This document shows, piece by piece, positions 1 to 64,000 of a DNA stretch of 64,000 bases; within the stretch, counting starts at the first letter, position 1, and each line of letters begins with the position of its first letter. The stretch comes from Pyropia yezoensis (Eukaryota; Rhodophyta; Bangiophyceae; Bangiales; Bangiaceae). Position numbers and translations under genes: made by a program. Below the pieces are notes generated by a model. The model saw only the letters and a list, made by a program, of their open reading frames with translations, was not told the DNA's origin and did not search any database. The DNA lies in the NCBI GenBank assembly GCA_009829735.1, contig CM020620.1, positions 22,604,020-22,668,019 of the forward strand, in the 5' to 3' direction.

Positions 1-880
1 CCCAGGACGGGCGCGACCCTAGCTCGCTCTGTGTGGCTCAGAACCTTTCTCCGGTCCAGCGGACAGAAAATTCCTTGGCAGGGAGGCCGATCGTGCACCA
101 GTTCCTGCCGCAGTTGTGCACCCGAGAAAAACCACGTGCCTGCCTGGCCGCCGGGCTTCAGTGATGCCTGTGAGGCCAGCAGGAGCAGAGATGTGTGCTG
201 ACTGACCGGCAGAAATCAGCCTCGGCTGAGATCGCGCCGTCCACTGCTGTTGCGACTCCAGGCCCTCCAGGGCCGCTGATTGTGCTTGGGATGCACGTGC
301 TGATGTGGACCTTGCGTGACGCCTCTTAGTCTTTGACTGGTACTAAAAATATATCTTTATATCTCATCTTGCCGATGTACGCATGTACATGCTTTTGAAA
401 AGAACTAAGCGCGTAGAAAAGGCAGCAAGACTCAAAGCAGTCTTCGTCGCACCAGGCTCACCGGTGCTGATTGGCCACTTGGGCCCGAAATGCGTGTTTG
501 CATCCAAAACAATCCAAGGCACTGGGCTCAAGCGACCCGCTTCTGCCGCGTCTCTGGGCGCCCTGGGGCAGGCTGCGAAGTGGGCGGCTCAAAGTGCCTG
601 ACCTGGCGTCAATCCACTCTGTCCGTGAGCAGGATGCTTCATTTCGTGGAGATCGCGCGGCCGGTTCGTCCTTCCACGGAGCCCTTCGTGACCACCCTGG
701 AAGAGCACTACCTGCGGGTTGGACGTCGGATCCCGTGTGACGCAGCACAGCCTCTGCCAAACCGCGCGCTGGGGCGAGCGCGACGGTTATTAGAATTTAT
801 TAATATTATGTCGCTGTATATTTTGCAAATTGGAAATTTGAAGAAAATCCGTAGTAGGTCAAGTTCGGTCGCTGGCGGTC
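1..880. other. No recognisable gene; AT-richer spacer
   Basis: I see only short overlapping open frames with no family motif. The stretch from about 780 to 850 is AT-rich compared with the surroundings and lies just upstream of the transposase gene. A perfect 12-bp palindrome, GCATGTACATGC, lies at 381-392. I looked for a transposon end near here (a TA followed by CAGT) and did not find a convincing one. Confidence 0.6.
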
Positions 881-973
881 GTGGCCGGTTCCTGGCCAAG
901 TCGCCAGACCAAGTCAACTCGTGGACATTGGGTGTCGGCGCTGACGCGTTCAGCGTCCCTCCTCCATTCAAGC

Positions 974-2062
974 ATGTACCCTATTGCTATCCGATGGCAG
1001 GTCATCGAGAACCGGCGCCAAGGAAAATCATGGGCGTTCATTTTGGAGCACGTCGGGTGCAAGCTTGCAACTGCGAAGCAATGGTGGGCCAATTTCCAGC
1101 GTCACGGCTCCCCGTGGAACGATGATGTCATCCACAACAGGCATGCGGACGCCTCGGTCTTCAATCCAGAGTTTTTGGCGGCGCTGAACACCCTAGTGCG
1201 GTCCCACCCAGAAATGTTTCTTTGGGAAATGGAGGCAATATTCGGGAAGCTGGCGGACCTTCCTGGCTGGGAGCAGAGCTGGCCAGTGTCGACAAGCACT
1301 CTGTCTCGGATGCTGAACAATATCGGATTTTCGGTGAAGCAGGTCGAGCGACTGGCGCTGGAGAGGTCGCAGGCGTTGAGGGTGGCTTTTTGTCGGTTGT
1401 ACCGCCAAGTACCAGATCGTTGCATCGTCGTCCTCGACGAAACGCACGTGGCTGGTCAGGCCATGGTGCGCCGGCGCGGCTGGGCGCCCATTGGTCGACC
1501 TCTGGAAGCGCTTGCGCCGGACCCTCGGGCCCGCGCGCGCTTCTCTTCCACGGTGGCCATATCGTATACTCGTGGTATTTTGGAGCTCTTTGTTAACGAG
1601 GTTCCCCCTGCATTGAATGGTGATGATTTTGTTTTGTTTTGTACCAGCCTTGTGCGGAGAATGAATGCGTATCACCCTGGCTTGCCTTGGTCAGAGCAGC
1701 CCAGTGACTGCGTGGTGGTTTACGATAACGCCTCTGTTCACACTGCGTTTGCGGATGAGATTTTTGAAGAGAACGGGGTCGCTCGTATCCGTCTCTCCCC
1801 TTATTCACCCGACTTCTCTGCCATTGAGCCTGTTTTTAAGGACTACAAGCACGGAGTGCGCAGCTTGGTGTATTGGCATCCGCTGCTGCCTGATCGTATT
1901 GCTCATGTTCTCGCATTTTCTTCTATCTCTTTATCATCTATACAAGGCCATTATCGCGAGGCGCGACGGCAGGTGCTGCGCAACCTCCCCGAGATGACTG
2001 GGGAAGGGATGCCATTGGAGGGCGTGTTTCCGGCCTTTCCTGGTCAGCTCGGGCCGCCTTGA
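974..2062 (+). CDS. IS630/Tc1-mariner superfamily transposase
   Basis: Predicted DNA transposase of 362 residues that would cut and paste its element through a DDE catalytic triad. The frame is open from 881, but the first true ATG is at 974. The N-terminal third (IENRRQGKSWAFILEHVGC) resembles a helix-turn-helix. The DDE_3 core follows: first Asp in VVLDETHV (codon at 1436-1438), second Asp in VVYDNASVH (1724-1726), and the Glu in SPYSPDFSAIEPVFKDY (1826-1828), with 33 residues between the last two, close to the DD34E spacing of IS630/Tc1. No frameshift or internal stop is visible, so the gene may be functional. I did not find terminal inverted repeats, so the element borders are unknown. 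It is only about 20% of the Tc1-like material here; the copy at 49240-49731 is a different lineage. Confidence 0.85.
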   Translation: MYPIAIRWQVIENRRQGKSWAFILEHVGCKLATAKQWWANFQRHGSPWNDDVIHNRHADASVFNPEFLAALNTLVRSHPEMFLWEMEAIFGKLADLPGWEQSWPVSTSTLSRMLNNIGFSVKQVERLALERSQALRVAFCRLYRQVPDRCIVVLDETHVAGQAMVRRRGWAPIGRPLEALAPDPRARARFSSTVAISYTRGILELFVNEVPPALNGDDFVLFCTSLVRRMNAYHPGLPWSEQPSDCVVVYDNASVHTAFADEIFEENGVARIRLSPYSPDFSAIEPVFKDYKHGVRSLVYWHPLLPDRIAHVLAFSSISLSSIQGHYREARRQVLRNLPEMTGEGMPLEGVFPAFPGQLGPP

Positions 2063-2439
2063 CATCTGCATCGTTTTTATTGCTGTTCTCTGTTTCACCC
2101 TAGAAGAGCAAGATGCTGGGACTATTTTCCTTTACTGACATCGCATCGTTTTCTTGTCTTCGCTCTGGTTTTTTGGGCGATGTGAGGGTATTGGATCGCC
2201 CGGCGACGTCTCTTGGCATCCAATGGCAAACTGTCGGACAAGAGCCGACCTGTGGCTGGCAACGATGAAAGGCTTGGGGCCGAATCGGGGCCCTTGCGGC
2301 TGCCTTGGCCGGGGGCAGAGCGGCGGCGACGGCCGCCAGCGCCGACGGCCGCGCCGAGCTGGTCGACGCCGCTACGGGCACGGCGCAGCACCTGCTGCCG
2401 CCGCGGCCGCTGTGTGACCCATGGTTGCAGCCGTACCCG
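2063..2439. other. Spacer between transposase and satellite array; nothing recognised
   Basis: The first ~150 bases are ordinary composition and could be 3' UTR of the transposase. From about 2290 the sequence becomes GC-rich and grades into the satellite. No gene motif seen. Confidence 0.5.
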
Positions 2440-5400
2440 GAAAAGGCGCTGCGGCGGCAGCCGGCAGCGGGGGTGGGGGGGGAGGCGCCCGCGGCGGCCG
2501 GGGAGCGCGGCCGGAGGGCGGCCCCTGTCTACGTTTGGCGCCGCCCCCCCGCCGCCGGCAGCCACCTGCTGCCGGCGGCACCGTCTTCCTCTTTAGGGCG
2601 GCGCCTGTGCTTTTTGGGCGCCGCCCCCCCGCCGCCAGCAGCCCCCCCATGTTGGCGGTACGGTCTTCCTGTGGGGGGCGGTGCGCGTCTACGTTTGGCG
2701 CCGCCCCCCTGCCGCCGGCAGGCCCCTGCTGCCGGCGGCACCGTCTGCCTTTCTTGGGCGGCGCCTGTGTTTTTTGCGCGCCGCCCCCCCGCCGCCCGCA
2801 GCCCCCCCCTGTCGGCAGCACGGTCTTCCTGTGGAAAGCGGCGCCTATCGACGTTTGGCGCTGCCGCCCCGCCGCCAGCAGCCGCCTGCTACCGGCGGCG
2901 CCGTCAACCTCTTTTGGGCGGCGCCTGTGTGCTTTGGGCGCCGCCCACCCGCCGCCGGCAGCCGCCTGGAGCCGGCGGCGCCGTCAAGCTGTCTTGGGCG
3001 GGGCCTGTGCTTTTAGGGCGCCGCCCCCCCGCCGCCAGCGCCCCACCCTGTTGGCGACACGGTCTTCCTGTTTGGGGCGGCGCCCTTACAGGTTTGGCGC
3101 CGCCCCCCCGCCGCCGGCAGCCGCCGCCCGTCGGCGGCGCCGTCAATTTCTTTTGGGCGGCTCCTGGGCTCTTTCGGCGCCGCCTCTTCGCCGCCAGCAG
3201 CTCCGCCCTCTCTCCGGCCCGGTCGTTTCGTGGGGGGCGGCGCCCATCTACGTTTGGCGCCGCCCCCCCTGCCACCGGCAGCCGCCTGCAGCCGGCGGCG
3301 CCGTATACCTGTTTTGGGCGGCGCCTGTGCTTTCTGGGCGCCACCCCCCCGCCGCCGGCAGCCGCCTGCAGCCGGCGGCATCGTCTGCTTTTTTTGGGCG
3401 GCGCCTGTGTTTTTTGGACGCCGCTTCTCGGCCGCCCGCAGCCCCACCCTGTCGGCCGCACGGCCTTTCTGTAGGAGGTGGCGCCCATCTACGTTTGGCG
3501 CCGCCCCCCCGCCGCCGGCAGTTGCCTGCTGCCGGCGGCATCGTCTAACTCTTTTGGAAGGCGCCTGTGCTTTTCGGGCCCCGCCCCCCCGCCGCCAGCA
3601 GCCTCCCCCTCTCCGCAGCACGGTCTTCCTGTGGGGAGCGGCGCCAATGTACGTTTGGCGCGGCCCCCCCGCCGCCGGCAGCGGCCTGCTGCCGGCGGCA
3701 CCGTCTGCCTTTTTTGGTCGGCGCCTACGTTTTTCGGGCACCGCCCCCCCGCCGCCGGCAGCCCATCTGTCGGCGGCACGGTCTTCCTGTGGGGGGTGGC
3801 GCCCATCTACGTCTTTGGCCGCCCCCCTGCCGCCGGCAGCCGCCTGCAGCCGCTTTTTTGGGCGGCGCCTGTGCGTTTTGGGCGCCGCCTCCCCGCGGCC
3901 AGCAGCCCCCCCCTGTCGGCGGCACGGTCTTCCTGTTGGGGGCGGCGCCCATACAGGTTTGGCGCCGCCCCCCCGCCGCCGGCAGCCGCCCCCCGTCGGC
4001 GGCGCGGTCTCTCTCTTTTTGGAAGCTCCTGGGCTTTTTCGGACGCCGCCCCCCCGCCGCCCGCGGCCGCCCCCTGTCGGCGGCCCAGTCTTTCTGTGGG
4101 GGGCGGTGCCTATCTACGTTTGGCGTCGCCCCCCCGCCGCCGGCAGCCCCCTGCTACCGGCGGTGTCGTCGGCGTCTTGTGGGCGGCGCCCGTGCTTTCC
4201 GGGCGCCGCCCCACCCCTGCCAGCAGCCCTTCCCTGTCGGCGGCACGGTCTTACGGTTTGAGGCGGCGCTCATCTACGTCTGGGGCCGCTCCCCTGCCGC
4301 CGGCAGCGGCCTGCAGCCGGCGGGGCCGTCTCTCTCTTTTGGGCGGCGCCTGTGTTTTTTGGGCGCCGCCCCCCCGCGGCCAGCAGCCCCCCCCTGTCGG
4401 CGGCACGGTCTTACGGTTGGGGGCGGCGCCAGTCTACGTTTGGCGCCGCCTCCCCGCCGCCCGCAGCCGCCTGCTGCCGGCAGCGCAGTCTCCCTCTTTT
4501 GGGCGGCGCCTGTGGATCTTGGGCGCCGCCCCCCCGCCTCCGGCCGCCGCCTGCAGCCGGCGGCATCGTTTGCCTTTTTTGGGCGGCGCCTGTGTTTTTT
4601 GCGCGCCGCTTCCCCGCCGCCGGCAGTCCCCCCCTGTCGGCGGCACGGGCTGTCTCTCGGAGGCGGCGCCCATCTACGTTCGGCGCCGCACCCCCCGCCG
4701 CAGGCACCCGCCTGCTGCCGGCGGTGTCGTCTCTCTCTTTTGGTCGGCGCCTGTGCTTTCTGGGCGCCGCCCCCCCGCCGCCAGAAGCCCCCCCCTGTCA
4801 GCGGCAAGGTCTTCCTGTGGGGGGCGGTGCCCATCTACGCTTGGCGCCGCCCCCCCGCCGCCGGCAGCCGCTTGCTGGCGGCGGCATCGTCTGCCTTTTT
4901 TGGGCGGCGCCTGTGCGTTTTGGGCGCCGCCTCCCCGCGGCCAGCAGCCCCCCCCTGTCGGCGGCACGGTCTTCCTGTTGGGGGCGGCGCCCATACAGGT
5001 TTGGCGCCGCCCTTCCGCCGCCGGGAGCCGCCCCGGTTTGGGGCGGCGCCCATCTACGTCTGGGGCCGCTCCCCTGCCGCCGGCAGCGGCCTGCAGACGG
5101 CGGGGCCGTCTCTCTCTTTTGGGCGGCGCCTGTGTTTTTTGGGCGCCGCCCCCCCGCCGCCGGCAGCCCCTTCCTGTTGGTGGCGCGGTTTTCCTGTGGG
5201 GGGCGGTGCGCATCTACGCTTTGCGCCGCCCCCCTGCCACCAGCAGCCGCCTGCTGCCGGCGGCATCGTCTGCCTTTTTTGGGCGGCGCCTGTGTTTTTT
5301 GGGCGCCGCCCCCCCGCCGCCAGCAGCACCCCCCTGTCAGCGGCACGGTCTTCCTGTGGGGGACGGTGCCCATCTACGCTTGGCGCCGCCCCCCCGCCGC

Positions 5401-8040
5401 CGGCAGCCGCCTGCTGCCGGCGGCACCGTTCGCGTTTTTCGGTCGGCGCCTGTATTTTTGGGCGCCGCCCCACCGCCGCGAGCAGCCCGCCCCTGTCGGC
5501 GGCACGGTCTTCCTGTGGGGGGCGGCGCCAATCTACGTTGAGCGCCGCCCCCCCGCCGCCGGCAGCCGCCTGCTGCCAGCGGCGCCGTCTCCCTCTTTTC
5601 GGCGGCGCCTGTGTTTTTTGGGCGCCGCTCCCCCGCCGCCAGAAGCCCCCCCCTGTCAGCGGCACGGTCTTCCTGTGGGGGGCGGTGCCCATCTACGCTT
5701 GGCGCCGCCCCCCCGCCGCCGGCAGCCGCTTGCTGGCGGCGGCATCGTCTGCCTTTTTTGGGCGGCGCCTGTGCGTTTTGGGCGCCGCCTCCCCGCGGCC
5801 AGCAGCCCCCCCCTGTCGGCGGCACGGTCTTCCTGTTGGGGGCGGCGCCCATACAGGTTTGGCGCCGCCCTTCCGCCGCCGGGAGCCGCCCCGGTTTGGG
5901 GCGGCGCCCATCTACGTCTGGGGCCGCTCCCCTGCCGCCGGCAGCGGCCTGCAGACGGCGGGGCCGTCTCTCTCTTTTGGGCGGCGCCTGTGTTTTTTGG
6001 GCGCCGCCCCCCCGCCGCCGGCAGCCCCTTCCTGTTGGTGGCGCGGTTTTCCTGTGGGGGGCGGTGCGCATCTACGCTTTGCGCCGCCCCCCTGCCACCA
6101 GCAGCCGCCTGCTGCCGGCGGCATCGTCTGCCTTTTTTGGGCGGCGCCTGTGTTTTTTGGGCGCCGCCCCCCCGCCGCCAGCAGCACCCCCCTGTCAGCG
6201 GCACGGTCTTCCTGTTGGGGACGGTGCCCATACAGGTTTGGCGCCGCCCTTCCGCCGCCGGGAGCCGCCCCGGTTTGGGGCGGCGCCCATCTACGTCTGG
6301 GGCCGCTCCCCTGCCGCCGGCAGCGGCCTGCAGCCGGCGGGGCCGTCTCTCTCTTTTGGGCGGCGCCTGTGTTTTTTGGGCGTCGCCCCCCCGCCGCCGG
6401 CAGCCCCTTCCTGTTGGTGCCGCGGTCTTCCTGTGGGGGGCGGTGCCCATCTACGCTTTGCGCCGGCCCCCTGCCACCGGCAGCCGCCTGCTGCCGGCGG
6501 CATCGTCTGCCTTTTTTGGGCGGCGCCTGTGTTTTTTGAACGCCGCCCCCCCGCCGCCAGCAGCCCCCCCCTGTCAGCGGCACGGTCTTCCTGTGGGGGG
6601 CGGTGCTCATTTACGTTTGGCGCCACTTCCCTGCCGCTGGCAGGCGCCTGCTGCCGGGGGCATCGTCGGCGACTTGTGGGCGGCGCCTGTGTTTTTTGGG
6701 CGCCGCCCCCCCGCCGCCCGCAGCCCCCCCCTGTCGGAGGCCCGGTCTTTTTGCGGGTGGCGGCGCCAATGTACGCCTGGCGACGCCCCCCCGCCGTGGC
6801 GCCAATGTACGCTTGGCGCCGCCCCCCCGCCGCCGGCAGCCGCCTGCTGCCGGCGGCATCGTCTGCCTTTTTTGGGCGGCGCCTGTGTTTTTTTGGCGCC
6901 GCCCCCCCGCCGCCCGCAGCCCCCCCCTGTCGGCGGCGCGGTCTTTTTGTTGGGGGCGGCGCCAATCTGCGCTTGGCGCCGCCCATCCGCCGCCGGCAGC
7001 CGCCTGCTGCTGGCGGCGCCGTCTGCCTTTTTCTGTCGGCGCCTGTGTTTTTTGGGCGCCGCCCCCCCGCCGCCCGCAGCCCCCCCCTGTCGGCGGCCCG
7101 GTCTTTTTGCGGGGGGCGGCGCCAATGTATATTTGGCGCCGCCCCTTCGCCGCTGGCAGCCGCCTGCTGCCGGCGGCATCGTCTGCATTTTTTTGGGCGG
7201 CGCCTGTGTTTTTTGGGCGCCGCCCCCCCGCCGCCCGCAGCCCCCCCCTGTCGGCGGCGCGGTCTTTTTGTTGGGGGCGGCGCCAATCTGCGCTTGGCGC
7301 CGCCCATCCGCCGCCGGCAGCCGCCTGCTGCTGGCGGCGCCGTTTGCCATTTCTGTCGGCGCCTGTGTTTTTTGGGCGCCGCCCCCCCCCCGCCCGCAGC
7401 CCCCCCCTGTCGGCGGCCCGGTCTTTTTGCGGGGGGCGGCGCCAATGTATATTTGGCGCCGCCCCTTCGCCGCTGGCAGCCGCCTGCTGCCGGCGGCATC
7501 GTCTGCATTTTTTTGGGCGGCGCCTGTGTGCTTTGGGCGCCGCCCCTCCGCCGCCGGCAGCCGCCTGGAGCGGGCGGCGCCGTCAAGCTGTTTTGGGCGG
7601 GACCTGTGCTTTTTGGGCGCCGCCCCCCCGCCGCCAACTGCCCCTCCCTGTCGGCGGCACGGTCTTCCTGTTGGGGGCGGCGCCCATACAGGTTTGGCGC
7701 CGCCCCCCCGCCCCCGGCAGCCGCCCCCCGTCAGCGGCGCCGTCTCTCTTCTTTCGGCGGCTCCTGGGCTTTTTGGGCGCCGCCCCCTCGCCGCCAGCAG
7801 CCCCCTTCTGTCGGCGGCACGGTCTTCCTGTTGGGGGCGGCGCCCATACAGGTTTGGCGGCGCCCCCCCGCGGCCGGCAGCCGCCTGCCGCCGGCAGCGC
7901 CGTCTCTCTCTTTTGGGCGGCGCCTTTTTTTGGCGCCGCCCCCCCGCCGCCGGCAGCCCCTTCCTGTTGGTGGCGCGGTCTTCCTGTGGGGGGCGGTGCC
8001 CATCTACGCTTGGCGCCGCCCCCCCGCGACCGCTAGCCTC
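2440..8040. repeat. ~160-bp hairpin-dense GC-rich satellite array
   Basis: About 34 tandem copies of a ~160-bp unit. Each unit holds three near-perfect inverted repeats: arms GGGCGGCGCC/GGCGCCGCCC around an 11-nt T-rich loop (TGTGTTTTTTG type); arms GGGGGCGGCGCC/GGCGCCGCCCCC around an 11-nt loop (CATCTACGTTT type); and arms CCGCCGGCAGC/GCTGCCGGCGG around a 5-nt loop. Each GGCGCC core recurs roughly every 80 bp, so the unit is really two related ~80-bp halves. Divergence between copies is mostly point changes and small indels. Open frames up to 1,553 codons exist here in all six frames only because the sequence is almost free of A/T-rich stop codons; I regard none of them as genes. Confidence 0.9.
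4780..6210. repeat. Higher-order duplication inside the satellite (858-bp period)
   Basis: A block near 4790-5350 recurs at about 5650-6210 with an exact offset of 858 bp. Matching landmarks are CATCTACGCTTGG at 4832 and 5690, and the unusual GGTTTGGGGCGGCGCC junction at 5036 and 5894. A third, partial copy starts near 6219. A separate local duplication with a ~320-bp period (two 160-bp units) is seen between 6960 and 7460. This is a higher-order repeat structure such as unequal crossing-over produces. Confidence 0.8.
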
Positions 8041-8830
8041 GCCGCCGGCGACGCTGCCGCCGCGCCCGGCACGCCAGCTGGCTGGCCGGCGGCGGCCGCC
8101 TTCGCCGGCGCCGCCGCGGCGGCGGCGCGGTTGGCGCCGGCGGTGCGGTCGGCCGTGTCGCTGGCGGGGTGCGCGCTTCTGGCGGCGCTCGCGGCGCTGC
8201 TGCAGCACGCGGTGGCCCACGCGGGGGGGGGGGGGGGGGTGGGGGCCGCCGCCGCGGGGGGCGGGGGGGGGGGGGGGGGTGGACCCGGCGGCTTGCCGCC
8301 GCCGCCGCGGCGGGCGCAGCCATCACCGCGGCGGTCGGCTTGATGCCCGTCGTGCTGCCTCCAGTGGCGGTCGCGCACAAGGGCGGCGGCGGCGGCTGTG
8401 GCGGTGGCGCCGGCGGCTGCGTCAGCACCCTCCCCCGCGCCCACGCGCTGCCGCCGGCCGCGCCGCCCCCACCGCCGCCGCCACCCTCAACGGGCGGTCT
8501 CCGCGACGGCGCCGGCGGCGCACCGGCGGCCCTCCCCGCGGGGGGGGAGGGGGGGGGAGTACCGGCCGCCGCCGCGGGGGGCGGGGGGGGGGGGGGGGGT
8601 GGCCGCCGTCGCGCAGGCGCTGCCTGAAGGCCTTGCGGGCGCGGTGGCCGCCGCGGCGGCCGCGGCGCCGGGTACGTCGGCGCGGGACGAGGCGGTGGCG
8701 GCGGCGGCGGTGGTCGTGGGGGCGGTCGCGCGGCTGGCGGCGGCGGCGCCCGTGGCTGGTTGTGGCGGGCGCGCTGCGGCAGCTGGGGGGGGGGGCGCTG
8801 GCGAGGCTGATGCGCCTGCCTAAAAAAGCA
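8041..8830. other. Ala/Gly-rich low-complexity region, possibly a broken coding sequence
   Basis: Three successive plus-strand stretches encode Ala-rich, partly hydrophobic peptides (for example AGCALLAALAALLQHAV near 8165-8215 and AAAAVVVGAVARLAAA near 8695-8745), each in a different frame. The frame changes fall at two almost identical G-tracts (8222-8281 and 8537-8602) of the form GCCGCCGCGGGGGGC followed by 17 G and then TGG. This could be a real Ala-rich gene broken by G-tract length changes, or chance open frames. No domain is recognisable. Confidence 0.3.
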
Positions 8831-9180
8831 AGCACACTCCCCCGTCATCGACGAGGAAGCCCCCGAGGTCCTCCGCACCGCGCAAAAAAAAACCACAACC
8901 GAAGACTTCAAAAGCACAGCCCACGCAGTCAGCCGCCCCCACGCTCGGAGAGCTGCCCTCCCTGCCGAGCTCCCCTCCGTCTTCCCCGCCCACAGCCCTC
9001 AAACACACACTAAAAAAAAAATACCCCCCCCGCGAACACATCCACCACTCGCATTCCACGACCCTCCCCCTTACCCCGCTCCACCAGGCCTGAGCCCTAG
9101 GCTGCGTCGGCGCCGACCTCCGGCGCCATCCGTGGTGAAGAGGGTATAGCGCCCATCGCCGGGGCCGGCGTCAACGACAG
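8831..9180. other. Spacer; nothing recognised
   Basis: A-rich runs and C-rich runs alternate. No gene motif or structured repeat seen. Confidence 0.5.
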
Positions 9181-10090
9181 CAGGAGCGCCCCCCCCCCCC
9201 CCCCCCCCCGACCCCCGCCCCCCCCCCCCCACAAAGCGCCCGCCGACGCGCGCTCGGCCGCCGCCCTCGCCACCGACAGCTGCCGCACCCCCCCCCCGCC
9301 AGACGCGCCTCCACCCACGACGCCGAGACCACCGCCGCCAACCGTTGTCGTCTTGCCGCCGCGCGCCGCCGTCGCGGTCGCCACCCCGCCGCCGACGGCA
9401 GCCTCCTTGTGCTTAGCGGGGGGGGCGCCAGCGGCCGCGAGCAGGCCGCCGGAGCCCCCCGCCGCGTCGGCGCCGGCCCCAGGCGCGGCGCAGGGCGGAC
9501 CGTGCTCACCGCCGGGGCCGGCGGCAACGACAGCGGCAGCGCCCCCCCCACCCACCGCCGACCCCCCCCCCGCCCCCCCCCGACCCCCCCCCCACCCCCG
9601 CCACAAAGCGCCCGCCGACGCGTGCTTGGTAGCCGCCCTTGCCCCCGACAGCTGCCGCACCCCCCCGCCAGACACGCCACCACCCACGACGCCGAGACCG
9701 CCGCCGCCAACCGCTGCCGCCTTGCCGCCGCGCGCCGCCGTCGCGGTCGCCACCCCGCCGCCGACGGCAGCCTCCTTGTGCTTGGCGGGGGGGGCGCCAG
9801 CGGCCGCGAGCAGGCCGCCGGAGCCCCCCGCTGCGTCGGCGCCGGCCCCAGGCGCGGCGCAGGGAGGATCGCGCTCACCGCCGGGGCCGGCGGCAACGAC
9901 GGCGGGAGCGCCCCCCCCCCCCCCCGATCCCCCCCCACCCCCGCCACAAAGCGCCCGCCGACGCGCGCTCGGCCGCCGCCCTTGCCGCCGACAGCTGCCG
10001 CCCCCCCCCCGCCACACGTACCACCGCCAGCAACGCCGAGACCGCCGCCGCCAACCGTTGCCGCGTTGCCACCGCGTGCCACCTACGTGT
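9181..10090. repeat. Tandem repeat, unit ~343-372 bp, about 2.5 copies
   Basis: The landmark ACAAAGCGCCCGCCGACGCG starts at 9231, 9603 and 9946, giving periods of 372 and 343 bp. The length difference comes from the C-runs between units. Each unit carries the same order of blocks (GACGCCGAGACC..., GCCTCCTTGTGCTTGGCGGG..., CGCCGGGGCCGGCGGCAACGAC...). Both strands are open over most of the array. The minus-strand reading gives a Gly/Ala-rich repeat protein ending at 9097, but there is no independent sign of coding. Confidence 0.8.
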
Positions 10091-10368
10091 TGGCAAAGGC
10101 GTGGCCGCTCTCCGTCGGCTGCCGCCAATCACAGCCGTTTATTCGGTGCCCTTTAAAGCAGCCAGTCGGACGCTGTCCGTCCACCTCGCCGCTTCGGACC
10201 GCCGTTGCCTGTCAGTGCTCGTAGATGAGCAATGTGCCCTCAAGTGGAAATACAGGCAAAGAAAAGTCATTGGTCACAGAGTGTATCGATCGAAAGCAAG
10301 GAAAAAGAGATAAGATGGACCAATCAAAAAGAAGTAACAAACGCAGAAACAGCCACGAGCGCCCGATC
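10091..10368. other. Downstream spacer of the zinc-protein gene
   Basis: Normal-composition DNA between the tandem repeat and the stop codon of the minus-strand gene at 10369. It may contain that gene's 3' UTR. No other feature seen. Confidence 0.5.
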
Positions 10369-12156
10369 TCACGTGCTCTTCTCGCGCAGTGCGCGGATCC
10401 AGTCATTACAACTCGCCCCATAGCTGGACCGAGCATCGGCCGTCTCGTCCACACCATCAAGCAGCTGGCTTGTCAATCGAGCAACGTCACCCGACCCACT
10501 CAAAGTCGACCCACGGATACCAAACTTGGCTGCGGCGGTCGTCACCACGGCCAAAAAAGATACTCGCTCCACGCTCTGCTCGTCACCAAATATAAACTCT
10601 GTCAGATCCATGGCGGCCTCTGCGGGTGACAGTCGCAGACGAGCAGGGGGAGGCGCCACGGGAGGAACTTCGACCCCTACCGCCGTTGTCGAGATCTCAG
10701 CGTTGTACTGTGCCCGACGCTCCGCTCTGATGTCATGCCGATCGCCAGGCAGATAAAACAGACCAAGTCGACAGAACCACCGTGGAGACAATCAAAGCCA
10801 GCGGAAAAAAATAGATAGCAGCCCGGTCGCAACAGTCAGTGTCCTGTCCGCGCGGCAACTCCATCAGACCCGTCCCTCCTTCAACCACAAGTAAAAAAAG
10901 GAAAGGAAAATCAACATACATGCGGTGAGAACCACTGGGGGATGAGAGAGACAGCGCCGATTGGCTCAGCCGCTTCGCTCCCACCCGCTGGGCGGCGGCT
11001 TCGGCGCCGCGTAATTTCGCCAGGGCCGCTGCCGGCGCAAGATCGTCGGTGATGCCGCTGGAGCGGCCGGTGGCGGCCGAGATGGCTCCACCCAGCGCAG
11101 AGGCACAGGCGGAGAGCCCAGTGTCGGCCAATCGCGCCTGCTCGCCAATGGCCACTAAATTGGGCATCGCCAACCCAGACGCCGAAGACCCCAGAGAACG
11201 TAGGGTAGCCACCGTCGTGGTGACGGGCGCGACCGCTCCAACAATGTTCGACACGAGCCCCGCCCGTTCGCTGGCCGTCTGATTGAGCGCCGCGTCCTCT
11301 TCAGCGTACATTGCTCGAACCCTCTGCACTTCTGCGAGGAAGAACGCCGACGTAGAGCCCTGGCAAACATAGTTGGAATATTCCAGGCGCTTGTGTCCCT
11401 TCTTGTTGAAGGAGACGCCTTTCTCTGAGATGACGCGCTTGAAAAGTCTGGGGTCCAGCGCGATCGTCTTTTGCGTGTGCCCCGGACGGCGGCACTTGGG
11501 ACACCTACGCCAAAGCACAGCAGGCAACAGCAATAAAATGTCACAACGAGCGAACACAAACGGCAGTTGAAAAAAAAAGACACAGAGAAGCGTACCCAGT
11601 GCATAGAAAAAAGAATTGGTCAAAACGCTGCTATAGCGATGTCTCACCATGCGCCCTCATCCAACCGCCGCACGAAAAAAAAGTATACACATATGAACGT
11701 ACATCATACGGCACACGCAGTGCTGGTTCTGGCATTGCGCCCCGGTGAAAAAAAAGTGGCCAGCAATCAAAGTGCTCACGCACTGCAGGTTTCCCGCCAC
11801 CAGAGCGCACTGCCCAAAATAGTGCCCCTTGCCGTGGGCACCAATCTTCTGGTGGCCGCACGCCCCGCAAGCAGGTGTCTTTGGGCCTGTCACAGCAGCG
11901 CTGGCCGCTGCGTCTGGATGGCCGACACTGGGCACATGGGCGGGAGAGGGAGAGGTGGGAGCACCATCTGCTGCGTTGTTCGACCAGATCCAAGACATAA
12001 ATAAAAAAACATTGGCATGCCGCATCACCCGAGCGTTGTCAGAATTAATTGCATCACGCGCAGATCATCCGATGCGGCAGGGTACCAGAGTCCCACTCAT
12101 ATCCAATGGCCTCCCAGCAATGAGTCCCACCATGACGCACCTGTCTCATGGCTCAT
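10369..12156 (-). CDS. Four-exon gene for a Cys/His zinc-binding protein of unknown function
   Basis: Proposed minus-strand model: exons 12156-12141, 11970-11784, 11504-10920 and 10726-10369, encoding 381 residues. Introns begin GTGCGT, GTGCGT and GTATGT, end CAG, TAG and CAG, and all joins keep frame; the third donor is a near-ideal consensus. The protein starts MSHET. It has a Pro/Ala-rich leader, then a Cys/His cluster (CGACGHQKIGAHGKGHYFGQC, then CPKCRRPGH, which the splice creates by joining CA to GTGTCCC), a basic segment, an Ala-rich predicted helical middle and a C-terminal part with a possible helix around AAMDLTEFIFGDEQSVERV. The paired CxxC and His residues suggest a zinc ribbon or knuckle. 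I do not recognise the family. Given the transposon-filled surroundings it may belong to a mobile element, but no transposase core is visible. Confidence 0.65.
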
Positions 12157-12698
12157 TGTATTGGCTGGAGCGCGTTGGCGATCGGGTGCGGAGTGGGTGG
12201 GAAGGTGATTGGGGTGATTGGTGCTGGAGGGTGGAGCATGCGCTGAGGTCGGCTGGTGGGGGTGCCCTCGTGACGGGGACGCCCGGCGGGAAGAAGACGG
12301 TGACGACGACGGTGGTGTCGATGACGGTGGCCGACGTCCGACGTCCCTGTTCAGCAGTCCGCTGGAATGGCAACCAATTAGCGAAGAAACTAGGCATCTC
12401 CTGCCATTGGTTTGGTTGGTTCTTGGATGTGCAATAGTATTAAAGTAAAATCTACTAGTGTACATTTCCATGTTCCAGATCTGTACGGTCCTGATGCGAG
12501 TACAGCTTATAGATTTGACATCGTGCTGTAATGGTGTGCGAAACATGTTACCTTGCATGTTGCGCACCTCAACATGCATGAGCTACTTTTTGGGGGATGC
12601 ACAATATCTCGGAATCTCGTTGATCGCGTGCTGTAATGCAGCGTGCGTCACGCTGACGACGACGATCATCGGTGTGCGGGGAAAAAAAAAAAAAAAAA
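12157..12698. other. Spacer upstream of the zinc-protein gene; nothing recognised
   Basis: Normal GC, AT-richer around 12430-12640. A CCAAT sequence on the minus strand lies just upstream of the proposed start at 12156. No coding motif seen. Confidence 0.5.
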
Positions 12699-12716
12699 GA
12701 GCGCGACGTCGCGCTC
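12681..12716. repeat. A17 tract followed by an 18-bp perfect palindrome
   Basis: A run of 17 A (12682-12698) is followed directly by GAGCGCGACGTCGCGCTC (12699-12716), which equals its own reverse complement. Confidence 0.85.
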
Positions 12717-12875
12717 CGTTTTGGGGGCTACGACAGGCCTGTACCCGAGCTATGAATGCTCCAGGAAAGCGAACCTACATCATCACACATCCAAGAGACG
12801 AGAAACAAGTAAGAAATCAACCAATCAGACACGGCACGAGCACAGCTGGTGCCTGGTCCCGCCAGCGAGTGGCGA

Positions 12876-13790
12876 TCAACAGGACGACCTGGCCGCCCCC
12901 CTGCTCCCGCACACCCCTCCTCCCTCACACGCGTCCTCGCCCGCCCCCCTCTTCGACCGCTCCCTTCCTTCGCCTAACCCCCTTCTTGGTCGCCGCAACC
13001 TCCGCCATGGCGGAGGCCGCACCTTGATCCACTCGATCACCACTGCCTTCGTGATTGGCTTGTCGTCCGATTCCCACTCCGGCTCTCCCCTCGACGTCGT
13101 CACGTTGGCGGCACGGGCGGTGCCAATCACGGCAGCTGCCTCCTTCGCCGTCCGCACCCGGACGGCCACGTCGTCGGAGCGGCCACGGCGGCGTCGGCAG
13201 CACAGGCTGCGACGCGTTGGCTGCCGCTGCCGACACCGCAAGGGCCACCTTCTCGTGAGCCACGGCCTTCTGGTCCATGTCCTGCAGGGGGGGGGCGGTA
13301 GAAGGCGCACGCCACGTCCAAAAAAAAAAGCGCGGTAATGATCAGCTTGTCGACACTCAAGTCCGAGAAGCCCAGAACGGGGCGGTCAGCACGCGCCTCT
13401 TAGCGATAGGGGCTCGGAGATGCACGGCCATAGCTCCCAAGCAGGACACATGCACGGAAAGCAACTCCAAACGGAAAACGACAGAAGCGGGCAGCGGGAT
13501 TTTGCTTCATATCGGGGTGAGCCGAGATGTGGAAAGAACAGAGATAGGTCCTCACCGACGAGTAGCGAGGCCGGCGTGTGGCGCGCCACTGCACCTCCGC
13601 TGTTGGGAAAGAACGCCTGTGTTGACGAAGCCGGCGAAGCAGTTCTGGTACATCACCACGATCGCATGAAGCTCCGGCGCTTTGCCCCTCGACCCGCCCC
13701 CTCGCGTAGCACAAAGCGTCAGATGCATGTTATAGCAGTATACATAGCAGACAGAAACGACGATAGCCGAAGACTGGTCGGTTTGCTCAT
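12876..13790 (-). pseudogene. Exon-like coding islands, minus strand, unidentified
   Basis: Four minus-strand stretches have protein-like composition rather than GC-bias artefact: HAIVVMYQNCFAGFVNTGV (about 13665-13610), GFSDLSVDKLIITAL (about 13375-13330), MDQKAVAHEKVALAVSAAAA (13278-13220) and EWESDDKPITKAVVIEWIK (about 13085-13028). They lie in different frames. Possible splice sites exist (for example CTGCAG before GACATGGACC near 13283), but I could not build one continuous in-frame model. They may be exons of one gene or relics of a mobile element. No family recognised. Confidence 0.3.
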
Positions 13791-13993
13791 CGGTCATGAG
13801 GATGCCCGTGGAAGAAACACGGCGAACGCAGTGCCCGGCAACCAGAGGCCAACACTCGTATGCTTACACGAACTCTGTGTACAATGGCCGGACTGACTGG
13901 AGGATCAGGTCAGAATTCGAGTAAGCGGTGTGATCGAAGACGGCAACTCGCGCGGGGGATTGCCGCTCGAGAGAGTGATCGGGCGTTGTGGTT

Positions 13994-14082
13994 CGATAGG
14001 GTCTTAGAGCACCCTATCGAGGCCTGATCGAAGGCTGGCTTCGTTGGTCAATTACCCGATCGAGGGCCTCGATCAGGCCTCG
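13994..14082. repeat. Nested inverted repeats
   Basis: CGATAGGGT (13994-14002) pairs with ACCCTATCG (14011-14019) around an 8-nt loop. CGAGGCCTGATCG (14018-14030) pairs with CGATCAGGCCTCG (14070-14082) around a 39-nt loop, which itself contains GATCGAGGGCCTCGATC. This may be a small foldback element or a transposon end. Confidence 0.7.
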
Positions 14083-14472
14083 TTGTCAAAAACCTCTAAA
14101 GGTAACGCATGGCTACCATGTCCAAACCATCCATGTCATGTTTTTTTTTTCAACGCGTGATACATAAACAAAAGGAACGCACAATACAGAGTATCAGCAA
14201 CTCGAATGTGGGTCGGCGGCGTGGGTCCGGGACACGAATTGTCCGGATCACGCCCCCCGACCCACGATTGGCATCCCATAACTGGCTATGTACCCCTGCA
14301 TACTGACGTCAAAAACCGGTATGGCCTGGCCGTCAGATGCGCTCAAGTGTGCCCGTGACAGGCTGCGCGCAGTTGTATTTGAGTAAGGACCGATATCGTA
14401 CCCGTCCGACACAGCCTTAGAGCATAACCACCGGCCGTTCCCCATTCCCCAACACTAGCCACGTGTACAAAT

Positions 14473-15044
14473 TGTAGCATCCCTGGCCCCGACTTGGCGC
14501 CGACCCGGGACTGCAACCAGAGGGCACCAGGTGCCAGAACACGCCCGCCGTGTGGCGATGGTTGGCGGCCGTGGCCCGTGCCCGGCACTGGGATGCGGTG
14601 GACTACGCTATCCACACGCGAGAGAGGGATTTCTGATGTGTTTTTGCATATTTGTGAGGGACTTGATTTGAGAGAATTTGAGTGTGAGATTAGTGAGTGG
14701 GAATAGAATTAGTAGTGATAGTGGCCCCCGACCTGACGAGGTTAGACTCGGGTCGGGGCCACTCGGGGTTATGGGGGGGCTACCGGGCCAACGTGCCGGG
14801 GTTCCCCCAGATGCACGTTAAGAGGGACAGCGAGGCGCCCTCGGCCCGCGCCCTCAGGGAAAAAGACAACTGCGCGTTTGCTTTCCTCTTCCCCGTGTGC
14901 ACTACCGTGCGTATCTGTTTGCCCTGCAAGCAGGCACGTGAGGCAACAGGCATACCATTCTCGTAGTTCCCCTTTCTGCGTTACCTGTCCCTTTCCCCCG
15001 AGGGATATTGACACGTGTCTGAGAGGATCGAGTTTTATACCACA
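14473..15044 (+). repeat. 5' LTR of E1 (572 bp)
   Basis: Begins TGTAGCATCC and ends TTTTATACCACA. It contains an imperfect stem-loop at 14720-14763 (arms AGTGGCCCCCGACC and GGTCGGGGCCACT, one bulged base) that could lie in the transcript leader. Direct copy at 23552-24123. Confidence 0.95.
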
Positions 15045-15048
15045 TATT

Positions 15049-15066
15049 TGGTGGAGCAGCAGGGGA
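15049..15066 (+). promoter_or_regulatory. Primer binding site of E1
   Basis: TGGTGGAGCAGCAGGGGA starts four bases after the 5' LTR. The initial TGG matches the CCA tail of a tRNA. The same 18 bases are found at the equivalent place in E2. A matching tRNA would have an acceptor strand starting GGAGCAG; I did not identify which tRNA that is. Confidence 0.8.
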
Positions 15067-15253
15067 TTGGAGTGTTTGAGAAGAGACATTTGGGAGCAGC
15101 GGTTGCGTTGTTCCTATTCTGTCTTTTTCTGTGGTTTGGGAATTATTTGCACCCGTTCACGGGAACCCCATTCCTGGCTCTCCAACCCCTCTCTTGTGGT
15201 CTTGCGATCTTTGGACACGCAGGTAACTGGACTGTGGCTGTCAAGAGACCAAC

Positions 15254-17014
15254 ATGGCTACCCTCCCTGGCACGACGGTGCCCGAAGGGGTAGACCCCGC
15301 GTCCCTTGACGCATCCCTGGTCACCGCGGGGGACGGTGCCCAACCCGGCGTTCTCCCTACGGGTGAAGCAGACCTGGGCGTGACATCCGGTAGTGGACTG
15401 GAGTCTACAGGCGGCCAAGTACCGCCTGCTCCCGTTCCTCCGGCTGTTCCTCCTGTGGGAGCCACCCCGGGGTCAACGGCGTTTGAGTCCGCTCGCAGCA
15501 GACGTCTCCCTCCTGTCGGTTCTACTCTTCAACCTCCAGGGATAGCCCCTGGTGTGTTTACTCCTGGACCCACACATGGCAGCTGGGTGTATACACCTCT
15601 TCCTGTGGGCACTGGCAGTGCCAGAGGCACCGCTATGACTGGTTCTACGGGTCTTCCTGAGACTTCGACTCCTGGGACCGGCCAAGCTTTTCCTCCCCTT
15701 GCGTCCTATGGGGCGGGGAGCTCCAAGACCGGTGACCGGAGCAGCCGTAGGCGTCGGCGTCGTCGCCGCCGTTCTAGCACCAGCGAGACCAGTTCCTCCA
15801 GCTCTGAGGAGGGATATGACTGGGATGCATCTCCCGGTCCTACCCGGCGCAGGCTAGTCGAGTTCGACTTCCCTGCCCACCAAGTGGGAGATGCCACCCT
15901 GAACAAGGTCACGTATTGGGGTAACTACCGGCTGGAGAACCAAGACCAAGGTTACACCCGGAAGATGGCCAAGAAGATGGCATCCCTGAACCGGCGAATG
16001 CAGCCGAGCTTTGGGGGACATCCTAAGTTTTCCGGGAAGAGACCGGCGCTTATCTTTGCCTTCCTGCGCCGGTTTGTCAAGGCATGCAATGACAACGATG
16101 TGTCCGAGGGCAAGGCTCTCTATCTCCTGGTTAACTTCATGACCGGAGAAGCGGAACAGCGGTTTGCACAGGTTCTACCAGACTCTGCCGGGCACATTGT
16201 TGGACGTACCGTCGCGAGTTATCCGGAAGCGGTCAACTGGCTCCTGTCCAACTACGCAGACGCGGACTCCCTGCGTAAGGCAGTCGGTAGGCTGAACCGG
16301 GCAACCATGGAGAGACAAGAGACTCCAGAGGCGTTCGCCCGTCGTGTCCGGGAGATGAGCGATGCTTGTGGCAACGTTTACCCTGAGGACAGGCTCAAGA
16401 TGATCTTCTCGGAGGGGCTTCCTGAATATCTTCAAGTGGATGCGGAGAACTACAACCAGGAACATCAAGAACATACCTTCCAGCAGTTGATGGCCTACAC
16501 CCAGGGCAAGCACCGGCAAGCCAAGGCCCTCCAGGCTCCTATGGTATCAACCCCCAAGCCGTTGTCGCGAGTTCGTCCCGGACCCGACAAGTATAAGGGA
16601 GGTGATAACCCTGTACCGGTACTCGCAGTTGGCGAGGCCTCACCCATGGAGTCAAGGGACAAGTGGGGCGGCTTCGTTTCTAAGGAGCAACCTTCCCTGG
16701 TCGCCCCCAAGCAGATCAGGAACCAGCGGTTCCGGTCTTGCTGGCTGTGCCAGAAGGAGGATCATATGTCCTACCAGTGCCCGACCATTCCCGAGGATCT
16801 CCAGGAGAAACTCAAGCGTCAAGGACTGGTGTTTGCAAAGGCGGTCAACTGGGCTGACCGGCGGGCACCCTCCAAGATGGACAAGGCACAGGTACATGCC
16901 ATCCGAGTGGCAACCTTACAGAGCATCACGGAGGCTCTGGCAAGGGAAGCTCCTACGGACTTTGACCTGGAGACCGAAACCTCTAAGGACTCCTCGGAGC
17001 CGGGAAACGAGTAG
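15254..17014 (+). CDS. gag: E1 Gag polyprotein
   Basis: 586 residues from a true ATG at 15254. It would form the virus-like particle and bind element RNA. The N-terminal ~170 residues are Pro/Gly/Thr-rich with an Arg block (RSSRRRRRRRRRSS) followed by a Ser-rich stretch. The retrotransposon Gag (capsid) domain spans roughly residues 250-420, with the typical AFLRRFVKACND ... EQRFAQVLPDS ... NWLLSNYAD pattern. A CCHC zinc knuckle CWLCQKEDHMSYQC (CX2CX4HX4C) lies near residues 497-510. The C-terminus is acidic and ends in GNE before TAG. The slippery heptamer at 17002-17008 overlaps the last codons, so a fraction of ribosomes should continue into pol. Confidence 0.93.
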   Translation: MATLPGTTVPEGVDPASLDASLVTAGDGAQPGVLPTGEADLGVTSGSGLESTGGQVPPAPVPPAVPPVGATPGSTAFESARSRRLPPVGSTLQPPGIAPGVFTPGPTHGSWVYTPLPVGTGSARGTAMTGSTGLPETSTPGTGQAFPPLASYGAGSSKTGDRSSRRRRRRRRRSSTSETSSSSSEEGYDWDASPGPTRRRLVEFDFPAHQVGDATLNKVTYWGNYRLENQDQGYTRKMAKKMASLNRRMQPSFGGHPKFSGKRPALIFAFLRRFVKACNDNDVSEGKALYLLVNFMTGEAEQRFAQVLPDSAGHIVGRTVASYPEAVNWLLSNYADADSLRKAVGRLNRATMERQETPEAFARRVREMSDACGNVYPEDRLKMIFSEGLPEYLQVDAENYNQEHQEHTFQQLMAYTQGKHRQAKALQAPMVSTPKPLSRVRPGPDKYKGGDNPVPVLAVGEASPMESRDKWGGFVSKEQPSLVAPKQIRNQRFRSCWLCQKEDHMSYQCPTIPEDLQEKLKRQGLVFAKAVNWADRRAPSKMDKAQVHAIRVATLQSITEALAREAPTDFDLETETSKDSSEPGNE

Positions 17015-20000
17015 GGCAGGCGCTCTCCCCAAGTGTCTTCCCGAATCTCCAACGGCAGGGTACTTCTACCTGTTCTCCCCTTGCGTGCCGGGAGAAAGGA
17101 CGGCAGTTACCTGCTCAACCGGTAGCCGCCTGGACACCCTGTTTGTTCAAGGGGACCTTGCTCGTCCTGCGTAAGGAAAACCTCAAGATTAATGCTCGTA
17201 TGCGTGTGGGGGATAGTCTCCCCCAAGCTGTTACGCCGGTGGTCGACACGGGAGCCGGACCAAGCGTCATCACTGAGAACCTGTTACCTCCGGGCTGGCG
17301 TCGACATGCCTGGAGAGCGCCTACCAAGACCCGGATTGTAGACGCATCAGGTCAAACCCTACGACCGCTTGGCCGTCTTCCCGTCGCCATCTATGTCAAC
17401 AATGAACCAATGCTTTTTCCCTTTCTAGTAGTCAAGACCTTATCAGTCCCCCTCATCCTAGGCTGGGACTTCCAGAAGCAGCATGTCAAGAGCATCCTAC
17501 CCGGAGAAGGAAAGGTGCAGTTCAACCATGGGTTTGTGTCACCAGTGCTGGAGCACCTGGACACCAAGTTTCGTGTGGCCAAGAACCAGAAGGAACGCAT
17601 CCCACCCTCTACCTTGACCCTCATCAAACCGGTGCTCCTACCTCCTCGCTCGGAGACCAAGGTTCAAGTCACGACCCGGACTGCAGGTCAATGCCTGATC
17701 TACGGACGCAAGGAATTTCTGGCGAAACACCGATTATACCTAGCCCACGGACACCACAAGAAGGTGGAGAGGCACACCCCGTTCTCGGTGCTGATCGTCA
17801 ACGTGAGCCGGAAGCCAATAACCCTCGCCAAGGGCACTCGAGTTGGTACAGCAGAGCCTTACCGGGGGTCCGCCCGCGCTATGAGCAAGGAAGACCTCTT
17901 CAACCTGCAACAAGAGCTGGCATCCAACTTGACGGCCTTAAACGTATCTCCGGAACAAGAGCAGGCTGGCCGTACTACTCCGAAGCCCGAACAAGCACCG
18001 CCCGGGATGCCGAAGGTCAACCAAGAAAACGTCCCTCTCGACTTGAAGGAGGCACTGGAGAAGCTTCTCCAGGAACATCGGCACCTGTGGTCCGGAGAGC
18101 TGGGCAAGATGGACGCCACCCTACACCGGATTCAACTCAAGCCAGATGCCAAACCAGTGCACATGCACCCATACCGGGCTGGACCTCATCGCCGGGATGA
18201 GATTGAGAAGCAGGTTAACAAGATGCTCAAGATGGATGTTATCGAGCCGTCTGATGGCGAGTGGGCTTTCCCGGTGGTAGTCGTCCCGAAACCTGGCGGT
18301 CACTTCCGTTTCTGCGTTGACTACAGACGCCTGAACGAGATGACAGTCAAGGATGTATACCCGATACCCCGGATGGATGATTGCCTCGACTTTCTTGGTG
18401 ATGCCACCCTCTTCTCGACGCTGGATTGTAATGCCGGTTACTGGCAGATCCCTCTGGCTGACGAGGACAAGGACAAGACTACCTTCACGTGCCACATGGG
18501 ACTGTTCCGGTGCAAGCGTCTCCCTTTTGGTCTCACTAATGCTCCGGCAACCTTCCAGAGAGCCATCGACATCATCCTGTCGGGGCTAAGGTGGAGAACA
18601 TGTTTGGTCTACCTGGACGACATCATTGTTTTCTCCAAGACCCCAGCGGAACACCTGGAGCACCTTCGAGAGGTCCTGGCCCTCCTGTCCAAGGCTGGAG
18701 TTACCCTCAAGGCCGAGAAGTGCCACCTGTTTGAGACTGAGGTGGAGTACCTGGGGCACGTGCTGAGTCCGGGGGAGCTCCGAGTCAATGAGAAGAACAT
18801 CAAGGCCCTCCGGCATGCACGGCAACCTAAAACCCAGACGGAACTCAAGAGCTTCCTGGGTATGTGCAACGTCTACCGCCGGTTCGTACGAGACTACGCT
18901 CTGATTGCCCGGCCCTTGACCAAGCTTACTAGCAAGAAGCTTCCAGCACAACTCCCGGTGTTCGACGAGAAGCAGACAGCAGCCTTCGAAGAGCTCAAGA
19001 AGCGCCTGACCACCACTCCAGTACTGGCGTTACCCAAGCGGGAGGGTCAGTTTGTTCTGGAGACTGATGCCTGTGGCGTCCAGGTGGGGTGCTCACTACT
19101 CCAGCAGCAACCTGATGGGCACTTCCTCCCGATAGGCTACTACAGTCGCGTCTTGACTCCAGCCGAGAAGAACTATTCGACGACCGAGCGCGAGTGCTTG
19201 GCGGTCGTCTGGGCTTGCTTCCTGTTACGTCCATATCTTGAAGGACAAGAGTTCCTCATCCGGACGGACCACGCCAGTCTAAGGTGGCTGCTATGCATGG
19301 ACAGCAGTCAAGGAAGGGTCGCCCGGTGGCGCCTACGCCTTTCGGAGTTCAAGTACAAGGTGTGCACCAGAGCAGGGAGGGAGCACCACTGCGCCGACAC
19401 CATGTCCCGGCTGGAGACTCCTGCAGCCGATACCGGTCCTATCCCGGAGGAAATACCTTGCTTCATCCTCCCGAATGTCGGACGTGGCTGGCACGCTCCC
19501 CTGTACGAGACACCTGACGCTCATCAACCGGTAACCATTCACCGGATGCTGGAGGCACAATTGACGGACCCTCAATGCTTGGAGCTTCGCCACCAAATGG
19601 ACCTGAACCGGAACAGTCGCTTCTCCGAGTCTACAGACGGACTCCTGGTACGGGTGTCACCCTTCGATGGGGCAACTCAAGTCTACGTACCCCGGAGCCT
19701 ACGGACTGACATCCTACGCCTGGAGCACTCGTCTCCCCAGGCCGGGCATCCTGGTATCAATCGGATGTATGCTTCCATGAGACGACATTATTACTGGGAA
19801 ACCATGGCCAGTGACGTCCATAAGTGCCTGGAGGCTTGTATTTCTTGTGCAAGGAACCGGTTGTCCCAGAGGAAGAAGACTTCTAAGCTACGCCTATTCC
19901 CTGCGGCGGAGCCCTTTGCAAGCTTAAGCATGGACATCCTGGGGCCCCTACCTGAGACCTCCAGTGGCAACATATACCTGCTCATCATTTGTGACCGGTT

Positions 20001-21102
20001 CTCCAAGTTCACTCGAGCAATCCCGTTGAGAACCATCACGGCTCTGGATGTCACGTCGGCCTTCTGCGAGTACTGGATAGCTGCCTACGGCCCTCCAGAC
20101 TCCGTCTTAACCGACAACGGTCCCCAGTTTGCATCCCTGTTCTTCCAAGGAGTCTGTGACCTGATGGGCATCAAGAACTTGTACACCACGACGTACCACC
20201 CTCAAACGAACGGCCAGGTGGAACGATTCAACCGGACCCTAGTGGACATGCTACGGCACTACGTGGAGGAGCACCAAGAAGACTGGGACGAGCTACTGGC
20301 TGTCCTCACTCTAGCCTACAACTCCCGAGTTCACCGGACAACGGGAGTCGCTCCCCTCGACTTTGTCACCCCGAGGCGGCTGACCAACTTCTCCCTGGAA
20401 AGAATACCGGATGGTCTCCAGCCTGCACTGAAGTCAGGTCCCAAGGCAAAGGATGAGTTCCTGGAACAACTAAAGCTCCTGCTCCCAAGAGTCAAGGAGT
20501 CAATTTCAAAGACCCAGGAGCGATACAAGCGGGACTATGACAAGGGTGTCCGGGAAAAGAACAAGGAACTGGGTGGTGGCGACTGGGTTTTTGTGGACAA
20601 CCATAGCAAGACCCGGGGGAAGCTGGACTCTAAGACGGATGGACCTTATGAGATTCTCAATACGGATGGCTGGACCTTCCTTCTAGACGTGGATGGCTCT
20701 CCGTACCGGGTGAGCAGCGACCATGTCACCCGAGCTCCACCGCCAAGCCAACGGGACTTGACCCGGCGTAAGCGGACTGCGATACCCTGGCTATCCCAAG
20801 AAGAAGGTCGGGAATTTGTCTACGTCAAGTTTGTCGACCATGCCTGGAGAGATGGACGCCTGTACCTGCGAGTACGCTGGTTCGGTTTCAACCCGGCAGA
20901 TGATACCTGGGAACCCTCAAACCGGCTACCCATCGCGGACGTCTGTGCCTACACGCGACGGAACGGGATTGAGGGCACTCCCGTGGCCAGAGCCGGCAAG
21001 ATTCTGGAGTCGGACACGGAGGAGGACCAAGAGGACGGGGCCAACCAAGACCCTCGGGACGAGACGAGCTCACCCGCAACGGATGCGGAACAAGAGGATT
21101 GA
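16987..21102 (+). CDS. pol: E1 Pol polyprotein (PR-RT-RH-IN-chromodomain)
   Basis: Open frame of about 1,370 codons in the -1 frame relative to gag. The first ATG is at 17200, but synthesis as a Gag-Pol fusion by frameshifting at 17002 is more likely. Domains in order: aspartic protease (VVDTGAGPSVI, about 17236-17268); reverse transcriptase (FCVDYRRLNEMT, PFGLTNAPATFQ, and YLDD at 18610-18621); RNase H (LETDACGVQVGC, TERECLAVVWA); integrase with an HHCC zinc domain (HPGINRMY ... CISCARN) and the catalytic triad in SMDILGP, LTDNGPQF and NGQVERFNRTL; and a C-terminal chromodomain (FVYVKFVDHAW ... LRVRWFGFNPADDTWE, about 20815-20960), which in chromoviruses can steer integration to particular chromatin. 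No internal stop or frameshift. Confidence 0.95.
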   Translation, partial: GLLGAGKRVGQALSPSVFPNLQRQGTSTCSPLACREKGRQLPAQPVAAWTPCLFKGTLLVLRKENLKINARMRVGDSLPQAVTPVVDTGAGPSVITENLLPPGWRRHAWRAPTKTRIVDASGQTLRPLGRLPVAIYVNNEPMLFPFLVVKTLSVPLILGWDFQKQHVKSILPGEGKVQFNHGFVSPVLEHLDTKFRVAKNQKERIPPSTLTLIKPVLLPPRSETKVQVTTRTAGQCLIYGRKEFLAKHRLYLAHGHHKKVERHTPFSVLIVNVSRKPITLAKGTRVGTAEPYRGSARAMSKEDLFNLQQELASNLTALNVSPEQEQAGRTTPKPEQAPPGMPKVNQENVPLDLKEALEKLLQEHRHLWSGELGKMDATLHRIQLKPDAKPVHMHPYRAGPHRRDEIEKQVNKMLKMDVIEPSDGEWAFPVVVVPKPGGHFRFCVDYRRLNEMTVKDVYPIPRMDDCLDFLGDATLFSTLDCNAGYWQIPLADEDKDKTTFTCHMGLFRCKRLPFGLTNAPATFQRAIDIILSGLRWRTCLVYLDDIIVFSKTPAEHLEHLREVLALLSKAGVTLKAEKCHLFETEVEYLGHVLSPGELRVNEKNIKALRHARQPKTQTELKSFLGMCNVYRRFVRDYALIARPLTKLTSKKLPAQLPVFDEKQTAAFEELKKRLTTTPVLALPKREGQFVLETDACGVQVGCSLLQQQPDGHFLPIGYYSRVLTPAEKNYSTTERECLAVVWACFLLRPYLEGQEFLIRTDHASLRWLLCMDSSQGRVARWRLRLSEFKYKVCTRAGREHHCADTMSRLETPAADTGPIPEEIPCFILPNVGRGWHAPLYETPDAHQPVTIHRMLEAQLTDPQCLELRHQMDLNRNSRFSESTDGLLVRVSPFDGATQVYVPRSLRTDILRLEHSSPQAGHPGINRMYASMRRHYYWETMASDVHKCLEACISCARNRLSQRKKTSKLRLFPAAEPFASLSMDILGPLPETSSGNIYLLIICDRFSKFTRAIPLRTITALDVTSAFCEYWIAAYGPPDSVLTDNGPQFASLFFQGVCDLMGIKNLYTTTYHPQTNGQVERFNRTLVDMLRHYVEEHQEDWDELLAVLTLAYNSRVHRTTGVAPLDFVTPRRLTNFSLERIPDGLQPALKSGPKAKDEFLEQLKLLLPRVKESISKTQERYKRDYDKGVREKNKELGGGDWVFVDNHSKTRGKLDSKTDGPYEILNTDGWTFLLDVDGSPYRVSSDHVTRAPPPSQRDLTRRKRTAIPWLSQEEGREFVYVKFVDHAWRDGRLYLRVRWFGFNPADDTWEPSNRLPIADVCAYTRRNGIEGTPVARAGKILESDTEEDQEDGANQDPRDETSSPATDAEQED
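17002..17008 (+). promoter_or_regulatory. Canonical -1 ribosomal frameshift heptamer GGGAAAC
   Basis: The zero-frame codons read CCG GGA AAC GAG TAG, so the heptamer is G GGA AAC in exact X XXY YYZ register, six bases before the gag stop. The -1 frame is the pol frame, open from 16987 (after a TAA at 16984-16986) to 21102. Slipping here therefore joins Gag to Pol directly. A 7-bp hairpin (TTCTCCC/GGGAGAA, about 17073-17096) and a possible GGGCAGG/CCTGTTC pairing lie downstream and could stimulate slipping; these structures are guesses. Confidence 0.85.
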
Positions 21103-21247
21103 GAAGAAGGGAACGGGTATATCAAGGAGAACACGCAATGCAAGCATGGAACAATCAAGGAAACCAAGCACCCGCTCGAGCAACCCTTCTCTCCGCCTCT
21201 TCCCTCCTCGCTTCTCCCAAGACCCTCACCCTCCTTGCCTCCAACTA

Positions 21248-23365
21248 CTACTCTCGGCGCGGACGCTGAGCCGCGGGAGTGTCCTCCGGCGCTACCTCCG
21301 CGGTACGACGGGAACCGGAGGAAGACGGGATGACGTAGTGCGGTGGACGCGGCGCATCCCGGTATGACGCCATCGGAGTAGTACCAGTAGTTGCCGGTGG
21401 CTCCCGCTCATCCAGATATGTCCGTCGGCGCCGCTGGAAGCCCGTGAAGGTCTCTGACCACTGCTGGGCCAGGCCATGCCGCGTCAAAGTCGCCAGAAGT
21501 TCGCCAACCACCGGGTTGTTCGACATCTGGCCGCTGTCCGCGCAAGCAAACACCCGGTCGACCACGTCGTTCAAGACACTGGCGTAAGTGCCCAGCACCA
21601 GGGAGGACCCGACGCCTTCAACCTGCACCGGAAGACGACCCAGCTGGTCTTCAATCATGCCGACGTCGTACTGGTCGCATGTTGGACCACCCTGGTTCAG
21701 GTACCAGTCAGGCACCCGGAAGCGGGTAAGGCGCAGAGTCGGCGCCGGAATCTCGAACCGGCCCGAGGATGACACTACCGGACGGTCCACAACGGCCCCC
21801 GAGACCGGAGTGCCCAACTCCAGCGGAGGCACAGCGCCGCCGGCGTTGGAAGAAGGCGTCCGGGGTAGAGCGGCCGGAGTAATCGGCGACCGCACGGCCA
21901 CTCCCAGACTCGCCGCAGACAAGCGCGGTGCCGGAGGAGCTTGAAGTACCGGCACAGCAGGAACAGGGCGCGGACGCGCCGGTGACGGTTCAGGCGAGGC
22001 AACCGGGGCGACAGGGGCAACAGGAGGAAGCGGAGCCGCCGCAGACGCCCGACCGACCGCCGCGGCCCATCCCGACTCCTGCACCGGCGGCCCAACTGGC
22101 AGAAGATCAAGGGCGGCCGGAGCAGGAAAGCTACCTAGCTGCGGCCACGCCGGAAGCGGCGTCGCCAGCTGCACCTTGGCCGGAGAAGACTGGTAGACCA
22201 CCTGCGCCCAACCGAAGCCATCCCGACGCGGGCGGTTCTGGTCGGCAATCGCGTTCAAGAAGTTCCGGTCATGCACCGGTACCAGACGCCGGAAGTCGAT
22301 CATCGCCTGGAAGAGCTCCTTGTACTCCTCGTCCTGGCTGCACAGGAAGTCGACGGTCAACTTGTCGACAATCCAGACCATCAGGAGGTCAGGGAGAAAC
22401 CAAAGCCGGTTGGACACCAAGACCTCGTGAAGCCAGTGGTTGGCCGCCAAGACTGTCATCTCGGACGTGTACATCATGTACGGGATTGAATGGAAGAAGC
22501 CCTTGATCGACGCCTGAGTCAAGGCGTCCAAGAAGTACCAGGTGCAAGGGATGCTGGAAGGAGCAAACCCGACCGGGATCTCGACTTCCTGCTGCTGCGG
22601 GATGACCTTGGGGTAGTATGCCGCCCGGTTAGCCTTGTCCAGCTTCCAGAACTCCTGGTGGTTGCAGCTCACAAGGAAGTCACGCTGACGCCCGCGTCGC
22701 TCACCCTGCTCCCGTGCCGGCGACAACTTGGAGTATTTCCGGGTCAAGAAAGGCGGCTCCAGAGCGACCATGCTCGGACGGGGGTCGCAGTTCAAGCTTC
22801 CCGACCCCTTGAGCGCCTCGTCCCAGACCTTGAGCGCCCGGTGCACGTACTCTTCCTCCTCCGGCCACCGGAGAACGGACGCGGACACGCGACGCTCGGT
22901 CAAGGGTAGATCCAGTACCAGCGCGAAGGGGAGATCCTCCAGACGAGCAACCCAAGAGGAACCCGAGAAGCTCTGGGAGCGGTCTTGTGCCAGGCGCATC
23001 TGGTCCGCCGTATGAAGACGTGCCTTGTCCATCTCGGTCAAGACCCCGCGCTGGAGTTCCTTGCGCCAGAGGTCCATGCAATCCTGCTGGCACTGGGCCG
23101 CGCCGGCGTTGCCAACCACCGTGGAGTAACGCCGGGCCGCCAGAGGGTCCTGCCCAAGGAGCATCTCCGGGAGACCCTCCGGGGGGGCCTCGACCGGGTG
23201 CATCGTGGACGCCGGGGGAACTCGATCCGTCCCCGCCGTGGCGACCGGCGCCGGCACCGACATCCGAGGAACCGGAGGCAGGAGAGGGGCACGACGACCC
23301 GAGTTCTCCTCCGCAACACTCGCCGCCGGAACCACGGGCCCAGCTTGGATCTCGGAACTGGACAT
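21248..23365 (-). CDS. E1 antisense ORF (705 aa), conserved in E2, function unknown
   Basis: Runs opposite to gag-pol, between the pol stop (146 bases away, tail to tail) and the 3' LTR, starting at a true ATG at 23365. The codon choice and residue mix (DMYLVN-type balanced regions flanked by Pro-rich linkers) look like a real protein. It has a Pro/Ala-rich N-terminus, a folded-looking core of about residues 110-390 (with FLVSCNHQEFW, then YYPK, seven residues, VEIPVGF, then LAANHWLHEV and LWFLPDLL), a long Pro/Ala/Val linker, a second compact part (FRVPDWYLNQGGPTCDQYDVG ... region) and an Arg-rich tail. The E2 ORF at 39623-41566 shares the core motifs with identical YYPK-to-VE spacing. I recognise no known domain. 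Expression would need a promoter in or near the 3' LTR reading inward on the minus strand. Confidence 0.8.
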   Translation of the reverse strand: MSSSEIQAGPVVPAASVAEENSGRRAPLLPPVPRMSVPAPVATAGTDRVPPASTMHPVEAPPEGLPEMLLGQDPLAARRYSTVVGNAGAAQCQQDCMDLWRKELQRGVLTEMDKARLHTADQMRLAQDRSQSFSGSSWVARLEDLPFALVLDLPLTERRVSASVLRWPEEEEYVHRALKVWDEALKGSGSLNCDPRPSMVALEPPFLTRKYSKLSPAREQGERRGRQRDFLVSCNHQEFWKLDKANRAAYYPKVIPQQQEVEIPVGFAPSSIPCTWYFLDALTQASIKGFFHSIPYMMYTSEMTVLAANHWLHEVLVSNRLWFLPDLLMVWIVDKLTVDFLCSQDEEYKELFQAMIDFRRLVPVHDRNFLNAIADQNRPRRDGFGWAQVVYQSSPAKVQLATPLPAWPQLGSFPAPAALDLLPVGPPVQESGWAAAVGRASAAAPLPPVAPVAPVASPEPSPARPRPVPAVPVLQAPPAPRLSAASLGVAVRSPITPAALPRTPSSNAGGAVPPLELGTPVSGAVVDRPVVSSSGRFEIPAPTLRLTRFRVPDWYLNQGGPTCDQYDVGMIEDQLGRLPVQVEGVGSSLVLGTYASVLNDVVDRVFACADSGQMSNNPVVGELLATLTRHGLAQQWSETFTGFQRRRRTYLDEREPPATTGTTPMASYRDAPRPPHYVIPSSSGSRRTAEVAPEDTPAAQRPRRE

Positions 23366-23535
23366 ACCGTCCAGACTCCGGGGAACGAGAGGGCCAAGGT
23401 GAAGGAGCGGAGGGGGGGGGGGGCAGAATCGGGGCAGGTGATCGTGACCGGGTGAAGACGCTCGACCTCGGCACCGGTGTGGACGTGCTCGAGGCTGTGC
23501 ACGGTGGCACCTGGTTCGGCCCGAGGACGTGCCGG

Positions 23536-23551
23536 ACTAGGGAGGGAGCTA
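23536..23551 (+). promoter_or_regulatory. Polypurine tract of E1 (weak)
   Basis: ACTAGGGAGGGAGCTA directly precedes the 3' LTR. The purine core AGGGAGGGAG is the best candidate for the plus-strand primer; it is shorter than usual and is followed by CTA. Confidence 0.5.
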
Positions 23552-24123
23552 TGTAGCATCCCTGGCCCCGACTTGGCGCCGACCCGGGACTGCAACCAGA
23601 GGGCACCAGGTGCCAGAACACGCCCGCCGTGTGGCGATGGTTGGCGGCCGTGGCCCGTGCCCGGCACTGGGATGCGGTGGACTACGCTATCCACACGCGA
23701 GAGAGGGATTTCTGATGTGTTTTTGCATATTTGTGAGGGACTTGATTTGAGAGAATTTGAGTGTGAGATTAGTGAGTGGGAATAGAATTAGTAGTGATAG
23801 TGGCCCCCGACCTGACGAGGTTAGACTCGGGTCGGGGCCACTCGGGGTTATGGGGGGGCTACCGGGCCAACGTGCCGGGGTTCCCCCAGATGCACGTTAA
23901 GAGGGACAGCGAGGCGCCCTCGGCCCGCGCCCTCAGGGAAAAAGACAACTGCGCGTTTGCTTTCCTCTTCCCCGTGTGCACTACCGTGCGTATCTGTTTG
24001 CCCTGCAAGCAGGCACGTGAGGCAACAGGCATACCATTCTCGTAGTTCCCCTTTCTGCGTTACCTGTCCCTTTCCCCCGAGGGATATTGACACGTGTCTG
24101 AGAGGATCGAGTTTTATACCACA
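23552..24123 (+). repeat. 3' LTR of E1 (572 bp)
   Basis: Same length as the 5' LTR and without visible differences from it. Followed by the CAAAT target duplication at 24124-24128. Confidence 0.95.
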
Positions 24124-24128
24124 CAAAT

Positions 24129-25397
24129 ATGGTGCCACGTCGCGCGCATGACGCCATATTCGATGCGATCACGTCCGTTGGAGGACGAATGACCCGGTTC
24201 CGACCTGTGCAGCAACGGGATCCGACACCAAGCCCCCCAAAGAGCGTCGTGAGCGCATCGAAATGTGCAATATACTGATACGCGATGCACCGGAATGATT
24301 GTGTTCGCTGTTGGGGAATAGAGCCCGCGCTCCCCATATCGGGCTCGGTTGGGGAGCACGGGGCTCCAGTCCCCAAGAACGACGGCCTCCCATTGGCTGT
24401 CACCGTAACACCAAGCCTAGCGAGATTCTAAGAATATGATGCGCCGTTTACGTGTTCATCGCCGTTCTGACGTACATTAGGCGTCAGAATTGTAGTTTCC
24501 GAAGGCTAGTTCTTGTGTGTGCGATTTGACGTACATAGACTAAGTTTGACCACTGTGCAGAACTCCACCCCCGCTCGGACAGGCGCCTGGAATCCTGGAG
24601 GCCAGGGGGCATTCGAGCGTCGGTAGCGGCTGTCTTCGCACGTGCCGGTCTGTCGTTGCCACGAACGAGCGGCTGGGAGGGCTGCTCGGGCTGCTTTGCG
24701 CCAGCCCCGCCACAGGGGCCTGCCCCACCTTCCCTTTGACATGTTTCGTGGGCATGGCGACCCACTGTAGGTACGACTCCAGGTGGGGGCGCACAGCCGC
24801 CCAAGCGACACGCAGATTTCCCAAACGATGTGGACAGCGGGGCCACGCAGCTTTTGGGGGCACCACGGCTCTTGCCCGAGGTGCCCCGCCCGGGGATCCT
24901 CGCGCAAGGCGCAACTGACCCGCTTTAGGGGAGGCATGTGTTGATCCTCCAACAAGGTCGCGCTGGCACAGCGGGAGGAGCTGTGGGGCTCTAGGGAGAC
25001 ACAGTACGTTGTGGTACCTTGGGGTGTCCCTGGAGTTTTGCACCGGGGCAGGACGGGAGGGCGAGATCCCCGGGCGGTGGTCTATAGCTGCCGCGGCGCC
25101 AGCACCAAGCACCCCCGTCGTCGACGACGCCGTCGTCCGTGGCGTCATCCGCCGCACGGTGCAGGCCGTCCCTCTCGGGCGCCTGCGCACCGCACTCGGC
25201 AGACTACGCTCTCGCCGATGTGCTACCGTCCCCTCTGCGCTCCGCCATCCCCTGTGCGTGCCTGGATTTTTCACGTCGCCTGTGGGGCCACACGCGTCGC
25301 GCTCTGCTCGGGCTCTACCGGCGACGACGCCTCGACCGCCGACACCCGCGCCGCAGCGGCTGCCGTACCGTGCACCTGCCACCGGATTGACAGCGCT
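24129..25397. other. Upstream spacer of the Harbinger transposase; no gene seen
   Basis: Continues the host sequence interrupted by E1. From 25070 to 25397 GC rises. Several open frames overlap on both strands, but none has a recognisable motif. The 5' end of a PIF/Harbinger element should lie here; I did not find its terminal inverted repeat. Confidence 0.45.
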
Positions 25398-27306
25398 ATG
25401 GACCACTACGCTACTGGGTATGCTGTTGACGATGGGGAATCCGACGCTGTTGGAGACGGCGTGTACGACGCTGCATCAGACGCGGTGTACGACGCTGTTG
25501 GAGACGCGGTGGGCGACGCTGTTGAAGACGTGGTGTCGGACGCTGTGAGCGACGCGGTGTGCGACGCTGTTGATAGCACGGTTTGCGACGATATGGAGGA
25601 TGCTCTGAAAGACTGCAACACGTTGGAGCTTTCGGCCGTGCTGGCGTCGCAGCGGGCGGCGGCGGCGCGGTGCGGACGGTTTGGTTCGGGGGGGAGGCTG
25701 TCGGCGAGGCGTCGGGTGCCCATTTACCGTGGCTCTGTGAAGGGCCGTCGAGCCAACAAGCAACGCGAATTTCCAGTTGGCGTCTACAACATCCGCCGTA
25801 ACTACTTTGGGATTAACGGGAGGCCCCCCGTCTATGACGAGCGCGACTTTGAGCGCCGTTTCCGTGTGCCTCGAGACGTATTTTTGCGCGTCTATGACGC
25901 GGTGAAGGAGGAGCCTGGATTTAAGCAGTCCGTCGACGCTACAGGGCAAGCGCAGGCTCATCCCCTTGAAAAGTTTGTTGCCGCATTCCGCGTGATTACG
26001 AACGGCGAGGCGTACGACCGAGCTGATGAGTACGTGCGGCCGTCGCGCTCAACCATTGCCACGTACACCAAGAAGCTGATAGACTTTGAGGTGGAGCGGT
26101 TTGGGCCGTCGTATCTGCGCAAGCCTACGGACGCGGAGGTGAGCGTCGTCCTTGCGCGCAACGAGCAACGCGGAATGCCTGGATCCCTCGGCTCGATCGA
26201 TTGCTTTCACTGGAAGTGGTCTGCGTGCCCGAAGGGGTTGCATGGCCAGTTCCAAAGCCGTAAGAAGGGGCGCAGTATTGTCATCGAGGCCGCTTTCGAT
26301 GAGGACCTGTGGATATGGCATTGGTTTGTTGGCGCTCCTGGCAGCTACAATGACCTCAACGTTCTTGGCGTGTCGCCTCTCTTTGACGCAGTGCAAGCCG
26401 GGAAGTGGCCTCCTGACAACCATCGATTTACCGTGAATGGTCGCGAGCGGGATATGCTGCACTATCTCGGAGATGGAATCTACCCTCGCTATCCCTTCCT
26501 TGCCACGCCATGTCCTGTTCCAACGCTCCCCAAGCACAAGGTTTTTAATTGCCCCAAGGGGCGTTACGCAAGGACGTGGAACGCCTCTTTGGCGTGATAA
26601 CGGGACGCTTCCACATTGCACTGCACCTGGGCCGATACCGCTCCGTCGCGCAGTTGAACACAACGTCGCGCGCCGTCGCAACACTGCACAATACGGTCTT
26701 CGAGGTGCGCCACAATGGCTTTGTCGCGCGACGCCGTGCGGCTGCCGCCGGGGTCGCTATCGCTGGACGCGCTGATCTTGTGGCTCACTTCTCTTGTCCT
26801 TTAGACGGTCAGGAGCCCGCCCAAGCTCCAGTGGACTCCCCTACTGTACAGGGGGGGTCGGGGTGGCCTGCGCAGGAGGCCCCACTGGCTGTTCCTAATG
26901 GCGATGGGACGCCACTCCCTTTAACAATGGATCCGGGAGGCGCAGGAGAGTCGGTCTAATGAGCCGGCAGGATCCGGGATTGGGCGCATGGCAGCTTCAC
27001 GTAGCGGCGATGGGGGAGCAGCAACATCCCCTGCTGTCGATGCGGGAGCTGCGCGCTTGGTCGGCAAGCCTGGAATTGGACTGAGTGGCTAGCCGCCCAG
27101 TACTGGGCGCCGTGCCAGGTGTTGGCGCGCTTCAGAACCTACCGGAGCGAGTGCCTGTTGAAGATCTGCCGGAGGGGTCTTTTCTTTGCGGTCTGCTGAG
27201 ATGGGTGCGCACGACTGACTCTGGGGAGCACGAGAGCTTGAGGGCAGATCTTGTCGAGCATTTCTGGCAGGACCGAGCCGCGCTGCTGTTGCCGTATGTG
27301 GGGTAA
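25398..27306 (+). pseudogene. PIF/Harbinger (HARBI1-like) transposase, frameshifted
   Basis: DDE nuclease of the DDE_Tnp_4 family. From the ATG at 25398 the first frame runs 399 codons to 26597. The N-terminus is an unusual acidic repeat of (S/Y/G)DAV units. The HTH-like middle (RNYFGINGRPPVYDERDFERRF) and the catalytic motifs follow: first Asp in LGSIDCFHWKW, second Asp in APGSYNDLNVLG, then DGIYPRYPFLATP. The last catalytic Glu (DVERLFGVITGRF) is found only in the -1 frame, at about 26573-26611, after a one-base loss near 26545-26555. That second frame ends at 26959. A third frame, 27085-27306, ends ESLRADLVEHFWQDR, matching the usual C-terminal tail of plant-type Harbinger proteins. As read, the protein lacks its Glu and should be inactive. 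Introns could explain the second break but not the first. Confidence 0.8.
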
Positions 27307-27323
27307 ACGATCGAGCACTGTAC

Positions 27324-27340
27324 TATATATATATATATAT
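27324..27340. repeat. (TA)8 microsatellite
   Basis: TATATATATATATATAT just downstream of the Harbinger tail, followed by a T6 run. Confidence 0.9.
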
Positions 27341-27344
27341 TTTT

Positions 27345-29681
27345 TCCGCTCTGCGAATTCTTTTTTCCTCGACTTGGCTTGTCTACGGCGGCATCCCACG
27401 ATACGACTCAATCTGCACTCATCAAGATGAGGGTCCCTTTTGGGGAGCCAAGGCGGCCCAAGCACCCCGGCGATGGGCGATGGAGGCGACCCGTCAGCAC
27501 CTACGTTGTAGGCGTCGGCGCGGTGCGGAGGGTGACGGCGTGGGGGGAGTTCGCGGCGCCATGCTTTCAATGAGGTTGCGCGCCGGCGAGCAAGGACGAT
27601 AGCTCGCCGGTGGGGGGGAACACCTACGGCGAAAGATTGCTGGCATGCGCCGACCTCGAACGAGGCTCTCCGCGAGGCGCCGCCGGCGCGGCGCATTCGC
27701 CCGCAGCAGCGCCTGCACTACGCGCCTTGTTCAGGGGCGTCAAAGTACACAAGAGGCTGAGTAGCTGCGTGGATTTCTTCAAACGGAGCGTCGCCTCTGC
27801 GGTCAGTGGCGGCGGGCGGCGGGGGGTCGCGCGGGGAGGATCTGGGCTGGGCGCCTTGGTACAGGCGCCTGTGGACGCGAGCCTGTAGGCGATCCGTGGG
27901 GAGTCGATGTCTGTGTGGGCGTGCCTTGGTCGATGCTACTGTGAGAAAATATTGGCCAATAAGATGGCGAGATCACATCAACTGCCGTCTCAATAGGAGT
28001 CGCAGTCCTCGCTGCCCCACCTTACAGTACCCGCCGAACGCTGCCACGCGCTCCGAGGGCCACGGCTCTGGCCGAGTCCCGCCGGCCGCCAAGTCCCAGC
28101 CCTCTGGGCTTGCTGTTCATACCACGCTCCTGGTCCTCCCCGCCCACCACCCCCGCCCACCCTGGCCCCGCGTGCGTGACACGGCCTCTGACGCCACCGA
28201 CATGGCTGTCGCCGTCCCCGGCTGCTGCCACTGCGCACTTGCGCCCTGAAGGCGGCAGTCCGCCGCAAACGCCCACCAAAGCTGGTCGGCCAGAAGGGCG
28301 GTGGCTGCCGATCGGCGAAGGTGGCTGCGGTAGCGCGACCCATGGAGATGGTGATGGGGGCGGCGGCCGCCGACGCCACCAGCAGAGGGGCTTGCGGTAG
28401 TGGCGGCGCTGGTGCTGGCGGTGGCGGCCGCGGTTGCGGCGCCGACGGCGATGCTGGCGTTGCTGGCACCAACAGGCTGCAGGGAGGAAGCTGCAATTGT
28501 CTACCGTGCCCCCGCGCTTTCGTCCTCCGCTCCTGCCATGCCCAGCGGCGAGGGGGATGCCGACGGGGACGGCGAGGCTGGTGGCGGCGACGCCCGCAGC
28601 GCCCGCCGGCACATCTGCGGCCAATGCGTGACGAGCTTGGCGAAGAGTCCCTTATGGTGTCGGTGGCAGCGATCGTGCAGGCGTAGGTGGGCACGGCGGT
28701 TGCGGTGGGCGTGGAGGTGGACATGTCGGTGGCCTTGTCGGTAGGCGATGCGGTGGAGGTGTCCGTGGGCGTGGATGTGACGATGGGCGTGGCGGTGGAG
28801 GTGTCGGTGGGTGTGGAGATGGCGGTTGGCGCTCCGGTGGCAGTGGCAGTGGGTTAAGAGGTAGGCAATTGCCGGAGGGCCCACTGAAGTGGTGGGTTTA
28901 CCTCTGCGCCTCACCATACTGCTGCTGCACCGGACAGGGGGGCTCCTGAAGGCTGAGTGGGCGGGCGCCGTAGCAGAGGTAGGTCTGGCGGGCGGGCGTG
29001 CTGGATGATGTTCCTCATGGTTCTGGGCATGTGCCTCTTGAGGCGAAGGACAGCCACAAAATCATACGGCCCCTGGCTTTTCTACAGTACTAGAAAGAAT
29101 GCACGAGCGCCCACCTCAACAAGCGCATCCCCCGAACGCACACAGGAGCACCCACAAACGCAAACAAGCATACACGGCAAGGCGTCCATCAGCGCTGTCT
29201 CACAAACAAGAGGTACAAAGTAGAGACGAGGCACAAACAAAAACGAACTCCGCGACAGAAAAGAAATGACAGAGAGGAACGCAAAGCCTTCCAGCAGCCT
29301 GAGCCTCCAAAGAACACAAGAAACACAAAAACCAGTAACCACAAGAGGGGCGCAACGTTTCTACCCATTGTCCGCGCCTCACTTAGCAGCAGGGGGGGAG
29401 GGGGGCAAAGCCGCGTCGCCGGTTGCGCCAGTGGCAGCGTATTCAACACCGTCCGCGTCGTTTGAAGGCGAGAGACGCGGCGTGGCAGGCAGCGGAATGG
29501 ACGCGGGCGGCAACGGCAGGCCTGCCGTGACGGCCTCGGCAATGTCGTGCAGCACAGGAGAGAGTGACGCTGCAGAGGGCTTGCTGAACCCACCACGAGC
29601 ACGGCGGTGCCGAACAGGCGTGACGTAGCCCTTGGATGTGACAGCTAACGTGGGAGACATACCCGCCTCAGGCGGGCTCGG
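27345..29681. other. No confident gene; GC-rich low complexity with a degenerate hexamer repeat
   Basis: At 28690-28855 a degenerate repeat of the type GTGGGCGTGGAGGTG reads as alternating Val/Gly/Glu on the plus strand (VGVEVDMSVALSVG...) and as a His-rich protein on the minus strand (HRHAHRHIHAHGHLHR...). The minus frame has an ATG at 28917 and ends at 28501 (138 codons). Neither strand shows a known domain. The part from 29090 to 29680 is A-rich and could be the 3' region of the minus-strand gene that ends at 29682. Confidence 0.4.
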
Positions 29682-31256
29682 TCAGCTAGGCCGCGAAGCA
29701 GTCGCGGGCAGAACAAAGCGAAGAGGGCGTCGAACGAACGTTCGGCGTGGCGCTCCAGGCTGCGAGACGGACTTGCTGGCACTGGCAGGCGGCGTCAGCT
29801 GCTCGGGATGGTTAATGCGCGTCGCGCGCGCCATCAACTCGCGCATGTCGTCGGGAGTCACAGAGCCGCGTGAGCTACACGCCGTGGGGAGCCCGGCTGG
29901 CCAAGCAGTGCCAGGCGAGGCCGTGCGAGTCGGAGACGGCGATCGACTTCGGCCGGCATCGCGCCAGCGCACCAGCACACTCGCAGGAAAGAGCTTGGCG
30001 CCAGATGCGCTGCCAGTCGGCACCGCCGACACGCTTTCCGTCGCGGCCAACGCGTTGCTCAGCGCGCGGTGTGTCGTGCGGTGCTTAAACATCGCCGGCT
30101 GCTTGCCTCGGTTGGTGGTGATCGCGTCTTCGCGCGCCGAGTCCTTGCGCCGCAAAGAAGACATGGAACTGCCTCCGCCGCTACTGCCGCTCGCGGTGGC
30201 CGTGTTGTCGGTTGAGCTGTCCAGCACAATGTAGTCGCTACCGAGGTGGTACTGGTTCTGCATGCACCGGAACGTCCGCGCCTCGCGCGTGTTGGTCATC
30301 GTCGGGTGCATGTAGTACGCGATGCCTGTACGCGCCTTGGCGGCCGCGGCCATGTCACTCAGGGCGGCCGCCGCAGACTTGCGCTCCCGCTAGACCGCAA
30401 TCTCTCGCGCACGCTCCAGCTTAGCTCCCTTGACGCCAACAGGGGCAGGCTGGTATACAGCGTCCGCGTCATATGTCGCGTCCTTGCTGCTTCCACTCGT
30501 TTCGCGTTGGGCAGCGGCGCGCTCAGCGTCCGCCGCAGCCGCGCCGATAATCTGGTCCAGGTGGCGGAGCTTGCGCCACGCGTCAACCAACTCGAAATGC
30601 ACGACCCTCGCCCGGCGCTTGCGGGTGCGCTCCTCGTTCACGTCCTGCTCCCGATCGGCGAGCACCCCCATGTACAGGTCCGCACTCACACGCATCGCCA
30701 TCGTCAAGGAATTGATATCCTCGCTCGACAGATTGCCGGTTCGGTTCTCGGCACACACGCGTCGGTGCGCGGTAGCAAACTGGTGGATGCCGTGGGCCAT
30801 CAGGTTCCACCGGTGCTGCAATCCAGAGACATTGCGGCTCTCCGTCGCCCAGTCGGCACCCGCTTGCACCCGGATGCTCTTAAACGCCAACAGCTGCTTG
30901 TTTCACATTTCTGGCCCACTCTGGTCCGTGCCCGTGATGTTGCTCCGGCGCACCGCCAACACGCTATCGGCCAGAGCGTCGTCCTCTTCCTTCCTCCAAG
31001 ACAGCCCAGACCCCATACTGTCGTCCGCCGTCGCGTCCTCGCGCGCCTTGCCCTTCCCCTTCCCCTTTCCGCCCGGCTTGTCCTTACGCGGCAAAGGCCG
31101 CTCGTAGCTCACGGCCGGGACGGGCTTCTCCGCCACCACCGCCAGTGTAAATGGTTGTGTCGGTCGCCGGGAGCGTATTCGTCGCGGCGACGGGGGCCCT
31201 GGTTGCGTTGCCGGTTGTGCTCCCGCCCGCCGATCCAGTCGTCGTACTGCCGCCAC
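29682..31256 (-). pseudogene. SANT/Myb-like (NAM-associated type) Harbinger partner protein with two in-frame stops
   Basis: One minus-strand frame stays protein-like through two stop codons: TGA at 30905-30903 and TAG at 30392-30390. Order: basic linker (KGKGKGKAREDA), a SANT-like first helix (LSWRKEEDDALADSVLAVRR, then NITGTDQSG), the TGA, then NVSGLQHRWNLMAHGIHQFA (the pattern seen after the conserved Trp in plant Myb/SANT-like proteins that accompany PIF/Harbinger transposases), a helical region (RKLRHLDQIIGAA), the TAG, and a Ser/Arg-rich C-terminus with YYMHPTMTNTREART. The TGA falls where the family usually has Trp, so a TGG-to-TGA change is likely; the TAG could be CAG-to-TAG. In working elements this protein brings the transposase to DNA. 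The 5' end is unresolved. Confidence 0.6.
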
Positions 31257-31753
31257 CCAGCGCCACCCCCGTGAAGCTGCTGGTAGAATGTCCCCTCACC
31301 GCGATGATCGTCACGACCTTGCTGATGCTGCTGTCGGTAAGGAGGGCCTCTGTTAAGATTCTGGTCGTTCCCCTCCTCTGGCCACCCCCGTCGAAGACTC
31401 CGCTGGTTGGGCGTCGGAAATATTGGCGAGGGCGCACCCGGCGGCGATGGCGCAGCGGGTGCGTTCAGCCGCGGCAAGTCACGTCCCTGCTGCCGTGACC
31501 AGGTCCCGCCGGTCGGGCCCGAGAGTTCGTGAAAGAAAGCACGCCCGTCGGGCAGCGGCAAGTCGCCACTCGGCCTCTGCCAGGCACGCGGGTCCCGGTT
31601 GGGGTAGGTCCAATTGGACGACCGCGGTGTCTGCGCTTGTCGTGATGGCAAGTTGCCTACCACCGGCGCCCCTCCCCAGAGCGGAGGGTCTTGACGTCCC
31701 CAGCACCCTTGCGCGTCTCGCTCGCGCGGCGTCGGCACCAGTGGTCCCGGCAA
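31257..31753 (-). pseudogene. Probable 5' coding part of the SANT-like gene
   Basis: A minus-strand frame, shifted relative to the downstream SANT frame, encodes a Gln/Asn/Arg/Gly-rich sequence (YRQQHQQGRDDHRGEG, EHNRQRNQGPRRRDEY) that looks like a disordered protein segment rather than GC-bias noise. It has no in-frame ATG, so a start or an upstream exon is missing. It meets the SANT frame near 31110-31140, where a single indel or an intron would join them. Confidence 0.4.
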
Positions 31754-33560
31754 TTTCTGCCAAGAGGGCGGCCCTAAATATGGTCCTTGGCGCTGCGGCA
31801 GGGTCTCCCGTCCATTGTCATGCGGCGGATGCGTCGTTGGTCGCGCCCCAGAGCCGCTCGTTTAAGGGGATGTGCCAACGCGTGCGTTTGTCGCCTCGCC
31901 GCCGGGCGTGGATGACACTCGTGATGTTGGCGCGCTCGGAGGTGGGGCGCTTGGAGATACCGCCCTTGTTGCGGACTGGCGCTCTTGACTGCGGCTTGGG
32001 CGTCTCTCTCGGGCAATACGAGCCCCCCGGACGGATAGTAGCCCCGCCTGGCGCCGAGGCGCCGTCCTAGCGGCCGCGCTGGATGTTGCAGCCCGCCGCG
32101 CCAGGTAGTTCAGCGCAGAGGGAGCTGCCCAAGGGCATGGGCAGGTGGGCGCACAGAGGGAATGGTTGTTGCCTGCGTCACGAGCTTGGCGGCACTCAAC
32201 ACTCAGCATGAGCCCGCGCTCAAGGCGGCGATCGCGCTTGTCTGCGTTCTTCCGACGATCTTCCTCACCCCCCGAACCCATCTCGCACCGCTCTTATACA
32301 GCTTCCTTTCAGTGATCGCCGTCCGCTTGTCCCCTTCGTTGCACGCGTGGACGCCCCGTCGGGCGACAACCTGCTGCTGCAGACGCTCTCCGTGCGCTCT
32401 GCGCAGTACCCCGCGTCCGCACCGCGTCCGACCGCCCCCTGCAGCTCCTGCCGCTGCGCGCCCACTGCGCGTCCTGTGGCCGCGGAGTGTGGCGAGGCGC
32501 CCGACCCGGACTTCCTGCAGAGCACGAGCGTACCGTCGCCCGTGACGCCCCCCCCCCCCCCCCACCTCCCTACCACCAGCACAGTGTACCGCCTCGGCGT
32601 GGTGCAGTCGGATCGACGGCTGCGGTGCAAATAGGTGCCCATCTCAGCAGGTACAAGTAGCGCGTCCTTGCGCGCCCGCCTGCAGCGCTTCAGCGCGCGT
32701 CGATCCGCAGGCCAGGTGTGGCAGGTACGCTACGAACAGAGAATCGTTGACGTGGAGGGGATGCGCAAGGTGGGGTCATTCGCCAAAGTGGGCTCCAGGC
32801 GGGGTGTCGGTCGGGGAGGGGTGGCCCCCCCCCCCCCCCTTCCAAGTGCCAGCGATCGCGAGATACATGCAAAAAGGGGGGGCCGTGCGCCGAAATGGAG
32901 ACGAAGATGCGCACCGGACGTGGGGGGCTGCTCCCTTCCGCCCCCCCCCAGCTCCATCCAGGAATGGCGGTATGTCAGAAGCGCCTGTGGCCGTTGTCCA
33001 AATGCGCACCAGCCCAGCAACAGCGGGGAAACGCTGGATGCCTGTCGGTGTCTTTATGATGGGACGGGATGGGAAACGGGTCGTGCGTGTCGCCCACAAA
33101 AAGCAGGGAGGAAGGAGTGGGTGGAGGACTGCGCCAGTGGACCACTTCGTGGAGGGGGCACGGGACAAGCGTGCGCCCGAGGCGTCAAAAATCTCCCCCT
33201 AGGCATGCGCACACGCCGATTTGATTGGTTCGTGGCGTTCGGCGCGGCGGGAGCCACTGTCAACGGTCATGCGCAGCCGTGCGTGGTCCTTGTGCGTCGC
33301 CACACCCCGACATTGACTGGCACTCGACCTAGAGACGTGCTCCGTCATCTCCAGCGAAGTGGCACGAGCGGCCGAGGTTGCCAACCTGACCCTGTGCTGA
33401 CTCCATGCTGACCCCCACCCCCGGCGAGTCTGCGCACTGTATGCGCGACCTCCAGGTGGGATCCGCCATCGACCCAAGTGCTGCCTGTCTGGCAAGATGG
33501 CCGCACCAGACGCACAACGTCGTGTGGCCCGTCCACACGACGGGAAGTGCGCCCCCCCTG
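31754..33560. other. No recognised gene; GC-rich with C-runs
   Basis: Contains a C15 run near 32550 and C-runs near 32827 and 32942. Short frames such as GDNLLLQTLSVRSAQYP (near 32365) look protein-like, but no family is identifiable. The 5' end of the Harbinger partner gene or its element terminus may lie here. Confidence 0.4.
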
Positions 33561-33565
33561 GGCCC

Positions 33566-33771
33566 TGTTGTGATGCAAACGTAAGCGCGTTGCCTCTTTC
33601 TTCCTCGGACCAAGCGGTCCCTCGCCGCGCCCCTAAAGGGCCACACTCACTCGCCTAAATCCCGACCAAATCTCCCCGCCATTGGTCCGATCGCGGGGCT
33701 AAACAAATTGCCCGTGGACACGCTGTCCCACGGCGGGGTCACCAGGGCCGTACAGACCGTACCCCACAACA
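33566..33771 (-). repeat. E3 LTR (3' in element orientation)
   Basis: 206 bp, bounded by the inverted pentamer TGTTG/CAACA. On the minus strand it is preceded by the purine stretch complementary to 33772-33780 (GTGGGGGAG), the likely polypurine tract. Confidence 0.95.
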
Positions 33772-33780
33772 CTCCCCCAC
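33772..33780 (-). promoter_or_regulatory. Polypurine tract of E3
   Basis: Reads GTGGGGGAG on the minus strand, directly next to the 3' LTR. Confidence 0.65.
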
Positions 33781-33801
33781 GGCCATGGAGGCCACGCCCC
33801 T

Positions 33802-36800
33802 TCACCCGCGTGCGGGGCTAGCCACCGCCACCCCCAATCCCTCGCGGAAGAGGTTGAACGCGTCCCGAGGTAGCGGCTTGGTGAAGCCATCCGCCAGTTG
33901 CTCCTCGGAACGCACGTAGACGATCGCCACCTGCTGCTGCGCCACGCAGTCGCGGATGAAGTGGTAGCAGACGTCCACGTGCTTGGTGCGGGAGCTCATC
34001 CCCTCGTTGGTCGCCATTGAGATGCACGCCTGGTTGTCCTCCTTGAGGGTGACCGGCCCGGCGTACTCCCCCAGATCGCCCGCCAAGCGCCGAAGCCAGA
34101 GGCTGTCCTTGGTCGCCTCCGCCGCGGCCACGTACTCGGCGGTCGCCGTAGAGGTGGCCACGAGCCGCTGCATGCGGCTGCGCCACGAGATGGCGCCGCC
34201 GTGCAGCGTAAACACAAAGCCCGTCGTCGACTTGCGGCTCTCGGTGTCTCCCGCAAAGTCGGAGTCCACCCACCCCTCGAGCGGGGCCTCCTTGCCGTAC
34301 TTGATGCCCATGTCGCGGGTCCCCTGCAGGTACCGCAGCACACCCTTGGCAGCCCGCCAGTCACCCTCGGTGGGCGCCGACATCCGGCGCGCCAGCTTGC
34401 CGACGGCGTAGGCCAGGTCCGGCCGCGTCTGGTTGCTCAGGTACATGAGCGACCCGACCAACTCGGCAAAGTGGTTGTCCACCGGCAGGGCATTCCCCTT
34501 ACCCAGCACGACGCCGCGCGCCATGGGGGTGTAGTTCGGCTTGCTCTCGTCCATGTCGTAGTCCTTGAGCAGGTCTGCCGTATGGCGGGGGTTGGACAGT
34601 GTCACCGACCCCGCCGCCTTGTCCCAGACGACCTGCATCCCCAGGAACGAGCTCACCTCCCCCATGTCCCGGCACTCAAAGTGGCGTGCAATACGGCCCT
34701 TGACGTCTGCCACAGCGTCTGGGTCGGGGCCACCTGAGAGAATATCGTCCACGTGCACGTTCACGTAGACCGTCGTCCCCTTGACAGTGAAGAGGTAGAG
34801 GCACTTGTCCGCCTTGGACTGCACGCCCCCCTCCTCGGTGAGCTTCCCATGCAGGTGCTTGCCCCACAGGTTGCCCGCCTGCTTGGTGCCGTACATGGCG
34901 AACCCCAGCAAGGCGTCCTCCCCAGCGTCATCAAAGCCCTCGGGGATGACAATGTAGACCTCGACGTCCATCGGCGCGTAGAGGTACGCCGTCTTGACGT
35001 CAAGGAGGTGGACCGTCCAGCCACGCACGGCCGCCGTCGCCAGGAACGCCCGCGTCGTGGCCGCCGCGGGCATCGCGGCCCACGACTCCAAGTAGTCCAT
35101 GCCAGGCTTCTGGCGGTTGCCCTTGCCCACCAGCCGGCACTTGCGCCGCACCAGCACACCCCTCTGGTCGGCCTTGTACTCGAAGATGACCCTGGTACCC
35201 AGCCGGCGCGCGCCCCGCGGCGCCTTCTTTTTCGTCCACACCTTGTGGCCGACCATCGACTTCCGCTCCGCGTTGAGCGCTACCTCCCATAGGGGCCAGT
35301 CCTCCCGGCTGCGGGCCTCCTCCACCGTCTTCGGCGGGGGCGGTAGGTCACGCACCATCACCGGCTCCTTGGCGGGCTCCGTTGGCTGGACCGCCGCGGC
35401 GCTGGCCGAGGCGCCGGCCTCGTCTTGCCCAAACCGCATCGGCGGCAAGCGCGCGCGACCCGGATACCGGGTCACCGCGTCCTCCTCGCCCTCGGTCACC
35501 GCGTCCTCCTCGCCCTCCGAGGAGGTCCCGCCCTCGTCCTCGGCCAGCTGGCCCGTCACAAGCCTTGCGGCGTCGATAGCCGCTTGCACATCCGGGGTCA
35601 CGGGGGCCCCCCGCCCACTACCCCCTGAGCTTGTAGACGACGAGGGAGTGAGGGTTGGCGTGGGATGCGGCGTATGCGTCGGTGTAACCACGGGCCCGCT
35701 GCCGTCATCCCCCGCGGTGGTGTCCGACAGGGCCTGGCTCCAGTGGACGCCCTTGGTGGGGGTACTCTGCTCAGCCTCATCCACCACCACGTCCCGGCGC
35801 TCGACGACCTCGTTAGAGCCGTCGAGCAGCAGACGGAAGCCATTGCCGCCCGCCGTGTACCCCACCATCCGGCCGGCACTCGTGCGCGGCTGCATGCCCT
35901 TGATCTTCTTGGGCGGCTTGAGGGCGTACGCGCGGCTGCCCCAAACCGCGAACCCCGACACATCGGGACGCTTGCTGGTGAACGCCTCCCAGGGGGTGAC
36001 GTCCTTCCCCTCCTTGGGCGACCGGTTCATCACGTAGATGGCCGCCACGGCCGCCTCGGCCCACAACTGCTCGTCGAGGCCCGAGTCGGACAACGCCGCG
36101 CGGACGCGCTCCTTGATCGTCCGGTTGACCCGCTCCGCCTTCCCATTGCTCTGGGGACTGTAGGGGAGGGTGACCTCGTAGTCAATGCCCTTCTCTGCGT
36201 ACCAGCTCCGCAGCTTGGCCGTCGCGAACTCCTTGGCACCGTCAAAGCGGATCCGCTTCAGCTTCTTGCCGCAGCGGCGCTCCATCTCGGGGATCCGCCA
36301 CTTGATCACCTTTCCCGCCTCACTCTTGGCGCGGATGGGCACACCCACCGTCATGCCGGTGCTGTCCTCGTAAAGGACCAGCAGGTAGCGCGCCCCCGAC
36401 GGCGACTTCTTGAACGGGCCCGTAATGTCCACGTGGATGAGCTCCATGACGTCCGTCTTGGAGTCGGACGTGGGGAAGGGTGCCTTGACCGTTTTGCACT
36501 CGACGCAGGGCCGGCAGATGGCACCTGCCACCGGCTCAGGCTCCACGTCCTTCTCGGGCAGGCCGATGACCATCTTTGCCACGCGCCGCAGGTTGGTGTA
36601 GCCGAGGTGGAAGAACCGACGGTGCCAGACAGAGGCCGTGCCGAGCATGGGTGCGGAGACCATCATCGCCACCTTAGCCGTTGGCGTCCCACCCAGCATG
36701 TACTGCCCGTTCCCCTCCAGTTTACCGATGGCGTCCGCCTTGGACACCACGCCGCGGGAAACGACCGTCTTGGCCGCGTCAAAGATGTAGCAGTGCCCCT

Positions 36801-38040
36801 CGGCAAACAGCACCGCCCCGCCGGCCTTGTCTACCAGCCCCACCGACATCAGATTCTCCCGCAGACCCGGGACGCGGTAGGTGTTCTTGAGCGTGATGGT
36901 CGACAGGTTGTCGCCGCTGCCAGCCACGAGGACCGCCTCGCCGAGGCCGGTGGTCGCAAGGGTGTCTCCCGACGCCAACGTCACCTCGTCGTTGGTCTTG
37001 GCCGCCTTGGCCAGGAACAACCCCTTGCCTGTAGCAAGGTGGTGGGTCGCACCCGAGTCGACCACCCACTTGTCTGCGCGCGAGGCATTGGCGACGGGCG
37101 ACGCGACGCCCTCGCCGACAGTGGCACAGTAGGCCATCCTCTTGCCGCCCCCGTCGCCCCCCTTGTCCCCGTCCTGGGGGTTCTTGCCACCTCGGCCGCG
37201 CTTCTCGTCCGCGGCCCGCCGCTTGTTACAGTCGGCGATCTTGTGGCCGGGCTTCTTGCAGTAGAAGCACACCATCTTCTTGTCCGGGCGCCCCTTCTTC
37301 TCATCCTTCTTGAGCGCCATCGCCGCCAGGTAGGCCTGCACCGCCTGCGGCACGTCGTCATCCGACTCTGCACGCAGCTCCGTCTCCGTCTCCATCAGCC
37401 TGTTGGTGATGGTGGGCAAGGTGAGCAACTTTCCAGAGTTCCGCAACACCGTGCGGATGGTCTTGAAGGACGTAGGCAGGCCGCGGAGGATGTCCAGGCA
37501 CAGGCTGTGCTCATCCTTGGTCACGCCCGCGGTCGCCAGGTCGTCGCGGATCCCCTTGGTCCGCCCGACGTACTCGATGATCGTCTCGTTGGGCTGCTTG
37601 CGCAGCGTCGCCAACGCCTCCTCCAGCTCCCCCCGACGCGTGGCCGTCTCATCGTCGAAGAGGACGCGGAGGCACTCCCACGCCTCCGCCGCCGTCTTGC
37701 AGCCGGCGATCATGTTCATGAGGTGTGGCTTGACCGCCATCTTGATCTGCGCCAAGGCCCGCACGTTCTTGCGCTTCCAGACCTTGACCTCCTTGAGCTG
37801 CTTCTCGTGCAGCTCCAGGGCCTGCTTCTGGGCGGCGGCGTGGGCGGCCGCCGTCCCCGCCGGCTCCCCCTCGGGCGGCGTCGTAGCCGCCGCCAGGGGG
37901 GTGACAACAAGGCACGGCGTCTCGATCGCGTCCCAGGTGCCGTTGTCCTGCAGGTACGCCTCGGCGTAGTTCGACCAGCCGCGGTAGTTGCCGTCCAACA
38001 GGTCGTAGCCAAACTTGGAGCTCCTCGCCTCGTCCTCCAT
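33802..38040 (-). CDS. gag-pol: E3 copia Gag-Pol polyprotein
   Basis: 1,412 residues from a true ATG at 38040 (the frame is open a little further upstream). Domains in order: Gag of the copia type (about residues 20-230); CCHC knuckle CFYCKKPGHKIADC; aspartic protease WVVDSGATHHL; GAG pre-integrase zinc motif (HRRFFHLGYTNLRR); integrase core (HVDITGP, FDGAKEFA, SPQSNGKAERVNRTI); reverse transcriptase (DVKTAYLYAPMD, and VHVDD in place of YVDD); RNase H (DSDFAGDTESRKSTTG, STATAEYVAAAEA, EDNQACISMA, TKHVDVCYHFI). The length is typical of Ty1/copia, and no stop or frameshift interrupts it. Gag and Pol are in one frame, so the Gag:Pol ratio must be set in some other way, for example by splicing or processing. 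Confidence 0.95.
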   Translation of the reverse strand: MEDEARSSKFGYDLLDGNYRGWSNYAEAYLQDNGTWDAIETPCLVVTPLAAATTPPEGEPAGTAAAHAAAQKQALELHEKQLKEVKVWKRKNVRALAQIKMAVKPHLMNMIAGCKTAAEAWECLRVLFDDETATRRGELEEALATLRKQPNETIIEYVGRTKGIRDDLATAGVTKDEHSLCLDILRGLPTSFKTIRTVLRNSGKLLTLPTITNRLMETETELRAESDDDVPQAVQAYLAAMALKKDEKKGRPDKKMVCFYCKKPGHKIADCNKRRAADEKRGRGGKNPQDGDKGGDGGGKRMAYCATVGEGVASPVANASRADKWVVDSGATHHLATGKGLFLAKAAKTNDEVTLASGDTLATTGLGEAVLVAGSGDNLSTITLKNTYRVPGLRENLMSVGLVDKAGGAVLFAEGHCYIFDAAKTVVSRGVVSKADAIGKLEGNGQYMLGGTPTAKVAMMVSAPMLGTASVWHRRFFHLGYTNLRRVAKMVIGLPEKDVEPEPVAGAICRPCVECKTVKAPFPTSDSKTDVMELIHVDITGPFKKSPSGARYLLVLYEDSTGMTVGVPIRAKSEAGKVIKWRIPEMERRCGKKLKRIRFDGAKEFATAKLRSWYAEKGIDYEVTLPYSPQSNGKAERVNRTIKERVRAALSDSGLDEQLWAEAAVAAIYVMNRSPKEGKDVTPWEAFTSKRPDVSGFAVWGSRAYALKPPKKIKGMQPRTSAGRMVGYTAGGNGFRLLLDGSNEVVERRDVVVDEAEQSTPTKGVHWSQALSDTTAGDDGSGPVVTPTHTPHPTPTLTPSSSTSSGGSGRGAPVTPDVQAAIDAARLVTGQLAEDEGGTSSEGEEDAVTEGEEDAVTRYPGRARLPPMRFGQDEAGASASAAAVQPTEPAKEPVMVRDLPPPPKTVEEARSREDWPLWEVALNAERKSMVGHKVWTKKKAPRGARRLGTRVIFEYKADQRGVLVRRKCRLVGKGNRQKPGMDYLESWAAMPAAATTRAFLATAAVRGWTVHLLDVKTAYLYAPMDVEVYIVIPEGFDDAGEDALLGFAMYGTKQAGNLWGKHLHGKLTEEGGVQSKADKCLYLFTVKGTTVYVNVHVDDILSGGPDPDAVADVKGRIARHFECRDMGEVSSFLGMQVVWDKAAGSVTLSNPRHTADLLKDYDMDESKPNYTPMARGVVLGKGNALPVDNHFAELVGSLMYLSNQTRPDLAYAVGKLARRMSAPTEGDWRAAKGVLRYLQGTRDMGIKYGKEAPLEGWVDSDFAGDTESRKSTTGFVFTLHGGAISWRSRMQRLVATSTATAEYVAAAEATKDSLWLRRLAGDLGEYAGPVTLKEDNQACISMATNEGMSSRTKHVDVCYHFIRDCVAQQQVAIVYVRSEEQLADGFTKPLPRDAFNLFREGLGVAVASPARG

Positions 38041-38190
38041 GGTTAAGGGAGCGACGCGGAAGGTCCCCACGGGTCACACGTCCGCACCGATCTAGCCCCC
38101 CGTCTGGGGGGGAATGCGCCGCCTCCGCCACCACGTGGGTCTTTCACCGACGAGGCTCCTGGAGACAGATGACACGATCCCAGCGACGAG

Positions 38191-38204
38191 CTGGGCCCAT
38201 AACC
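38191..38204 (-). promoter_or_regulatory. E3 primer binding site matching the initiator tRNA-Met anticodon arm
   Basis: The plus strand reads CTGGGCCCATAACC directly next to the 5' LTR, which is the anticodon arm (CAU anticodon) of eukaryotic initiator tRNA-Met; with the preceding base G it matches 15 bases. The element RNA therefore carries GGTTATGGGCCCAG with no spacer after the LTR. This is the arrangement known for Drosophila copia and yeast Ty5, which prime from a cleaved 5' half of initiator tRNA-Met rather than from a tRNA 3' end. Confidence 0.8.
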
Positions 38205-38410
38205 TGTTGTGATGCAAACGTAAGCGCGTTGCCTCTTTCTTCCTCGGACCAAGCGGTCCCTCGCCGCGCCCCTAAAGGGCCACACTCACTCGCCTAAATC
38301 CCGACCAAATCTCCCCGCCATTGGTCCGATCGCGGGGCTAAACAAATTGCCCGTGGACACGCTGTCCCACGGCGGGGTCACCAGGGCCGTACAGACCGTA
38401 CCCCACAACA
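38205..38410 (-). repeat. E3 LTR (5' in element orientation)
   Basis: 206 bp and the same as the copy at 33566-33771 as far as can be seen by eye. Followed by the GGCCC duplication. Confidence 0.95.
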
Positions 38411-38415
38411 GGCCC

Positions 38416-38809
38416 CCCAGCCAATCACGGGTCTTCAAAGAGTGGCGGCAGTCTCTAAACCACGCGGTTTTACCTGCGGTAGGCTGCGATCCGGCCCATT
38501 ACGAGCGCTTAGTTGGGCCTTACTAATGATAATCCCGCTTCATCAGTCTGAGTCACGCCCATATCAGCTCCAATTGGGGGTGCCCTTGGTCAGGAGATTA
38601 GATATCTCCGTCCTCGCCGTCCCCATTGCGACGGCGAATCAGAAGCCACAGCTGCCGCCTCCACCGTCGACGGTCGGCTTTTCGAGACAATCGCGTTGGG
38701 ATGTGCCCGTCGCACAACAAGTCCTTCGCTCACGAGGTGCGTGTGATGGGGAACCAAATCAGCGACCTTACATTTTGAGTTGTGCACAAGCGTTGGGGAG
38801 CGACCGGTG
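38416..38809. other. Host sequence between E3 and E2; nothing recognised
   Basis: About 400 bp of moderate GC without a motif. It ends at the GTTTT target site of E2 (38810-38814). Confidence 0.6.
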
Positions 38810-38814
38810 GTTTT

Positions 38815-39283
38815 TGTGGCAAAAACCACTCGCACACACGGTACGCAAGTTGGGGCGGTGTACAAGGGCTGCCTCCCGTGTCGGGGGAACCGGAAGAAGT
38901 GCAAGTCGCACACACTCTGTCCCTGTTGTGGGGCAAACCCCCCACTGACAAACAAGAAGATGGTGTGTGGTCCAATAGTTTCTTGGTCGGGACGGGGACG
39001 CAGGGCCAAGCCCCGCTGTCCCTCCCCTTATCCCCCCAGGGTCCACTCGGAATCTCGCCACTCAGAATCTCCCACCCCAGCACCTGCCCACCGGGCCACA
39101 CGAACATTCAAGACGATAAATGCAGAAAACCCTCAAATCCAAGTTGGATTTACTACTAAGCTAACTATCCCAAACTTAGGGAATATGGACCCAAATGCAG
39201 GGGGAGGAACGGATCAGGCTAGTGGCCTGCCGCCCCTTGCATGGCACGTGTTGCCCCCCTACCTGGGGGTCAATACTGCCACA
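38815..39283 (-). repeat. E2 LTR (3' in element orientation)
   Basis: 469 bp; plus strand starts TGTGGCAAAAACC and ends AATACTGCCACA. Near the inner end CCCCC and GGGGG flank TACCT as a small hairpin. A third copy of the same LTR stands alone at 49820-50288. Confidence 0.95.
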
Positions 39284-39297
39284 CTCCCCTCTCCTCA
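39284..39297 (-). promoter_or_regulatory. Polypurine tract of E2
   Basis: Reads GAGGAGAGGGGAG on the minus strand, directly next to the 3' LTR; a good polypurine tract. Confidence 0.75.
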
Positions 39298-39622
39298 GTT
39301 CCGACCGACCCGGTCGGCCCTGTGAGGGGGTGCGTAAACGCACGCCTCGCCGTTGGGGGGCGCGACTTGCTGTCCCCCCTTGAGTACGTAACGCGGATGT
39401 GGAGGCGGTCACGTTGACCGCCCCTCTCCTCAAGCTTGCCCACTCGGCAGCTTGTTCTCCTCGGTTCACACTTCACCATTACCACCACCTCCCCTTCACC
39501 TTCCACGGGGCCGCCCCACGCTGGGGAGGCCACCCGTCTACCCACGATCCGAGTCCTCCTCAACTCGAGGCGGGTCTCGTGCCGCTATAGCCAGGGCATC
39601 TCTCCCCAACTTGGGGAGAGCC

Positions 39623-41566
39623 ATGGCGACCCCGGGAGAGGAGACGGACTCTCTGGATGAGCGTATGGAGGACACCTCCTACGGTGCAGCGCCCGCCGGG
39701 ACTTCCGGCGGGGGCTCCGCGATCGCTCCGGGGGATGGGACTCCCGCGTCACCCGGCTTTGGGTTGACGGCGGGATCTCCCCCGGAGGCGGGACAAGTTG
39801 TCCCGCGTGAGGCCTCGGGGCGGTGGTTTTACCCCGCTTGGCCTCTGTATGAGGAGGGGTTGACTATTCTTCGCTGTGGCCGACTTGGCGCGGCGATGGG
39901 TCGGGTATGGGACCGCCTACGGGAGAAGTATTCCCGTAGGGTCGGGTTCCCGGCCGGCTTCAGGACGGACCAGTTTGCCTTCCTGGACGACGAGGAGGTC
40001 GAGGACGTACAGCGGGCCAAGGCCATGGTGGACCGCGGGGGAACTATCCCGGGTCCCGGCGACTTGCCGACCTTTCCTTGGGACGCGGTGGCAACTCGCC
40101 CCCCGTACCTTCACGAGGCCGATCCGCACACTCATCACTTTGATGTGCGGATGGAGAAGGGCTTGCGACGAGGTCCCTACTTGGTGACCTCGGCTCAACT
40201 TGAGTTTCCTCAGCAGTCTGCTGCCAGTAAGGAGCAATACTACCCGAAGAAGCCCGAGTGGTGGCCTCAAGTTGAGGTCCCCTACGGGTTCCCGGCGTTG
40301 TTGCCACGGTTGCTTGACCACTTTGGCTCCGTCATGTTGACGGCTGGCCCTGATCACCAGGTGTGGGCCATGTTGGCCACCCAGTGGCTCCTTGAGGTCA
40401 TGTCGACCTGGGTCTCTTGTGTTCAGCGGCGGGGGATGCTCTGGCATCTCCCCCTCCGGCTTATCCAAGGTTTGGAACAGCTCACCCCTCAGCTAGTTGC
40501 TGAGGGGTGCTCATCAGGACAACTCACTCTACTTGAGGAGATGCTCCGCCTCCACAAGTTTATCGAGTGGGAGAGCATTGAGCACAAGTTGCGCCGCCCC
40601 ACTCGTGGGCCCAAGGACGATGGCGCACTTCGCCAGTTCGTGTGGGTCGCTCGTGAACTTCACGACGGCCGTGTGGTCCTACGAGAGGGGTTGGGCATCG
40701 GGGACTACCCGTATGCCCCGGGGGTGGATCGCCACACTGCGCCACCCCCGGACAAGCCCATAGTTATGGCTGTGCCCTCATATGATGACCATATGACTCA
40801 ACCTACTGCGGGGGCCCCAAGTCGGGGTTGCAGTTACACCCGGGTCCCGCCACCTCGGCGTGTCCCTCCGCTTCCTCCTGTCCCCTTCCAACCGCACGGG
40901 GACATCCCGATTAGCGTGGCCATTGAGTCGACCACCCCGGTGTCCCCCAACTTGGGGGCCACCCTCTTGACGGTATACCCCAAGTTGGTGTTACTGCCCA
41001 CGCCTCTAACCTCAGAGATGATGATCACCACGTTGGTGCGCACCATTTCCTGGTTGGCCGCGTCGACCGCAACCCTCCAACCTTCCGAGACTCCTCAACT
41101 TGAGGAGCGCGTTCGTACTGCAGTGGCGACCGCGAGCTGCGAGTCGGTGGCGGAGTTTATGACGGCCGAGTTGGCTCGCATTGGGGCTATTATGCCCCAG
41201 CCAGCCCCACTTGGGCGTGGCAAGCGTCGTGCGAGCCGGGCATACTCGCCTCCTCGCCGTCGTCGCCGTCACTCGCGGCGCTCTCCCTCCGTATCCGAAG
41301 ACGAGTTGTCTTACTCCGTCTCGGAGTCCTCGACTCCGTCTGAGTCGGAGTCGGTCCGGCGTCTGCGTCGCAAACTTGCGCGCAAGACTAAGCAGAAGAG
41401 TAGCCACGGTCGGCGCCACTTGCGCGACCGTGAGGGGCGCGACGGTTCCGACTTGGAGCCGCCGCCCCCTCCAACGAGTGGAGACCGTTATCGGCGTGGG
41501 TCTCGCCGCTCGCCTCTACGTGAGGGCGAGGGCCGTGGAGTTGGAGAGTCTAGCATGCATGCCTAG
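39623..41566 (+). CDS. E2 antisense ORF (647 aa), homologous to the E1 antisense ORF
   Basis: On the opposite strand to E2 gag-pol, between pol and the 3' LTR, ending 112 bases from the pol stop (tail to tail). The ATG at 39623 sits in a good context (GAGAGCCATGG). The N-terminus is acidic and Gly/Ser/Pro-rich. The core (about residues 60-350) shares with E1 an acidic EEVEDVQRAK-type helix, then PPYL, then YYPK, seven residues, VEVPYGF, then LATQWLLEV and LWHLPLRL. A Pro-rich linker follows, then a helical part (SEMMITTLVRTISWLAA) and an Arg/Ser-rich tail (YSPPRRRRRHSRRSPS, RRLRRKLARKTKQ) that could bind nucleic acid or act as a nuclear signal. It remains open for 648 codons although this element's pol is broken. 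No known domain recognised. Confidence 0.8.
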   Translation: MATPGEETDSLDERMEDTSYGAAPAGTSGGGSAIAPGDGTPASPGFGLTAGSPPEAGQVVPREASGRWFYPAWPLYEEGLTILRCGRLGAAMGRVWDRLREKYSRRVGFPAGFRTDQFAFLDDEEVEDVQRAKAMVDRGGTIPGPGDLPTFPWDAVATRPPYLHEADPHTHHFDVRMEKGLRRGPYLVTSAQLEFPQQSAASKEQYYPKKPEWWPQVEVPYGFPALLPRLLDHFGSVMLTAGPDHQVWAMLATQWLLEVMSTWVSCVQRRGMLWHLPLRLIQGLEQLTPQLVAEGCSSGQLTLLEEMLRLHKFIEWESIEHKLRRPTRGPKDDGALRQFVWVARELHDGRVVLREGLGIGDYPYAPGVDRHTAPPPDKPIVMAVPSYDDHMTQPTAGAPSRGCSYTRVPPPRRVPPLPPVPFQPHGDIPISVAIESTTPVSPNLGATLLTVYPKLVLLPTPLTSEMMITTLVRTISWLAASTATLQPSETPQLEERVRTAVATASCESVAEFMTAELARIGAIMPQPAPLGRGKRRASRAYSPPRRRRRHSRRSPSVSEDELSYSVSESSTPSESESVRRLRRKLARKTKQKSSHGRRHLRDREGRDGSDLEPPPPPTSGDRYRRGSRRSPLREGEGRGVGESSMHA

Positions 41567-41677
41567 TTGGCTGCTGCCTTTTTTGTGAGAGTGTGAGGGT
41601 TAGGGCTGTAGTTAAAAGCCACTCTGCGTACCACTTCGTCTTGAAGCACTCTCTTGGCACTGTTGCTCGGCCTTCCC

Positions 41678-44600
41678 TCACGTTGAGGGAGGGCTGTTAG
41701 GGTCTATCTCATTCCGGGCACAGTACGCCCGGACCTTCTCAGCGGGAAGGTCCTCCACATACTCCCACGTATCATCCTTGGCTTTGTAACCAAACCAACG
41801 CACCCTCAACATGAGGCGGTCAGTGTCCTCATCCCAGCCGTGGTCGATGAACTTATCGAACACGTACTCCTGCGGGCCCTGTTTGGCCGCAGGCAGTGAG
41901 GGGAGGCGCCACGCTTCCAACGCACGTGCCCAAGCTGGGTCGCCTACAGGTGGTGTTGCAACTTTGACCACGTCCTGTCCGTTCACGGTGCGGACCCCAT
42001 CGTCACTTTCGATGGTAAAGCGCCGCCCATCAGTACGAAGGACCTGGTACGGCCCCTTCGGCTGGAACACCAACTTACCCCCAGTTGGGGTGTGTGAGTG
42101 TACCAGCACCCAGTCACCCTGCTCGGGGACATGCTTCGCATTGCGCACCCTTTTGTCAAAGGTACGCTTGTAGCGCTTTTGTGCTTTGTCCATCTCAGCC
42201 CTGACTTTAGGGATCAGGTTTTCAAGCCTAGCAGCGAACTCCGCCTTACTCTCAGTAGGAGTAGGCGTCCTGCCACCATCCTCCCTAGTTGGGAGCGGCC
42301 GCCGCACGGCAATAGACCGCACGCGACGGGGGGTCACAAAAGCGAGGGGTACTTCCCCGGTAGATGAGTGAACCTGCGAATTGTAGGCAGTGGTAAGAAT
42401 AGAAATGTATTGGTCCCACGTCTTCACGTGCTCACTCACATAGTGGCGCAGCTGCCTAACAATAGTTTTGTTGAAGCGCTCCACCTGCCCATTAGTTTGT
42501 GGGTGGTAGGGGGTGGCATAGTTTGCCTTAACCCCCAACTTATCCAGCACTCCCTGAAGCAGTACAGATGCAAATTGCGGTCCATTGTCCGATAGTGTAC
42601 TATCCGGAATGCCATACGCGGCAACCCAGTGATCTAGGAAGGCTGACACGACCGACATGGCCGTGATCTCTGCCAGTGGGATCGCTCGCGTAAGTTTCGT
42701 GAAGCGGTCACAGATGACCAGGAGGTACTGGTTGCCCTCCTCGGTCACTGGCAGTGGCCCAAGGATGTCCATCGCCAACGCGGCGAAGGGCTCCTTGGCC
42801 GGGAACAATAGCATAGCCGTAGTGGGGCGCCGTTCCATCAGACGGTTCTGTGCACAACTTGTGCAGGCAGCCACCCAACTGTAGATGTCCACCACCATGG
42901 ACGGCCAGTAGTACCTGGTCCTCAGGGTCTGGTACAGTTTACTAGACCCCAGGTGTCCACCCGTGGGAGCGTTGTGCTCCCTCTCAAGGATACTGTCCTT
43001 GAGGGATGCGGGGACGACAAGATGTTCGGTCCCCTGAAATACCCCCCTCCTCATGAGGAGGCCATCATCTCCCAGAAAGAATCACGTCTCCGCCACTGTA
43101 TCCAGTGTATCCCTCTGCGACTTGCAGAAGGGATCCTCGGCCTGGGCCTTCACCACCTCGTCCAGGGACAGGGGCAAGTACTTCTTGTTCCCTGGCGCCT
43201 CGGGGTTCAACGTCTGACCCGAGCGCGTGACCACCCCCACGATGGGGATGTCCTCATCGACTGGGGTGGTGTCCAGTCCCTCGGTAGGTACCCGAGAGAG
43301 GCCGTCGGCAAGGGCATGTTGCCTGCCAGGTCGGTACTCAATATCAAAGTTGAAGGGTGCAAGTCGCACCCTCCACCGGTTGAGACGAGTGTTCGTACAG
43401 TCCGTCTTGAAGATGAACTGCAACGCGCGGTGGTCACAGCGGATGAGGAACTTCTCACCCTCTAGGTAGTGACGAAGTGACGTCACCGCCCACACCACTG
43501 CGAGTCCTTCCAACTCGGTGACTCCGTAGTTCTTCTCGGCCGAGTTCAGCCCCTTGCTGAAGTATCCCACCGGCAAGTACTCCTTGTCCGGCTGCTGCTG
43601 AAGCAACACACAACCAAGTTGGTCGTAGCTAGCGTCCACATCCAGGATGTAGTGGCCTCCCAACCTGGGAATAGCCAGGATAGGGGGCTTCAGCAGAAGG
43701 TCCCGAAGAGTCTCAAAGGATTCCTGCTCCACCCGACTTGGGGGAGGCAGGTTCTTCGGTAACGTTGAGCTCACTAACTCATTCAACGGCTTCGCTACCT
43801 TGGCGAAGCCCTTGGTGAAACGTCGGTACACGTTACACATCCCGAGGAAGCTCCTCATCTGGGTCTGGGTCCGGGGGTACTGAGCCTTACGGATGGCCCT
43901 CAAGTTTTTCTCGTTGACACTGAGACGCCCCGGCGGACAACATGTCCCAAGTATTCCACCTCTTGAGTGAAGAGGTGGCACTTGCTCGCCTTCAGTGACA
44001 CACCGGCGTCAGCAAGTAGCTTGAACACCTGGCCAAGATGGCCAATGTGTTCCTCCGGACTTCGGGAGAGCACAATGATATCGTCTAGGTACACGAGACA
44101 GATCTGCCACCGTACTCCGGCTAGAATCATGTCCATAGCGCGCTGGAAAGTTGCCGGCGCGTTACACAGGCCAAACGGTAGACGCTTGCACTGGTAGGTA
44201 CCACAGTGACAGGTAAAGGTAGTTTTATGCCTGTCCTCCGGGGCAATGGGAATTTGCCAGTACCCCGCGTTACAGTCCAGGGTAGAGAACACGTTTGCCT
44301 CCCCCAGAGAGCCCAGACAGTCGTCCATCCTAGGTAGGGGATAACTGTCCTTCACCGTGCTCTCGTTGAGCTTACGGTAGTCGATACAGAACCGGGGGGT
44401 CCCATCAACTTTGGGGACGATAACCACCGGACTCGCCCACTCGGCGTTGCTGGCCTCGATCACATCGAGGGCCTCCATGCGAGCAACTTGCTCCTTAACG
44501 AGGGCCCTTGAACGGGGTCCCCCCCTATACGGTTGTTGGCGTATAGGGGGTGCACCGGGCTTCAACTCGATCCGGTGTTGGGTAGCTCTCATGAGTCCCA

Positions 44601-45660
44601 ATTGACCATCCCACAACTTATGATATTGGTCCAAGAGGCGTTCAACTTGAACCCTCAACCTGGGTGGAACACCCTCCATGTTCACATGGGGCCGAGGAGA
44701 GGCGGCCGACTTGGCTTGATGCTTCTCCTTTCCGGACTTCGGGTCGCTACTTGCGCCCGCGTTGAGGGTGACCGCTACTACCGGTCCCTCGTGTTGGTCG
44801 ATATAGCCGAACTTGGCTCCCGACTTGAAGTACTTGGGCGACGAGCTCAGGTTCATCACCTGGATCCTCCACGGGACTCCGGCTTTGGAGTCCATCGTGC
44901 CAAGGGCAACATGCACTTGGTGCTTGCGAGCAAGACGGGGGTTAGGGTGCACCAACCCGTTCCCCGTATAATCAGTTACAACATCAACGTGCGCCACCGA
45001 GTTGGGGGGCAACGTGACTTTACGGGCTAAACGCAGGGTAGCAGTAAACCCTTCCCTCACAGAGCAAACAGGCTTCGACTGTGAGACTGTCACAGGAGCC
45101 ACAGACTTTCCCTTACCAAGGATGGGGATAGTCTCCCCATTCATCAACTTGACCCAGTACTCAGGGCCACAAATCAAAGGCACTTGTGTTACGACATAAG
45201 GGGTACCCAGAAGCAGGGGTACCGATATATTCTCAACTACACCATAGGTCACGTCGACCTCATGGGTCCCCAACCTAGTTGGTAGGGTCACGGCACCAAC
45301 GATGGGAAGTACCCCACCATTGATATCGATCAGATGGTCAGCTTTAGACTTCCAGCGTTGGAGCTTCATCTCCTTTGGTAATAGCGACTTGCGTATCAAG
45401 GAGGCTCCTGACCCGGTATCAAGTACGATACGGGCACAACAGGCGCGGCCGGGGGCAAGTTGCACCCGTCCAGCCACCTGGAAGTTCTCACCCGTCAGCA
45501 CCGCGATGACCCGACGTGGGTTTACGTTCTTGGGGAGTCCTACCCGAGGTGGGCGGACCCCCTTAGGTCGCCGCAGTATCCGACACGGTTGATTCGTCCT
45601 TTTGGCCCACTTGGCCGAGGCGACCGTTGTGAGCTTCGGACGACCAGCTCCAACGGTCAT
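41678..45660 (-). pseudogene. pol: E2 Pol polyprotein with one frameshift and one stop
   Basis: Starts at ATG 45660, which overlaps the gag stop as ATGA. The first segment (45660-43900) has protease (IVLDTGSGASLI) and most of the reverse transcriptase (FCIDYRKLNEST, PFGLCNAPATFQ, YLDDIIV). A one-base loss around 43925-43945, just after EYLGHV, shifts the frame. The second segment (to 43082) completes RT and RNase H (LDVDASYDQLGC, TELEGLAVVWA). A TGA at 43084-43082 interrupts the linker, after which the same frame resumes to 41678 with integrase (GGHLGSSKLY ... CTSCAQN; AMDILGP; LSDNGPQF; NGQVERFNKTI) and a chromodomain (YVFDKFIDHGW ... LRVRWFGYKAKDDTWE). Compared with E1 all domains are present, so the two lesions are probably recent. 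Confidence 0.93.
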
Positions 45661-47603
45661 TCGTTTCTCGCCGACTTGGCGTCCGAATCTGAGGGCGAAG
45701 GGGAAGACGACGAGTCCGAGGACGACGTGTCCGCCCCCTCCGCCGAGGGTGTGGCGACCGCCACTACCGGTCGAGACCCACCCTCGCGGCGTGAACGTAC
45801 TTCGTTCGTAGCCGACTTCTTACTCGCATTCCTAACAAGTTGTTGGATGCGTTTACTCAACTTGGGGCAGTCATATGCCCAGTGTCCATCGGAGTTGCAG
45901 TTCCAACACCGATGGTCAGTTCCCGGAGGGGTCTTCCCAACTGGGGAAGACGAAGAGATACCCTGGGAAGTTCCCACGGCAGCTACCACCCTCTCCTCGC
46001 GGATTCGGCGTGCCTCTCTCAACTCTCTGGCCTGGCGCGCCTCCTCCCGTTCCTTGGCCAACTCGGCCTGACGCTCCTGGCGTTGTTCCTCCCGCAACTT
46101 GCGGTAGGCCTCGCCTCTGCGATAGGCGAACCTAGCCAACTCGGCCAGGGTCGCCCGGGCAGTGTTATGCTCCCGGGTCTCCATCCGGACTGACCAATGG
46201 AGTCCCTCCACAAACCGACTCTTCACCACAGCTTGTGGATGAAGAAACCCACAAAGATTGTTGAGCTTACGGACTCGCTCCGCAAAGGACAACTCGTCCT
46301 CCGCCTCTTCCTGATGGGCTTGCGTGAACTCCTCGACTTGAGAAGCCAACGCCGCTTCATCAACTATGGCCCTCAACAACCAGTTGACGAGCTCCAAATA
46401 GGACGTCACCTCCCCAGCGCCTCCACTCGAGGAGCTGGGCATGACGGACATAAGTTCTGTCCGCAGGTCGCCCTTCGTAAACTCCTGTAGCATGTAAAAA
46501 GCCATGCCTTCACTTATGGCATTGTCGTCACAGGCTTTTGTGAAACGACGTAGGAACTCAAAGACACGGAGGGGGGGAGTTCCATCCCACTCCGCTTTGT
46601 GCCCAAAAGAGTGAAGTGCATTCTTCTTGGCACGGCCCATGGCTCGGGCCTGGTCAGGACCATACGCCACCGACTTGTTGTGGAGGGCGTAGGTCTCACA
46701 ATCAAAGATCCTCTGGTAGACCGGGTTGGCTACCTGGATCCTGGGCGGCACCTCACGTTGAGGGAACAGCCGCTGTGGCACGGGGGTAAGTTCACCCTCA
46801 GTGCCTGTAGTCCGGCGCGGCGCGCTTGGTGTAGCCGCCGGCGTTGCCGGGGGGAACTCCCCCATGAAGGGCATATGCCCCACCGAGTATGGTGTGGCTC
46901 CCTCGTTGGGAGTCACAGGTGTCGCCCCCTGTTCGGGGCGACCCGAGATAGGCGTGAGGGGGGATTCCCCCTGCGCCTGCGGGCTCGAAAGCCCCGAACC
47001 GGTCTGGACATTAAGGCCATCTGGCAAACTCGCTACAATCTGATTCAGAATAGTATTCGTCATCGTGACCACCAGGTCCGGCAAAGTCTGCCGCAACACA
47101 TTGGTCGCCTCCCGACGGACAGTTTCCGTGAGGAGTGGATTGGCGACTCCAGTTGAGTCTCGGTCCGCCTCCGGGAGTCCACCTGAGGGGTAACCACGAT
47201 CCTCAGGGGCCTCAACCGGGGGCATGGGCGCGAGCCCATCGCCGACCAATGGAGGTCCGCCGTCCTCCGAAAGCCTAGTTGGCGACGGCTCCATGCCAAA
47301 GTTGGCTCCAACCCGAGTGGAACCCGCGGGGACAGTCCTCACCCCTTGGGACGTTCCCGTTGAGTATACCACACGGTGGCCAGACTTCGGCCCACCCACA
47401 TCAGAAGTGTCACCCGAGTGAACTCCCGACTGAGTCGGGGTGGCCTGTTGCCCGCCCGCACTTCCAGTCCTGCTGGCTTGAGGGACCTCCAGTCCCTCTG
47501 CGACCCCAGGTAAACCCACCTGTGTCTCACCAGTATTCAAAGGCACTGAAGTACGTGCGTCACCCGCGTACTCCCCGGACGACGGGGGGTCCGAACCGGC
47601 CAT
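45657..47603 (-). CDS. gag: E2 Gag polyprotein
   Basis: 648 residues from the first ATG at 47603. The N-terminal ~290 residues are Pro/Gly/Thr-rich. The Gag capsid domain follows (VFEFLRRFTKACDD ... MLQEFTKGDLRTELMSV ... VNWLLRAIVDE), then a long charged coiled-coil segment rich in RE/EAR repeats (about residues 500-570). A CCHC knuckle CWNCNSDGHWAYDC comes next, then an acidic Ser tail. It ends RNE before TGA, closely like GNE in E1. The last codons read AGA AAC GAA TGA, so the heptamer here is GAGAAAC rather than GGGAAAC, and the stop overlaps the pol ATG. Confidence 0.92.
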   Translation of the reverse strand: MAGSDPPSSGEYAGDARTSVPLNTGETQVGLPGVAEGLEVPQASRTGSAGGQQATPTQSGVHSGDTSDVGGPKSGHRVVYSTGTSQGVRTVPAGSTRVGANFGMEPSPTRLSEDGGPPLVGDGLAPMPPVEAPEDRGYPSGGLPEADRDSTGVANPLLTETVRREATNVLRQTLPDLVVTMTNTILNQIVASLPDGLNVQTGSGLSSPQAQGESPLTPISGRPEQGATPVTPNEGATPYSVGHMPFMGEFPPATPAATPSAPRRTTGTEGELTPVPQRLFPQREVPPRIQVANPVYQRIFDCETYALHNKSVAYGPDQARAMGRAKKNALHSFGHKAEWDGTPPLRVFEFLRRFTKACDDNAISEGMAFYMLQEFTKGDLRTELMSVMPSSSSGGAGEVTSYLELVNWLLRAIVDEAALASQVEEFTQAHQEEAEDELSFAERVRKLNNLCGFLHPQAVVKSRFVEGLHWSVRMETREHNTARATLAELARFAYRRGEAYRKLREEQRQERQAELAKEREEARQARELREARRIREERVVAAVGTSQGISSSSPVGKTPPGTDHRCWNCNSDGHWAYDCPKLSKRIQQLVRNASKKSATNEVRSRREGGSRPVVAVATPSAEGADTSSSDSSSSPSPSDSDAKSARNE

Positions 47604-47702
47604 GTTGGCTAACGATCCGTATGACACGGTCCAAGTCCACCGCCGCTCTGAGACAGAGGGCCCCCTACACCCGGGTGCACCCGGAGGTAAAGTTTACCTC
47701 TG

Positions 47703-47720
47703 TCCCCTGCTGCTCCACCA
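47703..47720 (-). promoter_or_regulatory. Primer binding site of E2
   Basis: Reads TGGTGGAGCAGCAGGGGA on the minus strand, two bases inside the 5' LTR; identical over 18 bases to the E1 site, while the LTRs are unrelated in sequence. Confidence 0.85.
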
Positions 47721-47722
47721 AA

Positions 47723-48191
47723 AGTGGCAAAAACCTCTCGCACACGCGACACCCAAGTTGGGGCGGTGTACAAAGGCTGCCTCCCGTGTCGGGGGAACCG
47801 GAAGAAGTGCAAGTCGCACACACTCTGTCCCTGTTGTGGGGCAAACCCCCCACTGACAAACAAGAAGATGGTGTGTGGTCCAACAGTTTCTTGGTCGGGA
47901 CGGGGACGCAGGGCCAAGCCCCGCTGTCCCTCCCCTTATCCCCCCAGGGTCCACTCGGAATCTCGCCACTCAGAATCTCCCACCCCAGCACCTGCCCACC
48001 GGGCCACACGAACATTCAAGACGATAAATGCAGAAAACCCTCAAATCCAAGTTGGATTTACTACTAAGCTAACTATCCCAAACTTAGGGAATATGGACCC
48101 AAATGCAGGGGGAGGAACGGATCAGGCTAGTGGCCTGCCGCCCCTTGCATGGCACGTGTTGCCCCCCTACCTGGGGGTCAATACTGCCACA
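47723..48191 (-). repeat. E2 LTR (5' in element orientation)
   Basis: 469 bp. Its inner terminal base is changed (A at 47723 where the other copies have T), and a handful of other substitutions separate it from the 38815 copy (for example at the 27-35 base positions). Confidence 0.95.
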
Positions 48192-48196
48192 GTTTT

Positions 48197-48893
48197 GCTC
48201 TTACGGCACTCGCCAGCGGCTGGCGCGCCAAGGGCGCCATGCCAGCTCCGCCTCGCAGTGCCCGCCCTGTGCACCCGCCCCGCCCTGCCCCGCAGTGCCC
48301 GCCCTGTGCACCCACCTCACCGCGCCTCATCATTTTCGCACGGCCCGCGCGGGGGGATCGCGCCTGCCCCACCGCGTGCGCCGTTTTTGTAAAGCGACAA
48401 CCACTCTCCTCTCATTCGCCGACCCGCCTCCGCCGCCTCACATCGACCCACCCGCCTGTCGCTCCTACCACTATGCCTGGTCGTGCTCCCCTGTTTTCTC
48501 CAAACCATCATGGCACCCTCCGCGCCCCGTGGCACCCTCTGTCCCTCCGATCCATGTGAATGTGGACCGAGAGGATGCGTCGAAGCCGCGTGCGACGCTG
48601 TCGCAGCGCTCCAAGCGCCAAAGTCCCGAATGGCCACCATGCCTGCACAGAGAGCTGCTCGGTCGATGACGGGACCAGCGCACACAGCGTTCGTACTCTC
48701 AAGGTCGCGGCCAACGCGGGGATGGCGAGTCGATGCGGCTGAACGGCCCGTTCGGGCGCCCTCCGAGCAGCGACTCCTGGAAAATGGAAACGAGCGCGGG
48801 GAAGTCCGCAGCAGAACTTCCAGCGGGAACCTCCTCGAGAGGCCATTCGCCGTCACTCTATTTTTTTCAAACCATGCTGATGCACATTGTGAG
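48197..48893. other. Host spacer with a short tandem duplication; no gene recognised
   Basis: At about 48255-48312 a ~38-bp unit (CGCAGTGCCCGCCCTGTGCACCC plus spacer) is present twice. Plus-strand frames near 48510-48930 are open but show no family motif. Confidence 0.45.
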
Positions 48894-48911
48894 TACAGTG
48901 CGTATTCGGTT

Positions 48912-48959
48912 ATGTGCGGCTCGGTTATGTGACCCCTGTCACATAACCGAGCCGCACAT
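48912..48959. repeat. Perfect 22-bp-arm hairpin beside the Tc1 left end
   Basis: Arms 48912-48933 and 48938-48959 are exact reverse complements, with loop CCCT. The arm contains the GGTTATGTGAC part of the terminal repeat, so it looks like a terminal-repeat segment copied and inverted onto itself. Confidence 0.9.
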
Positions 48960-49239
48960 TGCACGAGAGGCGTCCTCAGCTCGACCCAATCTTCCGCATC
49001 AAACATGGCCTTGTATTTCCCAGCATACATTATTGGACTGACACAGCAGGACAGCAAAATATTTGGCTGTTGTCCGACGCACATGGCACGACGCGCGGCG
49101 GCCACCCGCATCCCACCTGCCACGCACAGTTCGCGGTACCCACCCTCGTTCTTTCGTAACGCTTCCCTTGCGCTTCACCTCCAACCACCATCCCGGTTCG
49201 GCTACCACGGTTTTCACTGCCGCCGTTACCCCCGCCTGT

Positions 49240-49731
49240 CTCCAACCTACGTTCAAAAGCGGCCGGCAGTCCATCATGGTGTAGGGGGGCTTCTCGGCGC
49301 GTGGTCGCACCCCCCTGGTGCTCGTCAATGACTCCATGAATTCGACCCAGTATGAGGGGGTCATGGGCGACTCAATCTTCCACCACATTATGGCCTATTT
49401 TGGGGCGCCTGACGCCGCCTGGCTGCAGGAGGACCTTGCCCCATGCCACGCATCCAAGTACAGCCGCGACGACAAGGCCCACCTTGGGTTCGAGTGCCTT
49501 CCCTGGGAAGGCCAGAGCCCAGACCTCAACCCGATTGAGAATGCATGGGACGAGCTCAAGCGCCGTCTGGCGGCCCGGGAGGAGCAGCCCGGGAACAAGG
49601 AGGACCTCTATAAGGCCCTGTGTGAGGAGTGGGAGGCCATCCAGGAAGCCTTCTTTACCCGTCTGGTGGATTCGATGAAGCGCCGTGTGCGGTGTGTGAT
49701 TGCCGCCAAGGGGACGGGGACCAAATACTGA
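49240..49731 (+). pseudogene. Tc1-like transposase, C-terminal part, with a TAG in the WG motif
   Basis: Open from ATG 49336, with homology extending upstream in the same frame through a TAG at 49282-49284. The upstream part reads KSGRQSIMV then TAG then GGFSARGRTPL; the family has MVWG here, so TGG-to-TAG is likely. The second catalytic Asp is in WLQEDLAPCHASK and the Glu in GQSPDLNPIENAWDELKRR, with 34 residues between them, the DD34E spacing of Tc1. The first Asp and the DNA-binding half are not seen upstream in this frame. It ends at 49731 (GTKY). Confidence 0.8.
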
Positions 49732-49819
49732 GGGGGGGATCCAATGGGGCAACGTTTTTCTTGGTGCACAGTAAATCGACTGGAGGTTCGGATCAAATCG
49801 GGCAATGATTTCTGCGTAC

Positions 49820-50288
49820 TGTGGCAAAAACCTCTCGCACACACGGCACCCAAGTTGGGGCGGTGTACAAGGGCTGCCTCCGGTGTCGGGGGAACCGGAA
49901 GAAGTGCAAGTCGCACACACTCTATCCCTGTTGTGGGGCAGTCCCCCCACTGACAAACAAGAAGATGGTGTGTGGTCCAATAGTTTCTTGGTCGGGACGG
50001 GGAAGCAAGGCCAAGCCCCGCTGTCCCTCCCCTTATCCCCCCAGGGTCCCCTCAGAATCTCGCCACTCAGAATCTCCCACCCCAGCACCTGCCCACCGGG
50101 CCACACGAACATTCAAGACAATAAATGCAGAAAACCCTCAAATCCAAGTTGGATTTACTACTAAGCTAACTATCCCAAACTTAGGGAATATGGACCCAAA
50201 TGCAAGGGGAGGAACGGGTCAGGCTAGTGGCCTGCCGCCCCTTGCATGGCACGTGTTGCCCCCCTACCTGGGGGTGAATACTGCCACA
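49820..50288. mobile_element. Solo LTR of the E2 family
   Basis: 469 bp, same ends (TGTGGCAAAAACC ... GCCACA) and same length as the E2 LTRs, with scattered substitutions. The flanking pentamers CGTAC (49815-49819) and CTTAC (50289-50293) match at four of five bases, as expected for an aged target duplication. The interior has been lost, presumably by LTR-LTR recombination. Confidence 0.9.
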
Positions 50289-50810
50289 CTTACCGATTGT
50301 ACTGCGCAGCACTGCTTATTGCCTGTCAAACTTTTCTTGCTTTTTTGGGAAATTCTCGAGCAAAAACCTGCATAAAACCTGCATCGACCCCCCCTCAAGG
50401 CATCATAGACACCGCTTTTTTCCCCCGGTTCTTGCTATCTGCCTACAACAGCTCGGGCGATTGGTAGTCGCCACCTCTCTAGGTATGACCGGAAGCGCAC
50501 GGGGCAGGAGAGCACTCTCGTGAAGCGCAAAGAAGCGACCGACCATCGCTACGCTTGGGAGCAATGTTTAAACAAACGCGTTTGAAAACCCGCGCAATCT
50601 CTCGCACTGGTTAAGCAAAAACCTGCGCGACGACAGCTTTCGAGGGTCTGCGCGGAAAAATCTCTCCGCCTTGCTCAACATCTACAACGTGAATTCTGAC
50701 CAATGGAACGCCTCCGTCCAGCAAACAGCAGCGCCACCGCTGTTGCCATTGGTTGACAGAACACCGACAGCGGCCGTCGTGTCGGTCATCCTGGTGGAGA
50801 TTCTTTGGCC

Positions 50811-51200
50811 TCAGCCCATTCCCTCGATCAGAAAAGCAAACTTCTGCTCGAGCCGTTTAGTTTCGTGCTCGAGCAGGGCAAGAATTTGCACAACGAAGCA
50901 AGAGATCTCGCCAAAATCGGGCTTGTATCTTGACAGGGGATAAGCAGTGCTGCGCTGTAGCGACTGCTTGCTTTGACTCCGTCGGAACACTCGGTCGTCA
51001 GCTTGCCATCCCCCCGTATTGCCAACGTTGAAATACTCTTGATTTAAACTCATTTTGTGTACACACTTGCGGTACGGTGCCGTTCGGGCGGAACATGGGC
51101 TGGAACATTGGTGGGCTATTTTCTCGGACGACCCTGTCATATAACCGCGTACGCACTGTACAAATGTGGGTCGCTGACCGTCTGGGTCGACGACCCACAT
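50811..51200 (-). CDS. Possible small coiled-coil ORF at the right end of the Tc1 element
   Basis: A minus-strand frame from ATG 51200 to 50811 (about 129 codons) has balanced composition and ends in an amphipathic helix (ILALLEHETKRLEQKFAFLI). It overlaps the right terminal repeat, which makes a real gene doubtful. No family recognised. Confidence 0.2.
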   Translation of the reverse strand: MWVVDPDGQRPTFVQCVRGYMTGSSEKIAHQCSSPCSARTAPYRKCVHKMSLNQEYFNVGNTGGWQADDRVFRRSQSKQSLQRSTAYPLSRYKPDFGEISCFVVQILALLEHETKRLEQKFAFLIEGMG

Positions 51201-51202
51201 TT
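51162..51202. repeat. Hairpin next to the Tc1 right end
   Basis: AAATGTGGGTCG (51162-51173) pairs with CGACCCACATTT (51191-51202) around a 17-nt loop, starting two bases outside the element. Confidence 0.85.
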
Positions 51203-51312
51203 TACCCACTTTTGGTACCCATGTGGCACTTGCTGATACCCTCTAATGGGGATGAGAAACCGCGCCTGGTGAGAGCGCTTTTCGGCAGTGAGCGTTGCGG
51301 CGGCGGCGGCGG

Positions 51313-52329
51313 CACGCCTAGTTAAGAGGGCCCTTTTTGTGAAGCCTGGGTTTCACGGGCCCCCTCGTCTCCTCATTGGCCGACGAAGATCAATTCGATC
51401 GGTCTGAGGGGCATTTCTGTCACCGCATTGGCTCAAGAGCGAGGTGTCAGGTCTTTTTCTTCCTTTGGGCCACAGGAAGTTGAAGAGTGTACACGTGTTC
51501 ACCTGCACCCGTTGTCGCGGCCGTGTGGGGCAGATGAGAACAGAAAAGAATGGAGAAGAATGCAAAAGAATGCACAGACGATAGTCAACCGTGCCTCACA
51601 GAACGGCTGCCGGAGCGAAACACCACACCTTGGTGAAGTGCCACCCACCCCACCTCATCCCCTCGCACAGCGCCCAAAGGCCTCCACCCTCGCCCGGTGC
51701 ACCCCCCAAACGCTCACTCCCCGTCACACTTGGGGTGGGCTAGGTCAAAAAGGGGTGGGCCCGGCGCAGCGGGCGTCTTTTCGCGTCTCGGGGGGGTTCG
51801 GTCCCCCCATGTCTGCGACTCATCCACCTGTGGCGGAGACACGGTCCTCTGCGTCTTGGAGCGTTTTAGACTCTCAGAGTACGCCCGAGGACGCTTCCCC
51901 GGGGCATCCCAAAGTGAGAATCATCAGAGCAAACAACGATATGCAAACTCACCCTAGCGAAACACTACTCGGCTCCCCCATCATGAAGTGTCTAAAAAAC
52001 AGGAGGGGGGATGTGGAGTGGAGGAGGGGGGAAATCGGACGGAGTGGTGAACGGACGAAATAGGGCGGAGTGGTGGAGGGGGGGAAGGGGTGGAAATGTC
52101 GCTCAACGGGTGGGGTAGACGCACAATGGGGGTACGCACTGAAGCGCAAGATCCGGGTGGCCGCGTCACCGGGGCTGCGCCCGACCGTCCCTCACGGCCT
52201 CTGTGGCGTGGGGTGAAAATTGGGGTCATGAAAAAACCCCAATTTTCTTCTCAGCCACTCACAGGGCTGCACGTTTCTTTGAAAAGGCTAGTGTAAAGAA
52301 ACCCAGGCTGCACTCCTTAACTAGGCGTG
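51313..52329. mobile_element. Possible 1.0-kb MITE
   Basis: CACGCCTAGTTAAG (51313-51326) and CTTAACTAGGCGTG (52316-52329) form a 14-bp perfect inverted repeat. A second matching block (AGCCTGGGTTTC at about 51343 and its complement near 52300) lies just inside on both sides, so the imperfect terminal repeat extends to about 45 bp. GCGG flanks both sides, but in this GC-rich context that is weak evidence for a target duplication. No transposase is inside. Confidence 0.5.
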
Positions 52330-52942
52330 GCGGGGGGGGGGGGGGTGGGGGGGGGGGGGGGTGGCGGTCGTGGCGGGGCGGGGGCCCTCGGTGGGTGGCG
52401 GCGCGGTGGGTCCATCCCGTAGGTAGGAACGGTACCGCGTCGATGGCGCCGTCGCGGTGGGGAGGGCGGGGAGGAATGGAGGCGGCGGCCACACGTGCGG
52501 GCACGGGGGGCGGCGGGGCGGGGCCGGCGGGCAGCTGGCCGGCGGCAAAAAAAAAGAAAAGAAACCAGGGCGGCGTCGGCGCGCGGCCGCGCCGCCGACC
52601 CCCGTACCCCACCCCCCCACCCCCCCCCCCCAGCTGCCGCGGTGCCACCGCCGCCGCCGCCGCTGCCGCCGCCTCTGCGTGCAGACGGGGCGTGTGGGGG
52701 CGGCGCCGGGGCGCCTCCCCCCCTCTGCGCCCCTCTGGCGCTGCGGGCCACCCCCCCCACCGCCCCCCTGCCGCCCCCCCCTCGTGCGAGCCCCCGCGGC
52801 TGCCCGTCGTCGCGGCGCCGGTGGGGCCTCTGACAGGCAGGGGGGGGGGGGGGGGGAAAGGGCGCTGGCGGTGGCCCCTCGGTAGCGCCCCGCCCCCCCC
52901 TCCCGCCCGCGCGCCCGCCACTGGCCGCCGCCGCCGCCGCGT

Positions 52943-52977
<35 letters not shown>

Positions 52978-53118
52978 TGTGGCCACTGCCGCCGCCGCCA
53001 CCGTCGCTGGTGCCGCCGCCGCTGCCGCCGCCGGCGGGGGGGCCTTGCCGCCACCACCGGGGCGGCCCCCATCAGCGTCAGCGTCGACGGCCGCGGCGGT
53101 GCCGCCGCCGCTGCGTCT

Positions 53119-53152
<34 letters not shown>

Positions 53153-53300
53153 CGGCACGATGGTTTCCGCCGACGCTGGCGGTTGTGGCGGGGAGGGGGG
53201 ATGGAAGGGCGGCACGGGTACGGTGGCGGCCTTGGATAGAACAATGGGGGGGGGGGGGGGGGGAAGCGGCGGACCAGTGGCGACGATGATGGCAGTTTAT

Positions 53301-53332
<32 letters not shown>

Positions 53333-53504
53333 TGGGGGGTGAGGGGGGGGCGACTCCATGTCTGCCGTCCGAGTGGGCGGTTGCGGGGCGGGATGGGCGG
53401 AGGCTGTGGCGGTCGTCGCTGCGGTTGTGGGCAGGGGGTGACGGGACGTAGGTGCATTTCCCAGCAGAGACAAGGGAGGGAGGGGCGGTTCGTACTTGTC
53501 TGGT

Positions 53505-53598
<94 letters not shown>

Positions 53599-55060
53599 GG
53601 GTGGAGGTGGGAGGAGCAGGGCGGTGGGCGGCAGCGGCAGGAGGGGGCCGTGGGCGGTGGGCGGCAGCGGCGGCGGGCGGGCGGCTTTGTGACGCGGGCA
53701 GGAGGTGGGCTGGCTTGGAGGGGATGCGCTTTGGCCGGCGCGTCCCTCTGGGAAGACACGAGGGGGGTGACCGCCGCACGGGGGTGGTGGCGGTGGGGGG
53801 TGGGGCGTGGGGCGTCTGTCTCCCCGGCGGGGGTGGCGGTGGCTGTGGAATGTCGGGGGGGGCGGGGGGGGGGGTTGGCGGCCAGTGGCCGCGGTCGAGG
53901 TGGGGGGGGACCCGTGGCGACAGCGGCCGGTCGGTCTGGTGACCGATGCGCCCGCAGCAACGAAAACGGTAGCGGTGACGCGGGTGTGTGGCTCTGCGTG
54001 CGCTGCGTGCGGGGGCTCCTCCGTCAGCCGCGGCGGCGGCGGTGGTGGCCAAGGCGCTGCCGGGTCGGGGCGCCCGTTGCTGGTGGCCGTTGGAGGTGGG
54101 CGCAGGGACAGCCAGCGGGGGGGGGCCAGGATGAGTCGGTGCACTCGCTTGCGGATGGGGGCTGCGTGACAGTCGCACAAGCGCCCACTTCAACAACACA
54201 GCCAACCACCGTCGAATGGCCGCGCGGGACGGGGGGGGGGGGGGGGGGGGAAGGGCCTCTAGGAAAAAGACCCTCCCCGCCACTGCCGCGGGAGCCACCG
54301 GTGCGACCGCCACCAGCGCAGCGGTTGCACCACCACCGCCGCCGGGGGGTTCCCCCCCGCGTCGTGTGGGTAGGTGTGTACAGTACACGTGCGGTGGCCA
54401 CGGCGACGGGGCGCGAGGCTGGCAGGGGAGGTGGGCGCCGCCACCCCCCCCCCCCCCCCCCCCGCGCCCCGCGAGGTGGCCAACAGCCCCCTGGTGTCGC
54501 GAAGGACCGTAGGCGCCCGGGGCGGTGGCGCGCGGTGGGCAGGGGTCGGCTCGTCCATGATGGCGGCAGCGGGCGGTGGGTGGGTGGTGGCCGGATGGGC
54601 GGGTGGGACCCCACCGGCGGCCGCACCGCCGCCGCCGCCGCCGTCGCCGCCGCCGCCGCCGCCGCCGCCACTGAGGCGAGGCGGGGCGGGTGGGGGTCGC
54701 GGTGTGGGGACCCCGCCGGGCAACGCTGGCAGTGGCCGCGGGGGCGACCACCGTCGGCTCTCCCTGTGTGGTGGGCACCCCGCCAGGCAGCACTGGCGGT
54801 GGCCGCGGGGGCGACCGCCGCCGGCTGTGCCTGCGTGGCGGCGCCCCGCGGCGGTGGGGGCGGCGGGCGTCAGAGAGTACACTACACTCGACGTGGGTGG
54901 GGGATTGAAATGTCCCGCCGCCCGTGCCTCGTGCACCACCCACAGACACCGCCCGTCTTGCGGCGCACCCCCGCGCCCCTCCCGCGGCGATCCGCTGCGA
55001 CAACCACCCGGCCCACCGCCATACCAACCCGCCGACTGCATCCTCCGGCCGCCCCCACCA
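52330..55060. repeat. G-run, GGC microsatellite and GC-rich low-complexity region
   Basis: Includes a perfect (GGC)30 at 53507-53596, G-runs of about 34 (53119-53152) and 29 (53304-53332) bases, further G-runs near 52330-52362, 52840-52856, 53247-53263 and 54230-54250, and a C-run near 54445-54463. At about 54700-54850 a ~68-bp unit (ACCCCGCC...GTGGCCGCGGGGGCGACC) repeats twice. Long open frames on both strands are composition artefacts. The 3' end of the beta-lactamase-like gene may extend into the right edge. Confidence 0.8.
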
Positions 55061-55706
55061 CCCTACCTCCCCCGCTGCGTCCACCCGCCGGCAGCGGAGG
55101 GAAAAGGGGAGACCCCCCCCGCTGACCCACATGGCCGGCTTGCCCCACCCCCCCGCCCCCGCCCCCCCCCCGCCTTTTGCCTCCACCCCCGCAACGGGGG
55201 GCAGTCCCATAAAGCGGACGCGCAGGCCCTCGGAGCGGATGTCAAACGCGCGGGCAGTCGCGTCGATGGGGAAGAGGCGGCGCCTGGCGCCAAAGGCGGC
55301 CACCCACAGCTGTTTGGCGCGGACGCCGCCGAGGCGCGCCACCGACACCACCGCGTCTTGGCCCATGAGCCGGTGCGTGCCGGCCACGGCGTCAAGCGCG
55401 CCGGGGGGGAGCCCCACCGGCGGGGGGGGGCACGTCCATGGCGGCGTCGCCGCCGCGACCCGACCCCCCGCTGGTGGCCTTGAAGACGGCAACGCCCAGG
55501 TCATCCACCACCTCCTCCTCTGATGCCGACGCTAGGACCGTGACGGCCACCCCCGCAGGGGCGTCGAGGAAGACAAAGGACGCCGACCCCGCAACGCAGC
55601 CATATTGGCCGTGGACGGTGCCGCCGTACCATGGACATCCACCCCAGCGCCTGGCGGCCGTGGCCGCCGGCCATCGTGATGGGCCGGCCGTGGCCGACAT
55701 GGTCTG

Positions 55707-57081
55707 CCCTACGGGAAATTTTGGGCGGGTTATCCCGGTAAAGGCTGGTTATCCTGGCCCTGGATCGGCTGGACTTTGATAGGCTGACATTGCTCCTCAG
55801 CGATCGACATGACTGGATATCCAGCCCGATCTGCCTGGATATCCAGGCATCGGTGTCTCGAGAGGCGGACTGTCAATGCCCGGGAGCTGTCACGCGATCC
55901 AATGGTGTTTGAGTTTGAAACAAATTTGTTTATAAGTTGCACTCAAGACTGCCAAATAGATCGCCCGCCGGTCGGGGAATGCCAAGACAGATCCGTGCGC
56001 TCGTCCTGTGCGAAGACGTCCATCACCAACAGTACAGAAGAAAACGGGGGGAAACAACACATGGTCACGTCAAAAACGGCAAAGCGGAGGGGAAGAACAA
56101 ACCGATGTAGAGTTGGAGCGAGGGGAAACGACACATGATCATGTGATCAACGGCAAAACACGGGGGAAGAAAAAATCAATGTCGAGATGGCGCGCGGCAA
56201 AACGAACACATGGTCACGTCATCAACGGCAATGCCGGGGAGAAGTGCAAACCACTGTCACGCGGTAAACCATCACTCAGTAAAAGGAGGCAAGTAAATGA
56301 GGTCACAAACAACAGTACCGACGCAAGATCCATCCGTCAGAGTGTGCGCTTGACTCATCACAGCCCTCGAGACAAACGAAGCCAACGGGAAGTGGAAGGG
56401 GGCAGGCGGAGAAAGAGAAGGGTGAGCGCGAAGAAGAGAAGTGGGGAAAAGCGTGAGGGCGGGGATGGGGAGTGATCCGCAGGAAGGAGAGAGGATGGGT
56501 GGGAGGGAGACGGCGATTGTGCATGGCCGACGAGCGGGAAAAAATAGGAACATACCATGGGGCGGATCGCAAGCAGTGTGAGACATAGCGAAATGGTGAT
56601 GCCACTATCATCATGTACGTGTCGGAGATCGTGTTCGAGGCGGAGGCGACGAAGGATGCAGATGCGCGACGACCTGCGCCTGAAGACAGGTTCGGCGTAC
56701 GTCCCCCCTCCAGCACGAGCTGTATTTAAGTACCCCCCAGCACCGACACAGACGTACAGCCCAGCCACCGCTCGGTGCCGTGCAAGTTGATCAAGTGCCT
56801 CACTACTCTCACTCGTGTGCCTGGTGTCACTCTCCACGTGAGGCTCTGTGACCAGATCAGCATGGCAGCCACTAAAAGAAGAGTGCAAGCCCGCTGTCCT
56901 GGAGAACCAGCCATGTGCCGCGTGACCGATTTCTTGGACCCGTCGGATAAAGCCGGGTTGATCCTGAAGAGCACGCCATTGGACAGTTCGGTGAAGCTCC
57001 ATCGAACTGCCTGGATAACGAGGGAATAGACGGGTTATCCAGGTGTGTGCCTGGTTATCCTGCCCGAAATTTCCCGTAGGG
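55707..57081. mobile_element. Non-autonomous DNA transposon inserted in the beta-lactamase-like gene
   Basis: 1,375 bp. The left end CCCTACGGGAAATTTTGGGC and the right end, on the other strand, CCCTACGGGAAATTTCGGGC are inverted repeats, flanked by a 3-bp duplication CTG (55704-55706 and 57082-57084). GGTTATCC-like motifs repeat just inside both ends, together with palindromes CTGGATATCCAG (55813-55824) and GCCTGGATATCCAGGC (55833-55848). No transposase is encoded. A 3-bp duplication occurs in PIF/Harbinger (normally TWA) and CACTA elements; the ends fit neither consensus well, so the superfamily is open. GC content is far lower than in the host gene. Confidence 0.85.
56056..56285. repeat. Three ~76-bp tandem repeats inside the transposon
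   Basis: ACACATGGTCACGTCAAAAACGG-like blocks start at about 56056, 56131 and 56209 (periods of about 75 and 78), each followed by a GGGGAAGAA-like purine block. Confidence 0.75.
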
Positions 57082-58344
57082 CTGGGTGGGCAGCGTCACG
57101 CACACCGCCGTCGCCAGCGCGGCCGCACCGGTCGGGGTGGCGCCGCCGTGGGGCAGCCCCGTCGCCGCTGCGTCGGCCGTGGCCGACGCCGCACCCCCCC
57201 CCCCCCGCCGCCGCCGCGGAGGCAGCTGCTAGTGGCCGCCCGTCCGCTGCGGCGGCGAGGCAAAACGCCCCAAACGCCCCCATATCCGCCGCCGACGCGC
57301 GTGCGCCGGCGGCGGCGGCGGTGACGTCGGTAAAGCCCGACGGCGGCACCGCCCCCCCGTCGTCGTGCGGGGTCGCCACCTCCCCGCCCCCCCCCGCCGC
57401 GTCTGGGGCGCCGCCGCCGTCACCCGATCCCCCCGCGTCGGCAATGGCCGCCGAGGCCATCCCCGCGGGCAGGAACACCCACTCCCGGATGGCGGCCACA
57501 AAGAACGGGGCGCCGACGGCGCGGGCGACAACGTAGCCGAGGAGGCCCGCCCCAAAGTTGGAATACGCCCACCGGGTGCCGGGGGGGGTGCGGAACGACA
57601 CCCCGCGCAGGCCGGCGGTCCAGGTGGCCACGGGGATGGCGTGCGGCTGGGCGACAGGGGGGGGGGGCGCCGCCGGGTGGCGCCGCCGCCGCCGCCGCCG
57701 CCGCTGGCACTCTCCCGCCAGGCGGTTCGCGGGGGGAGGCCCGCGGTGTGGGTGGCCAGCTGCTGGAGCGTCACGCGGGGCCAGTGGGGCGGCGGCAGCG
57801 GCAGGGCCGCGGCGGGGAGGAGGTGCGTGACGGGCGTGTGCAGGCGCACCCGGCCGGCAGCGACCGCGCGTGCCAGCAGCAGCGACGCAAAGGCCTTGGT
57901 GACGGACCCGAGCTCGTAGCGGGTGTCATCCGTGGGGCTCCCCACCCCCGCGTGGTATGTGGTGATGGTGGTCGTCGGAGGCCCTTCCCCCTGCCCGCCG
58001 CCGCTCGCGGCGCGAACGACCACCACCACCGACATGGCGGGGAGGATGGGGGGCTCCACGCCACGGGGGGCCACCAGCCGGGCGGTGAGGGAAGCCACGT
58101 AGGCCGCGTCGGGGGCGGCCGGCGGCTTGCGAGGCGGCGACGGCGGCGGTCGCGACGGCGGCGGGCGAAGGCCCCATCGGAGGGACACCCTGGCCGCCGT
58201 GGCCGGGACGGCGGCGGCGGCTGCCGCCATCTTGTCGGCCACGATGTAGGCCCCCACGGGGAGGGTGCGGCCGCTGCGGGCGGCTGCGACGGCAAATGCC
58301 CCTACCCCCGCCGCCACTGCCATCCAGACTGCCATGAGGGCCAT

Positions 58345-58480
58345 TGGAGGGGGAAGCCCCTTCCGGGGACAGGGGCCGACGCGTACAGGCGCGCGGCAAC
58401 TACAGAACTGCGGGCTGAACAAGGGGTGCGGGGCCGTCAAGTAGGGCGGAGAGCGGGGGGAACGGGAGGGCAATATCGCC
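58345..58480. promoter_or_regulatory. Shared divergent promoter region
   Basis: Only 136 bp separate the ATG of the beta-lactamase-like gene (58344, minus) from the ATG of the RECQ-like gene (58481, plus). Both genes must start transcription within or near it. No TATA box visible. Confidence 0.4.
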
Positions 58481-59419
58481 ATGCCCACTGGCCGACCTGC
58501 CAGTGACGATGACGTTGTTTGCAGTGACGGTGAGGGTGGCGAGGAGGGGCCCGACGCGGCCGCCCTCGACGCCCTCGACGCCCTTGAAGTGGCCGACGCG
58601 GCGGACGCCGGCGACAGCGCAGACCACGCTGCGAACAATGGGAGGGGACAGCCGGCCCGCGGGGGCGTCGCGACCGGCGGGGCGGCTGGCCGCCCCACCG
58701 CAGACCCACAGCTGACCGCCATTGAGGCGGAGCTGGACCCCGCCCGCGAGCAGATAGCAGACCTCGAGGCCGGCCTCGCCGCCGCCCGCACCGCCGTCCG
58801 CTCCGCGCTGTCCCGCCACGAGGCGAGGCCGGTGCACCTCCAGCAGGTGGCCGACGCGGCCACACCGACTGGTCCTCCGCGTCGGCCTTCCCGTGGCCCG
58901 CGTCGGTGTGGCGGATGCTGCGGAACACGTTTGGGCTGACCACCTTTCGGGACCTTCAGCTGGACGCCATCAACGCCGCGTCAGGGCGGGACGTTCGGTA
59001 CCAGTCGGTAACGGGGAGTGGCATGAGCCTCCTCTTCCAGCTCCTCGCCGTCGTCCAGGGGGGGGTGACACTCGTCGTGTCCCCGCTTCTGGCGCTGATG
59101 AAGGACCAGGTGCGGGCGCTGGCGGAGAATGGCATCACCGGCGCGGCTAGGGGCGGGGGAGCACCGGCGCGGCTAGGGGCGGGGGAGCACCGGCGCGGCT
59201 AGGGGCGGGGGAGCACCGGCGGGGGGGGGGGCGGGGCACCGCGGCGGCGGCAGCAACAGAACGGTGGCGGCCACGGCGGTGGTGCCGCCGCCCCCGCCGC
59301 GACGGTACTGTACACCACCCCCGAGACGCTGACCATGAATAAGCTGGCAACGTGGCCGTGGGGGGGCACCCCCGTCGGCGGCGGCGGCGCCAGGGGGACG
59401 TGTCAGTGGTGCAAGTAGT
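58481..59419 (+). pseudogene. RECQ1-like DNA helicase, 5' part, frame-broken and truncated
   Basis: From ATG 58481: an acidic N-terminus and a coiled coil (AIEAELDPAREQIADLEAGL), as in animal RECQ1. A -1 frame change near 58860 leads to the helicase start (FPWPASVWRMLRNTFGLTTF, then RDLQLDAINAASGRD), Walker A (VTGSGMS at about 59014-59034) and motif Ia (TLVVSPLLALMKDQVRALAENGI). A 26-bp tandem repeat (59136-59213) then adds stops. In the original frame a further RecQ-like piece, VLYTTPETLTMNKL (59305-59346), follows. The DEAH box and everything after are missing. The Walker A lysine is replaced by Met, which should abolish ATP hydrolysis. An ordered set of RecQ motifs makes the family call firm; the gene as read cannot give a working helicase. 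Confidence 0.75.
59136..59213. repeat. Three 26-bp tandem repeats in the RECQ-like gene
   Basis: Units starting CACCGGCGCGGCTAGGGGCG at 59136, 59162 and 59188, with a partial fourth at 59214. The array is 78 bp, a multiple of three, but successive units are read in different frames, and the TAG of the third unit terminates the frame. Confidence 0.9.
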
Positions 59420-60493
59420 GCCGCTGCCACGCCCGCGCGCCGGCCGTTGCCCGTCAGCCCGCGGGGCGCGGCGGTGCCCAGCCCGGCCGTCGCCCCCGGG
59501 GCGGGGCGCCCCCCTCCTCCCGCCACCCCCACCGCCTGCCGACGCTGCTACCGCCACCACCGCCACTGCGACCCCCCCCACCCCCTTCCCCCCCCTCCTT
59601 CCTCCCACCGCCGTCGCCGTCACCGCCGCTGCACCTGCGGCCGCCGCCGACGCTGCCACCGACGCCGTTGCTGCCGCGCGCCCCGCCGCCCGGACGCAGT
59701 GCCGCCCACGGCAGCGGCCTCGACGGCCGCGACGGCGGCGGCGGCGGCGGCGGTGGCCGGCAGGCGCCCGCCGCCGCCTATGCGCGGCTGCTCTCGCGCC
59801 ACGGCGGCGGCGGCGGCGGCGGTGGCCGGCAGGCGCCCGCCGCCGCCTATGCGCGGCTGCTCTCGCTCCACCGCCGCCCCCGCTGGTGGTGGCGGTGGCC
59901 GGGGTGGGTGCCGCGGCGGCCAGTGTCGACCCCCCGGTCACACCACCCGAGCCGCGGCGCGCATCGCGACGTCCAATCTCTGCTTGAGGAGTTTTTTTTT
60001 TCCTTGACCTTTCTATTTTTTTTCTTGCCCGACTCAGGATGGGCCTGTCCATCGGCAGCACCCCCCCCAGTGTCTCAGATTGACACGGTCCCACCCGCCC
60101 CACCGATGGATGCCGTGCGCTCTCCCAAGAAGGGTTGCCGACCACTGATCCGTGGGAAGTTCTGGCAACCGCCCGTCCTCCAGAGTCTTACTCTTCCACC
60201 AAGACGCAACGGCCCCCCGAGCTGGAGCTGACTCACCCTGCCGCCACTGCCGCCCCCCTGGCGCCGACGCCGCAGCCGCCAACGCCGCAGCCGCCAACGC
60301 TGCAGCCGCCAACGCCGCAGCCGCGAACGCTGCGGCCGTCAGCGGCGCAGCCGCCAGCGCCGGCCGCCCCGCACCCCCGCTGTTTGTCGCCGCGGCTGTC
60401 TTCCACGCGCCGCGGGACAGTACCGTACATCGCGGCCCCCCTCCCGCCCCCCGCCCCCCTGCCTTCCTACCCCCCCCCCCCCTGCCGACGACG
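59420..60493. repeat. Low-complexity spacer with two local repeats
   Basis: A 69-bp-offset direct repeat at about 59735-59872 (GGCCGGCAGGCGCCCGCCGCC... at 59755 and 59824). A 15-bp repeat, CGCAGCCGCCAACGC, about six copies, at 60270-60360. A T-rich patch lies at 59990-60025. No confident gene; the FKBP 5' region may begin here. Confidence 0.7.
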
Positions 60494-61432
60494 ATGCCGC
60501 TCGCCTGGGCCGCCGCGGCGCCCATCCCCCTCGTGCGCGGCCCGCCGCGGTCGCCCTGCCGCCCCGCCGAGGCCGGGCGGCGGCGGCGGCAGCCGCGGCG
60601 GGGCGTGGCCGCCGCCACGGGGGCGGCCCCCCCCGCCGCCGCCCGCGCCCCGCGGGCGGGGGCCGCGGCGGGGGGGGGTCCACCCTCCGCGCCTTGCCCC
60701 CCCCACGCCCCCCCTCCCGCGGCGGCGCCCGCTCCCCCCGTGGGCCGGCGGGCGCTCCTCACCGCCGCCGCCGCCGCCGCCGCGGGGGTGGCCACCGCCA
60801 CTGTGGCCACCGGCGGCGGCGGCGGCGGCGGCGGCACGCGGTGGCCGCCGGCGGCAGCGGCGGCGGCGGGCCTGCGCCCCCCACCGCCCCCCGCGGCGGC
60901 TGCGCCGACGGCGCCGGACCTCACCCCCCTCTACACCCGCACGGGGAGCGGCCTCGAATATTACGACTTTCGGGTGGGCGCCGGCGCCGTCCCCGCCGAC
61001 GGGGATGAGGTGACGCTCCACTACACCGCCCGCCTCGCCGACCGCTTTGGGTGGCCCTATGACTCCACCTACGCGGCGGGCGGCGGGGACACCCCGGGGG
61101 GGGGCACGGGGGGGGTCGCGGGGGGGGAGCCCCGCGTCCTCCGCCTGGGGCGGGACCGCCTCATCCCGGGGCTCGTCGAGGGCCTCGAGGCGGGCATGCG
61201 GGTCGGCGGCAAGCGCCGCCTGCTCATCCCGCCGGCGCTCGGCTACGCAGACGAGCAGATGGGGCCGGTGCCGCGGCGGTACGGGGACCGCCGGCGGCTG
61301 TGGGCGACCGTCCTCAACCCGCGGCGGGTCGAGTCGGCGGGCGCGCTGGTGTTGGACGTCGAGCTGCTGCGCGTGCGGCGGCCGGGGGGAGGGGGGGGAG
61401 GGGCGGGGGGGGGGGCGGGAGGGGGGGGCTGA
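60494..61432 (+). CDS. FKBP-type peptidyl-prolyl isomerase, probably thylakoid lumen
   Basis: 312 residues from ATG 60494; upstream in-frame sequence is low-complexity repeat, so this start is preferred. Residues 1-95 are rich in Ala, Pro and Arg with few acids, as in a plastid transit peptide. GRRALLTAAAAAAAGVATAT (about residues 88-107) is a twin-arginine signal with a hydrophobic Ala core, as in Tat-dependent lumen proteins. The FKBP domain follows (about 150-300): GSGLEYYDFRVG, GDEVTLHYTARL, LIPGLVEGLEAGMRVGGKRR, LLIPPALGYADEQMG and a final VLDVELLRV. Such proteins isomerise prolyl bonds and help assemble photosynthetic complexes. The C-terminus is a Gly tail. No frame break, unlike the neighbouring genes. 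Confidence 0.85.
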   Translation: MPLAWAAAAPIPLVRGPPRSPCRPAEAGRRRRQPRRGVAAATGAAPPAAARAPRAGAAAGGGPPSAPCPPHAPPPAAAPAPPVGRRALLTAAAAAAAGVATATVATGGGGGGGGTRWPPAAAAAAGLRPPPPPAAAAPTAPDLTPLYTRTGSGLEYYDFRVGAGAVPADGDEVTLHYTARLADRFGWPYDSTYAAGGGDTPGGGTGGVAGGEPRVLRLGRDRLIPGLVEGLEAGMRVGGKRRLLIPPALGYADEQMGPVPRRYGDRRRLWATVLNPRRVESAGALVLDVELLRVRRPGGGGGGAGGGAGGGG

Positions 61433-61626
61433 CGTGGACGGTGGATGCGCCGGCGACACCATAGGGGAGGGGGGGAGAGGGATTGGGTACACCATGAGGA
61501 GGAAGGGGGGAGGGGGGTGGCGCGGGCGGCGTGGGCACGTTGGGCATCCACGGGGCCTCGTCCGCTGCGCCCCCCTTCTCCCTTGCCACAACCAATGGCC
61601 AACAAACCGCGTGTGGCCCGACGGCG

Positions 61627-62463
61627 TCATTCCCGCGCCTTTGCCGGCAGCTCGTCGGCCCAGCCGTCCAGCCTGCCACCGGCAACGCCCCAGCCGTCCC
61701 CCCCCCCCCTCCCCTCGTACGCGACCAGCTCCACGCCGACCCCCCCCAGGAACCGTGCGGCCTGCCCGTCGGTCGCGTAGGGCTCCCCATACACCACCCG
61801 CCGCACCCCCGCCTGCACAATCTTTTTCGCACACGCCATGCACGGGAACACGGTGGTGTACATGACGGCGCCCCCGCAGCGGCGGCGACCCGCCTCAATG
61901 ATGGCATTCTCCTCTGCGTGGAGGCACACGCACAGCTCCAGGCCAACCCCCCGGCGGGTGCCGCCAATGTCATTGCACCGCTCACACCCGCCGTCGGCAC
62001 AGTTGGGCGCCCCGACGGGGGTGCCATTGTAGCCCGTCGACACGATCCGCCGGTCCACCGTGACGACCGCGCCGACGCGGCGGCGCATGCAGTTGGTGCG
62101 CGCCGCGGCCAGGCGGGCGAGCGCCATAAAGTAGGCGTCCCAGGGGGGGCGCCGGTGCGCCGGCGACAGCAGGTCCGCCGCGTGCAGCGCCGCGTGCAGC
62201 GGCGGCAGCGCCGCGTGCGCGTTGAGGATGGTCAGTGCGGGGCGGACACGCGGAAAGGGGGAGGGGGGGGTGCCGGGGGGGGCGGGGGCGGGGGCGGGGG
62301 GAACCGCCCGGCATCGTCCGCGCCCACAAACGCGGCCAGCGAGTGGGGACAGTCGGGGTGGGGGTGCGCGTGGATGGCGTCTGCCGCCGCCGCCGCGCCG
62401 CCATTCGTGTGCGCCCGTGCAGTTGGTCCGTCACCAACGGCGGCGGCGGCGGCGCCACCGCCG

Positions 62464-62500
<37 letters not shown>

Positions 62501-62883
62501 GACCACCGCCGTCCTCGGCTCCCCCCCCCCCCCCCCCCCGCCAGCGGCCGCCACGGCGGGCGGCGGGGTCCCGCACGGGCACCCCCCCCCCCCCCCAGCC
62601 TCGCCACGTGCCGCGCGTACCGCACGAGCACCGGCGCGTCGACGCGGACGAGGAGGAAGTAGGGGCGTTTGGCGAGGCCCGCCACCGGGTCCAGCTCCCC
62701 CCCCCCCACCGACCGGATGACCACGTGGACGGCGGGGCGCCAGGCGGCGGCGAGCAGGCCCGCCCGGCGGGGGGAGAGGAGCTCCGCCACGCTGTCCACG
62801 CGCGTGGCGCCAGTGGTGGCGGCGAGCCACGCGGCGACGGTCGCTTTGCCGGCGCAGGGGGGGCCAATGAGGCCAATGATCAT
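61627..62883 (-). CDS. Deoxycytidylate (dCMP) deaminase with N-terminal P-loop domain; frame breaks in the linker
   Basis: Minus strand, ATG at 62883. The N-terminal part (62883 to about 62560) has a P-loop GPPCAGKATVAAWLA and a kinase-like fold pattern (RVDSVAELLSP ... VHVVIRSVGGGELDPVAG ... YFLLVRVDAPVLVRYARHV). A linker full of C/G runs changes frame twice; FVGADDAGRF in one frame near 62320 still looks genuine. The C-terminal catalytic part starts before LTILNAHAAL and WDAYFMALARLAAARTNCM and contains the zinc motifs CLHAEENAI (about 61926-61900) and TVFPCMACAKKI (about 61855-61820), plus the substrate loop TGYNGTP. It converts dCMP to dUMP, feeding thymidylate synthesis. A similar two-domain layout is known from fungal dCMP deaminases. 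N- and C-terminal parts are in the same frame, so short introns or homopolymer errors are as likely as real damage. Confidence 0.75.
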
Positions 62884-64000
62884 GGTGTGCGGCCGAGGGA
62901 GACGGAATAGGGGGGGGGGGGGGGAGGTGAGTGGATGGACGAGTGTAAGGGGATGACAAGGGGGGGGGAGGGAGGGGGATAGCGGCTGGTGGAAAAATAT
63001 GGTCAGGGGGCGGGGGGGGGGGGGGAGGAGGGGGGGGAAGGGGACCTGGCGATGGCTGGCGCTGCCACGGGGAGGGTGGCCGCACTGCAGCGGGGGGGGG
63101 GGGAGGCTCTTTCGCCGAGAGCCTCGTCGACGCCACAGGGTCCCTGTCAAGGATGACGTCGATTTCAGAGCCGCCCGCCCGCGCCGCCGCACGAGCCGCG
63201 GCGCGCCCGTCTTGATCCGCGGCGCTGCCGCCCAGGCCGGGACGCGACGGCGGCGGCGGCGGCACGCGCCGCGGCCGACGCGCCGCAGCCCGGCCGGCGC
63301 GCGCGTCGACGCGCTGCCTTGGCGGCTCTCACGAGGCGAGAGGGGGGGGAGGAGGTGGGGGGGGGGGGGGGGTGGAGGGGAGGAGGGGGCGGTGGCAGGG
63401 GGGCTGGTGGCGGGGCGTGTGACCACACCCCCGGCGGCCCGTGCGCACCGCGGAGGCGGTGGCGGTCTTGTTGCTTGTCGGCGGTTGGGGGGGAGTGTGA
63501 GGGTTTTTGGGGGCACGCCTGCGCGTCGGGGGGGGGAGGACTCCCAGACGGCTGTGGGCGGGCAGGGCTGGCCGGCCGGCCGCCCCCACGAGGGAGGGGG
63601 GGAGCTACGGCCGCGTCGGTGCCGGCCGCCCCCGGCCAGCGCCGCAGCAGGAGACGAGGGGGTGGTGGGGTGGGGAGGGCGCCCGGGGGGGGAGGAGGGG
63701 CTGCCCCCCAAAAGAGGGGCGGACGTGTGCGGGCGACGGGGGGATAACGCACAAAGAGGGTTTGCAAAAAAAAAAACAGCGCACAACGACGCAGGCGGGC
63801 ACACCCTATTCCCTCGACGCGGCCGTGGCCCCCGCTCACTTGTATGTACATGGGGCGCTGCGCTGCGCTTTGCGGGGGTGCCCGCCAACCAAGGGGCACC
63901 CCACCCACGCACGGCCTGCCTAGTAGACCACCGCCGGGCCGCCCGGCAGGACGCCCGCCAGCCGGGAAGAGCCGGTGAGGAGGGCGCCCAGCCAGCCGCC
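62884..64000. other. Upstream region of dCMP deaminase; G-run low complexity, no gene recognised
   Basis: G-runs at about 62910-62924, 63010-63024, 63090-63102 and 63356-63372. Open frames on both strands follow from composition. The final ~250 bases have normal complexity but show no motif. Confidence 0.55.

Follow-up and report, generated by a model that had tools for sequence, protein, structure and literature searches.

Two Ty3/gypsy Elements Carry a Long Antisense Open Reading Frame

The window, a stretch of 64,000 nucleotides from the red alga Pyropia yezoensis analyzed here, contains two LTR retrotransposons, E1 (14473–24123, forward strand) and E2 (38816–48191, reverse strand). Their LTRs, the order reverse transcriptase (RT) - RNase H - integrase in pol and, for E1, a target duplication place both in the Ty3/gypsy group. 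In E1, the 5′ LTR of 572 bp (14473–15044) and the 3′ LTR (23552–24123) are 100% identical and are bordered by the 5-bp target duplication CAAAT (14468–14472 and 24124–24128). The forward strand encodes a gag-like ORF with a weak CCHC knuckle (15254–17014) and a pol ORF (17143–21102) covering protease, RT, RNase H, integrase and a sub-threshold chromodomain. On the reverse strand, the segment that separates pol from the 3′ LTR holds an ORF of 705 codons plus stop (21248–23365), in the following termed aORF. Its stop lies 145 nt from the pol end and its ATG is separated from the LTR by a leader of 186 nt (23366–23551, reverse strand), which contains the sense-strand polypurine tract.

E2 is read from the reverse strand and has a 5′ LTR (47724–48191) and a 3′ LTR of 468 bp (38816–39283) that are 98.5% identical, a gag ORF with a CCHC knuckle (45657–47627) and a pol region (41678–45660) with RT, RNase H, integrase and a sub-threshold chromodomain. 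The latter is interrupted by one frame change and one in-frame stop and is present as three ORFs (41678–43054, 43082–43981, and 43900–45660). The E2 aORF of 647 codons plus stop is encoded on the forward strand (39623–41566), with a leader of 339 nt between the 3′ LTR and its ATG (39284–39622, forward strand) and 111 nt between its stop and the pol end. An additional LTR of the E2 family (49820–50290), which is 96–97% identical to the E2 LTRs, has no partner copy in the window.

The ORF coordinates confirmed the original prediction of a long opposite-strand ORF tail to tail with pol in both elements. The predicted size of 705 codons was correct for E1, but the 648 codons given for E2 had included the stop. 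The ORF had also been said to end at the 3′ LTR; it does lie next to this LTR, but begins there and ends near pol. As further pointed out, the E2 aORF is open beside a broken pol, but the E2 copy is so young that this is little proof.

The C-terminal part of the integrase matched the chromodomain PF00385 with scores below the Pfam cut-off of 25.1 bits in both elements (E1, 20.3 bits, E 5e-4; E2, 21.1 bits, E 3e-4), and on the basis of these weak matches E1 and E2 may be chromovirus-like. Although their LTRs are unrelated, E1 (15047–15066) and E2 (47703–47722) share the stretch TTTGGTGGAGCAGCAGGGGA after the 5′ LTR, which is likely to be the primer binding site. In both E1 (15254–21102) and E2 (41678–47627), gag and pol are located in different frames, with an overlap of the two genes in E2, and synthesis of Gag-Pol therefore needs a frameshift or a separate start. 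Other features of the window are a Copia element (33564–38417, reverse strand) with 215-bp LTRs of 99% identity and one gag-pol ORF of 1422 aa (RVT_2), a very GC-rich tandem array with an 80-bp unit (2386 to about 8000), ORFs for DNA transposases of the DDE_3 type with a weak HTH (881–2062, forward strand) and of the Plant_tran type (PF04827; 25011–26597, forward strand), and host-like ORFs with an FKBP_C domain (60152–61432, forward strand) or part of the beta-lactamase-fold domain PF00144 (57229–58863, reverse strand).

The Antisense ORFs Share a Homologous Core

The longest stop-free run in the aORF region comprised 762 codons in E1 and 724 codons in E2 and was longer than in any of 2000 dinucleotide shuffles of either region, for which the maxima were 571 and 453 codons, respectively. 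The codon usage of gag-pol matched the aORF frame best of all six frames in both elements. When the two aORF proteins were compared, BLASTP aligned 202 aa with 26% identity (E 2e-9) and hhalign gave an E value of 2e-5 at a probability of 76%. The Smith-Waterman score of the core was 111 compared to 33.6 ± 5.1 for shuffles. The proteins thus align far better than shuffled sequences, in accordance with the predicted conservation between E1 and E2.

Among the 36 possible frame pairs of the two regions, the antisense frame pair scored 138 (200 shuffles: mean 56.5, maximum 81). One sense frame pair scored higher (160), yet its shuffles averaged 166. Five of the 36 pairs were shuffle-tested (200 each), and of these the aORF pair alone exceeded all its shuffles. 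The N- and C-terminal parts of the aORF taken alone showed no E1–E2 similarity above shuffles, so that homology is established for the core only. In E2, this core, which is common to E1 and E3 (see below), covers residues 175–425 of P0002 (39974–40726, forward strand).

Most of the sequence motifs noticed earlier were found in both proteins. YYPK, followed by exactly seven residues and VE(I/V)PxGF, is located at 22565–22618 (reverse strand) in E1, as YYPK-7-VEIPVGF, and from 40238 in E2; PP(F/Y)L and LWxLPxxL were also correct. The motif LAxxWLxEV is present in E2 (LATQWLLEV), but E1 has one extra residue before the tryptophan (LAANHWLHEV).

The E1–E2 identity was 29.5% for gag, 43.8% and 47.7% for two pieces of pol, and 32.1% for the aORF core. 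At identical degenerate residues, the same codon was used in 20 of 48 cases in the aORF core (19.6 expected at silent-site saturation), in 44 of 150 cases in gag (47.2 expected), and in 75 of 220 and 134 of 340 cases in the two pol pieces (76.7 and 124.7 expected). Judged from these codon counts, the similarity of the aORF proteins has outlived silent-site similarity, just like that of Gag and Pol.

The aORF Is Present in at Least Three Families and Has a Conserved Start

A search of the genome (107.48 Mb) with the aORF proteins revealed the aORF in at least three families, E1, the E2 type, and E3, which was found in this analysis. All 63 matches scored for the E1 protein were stop-free and had 98–100% identity; because only the best candidates were scored, this set is biased toward young copies. 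For the E2 type, 74 of the 76 best-scoring matches were open, and for E3 more than 100 matches were scored. The E1 set was derived from 48 loci, of which 36 that matched over 690 residues or more were retained and 12 dropped; internal stops, which occurred in 10 of the 36, were skipped. The matched stretch had a length of exactly 2115 nt in 30 of the 36. The pol end was located beside the aORF in 47 of the 48 E1-type loci, and an E1-type LTR was found in 40 of them. In E3, the aORF was tail to tail with pol in three of three loci inspected for the pol end. Place and orientation assign the aORF to the antisense accessory ORFs that lie between pol and 3′ LTR (aORF-3R).

The E1 leader contains poly-C runs that differ in length among copies, which rules out its being read in frame with the aORF. 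In 19 E1-type copies these runs shift the frame before the ATG, but the ATG was kept in 19 of 19 and was followed by the N-terminus MSSS in 18 copies and MSRS in one. A kept ATG behind a frame-shifting leader shows that the E1 aORF starts with the ATG at 23365, and the longer stop-free frames that extend into the LTR are leader rather than aORF. The sequence CCTTCACCTT, which is common to the E1 and E2 leaders, was present in L065 and missing in L063, L064, and L067, and is probably a chance occurrence.

The LTRs of the E1-type loci L002–L039 are about 95–100% identical to those of E1. As the dS of their aORFs to E1 reaches 0.32, the LTRs vary less than the silent sites. At L025, L028, and L037, E1-type elements adjoin the pol of other gypsy families, an arrangement that suggests nested insertion; an E2-type aORF was found on the far side in two of these three cases (L065 and L067, not L066).

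The Antisense Protein Is Under Purifying Selection

Across 36 E1-type copies, summed dN divided by summed dS was 0.26 for the aORF (612 of 630 pairs with dS between 0.02 and 1); this value, like those below, derives from Nei-Gojobori counts without a codon model, from non-independent pairs and from a best-scoring sample of copies. In comparisons of E1 with L003–L009, 3 nonsynonymous changes stood against 22–26 synonymous ones. For 13 copies hand-picked from the 36, one of which (L014) carries a stop, the aORF frame also gave 0.26, with pairwise values of 0.04–0.83 and only one of the 78 pairs reaching up to 0.83, and four other frames gave 1.17–1.70. Random placement of the E1 changes led to a mean ratio of 0.79–0.87 (five pairs, 200 runs each). 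The E2 aORF showed a dN/dS of 0.20–0.37 in four copies and the E3 aORF, counted from its ATG, one of 0.28–0.39; with sequence upstream of the ATG added, the E3 value came to 0.54–0.61.

A low ratio (0.31 in E1) was also obtained for the sense frame whose third positions coincide with those of the aORF. It contained 7 to 22 stops in eight of eight sequences across the three families, and its ratio was above that of the aORF frame in the pooled E1 data, in four of four E2 pairs, and in three of three E3 pairs. With the exception of this frame, the ratios of the other frames ranged from 0.84 to 3.64 for the families taken together.

Constraint was unevenly distributed along the E1 aORF, with ratios of 0.56, 0.13, 0.08, 0.21, 0.38, 0.21, and 0.36 in successive windows of 100 codons. 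Codons 1–100 were the least constrained, and the strongest constraint was found for codons 101–400 (22166–23065, reverse strand), which contain the core common to E2 and E3. In nine of the 13 copies with a usable gag, dN/dS was 0.240 for gag and 0.246 for the aORF, and both dN and dS were higher in the aORF (0.040 and 0.161) than in gag (0.025 and 0.105); stops were present in two of the nine gags and in none of the nine aORFs. The end of pol is under tighter constraint (0.14 compared to 0.25 for the aORF in 11 of the 13 copies). The aORF ratios are far below 1 in all three families and, in the nine E1-type copies compared, equal to the gag value. They show that the aORF protein is under selection, as the original prediction had suggested, and that each of the three families has a coding gene on its antisense strand that is maintained by purifying selection.

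The aORF Protein Has No Match to Searched Protein Families

In Pfam, no match up to an E value of 1 was obtained for the E1, E2, and E3 aORF proteins, and neither a PHROG family nor a credible relative by sequence in the PDB was found. TRP28 / Transposase_28 (PF04195) gave no match in these three proteins or in seven aligned members; in a whole-genome search with PF04195 the controls were silent, which makes this search uninformative. A PHD finger or a chromodomain, as in ORF3p of the REM1 element, was not detected by Pfam, and hhalign revealed no relation to gag or pol that would indicate an origin from these genes. By sequence, the aORF protein thus appears to lack a match to the known families and known antisense proteins searched.

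A hydropathy analysis revealed no transmembrane segment (highest 19-residue values 1.54 for E1, 1.28 for E2, and 1.24 for P0008). An Env-like protein was rejected for this reason; an env gene would moreover be expected on the other strand. Several other candidates were discarded: Rieske matches (E 0.005 to 0.43) fall in the Pro/Ala-rich linker, an HFI1 match (E 0.12) was not significant, and PF18577 in one of the seven members (E 0.0085) was taken as chance. The same applies to a 47-residue match in L001, the one locus obtained from scans of viral contigs, where the neighboring ORFs (4000–6500, inspected by eye) contain no retroelement. AlphaFold models were unusable (mean pLDDT 27.2 and 35.6). 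The C-terminus is strongly arginine-rich in E2 and contains a single RRRR in E1; in E3, a basic C-terminus was not evident by eye and arginines are located in the linker.

Comparison with Antisense ORFs of Other LTR Elements

Some plant gypsy elements had been stated to carry antisense ORFs in the interval from pol to the 3′ LTR, which is borne out by published descriptions (PMC11963269, PMC7264820). In Retand, the antisense ORF encodes TRP28 and is present in 97% of clusters; that study describes Retand as absent from plants other than flowering plants (PMC11963269). Retand and the algal elements are alike in that the segment from pol to the 3′ LTR holds a long antisense ORF, kept in most recently active elements, and a DNA-related function is suspected for TRP28, as it may be by analogy for the aORF (PMC11963269). 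They differ in that Retand is a non-chromovirus of flowering plants with PF04195 and a pol–3′ LTR region of 2.9–6.6 kb (PMC11963269), whereas the elements studied here reside in a red alga and have a chromodomain-like integrase C-terminus, no TRP28 match and a region of 2.4 kb. At the same place, antisense ORFs are described for Grande (GENE23), RIRE2, PvRetro13, and the fungal element Boty, and GENE23 is reported to be nuclear and transcribed from its own promoter (PMC7264820). The aORF resembles these ORFs in place.

In the alga Chlamydomonas, the Ty3/gypsy element REM1 likewise has a reverse-oriented ORF that follows the one for the polyprotein. Its ORF3p carries PHD and chromodomains. A 2009 paper describes the REM1 reverse ORF as a truncated, reversed part of integrase (PMC2774666). 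In contrast to REM1, pol of the elements studied here retains the integrase, and the aORF has no match to such domains. An analogy may also be drawn to HBZ of HTLV-1, a separate regulatory protein whose minus-strand gene lies close to the 3′ LTR, but that element is unrelated and its antisense promoter in the 3′ LTR is known, whereas such a promoter is only inferred for the aORF.

Among the matches listed in a search of titles and abstract beginnings of open-access papers, none described an antisense gene in red-algal LTR elements. A 2012 survey of red algae, Porphyra yezoensis among them, reported no chromodomain of retrotransposon type (PMC3350952). This kind of gene is known from plants, and the red-algal host and the protein family appear to be new. 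The presence of three families in one genome provides a direct test of selection on the protein, with the frame-shifting changes before the ATG additionally locating the protein start. Confirmation at the RNA level would extend the range of antisense accessory genes to red algae and add a protein outside the known families.

Possible Function of the Antisense Gene

We consider it probable that the aORF is the third gene of a Ty3/gypsy group in P. yezoensis, expressed from a separate minus-strand mRNA and encoding a nuclear accessory regulator. The mRNA would start in the 3′ LTR or in the adjoining short leader and give rise to the aORF protein. With less certainty, this protein might act in trans within the nucleus, where the DNA, RNA or chromatin of the element itself would be its target and the helix-rich core with its flanking disordered Pro/Ala-rich segments the presumed acting part. 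The nuclear regulatory role is our best guess and draws on the nuclear location of GENE23, the analogy to HBZ, and the arginine-rich C-terminus, which is uneven across the families. As genomic RNA and aORF mRNA would converge over about 2 kb, use of either promoter would dampen the other, and convergent transcription could thereby serve as a simple switch between replication and regulation. More tentatively, and with somewhat less than even confidence, the third gene might be an ancient, standard and invariably antisense component of red-algal chromovirus-like elements, of a family unrelated to the known ones and with an origin separate from the antisense genes of flowering plants and green algae, which controls the element's own expression or silencing via convergent transcription. 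Antisense accessory genes would then represent a solution that has evolved repeatedly in LTR elements.

VANC proteins remove host repression for VANDAL DNA transposons, and the aORF protein might similarly be an anti-silencing factor that frees its own copies of repression. As would be anticipated for elements evading silencing, the families are numerous (at least 63, at least 76, and more than 100 scored matches) and young, but no domain or motif supports this role and we regard it as unlikely. It is rather improbable that the protein, instead of regulating expression, belongs to the particle in a structural or replication role, as a co-factor of Gag or the preintegration complex: it is as constrained as Gag in the copies compared, but it is unrelated to gag and pol by hhalign, and a minus-strand mRNA would be an odd supply route for a particle protein. 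In Ty1, p22 limits copy number by interfering with Gag assembly. Expression apart from gag-pol could permit dosage control by such a limiter acting in trans, but the aORF, unlike p22, is not gag-derived and the families have reached high copy numbers, which leaves little probability for this function.

We also give small weight to the idea that the aORF is a very diverged relative of TRP28, GENE23 or REM1 ORF3p, all descending from one ancient antisense gene. Place and orientation are alike, but the protein searches in Pfam and with PF04195 described above were negative and TRP28 is reported from flowering plants only. In another reading, the antisense RNA alone would matter, through dsRNA or interference, and its coding capacity would be a side effect; a review considers this for antisense ORFs of plants (PMC7264820). 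The low dN/dS in three families and the conserved residues at saturated silent sites refute this as the sole explanation and make it very improbable, though RNA effects may exist beside the protein. That the ORF reflects the base composition of GC-rich DNA, or shadows a coding frame on the sense strand, might be suggested by the high GC content and the low ratio of the frame sharing third positions, but is refuted by the shuffle, stop and ratio tests and has next to no probability.

The genome of P. yezoensis comprises three chromosomes of 43.6, 34.3, and 29.4 Mbp, and LTR elements predominate among its repeats (PMC7423979). This small, LTR-rich genome makes the function of the aORF testable in P. 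yezoensis itself.
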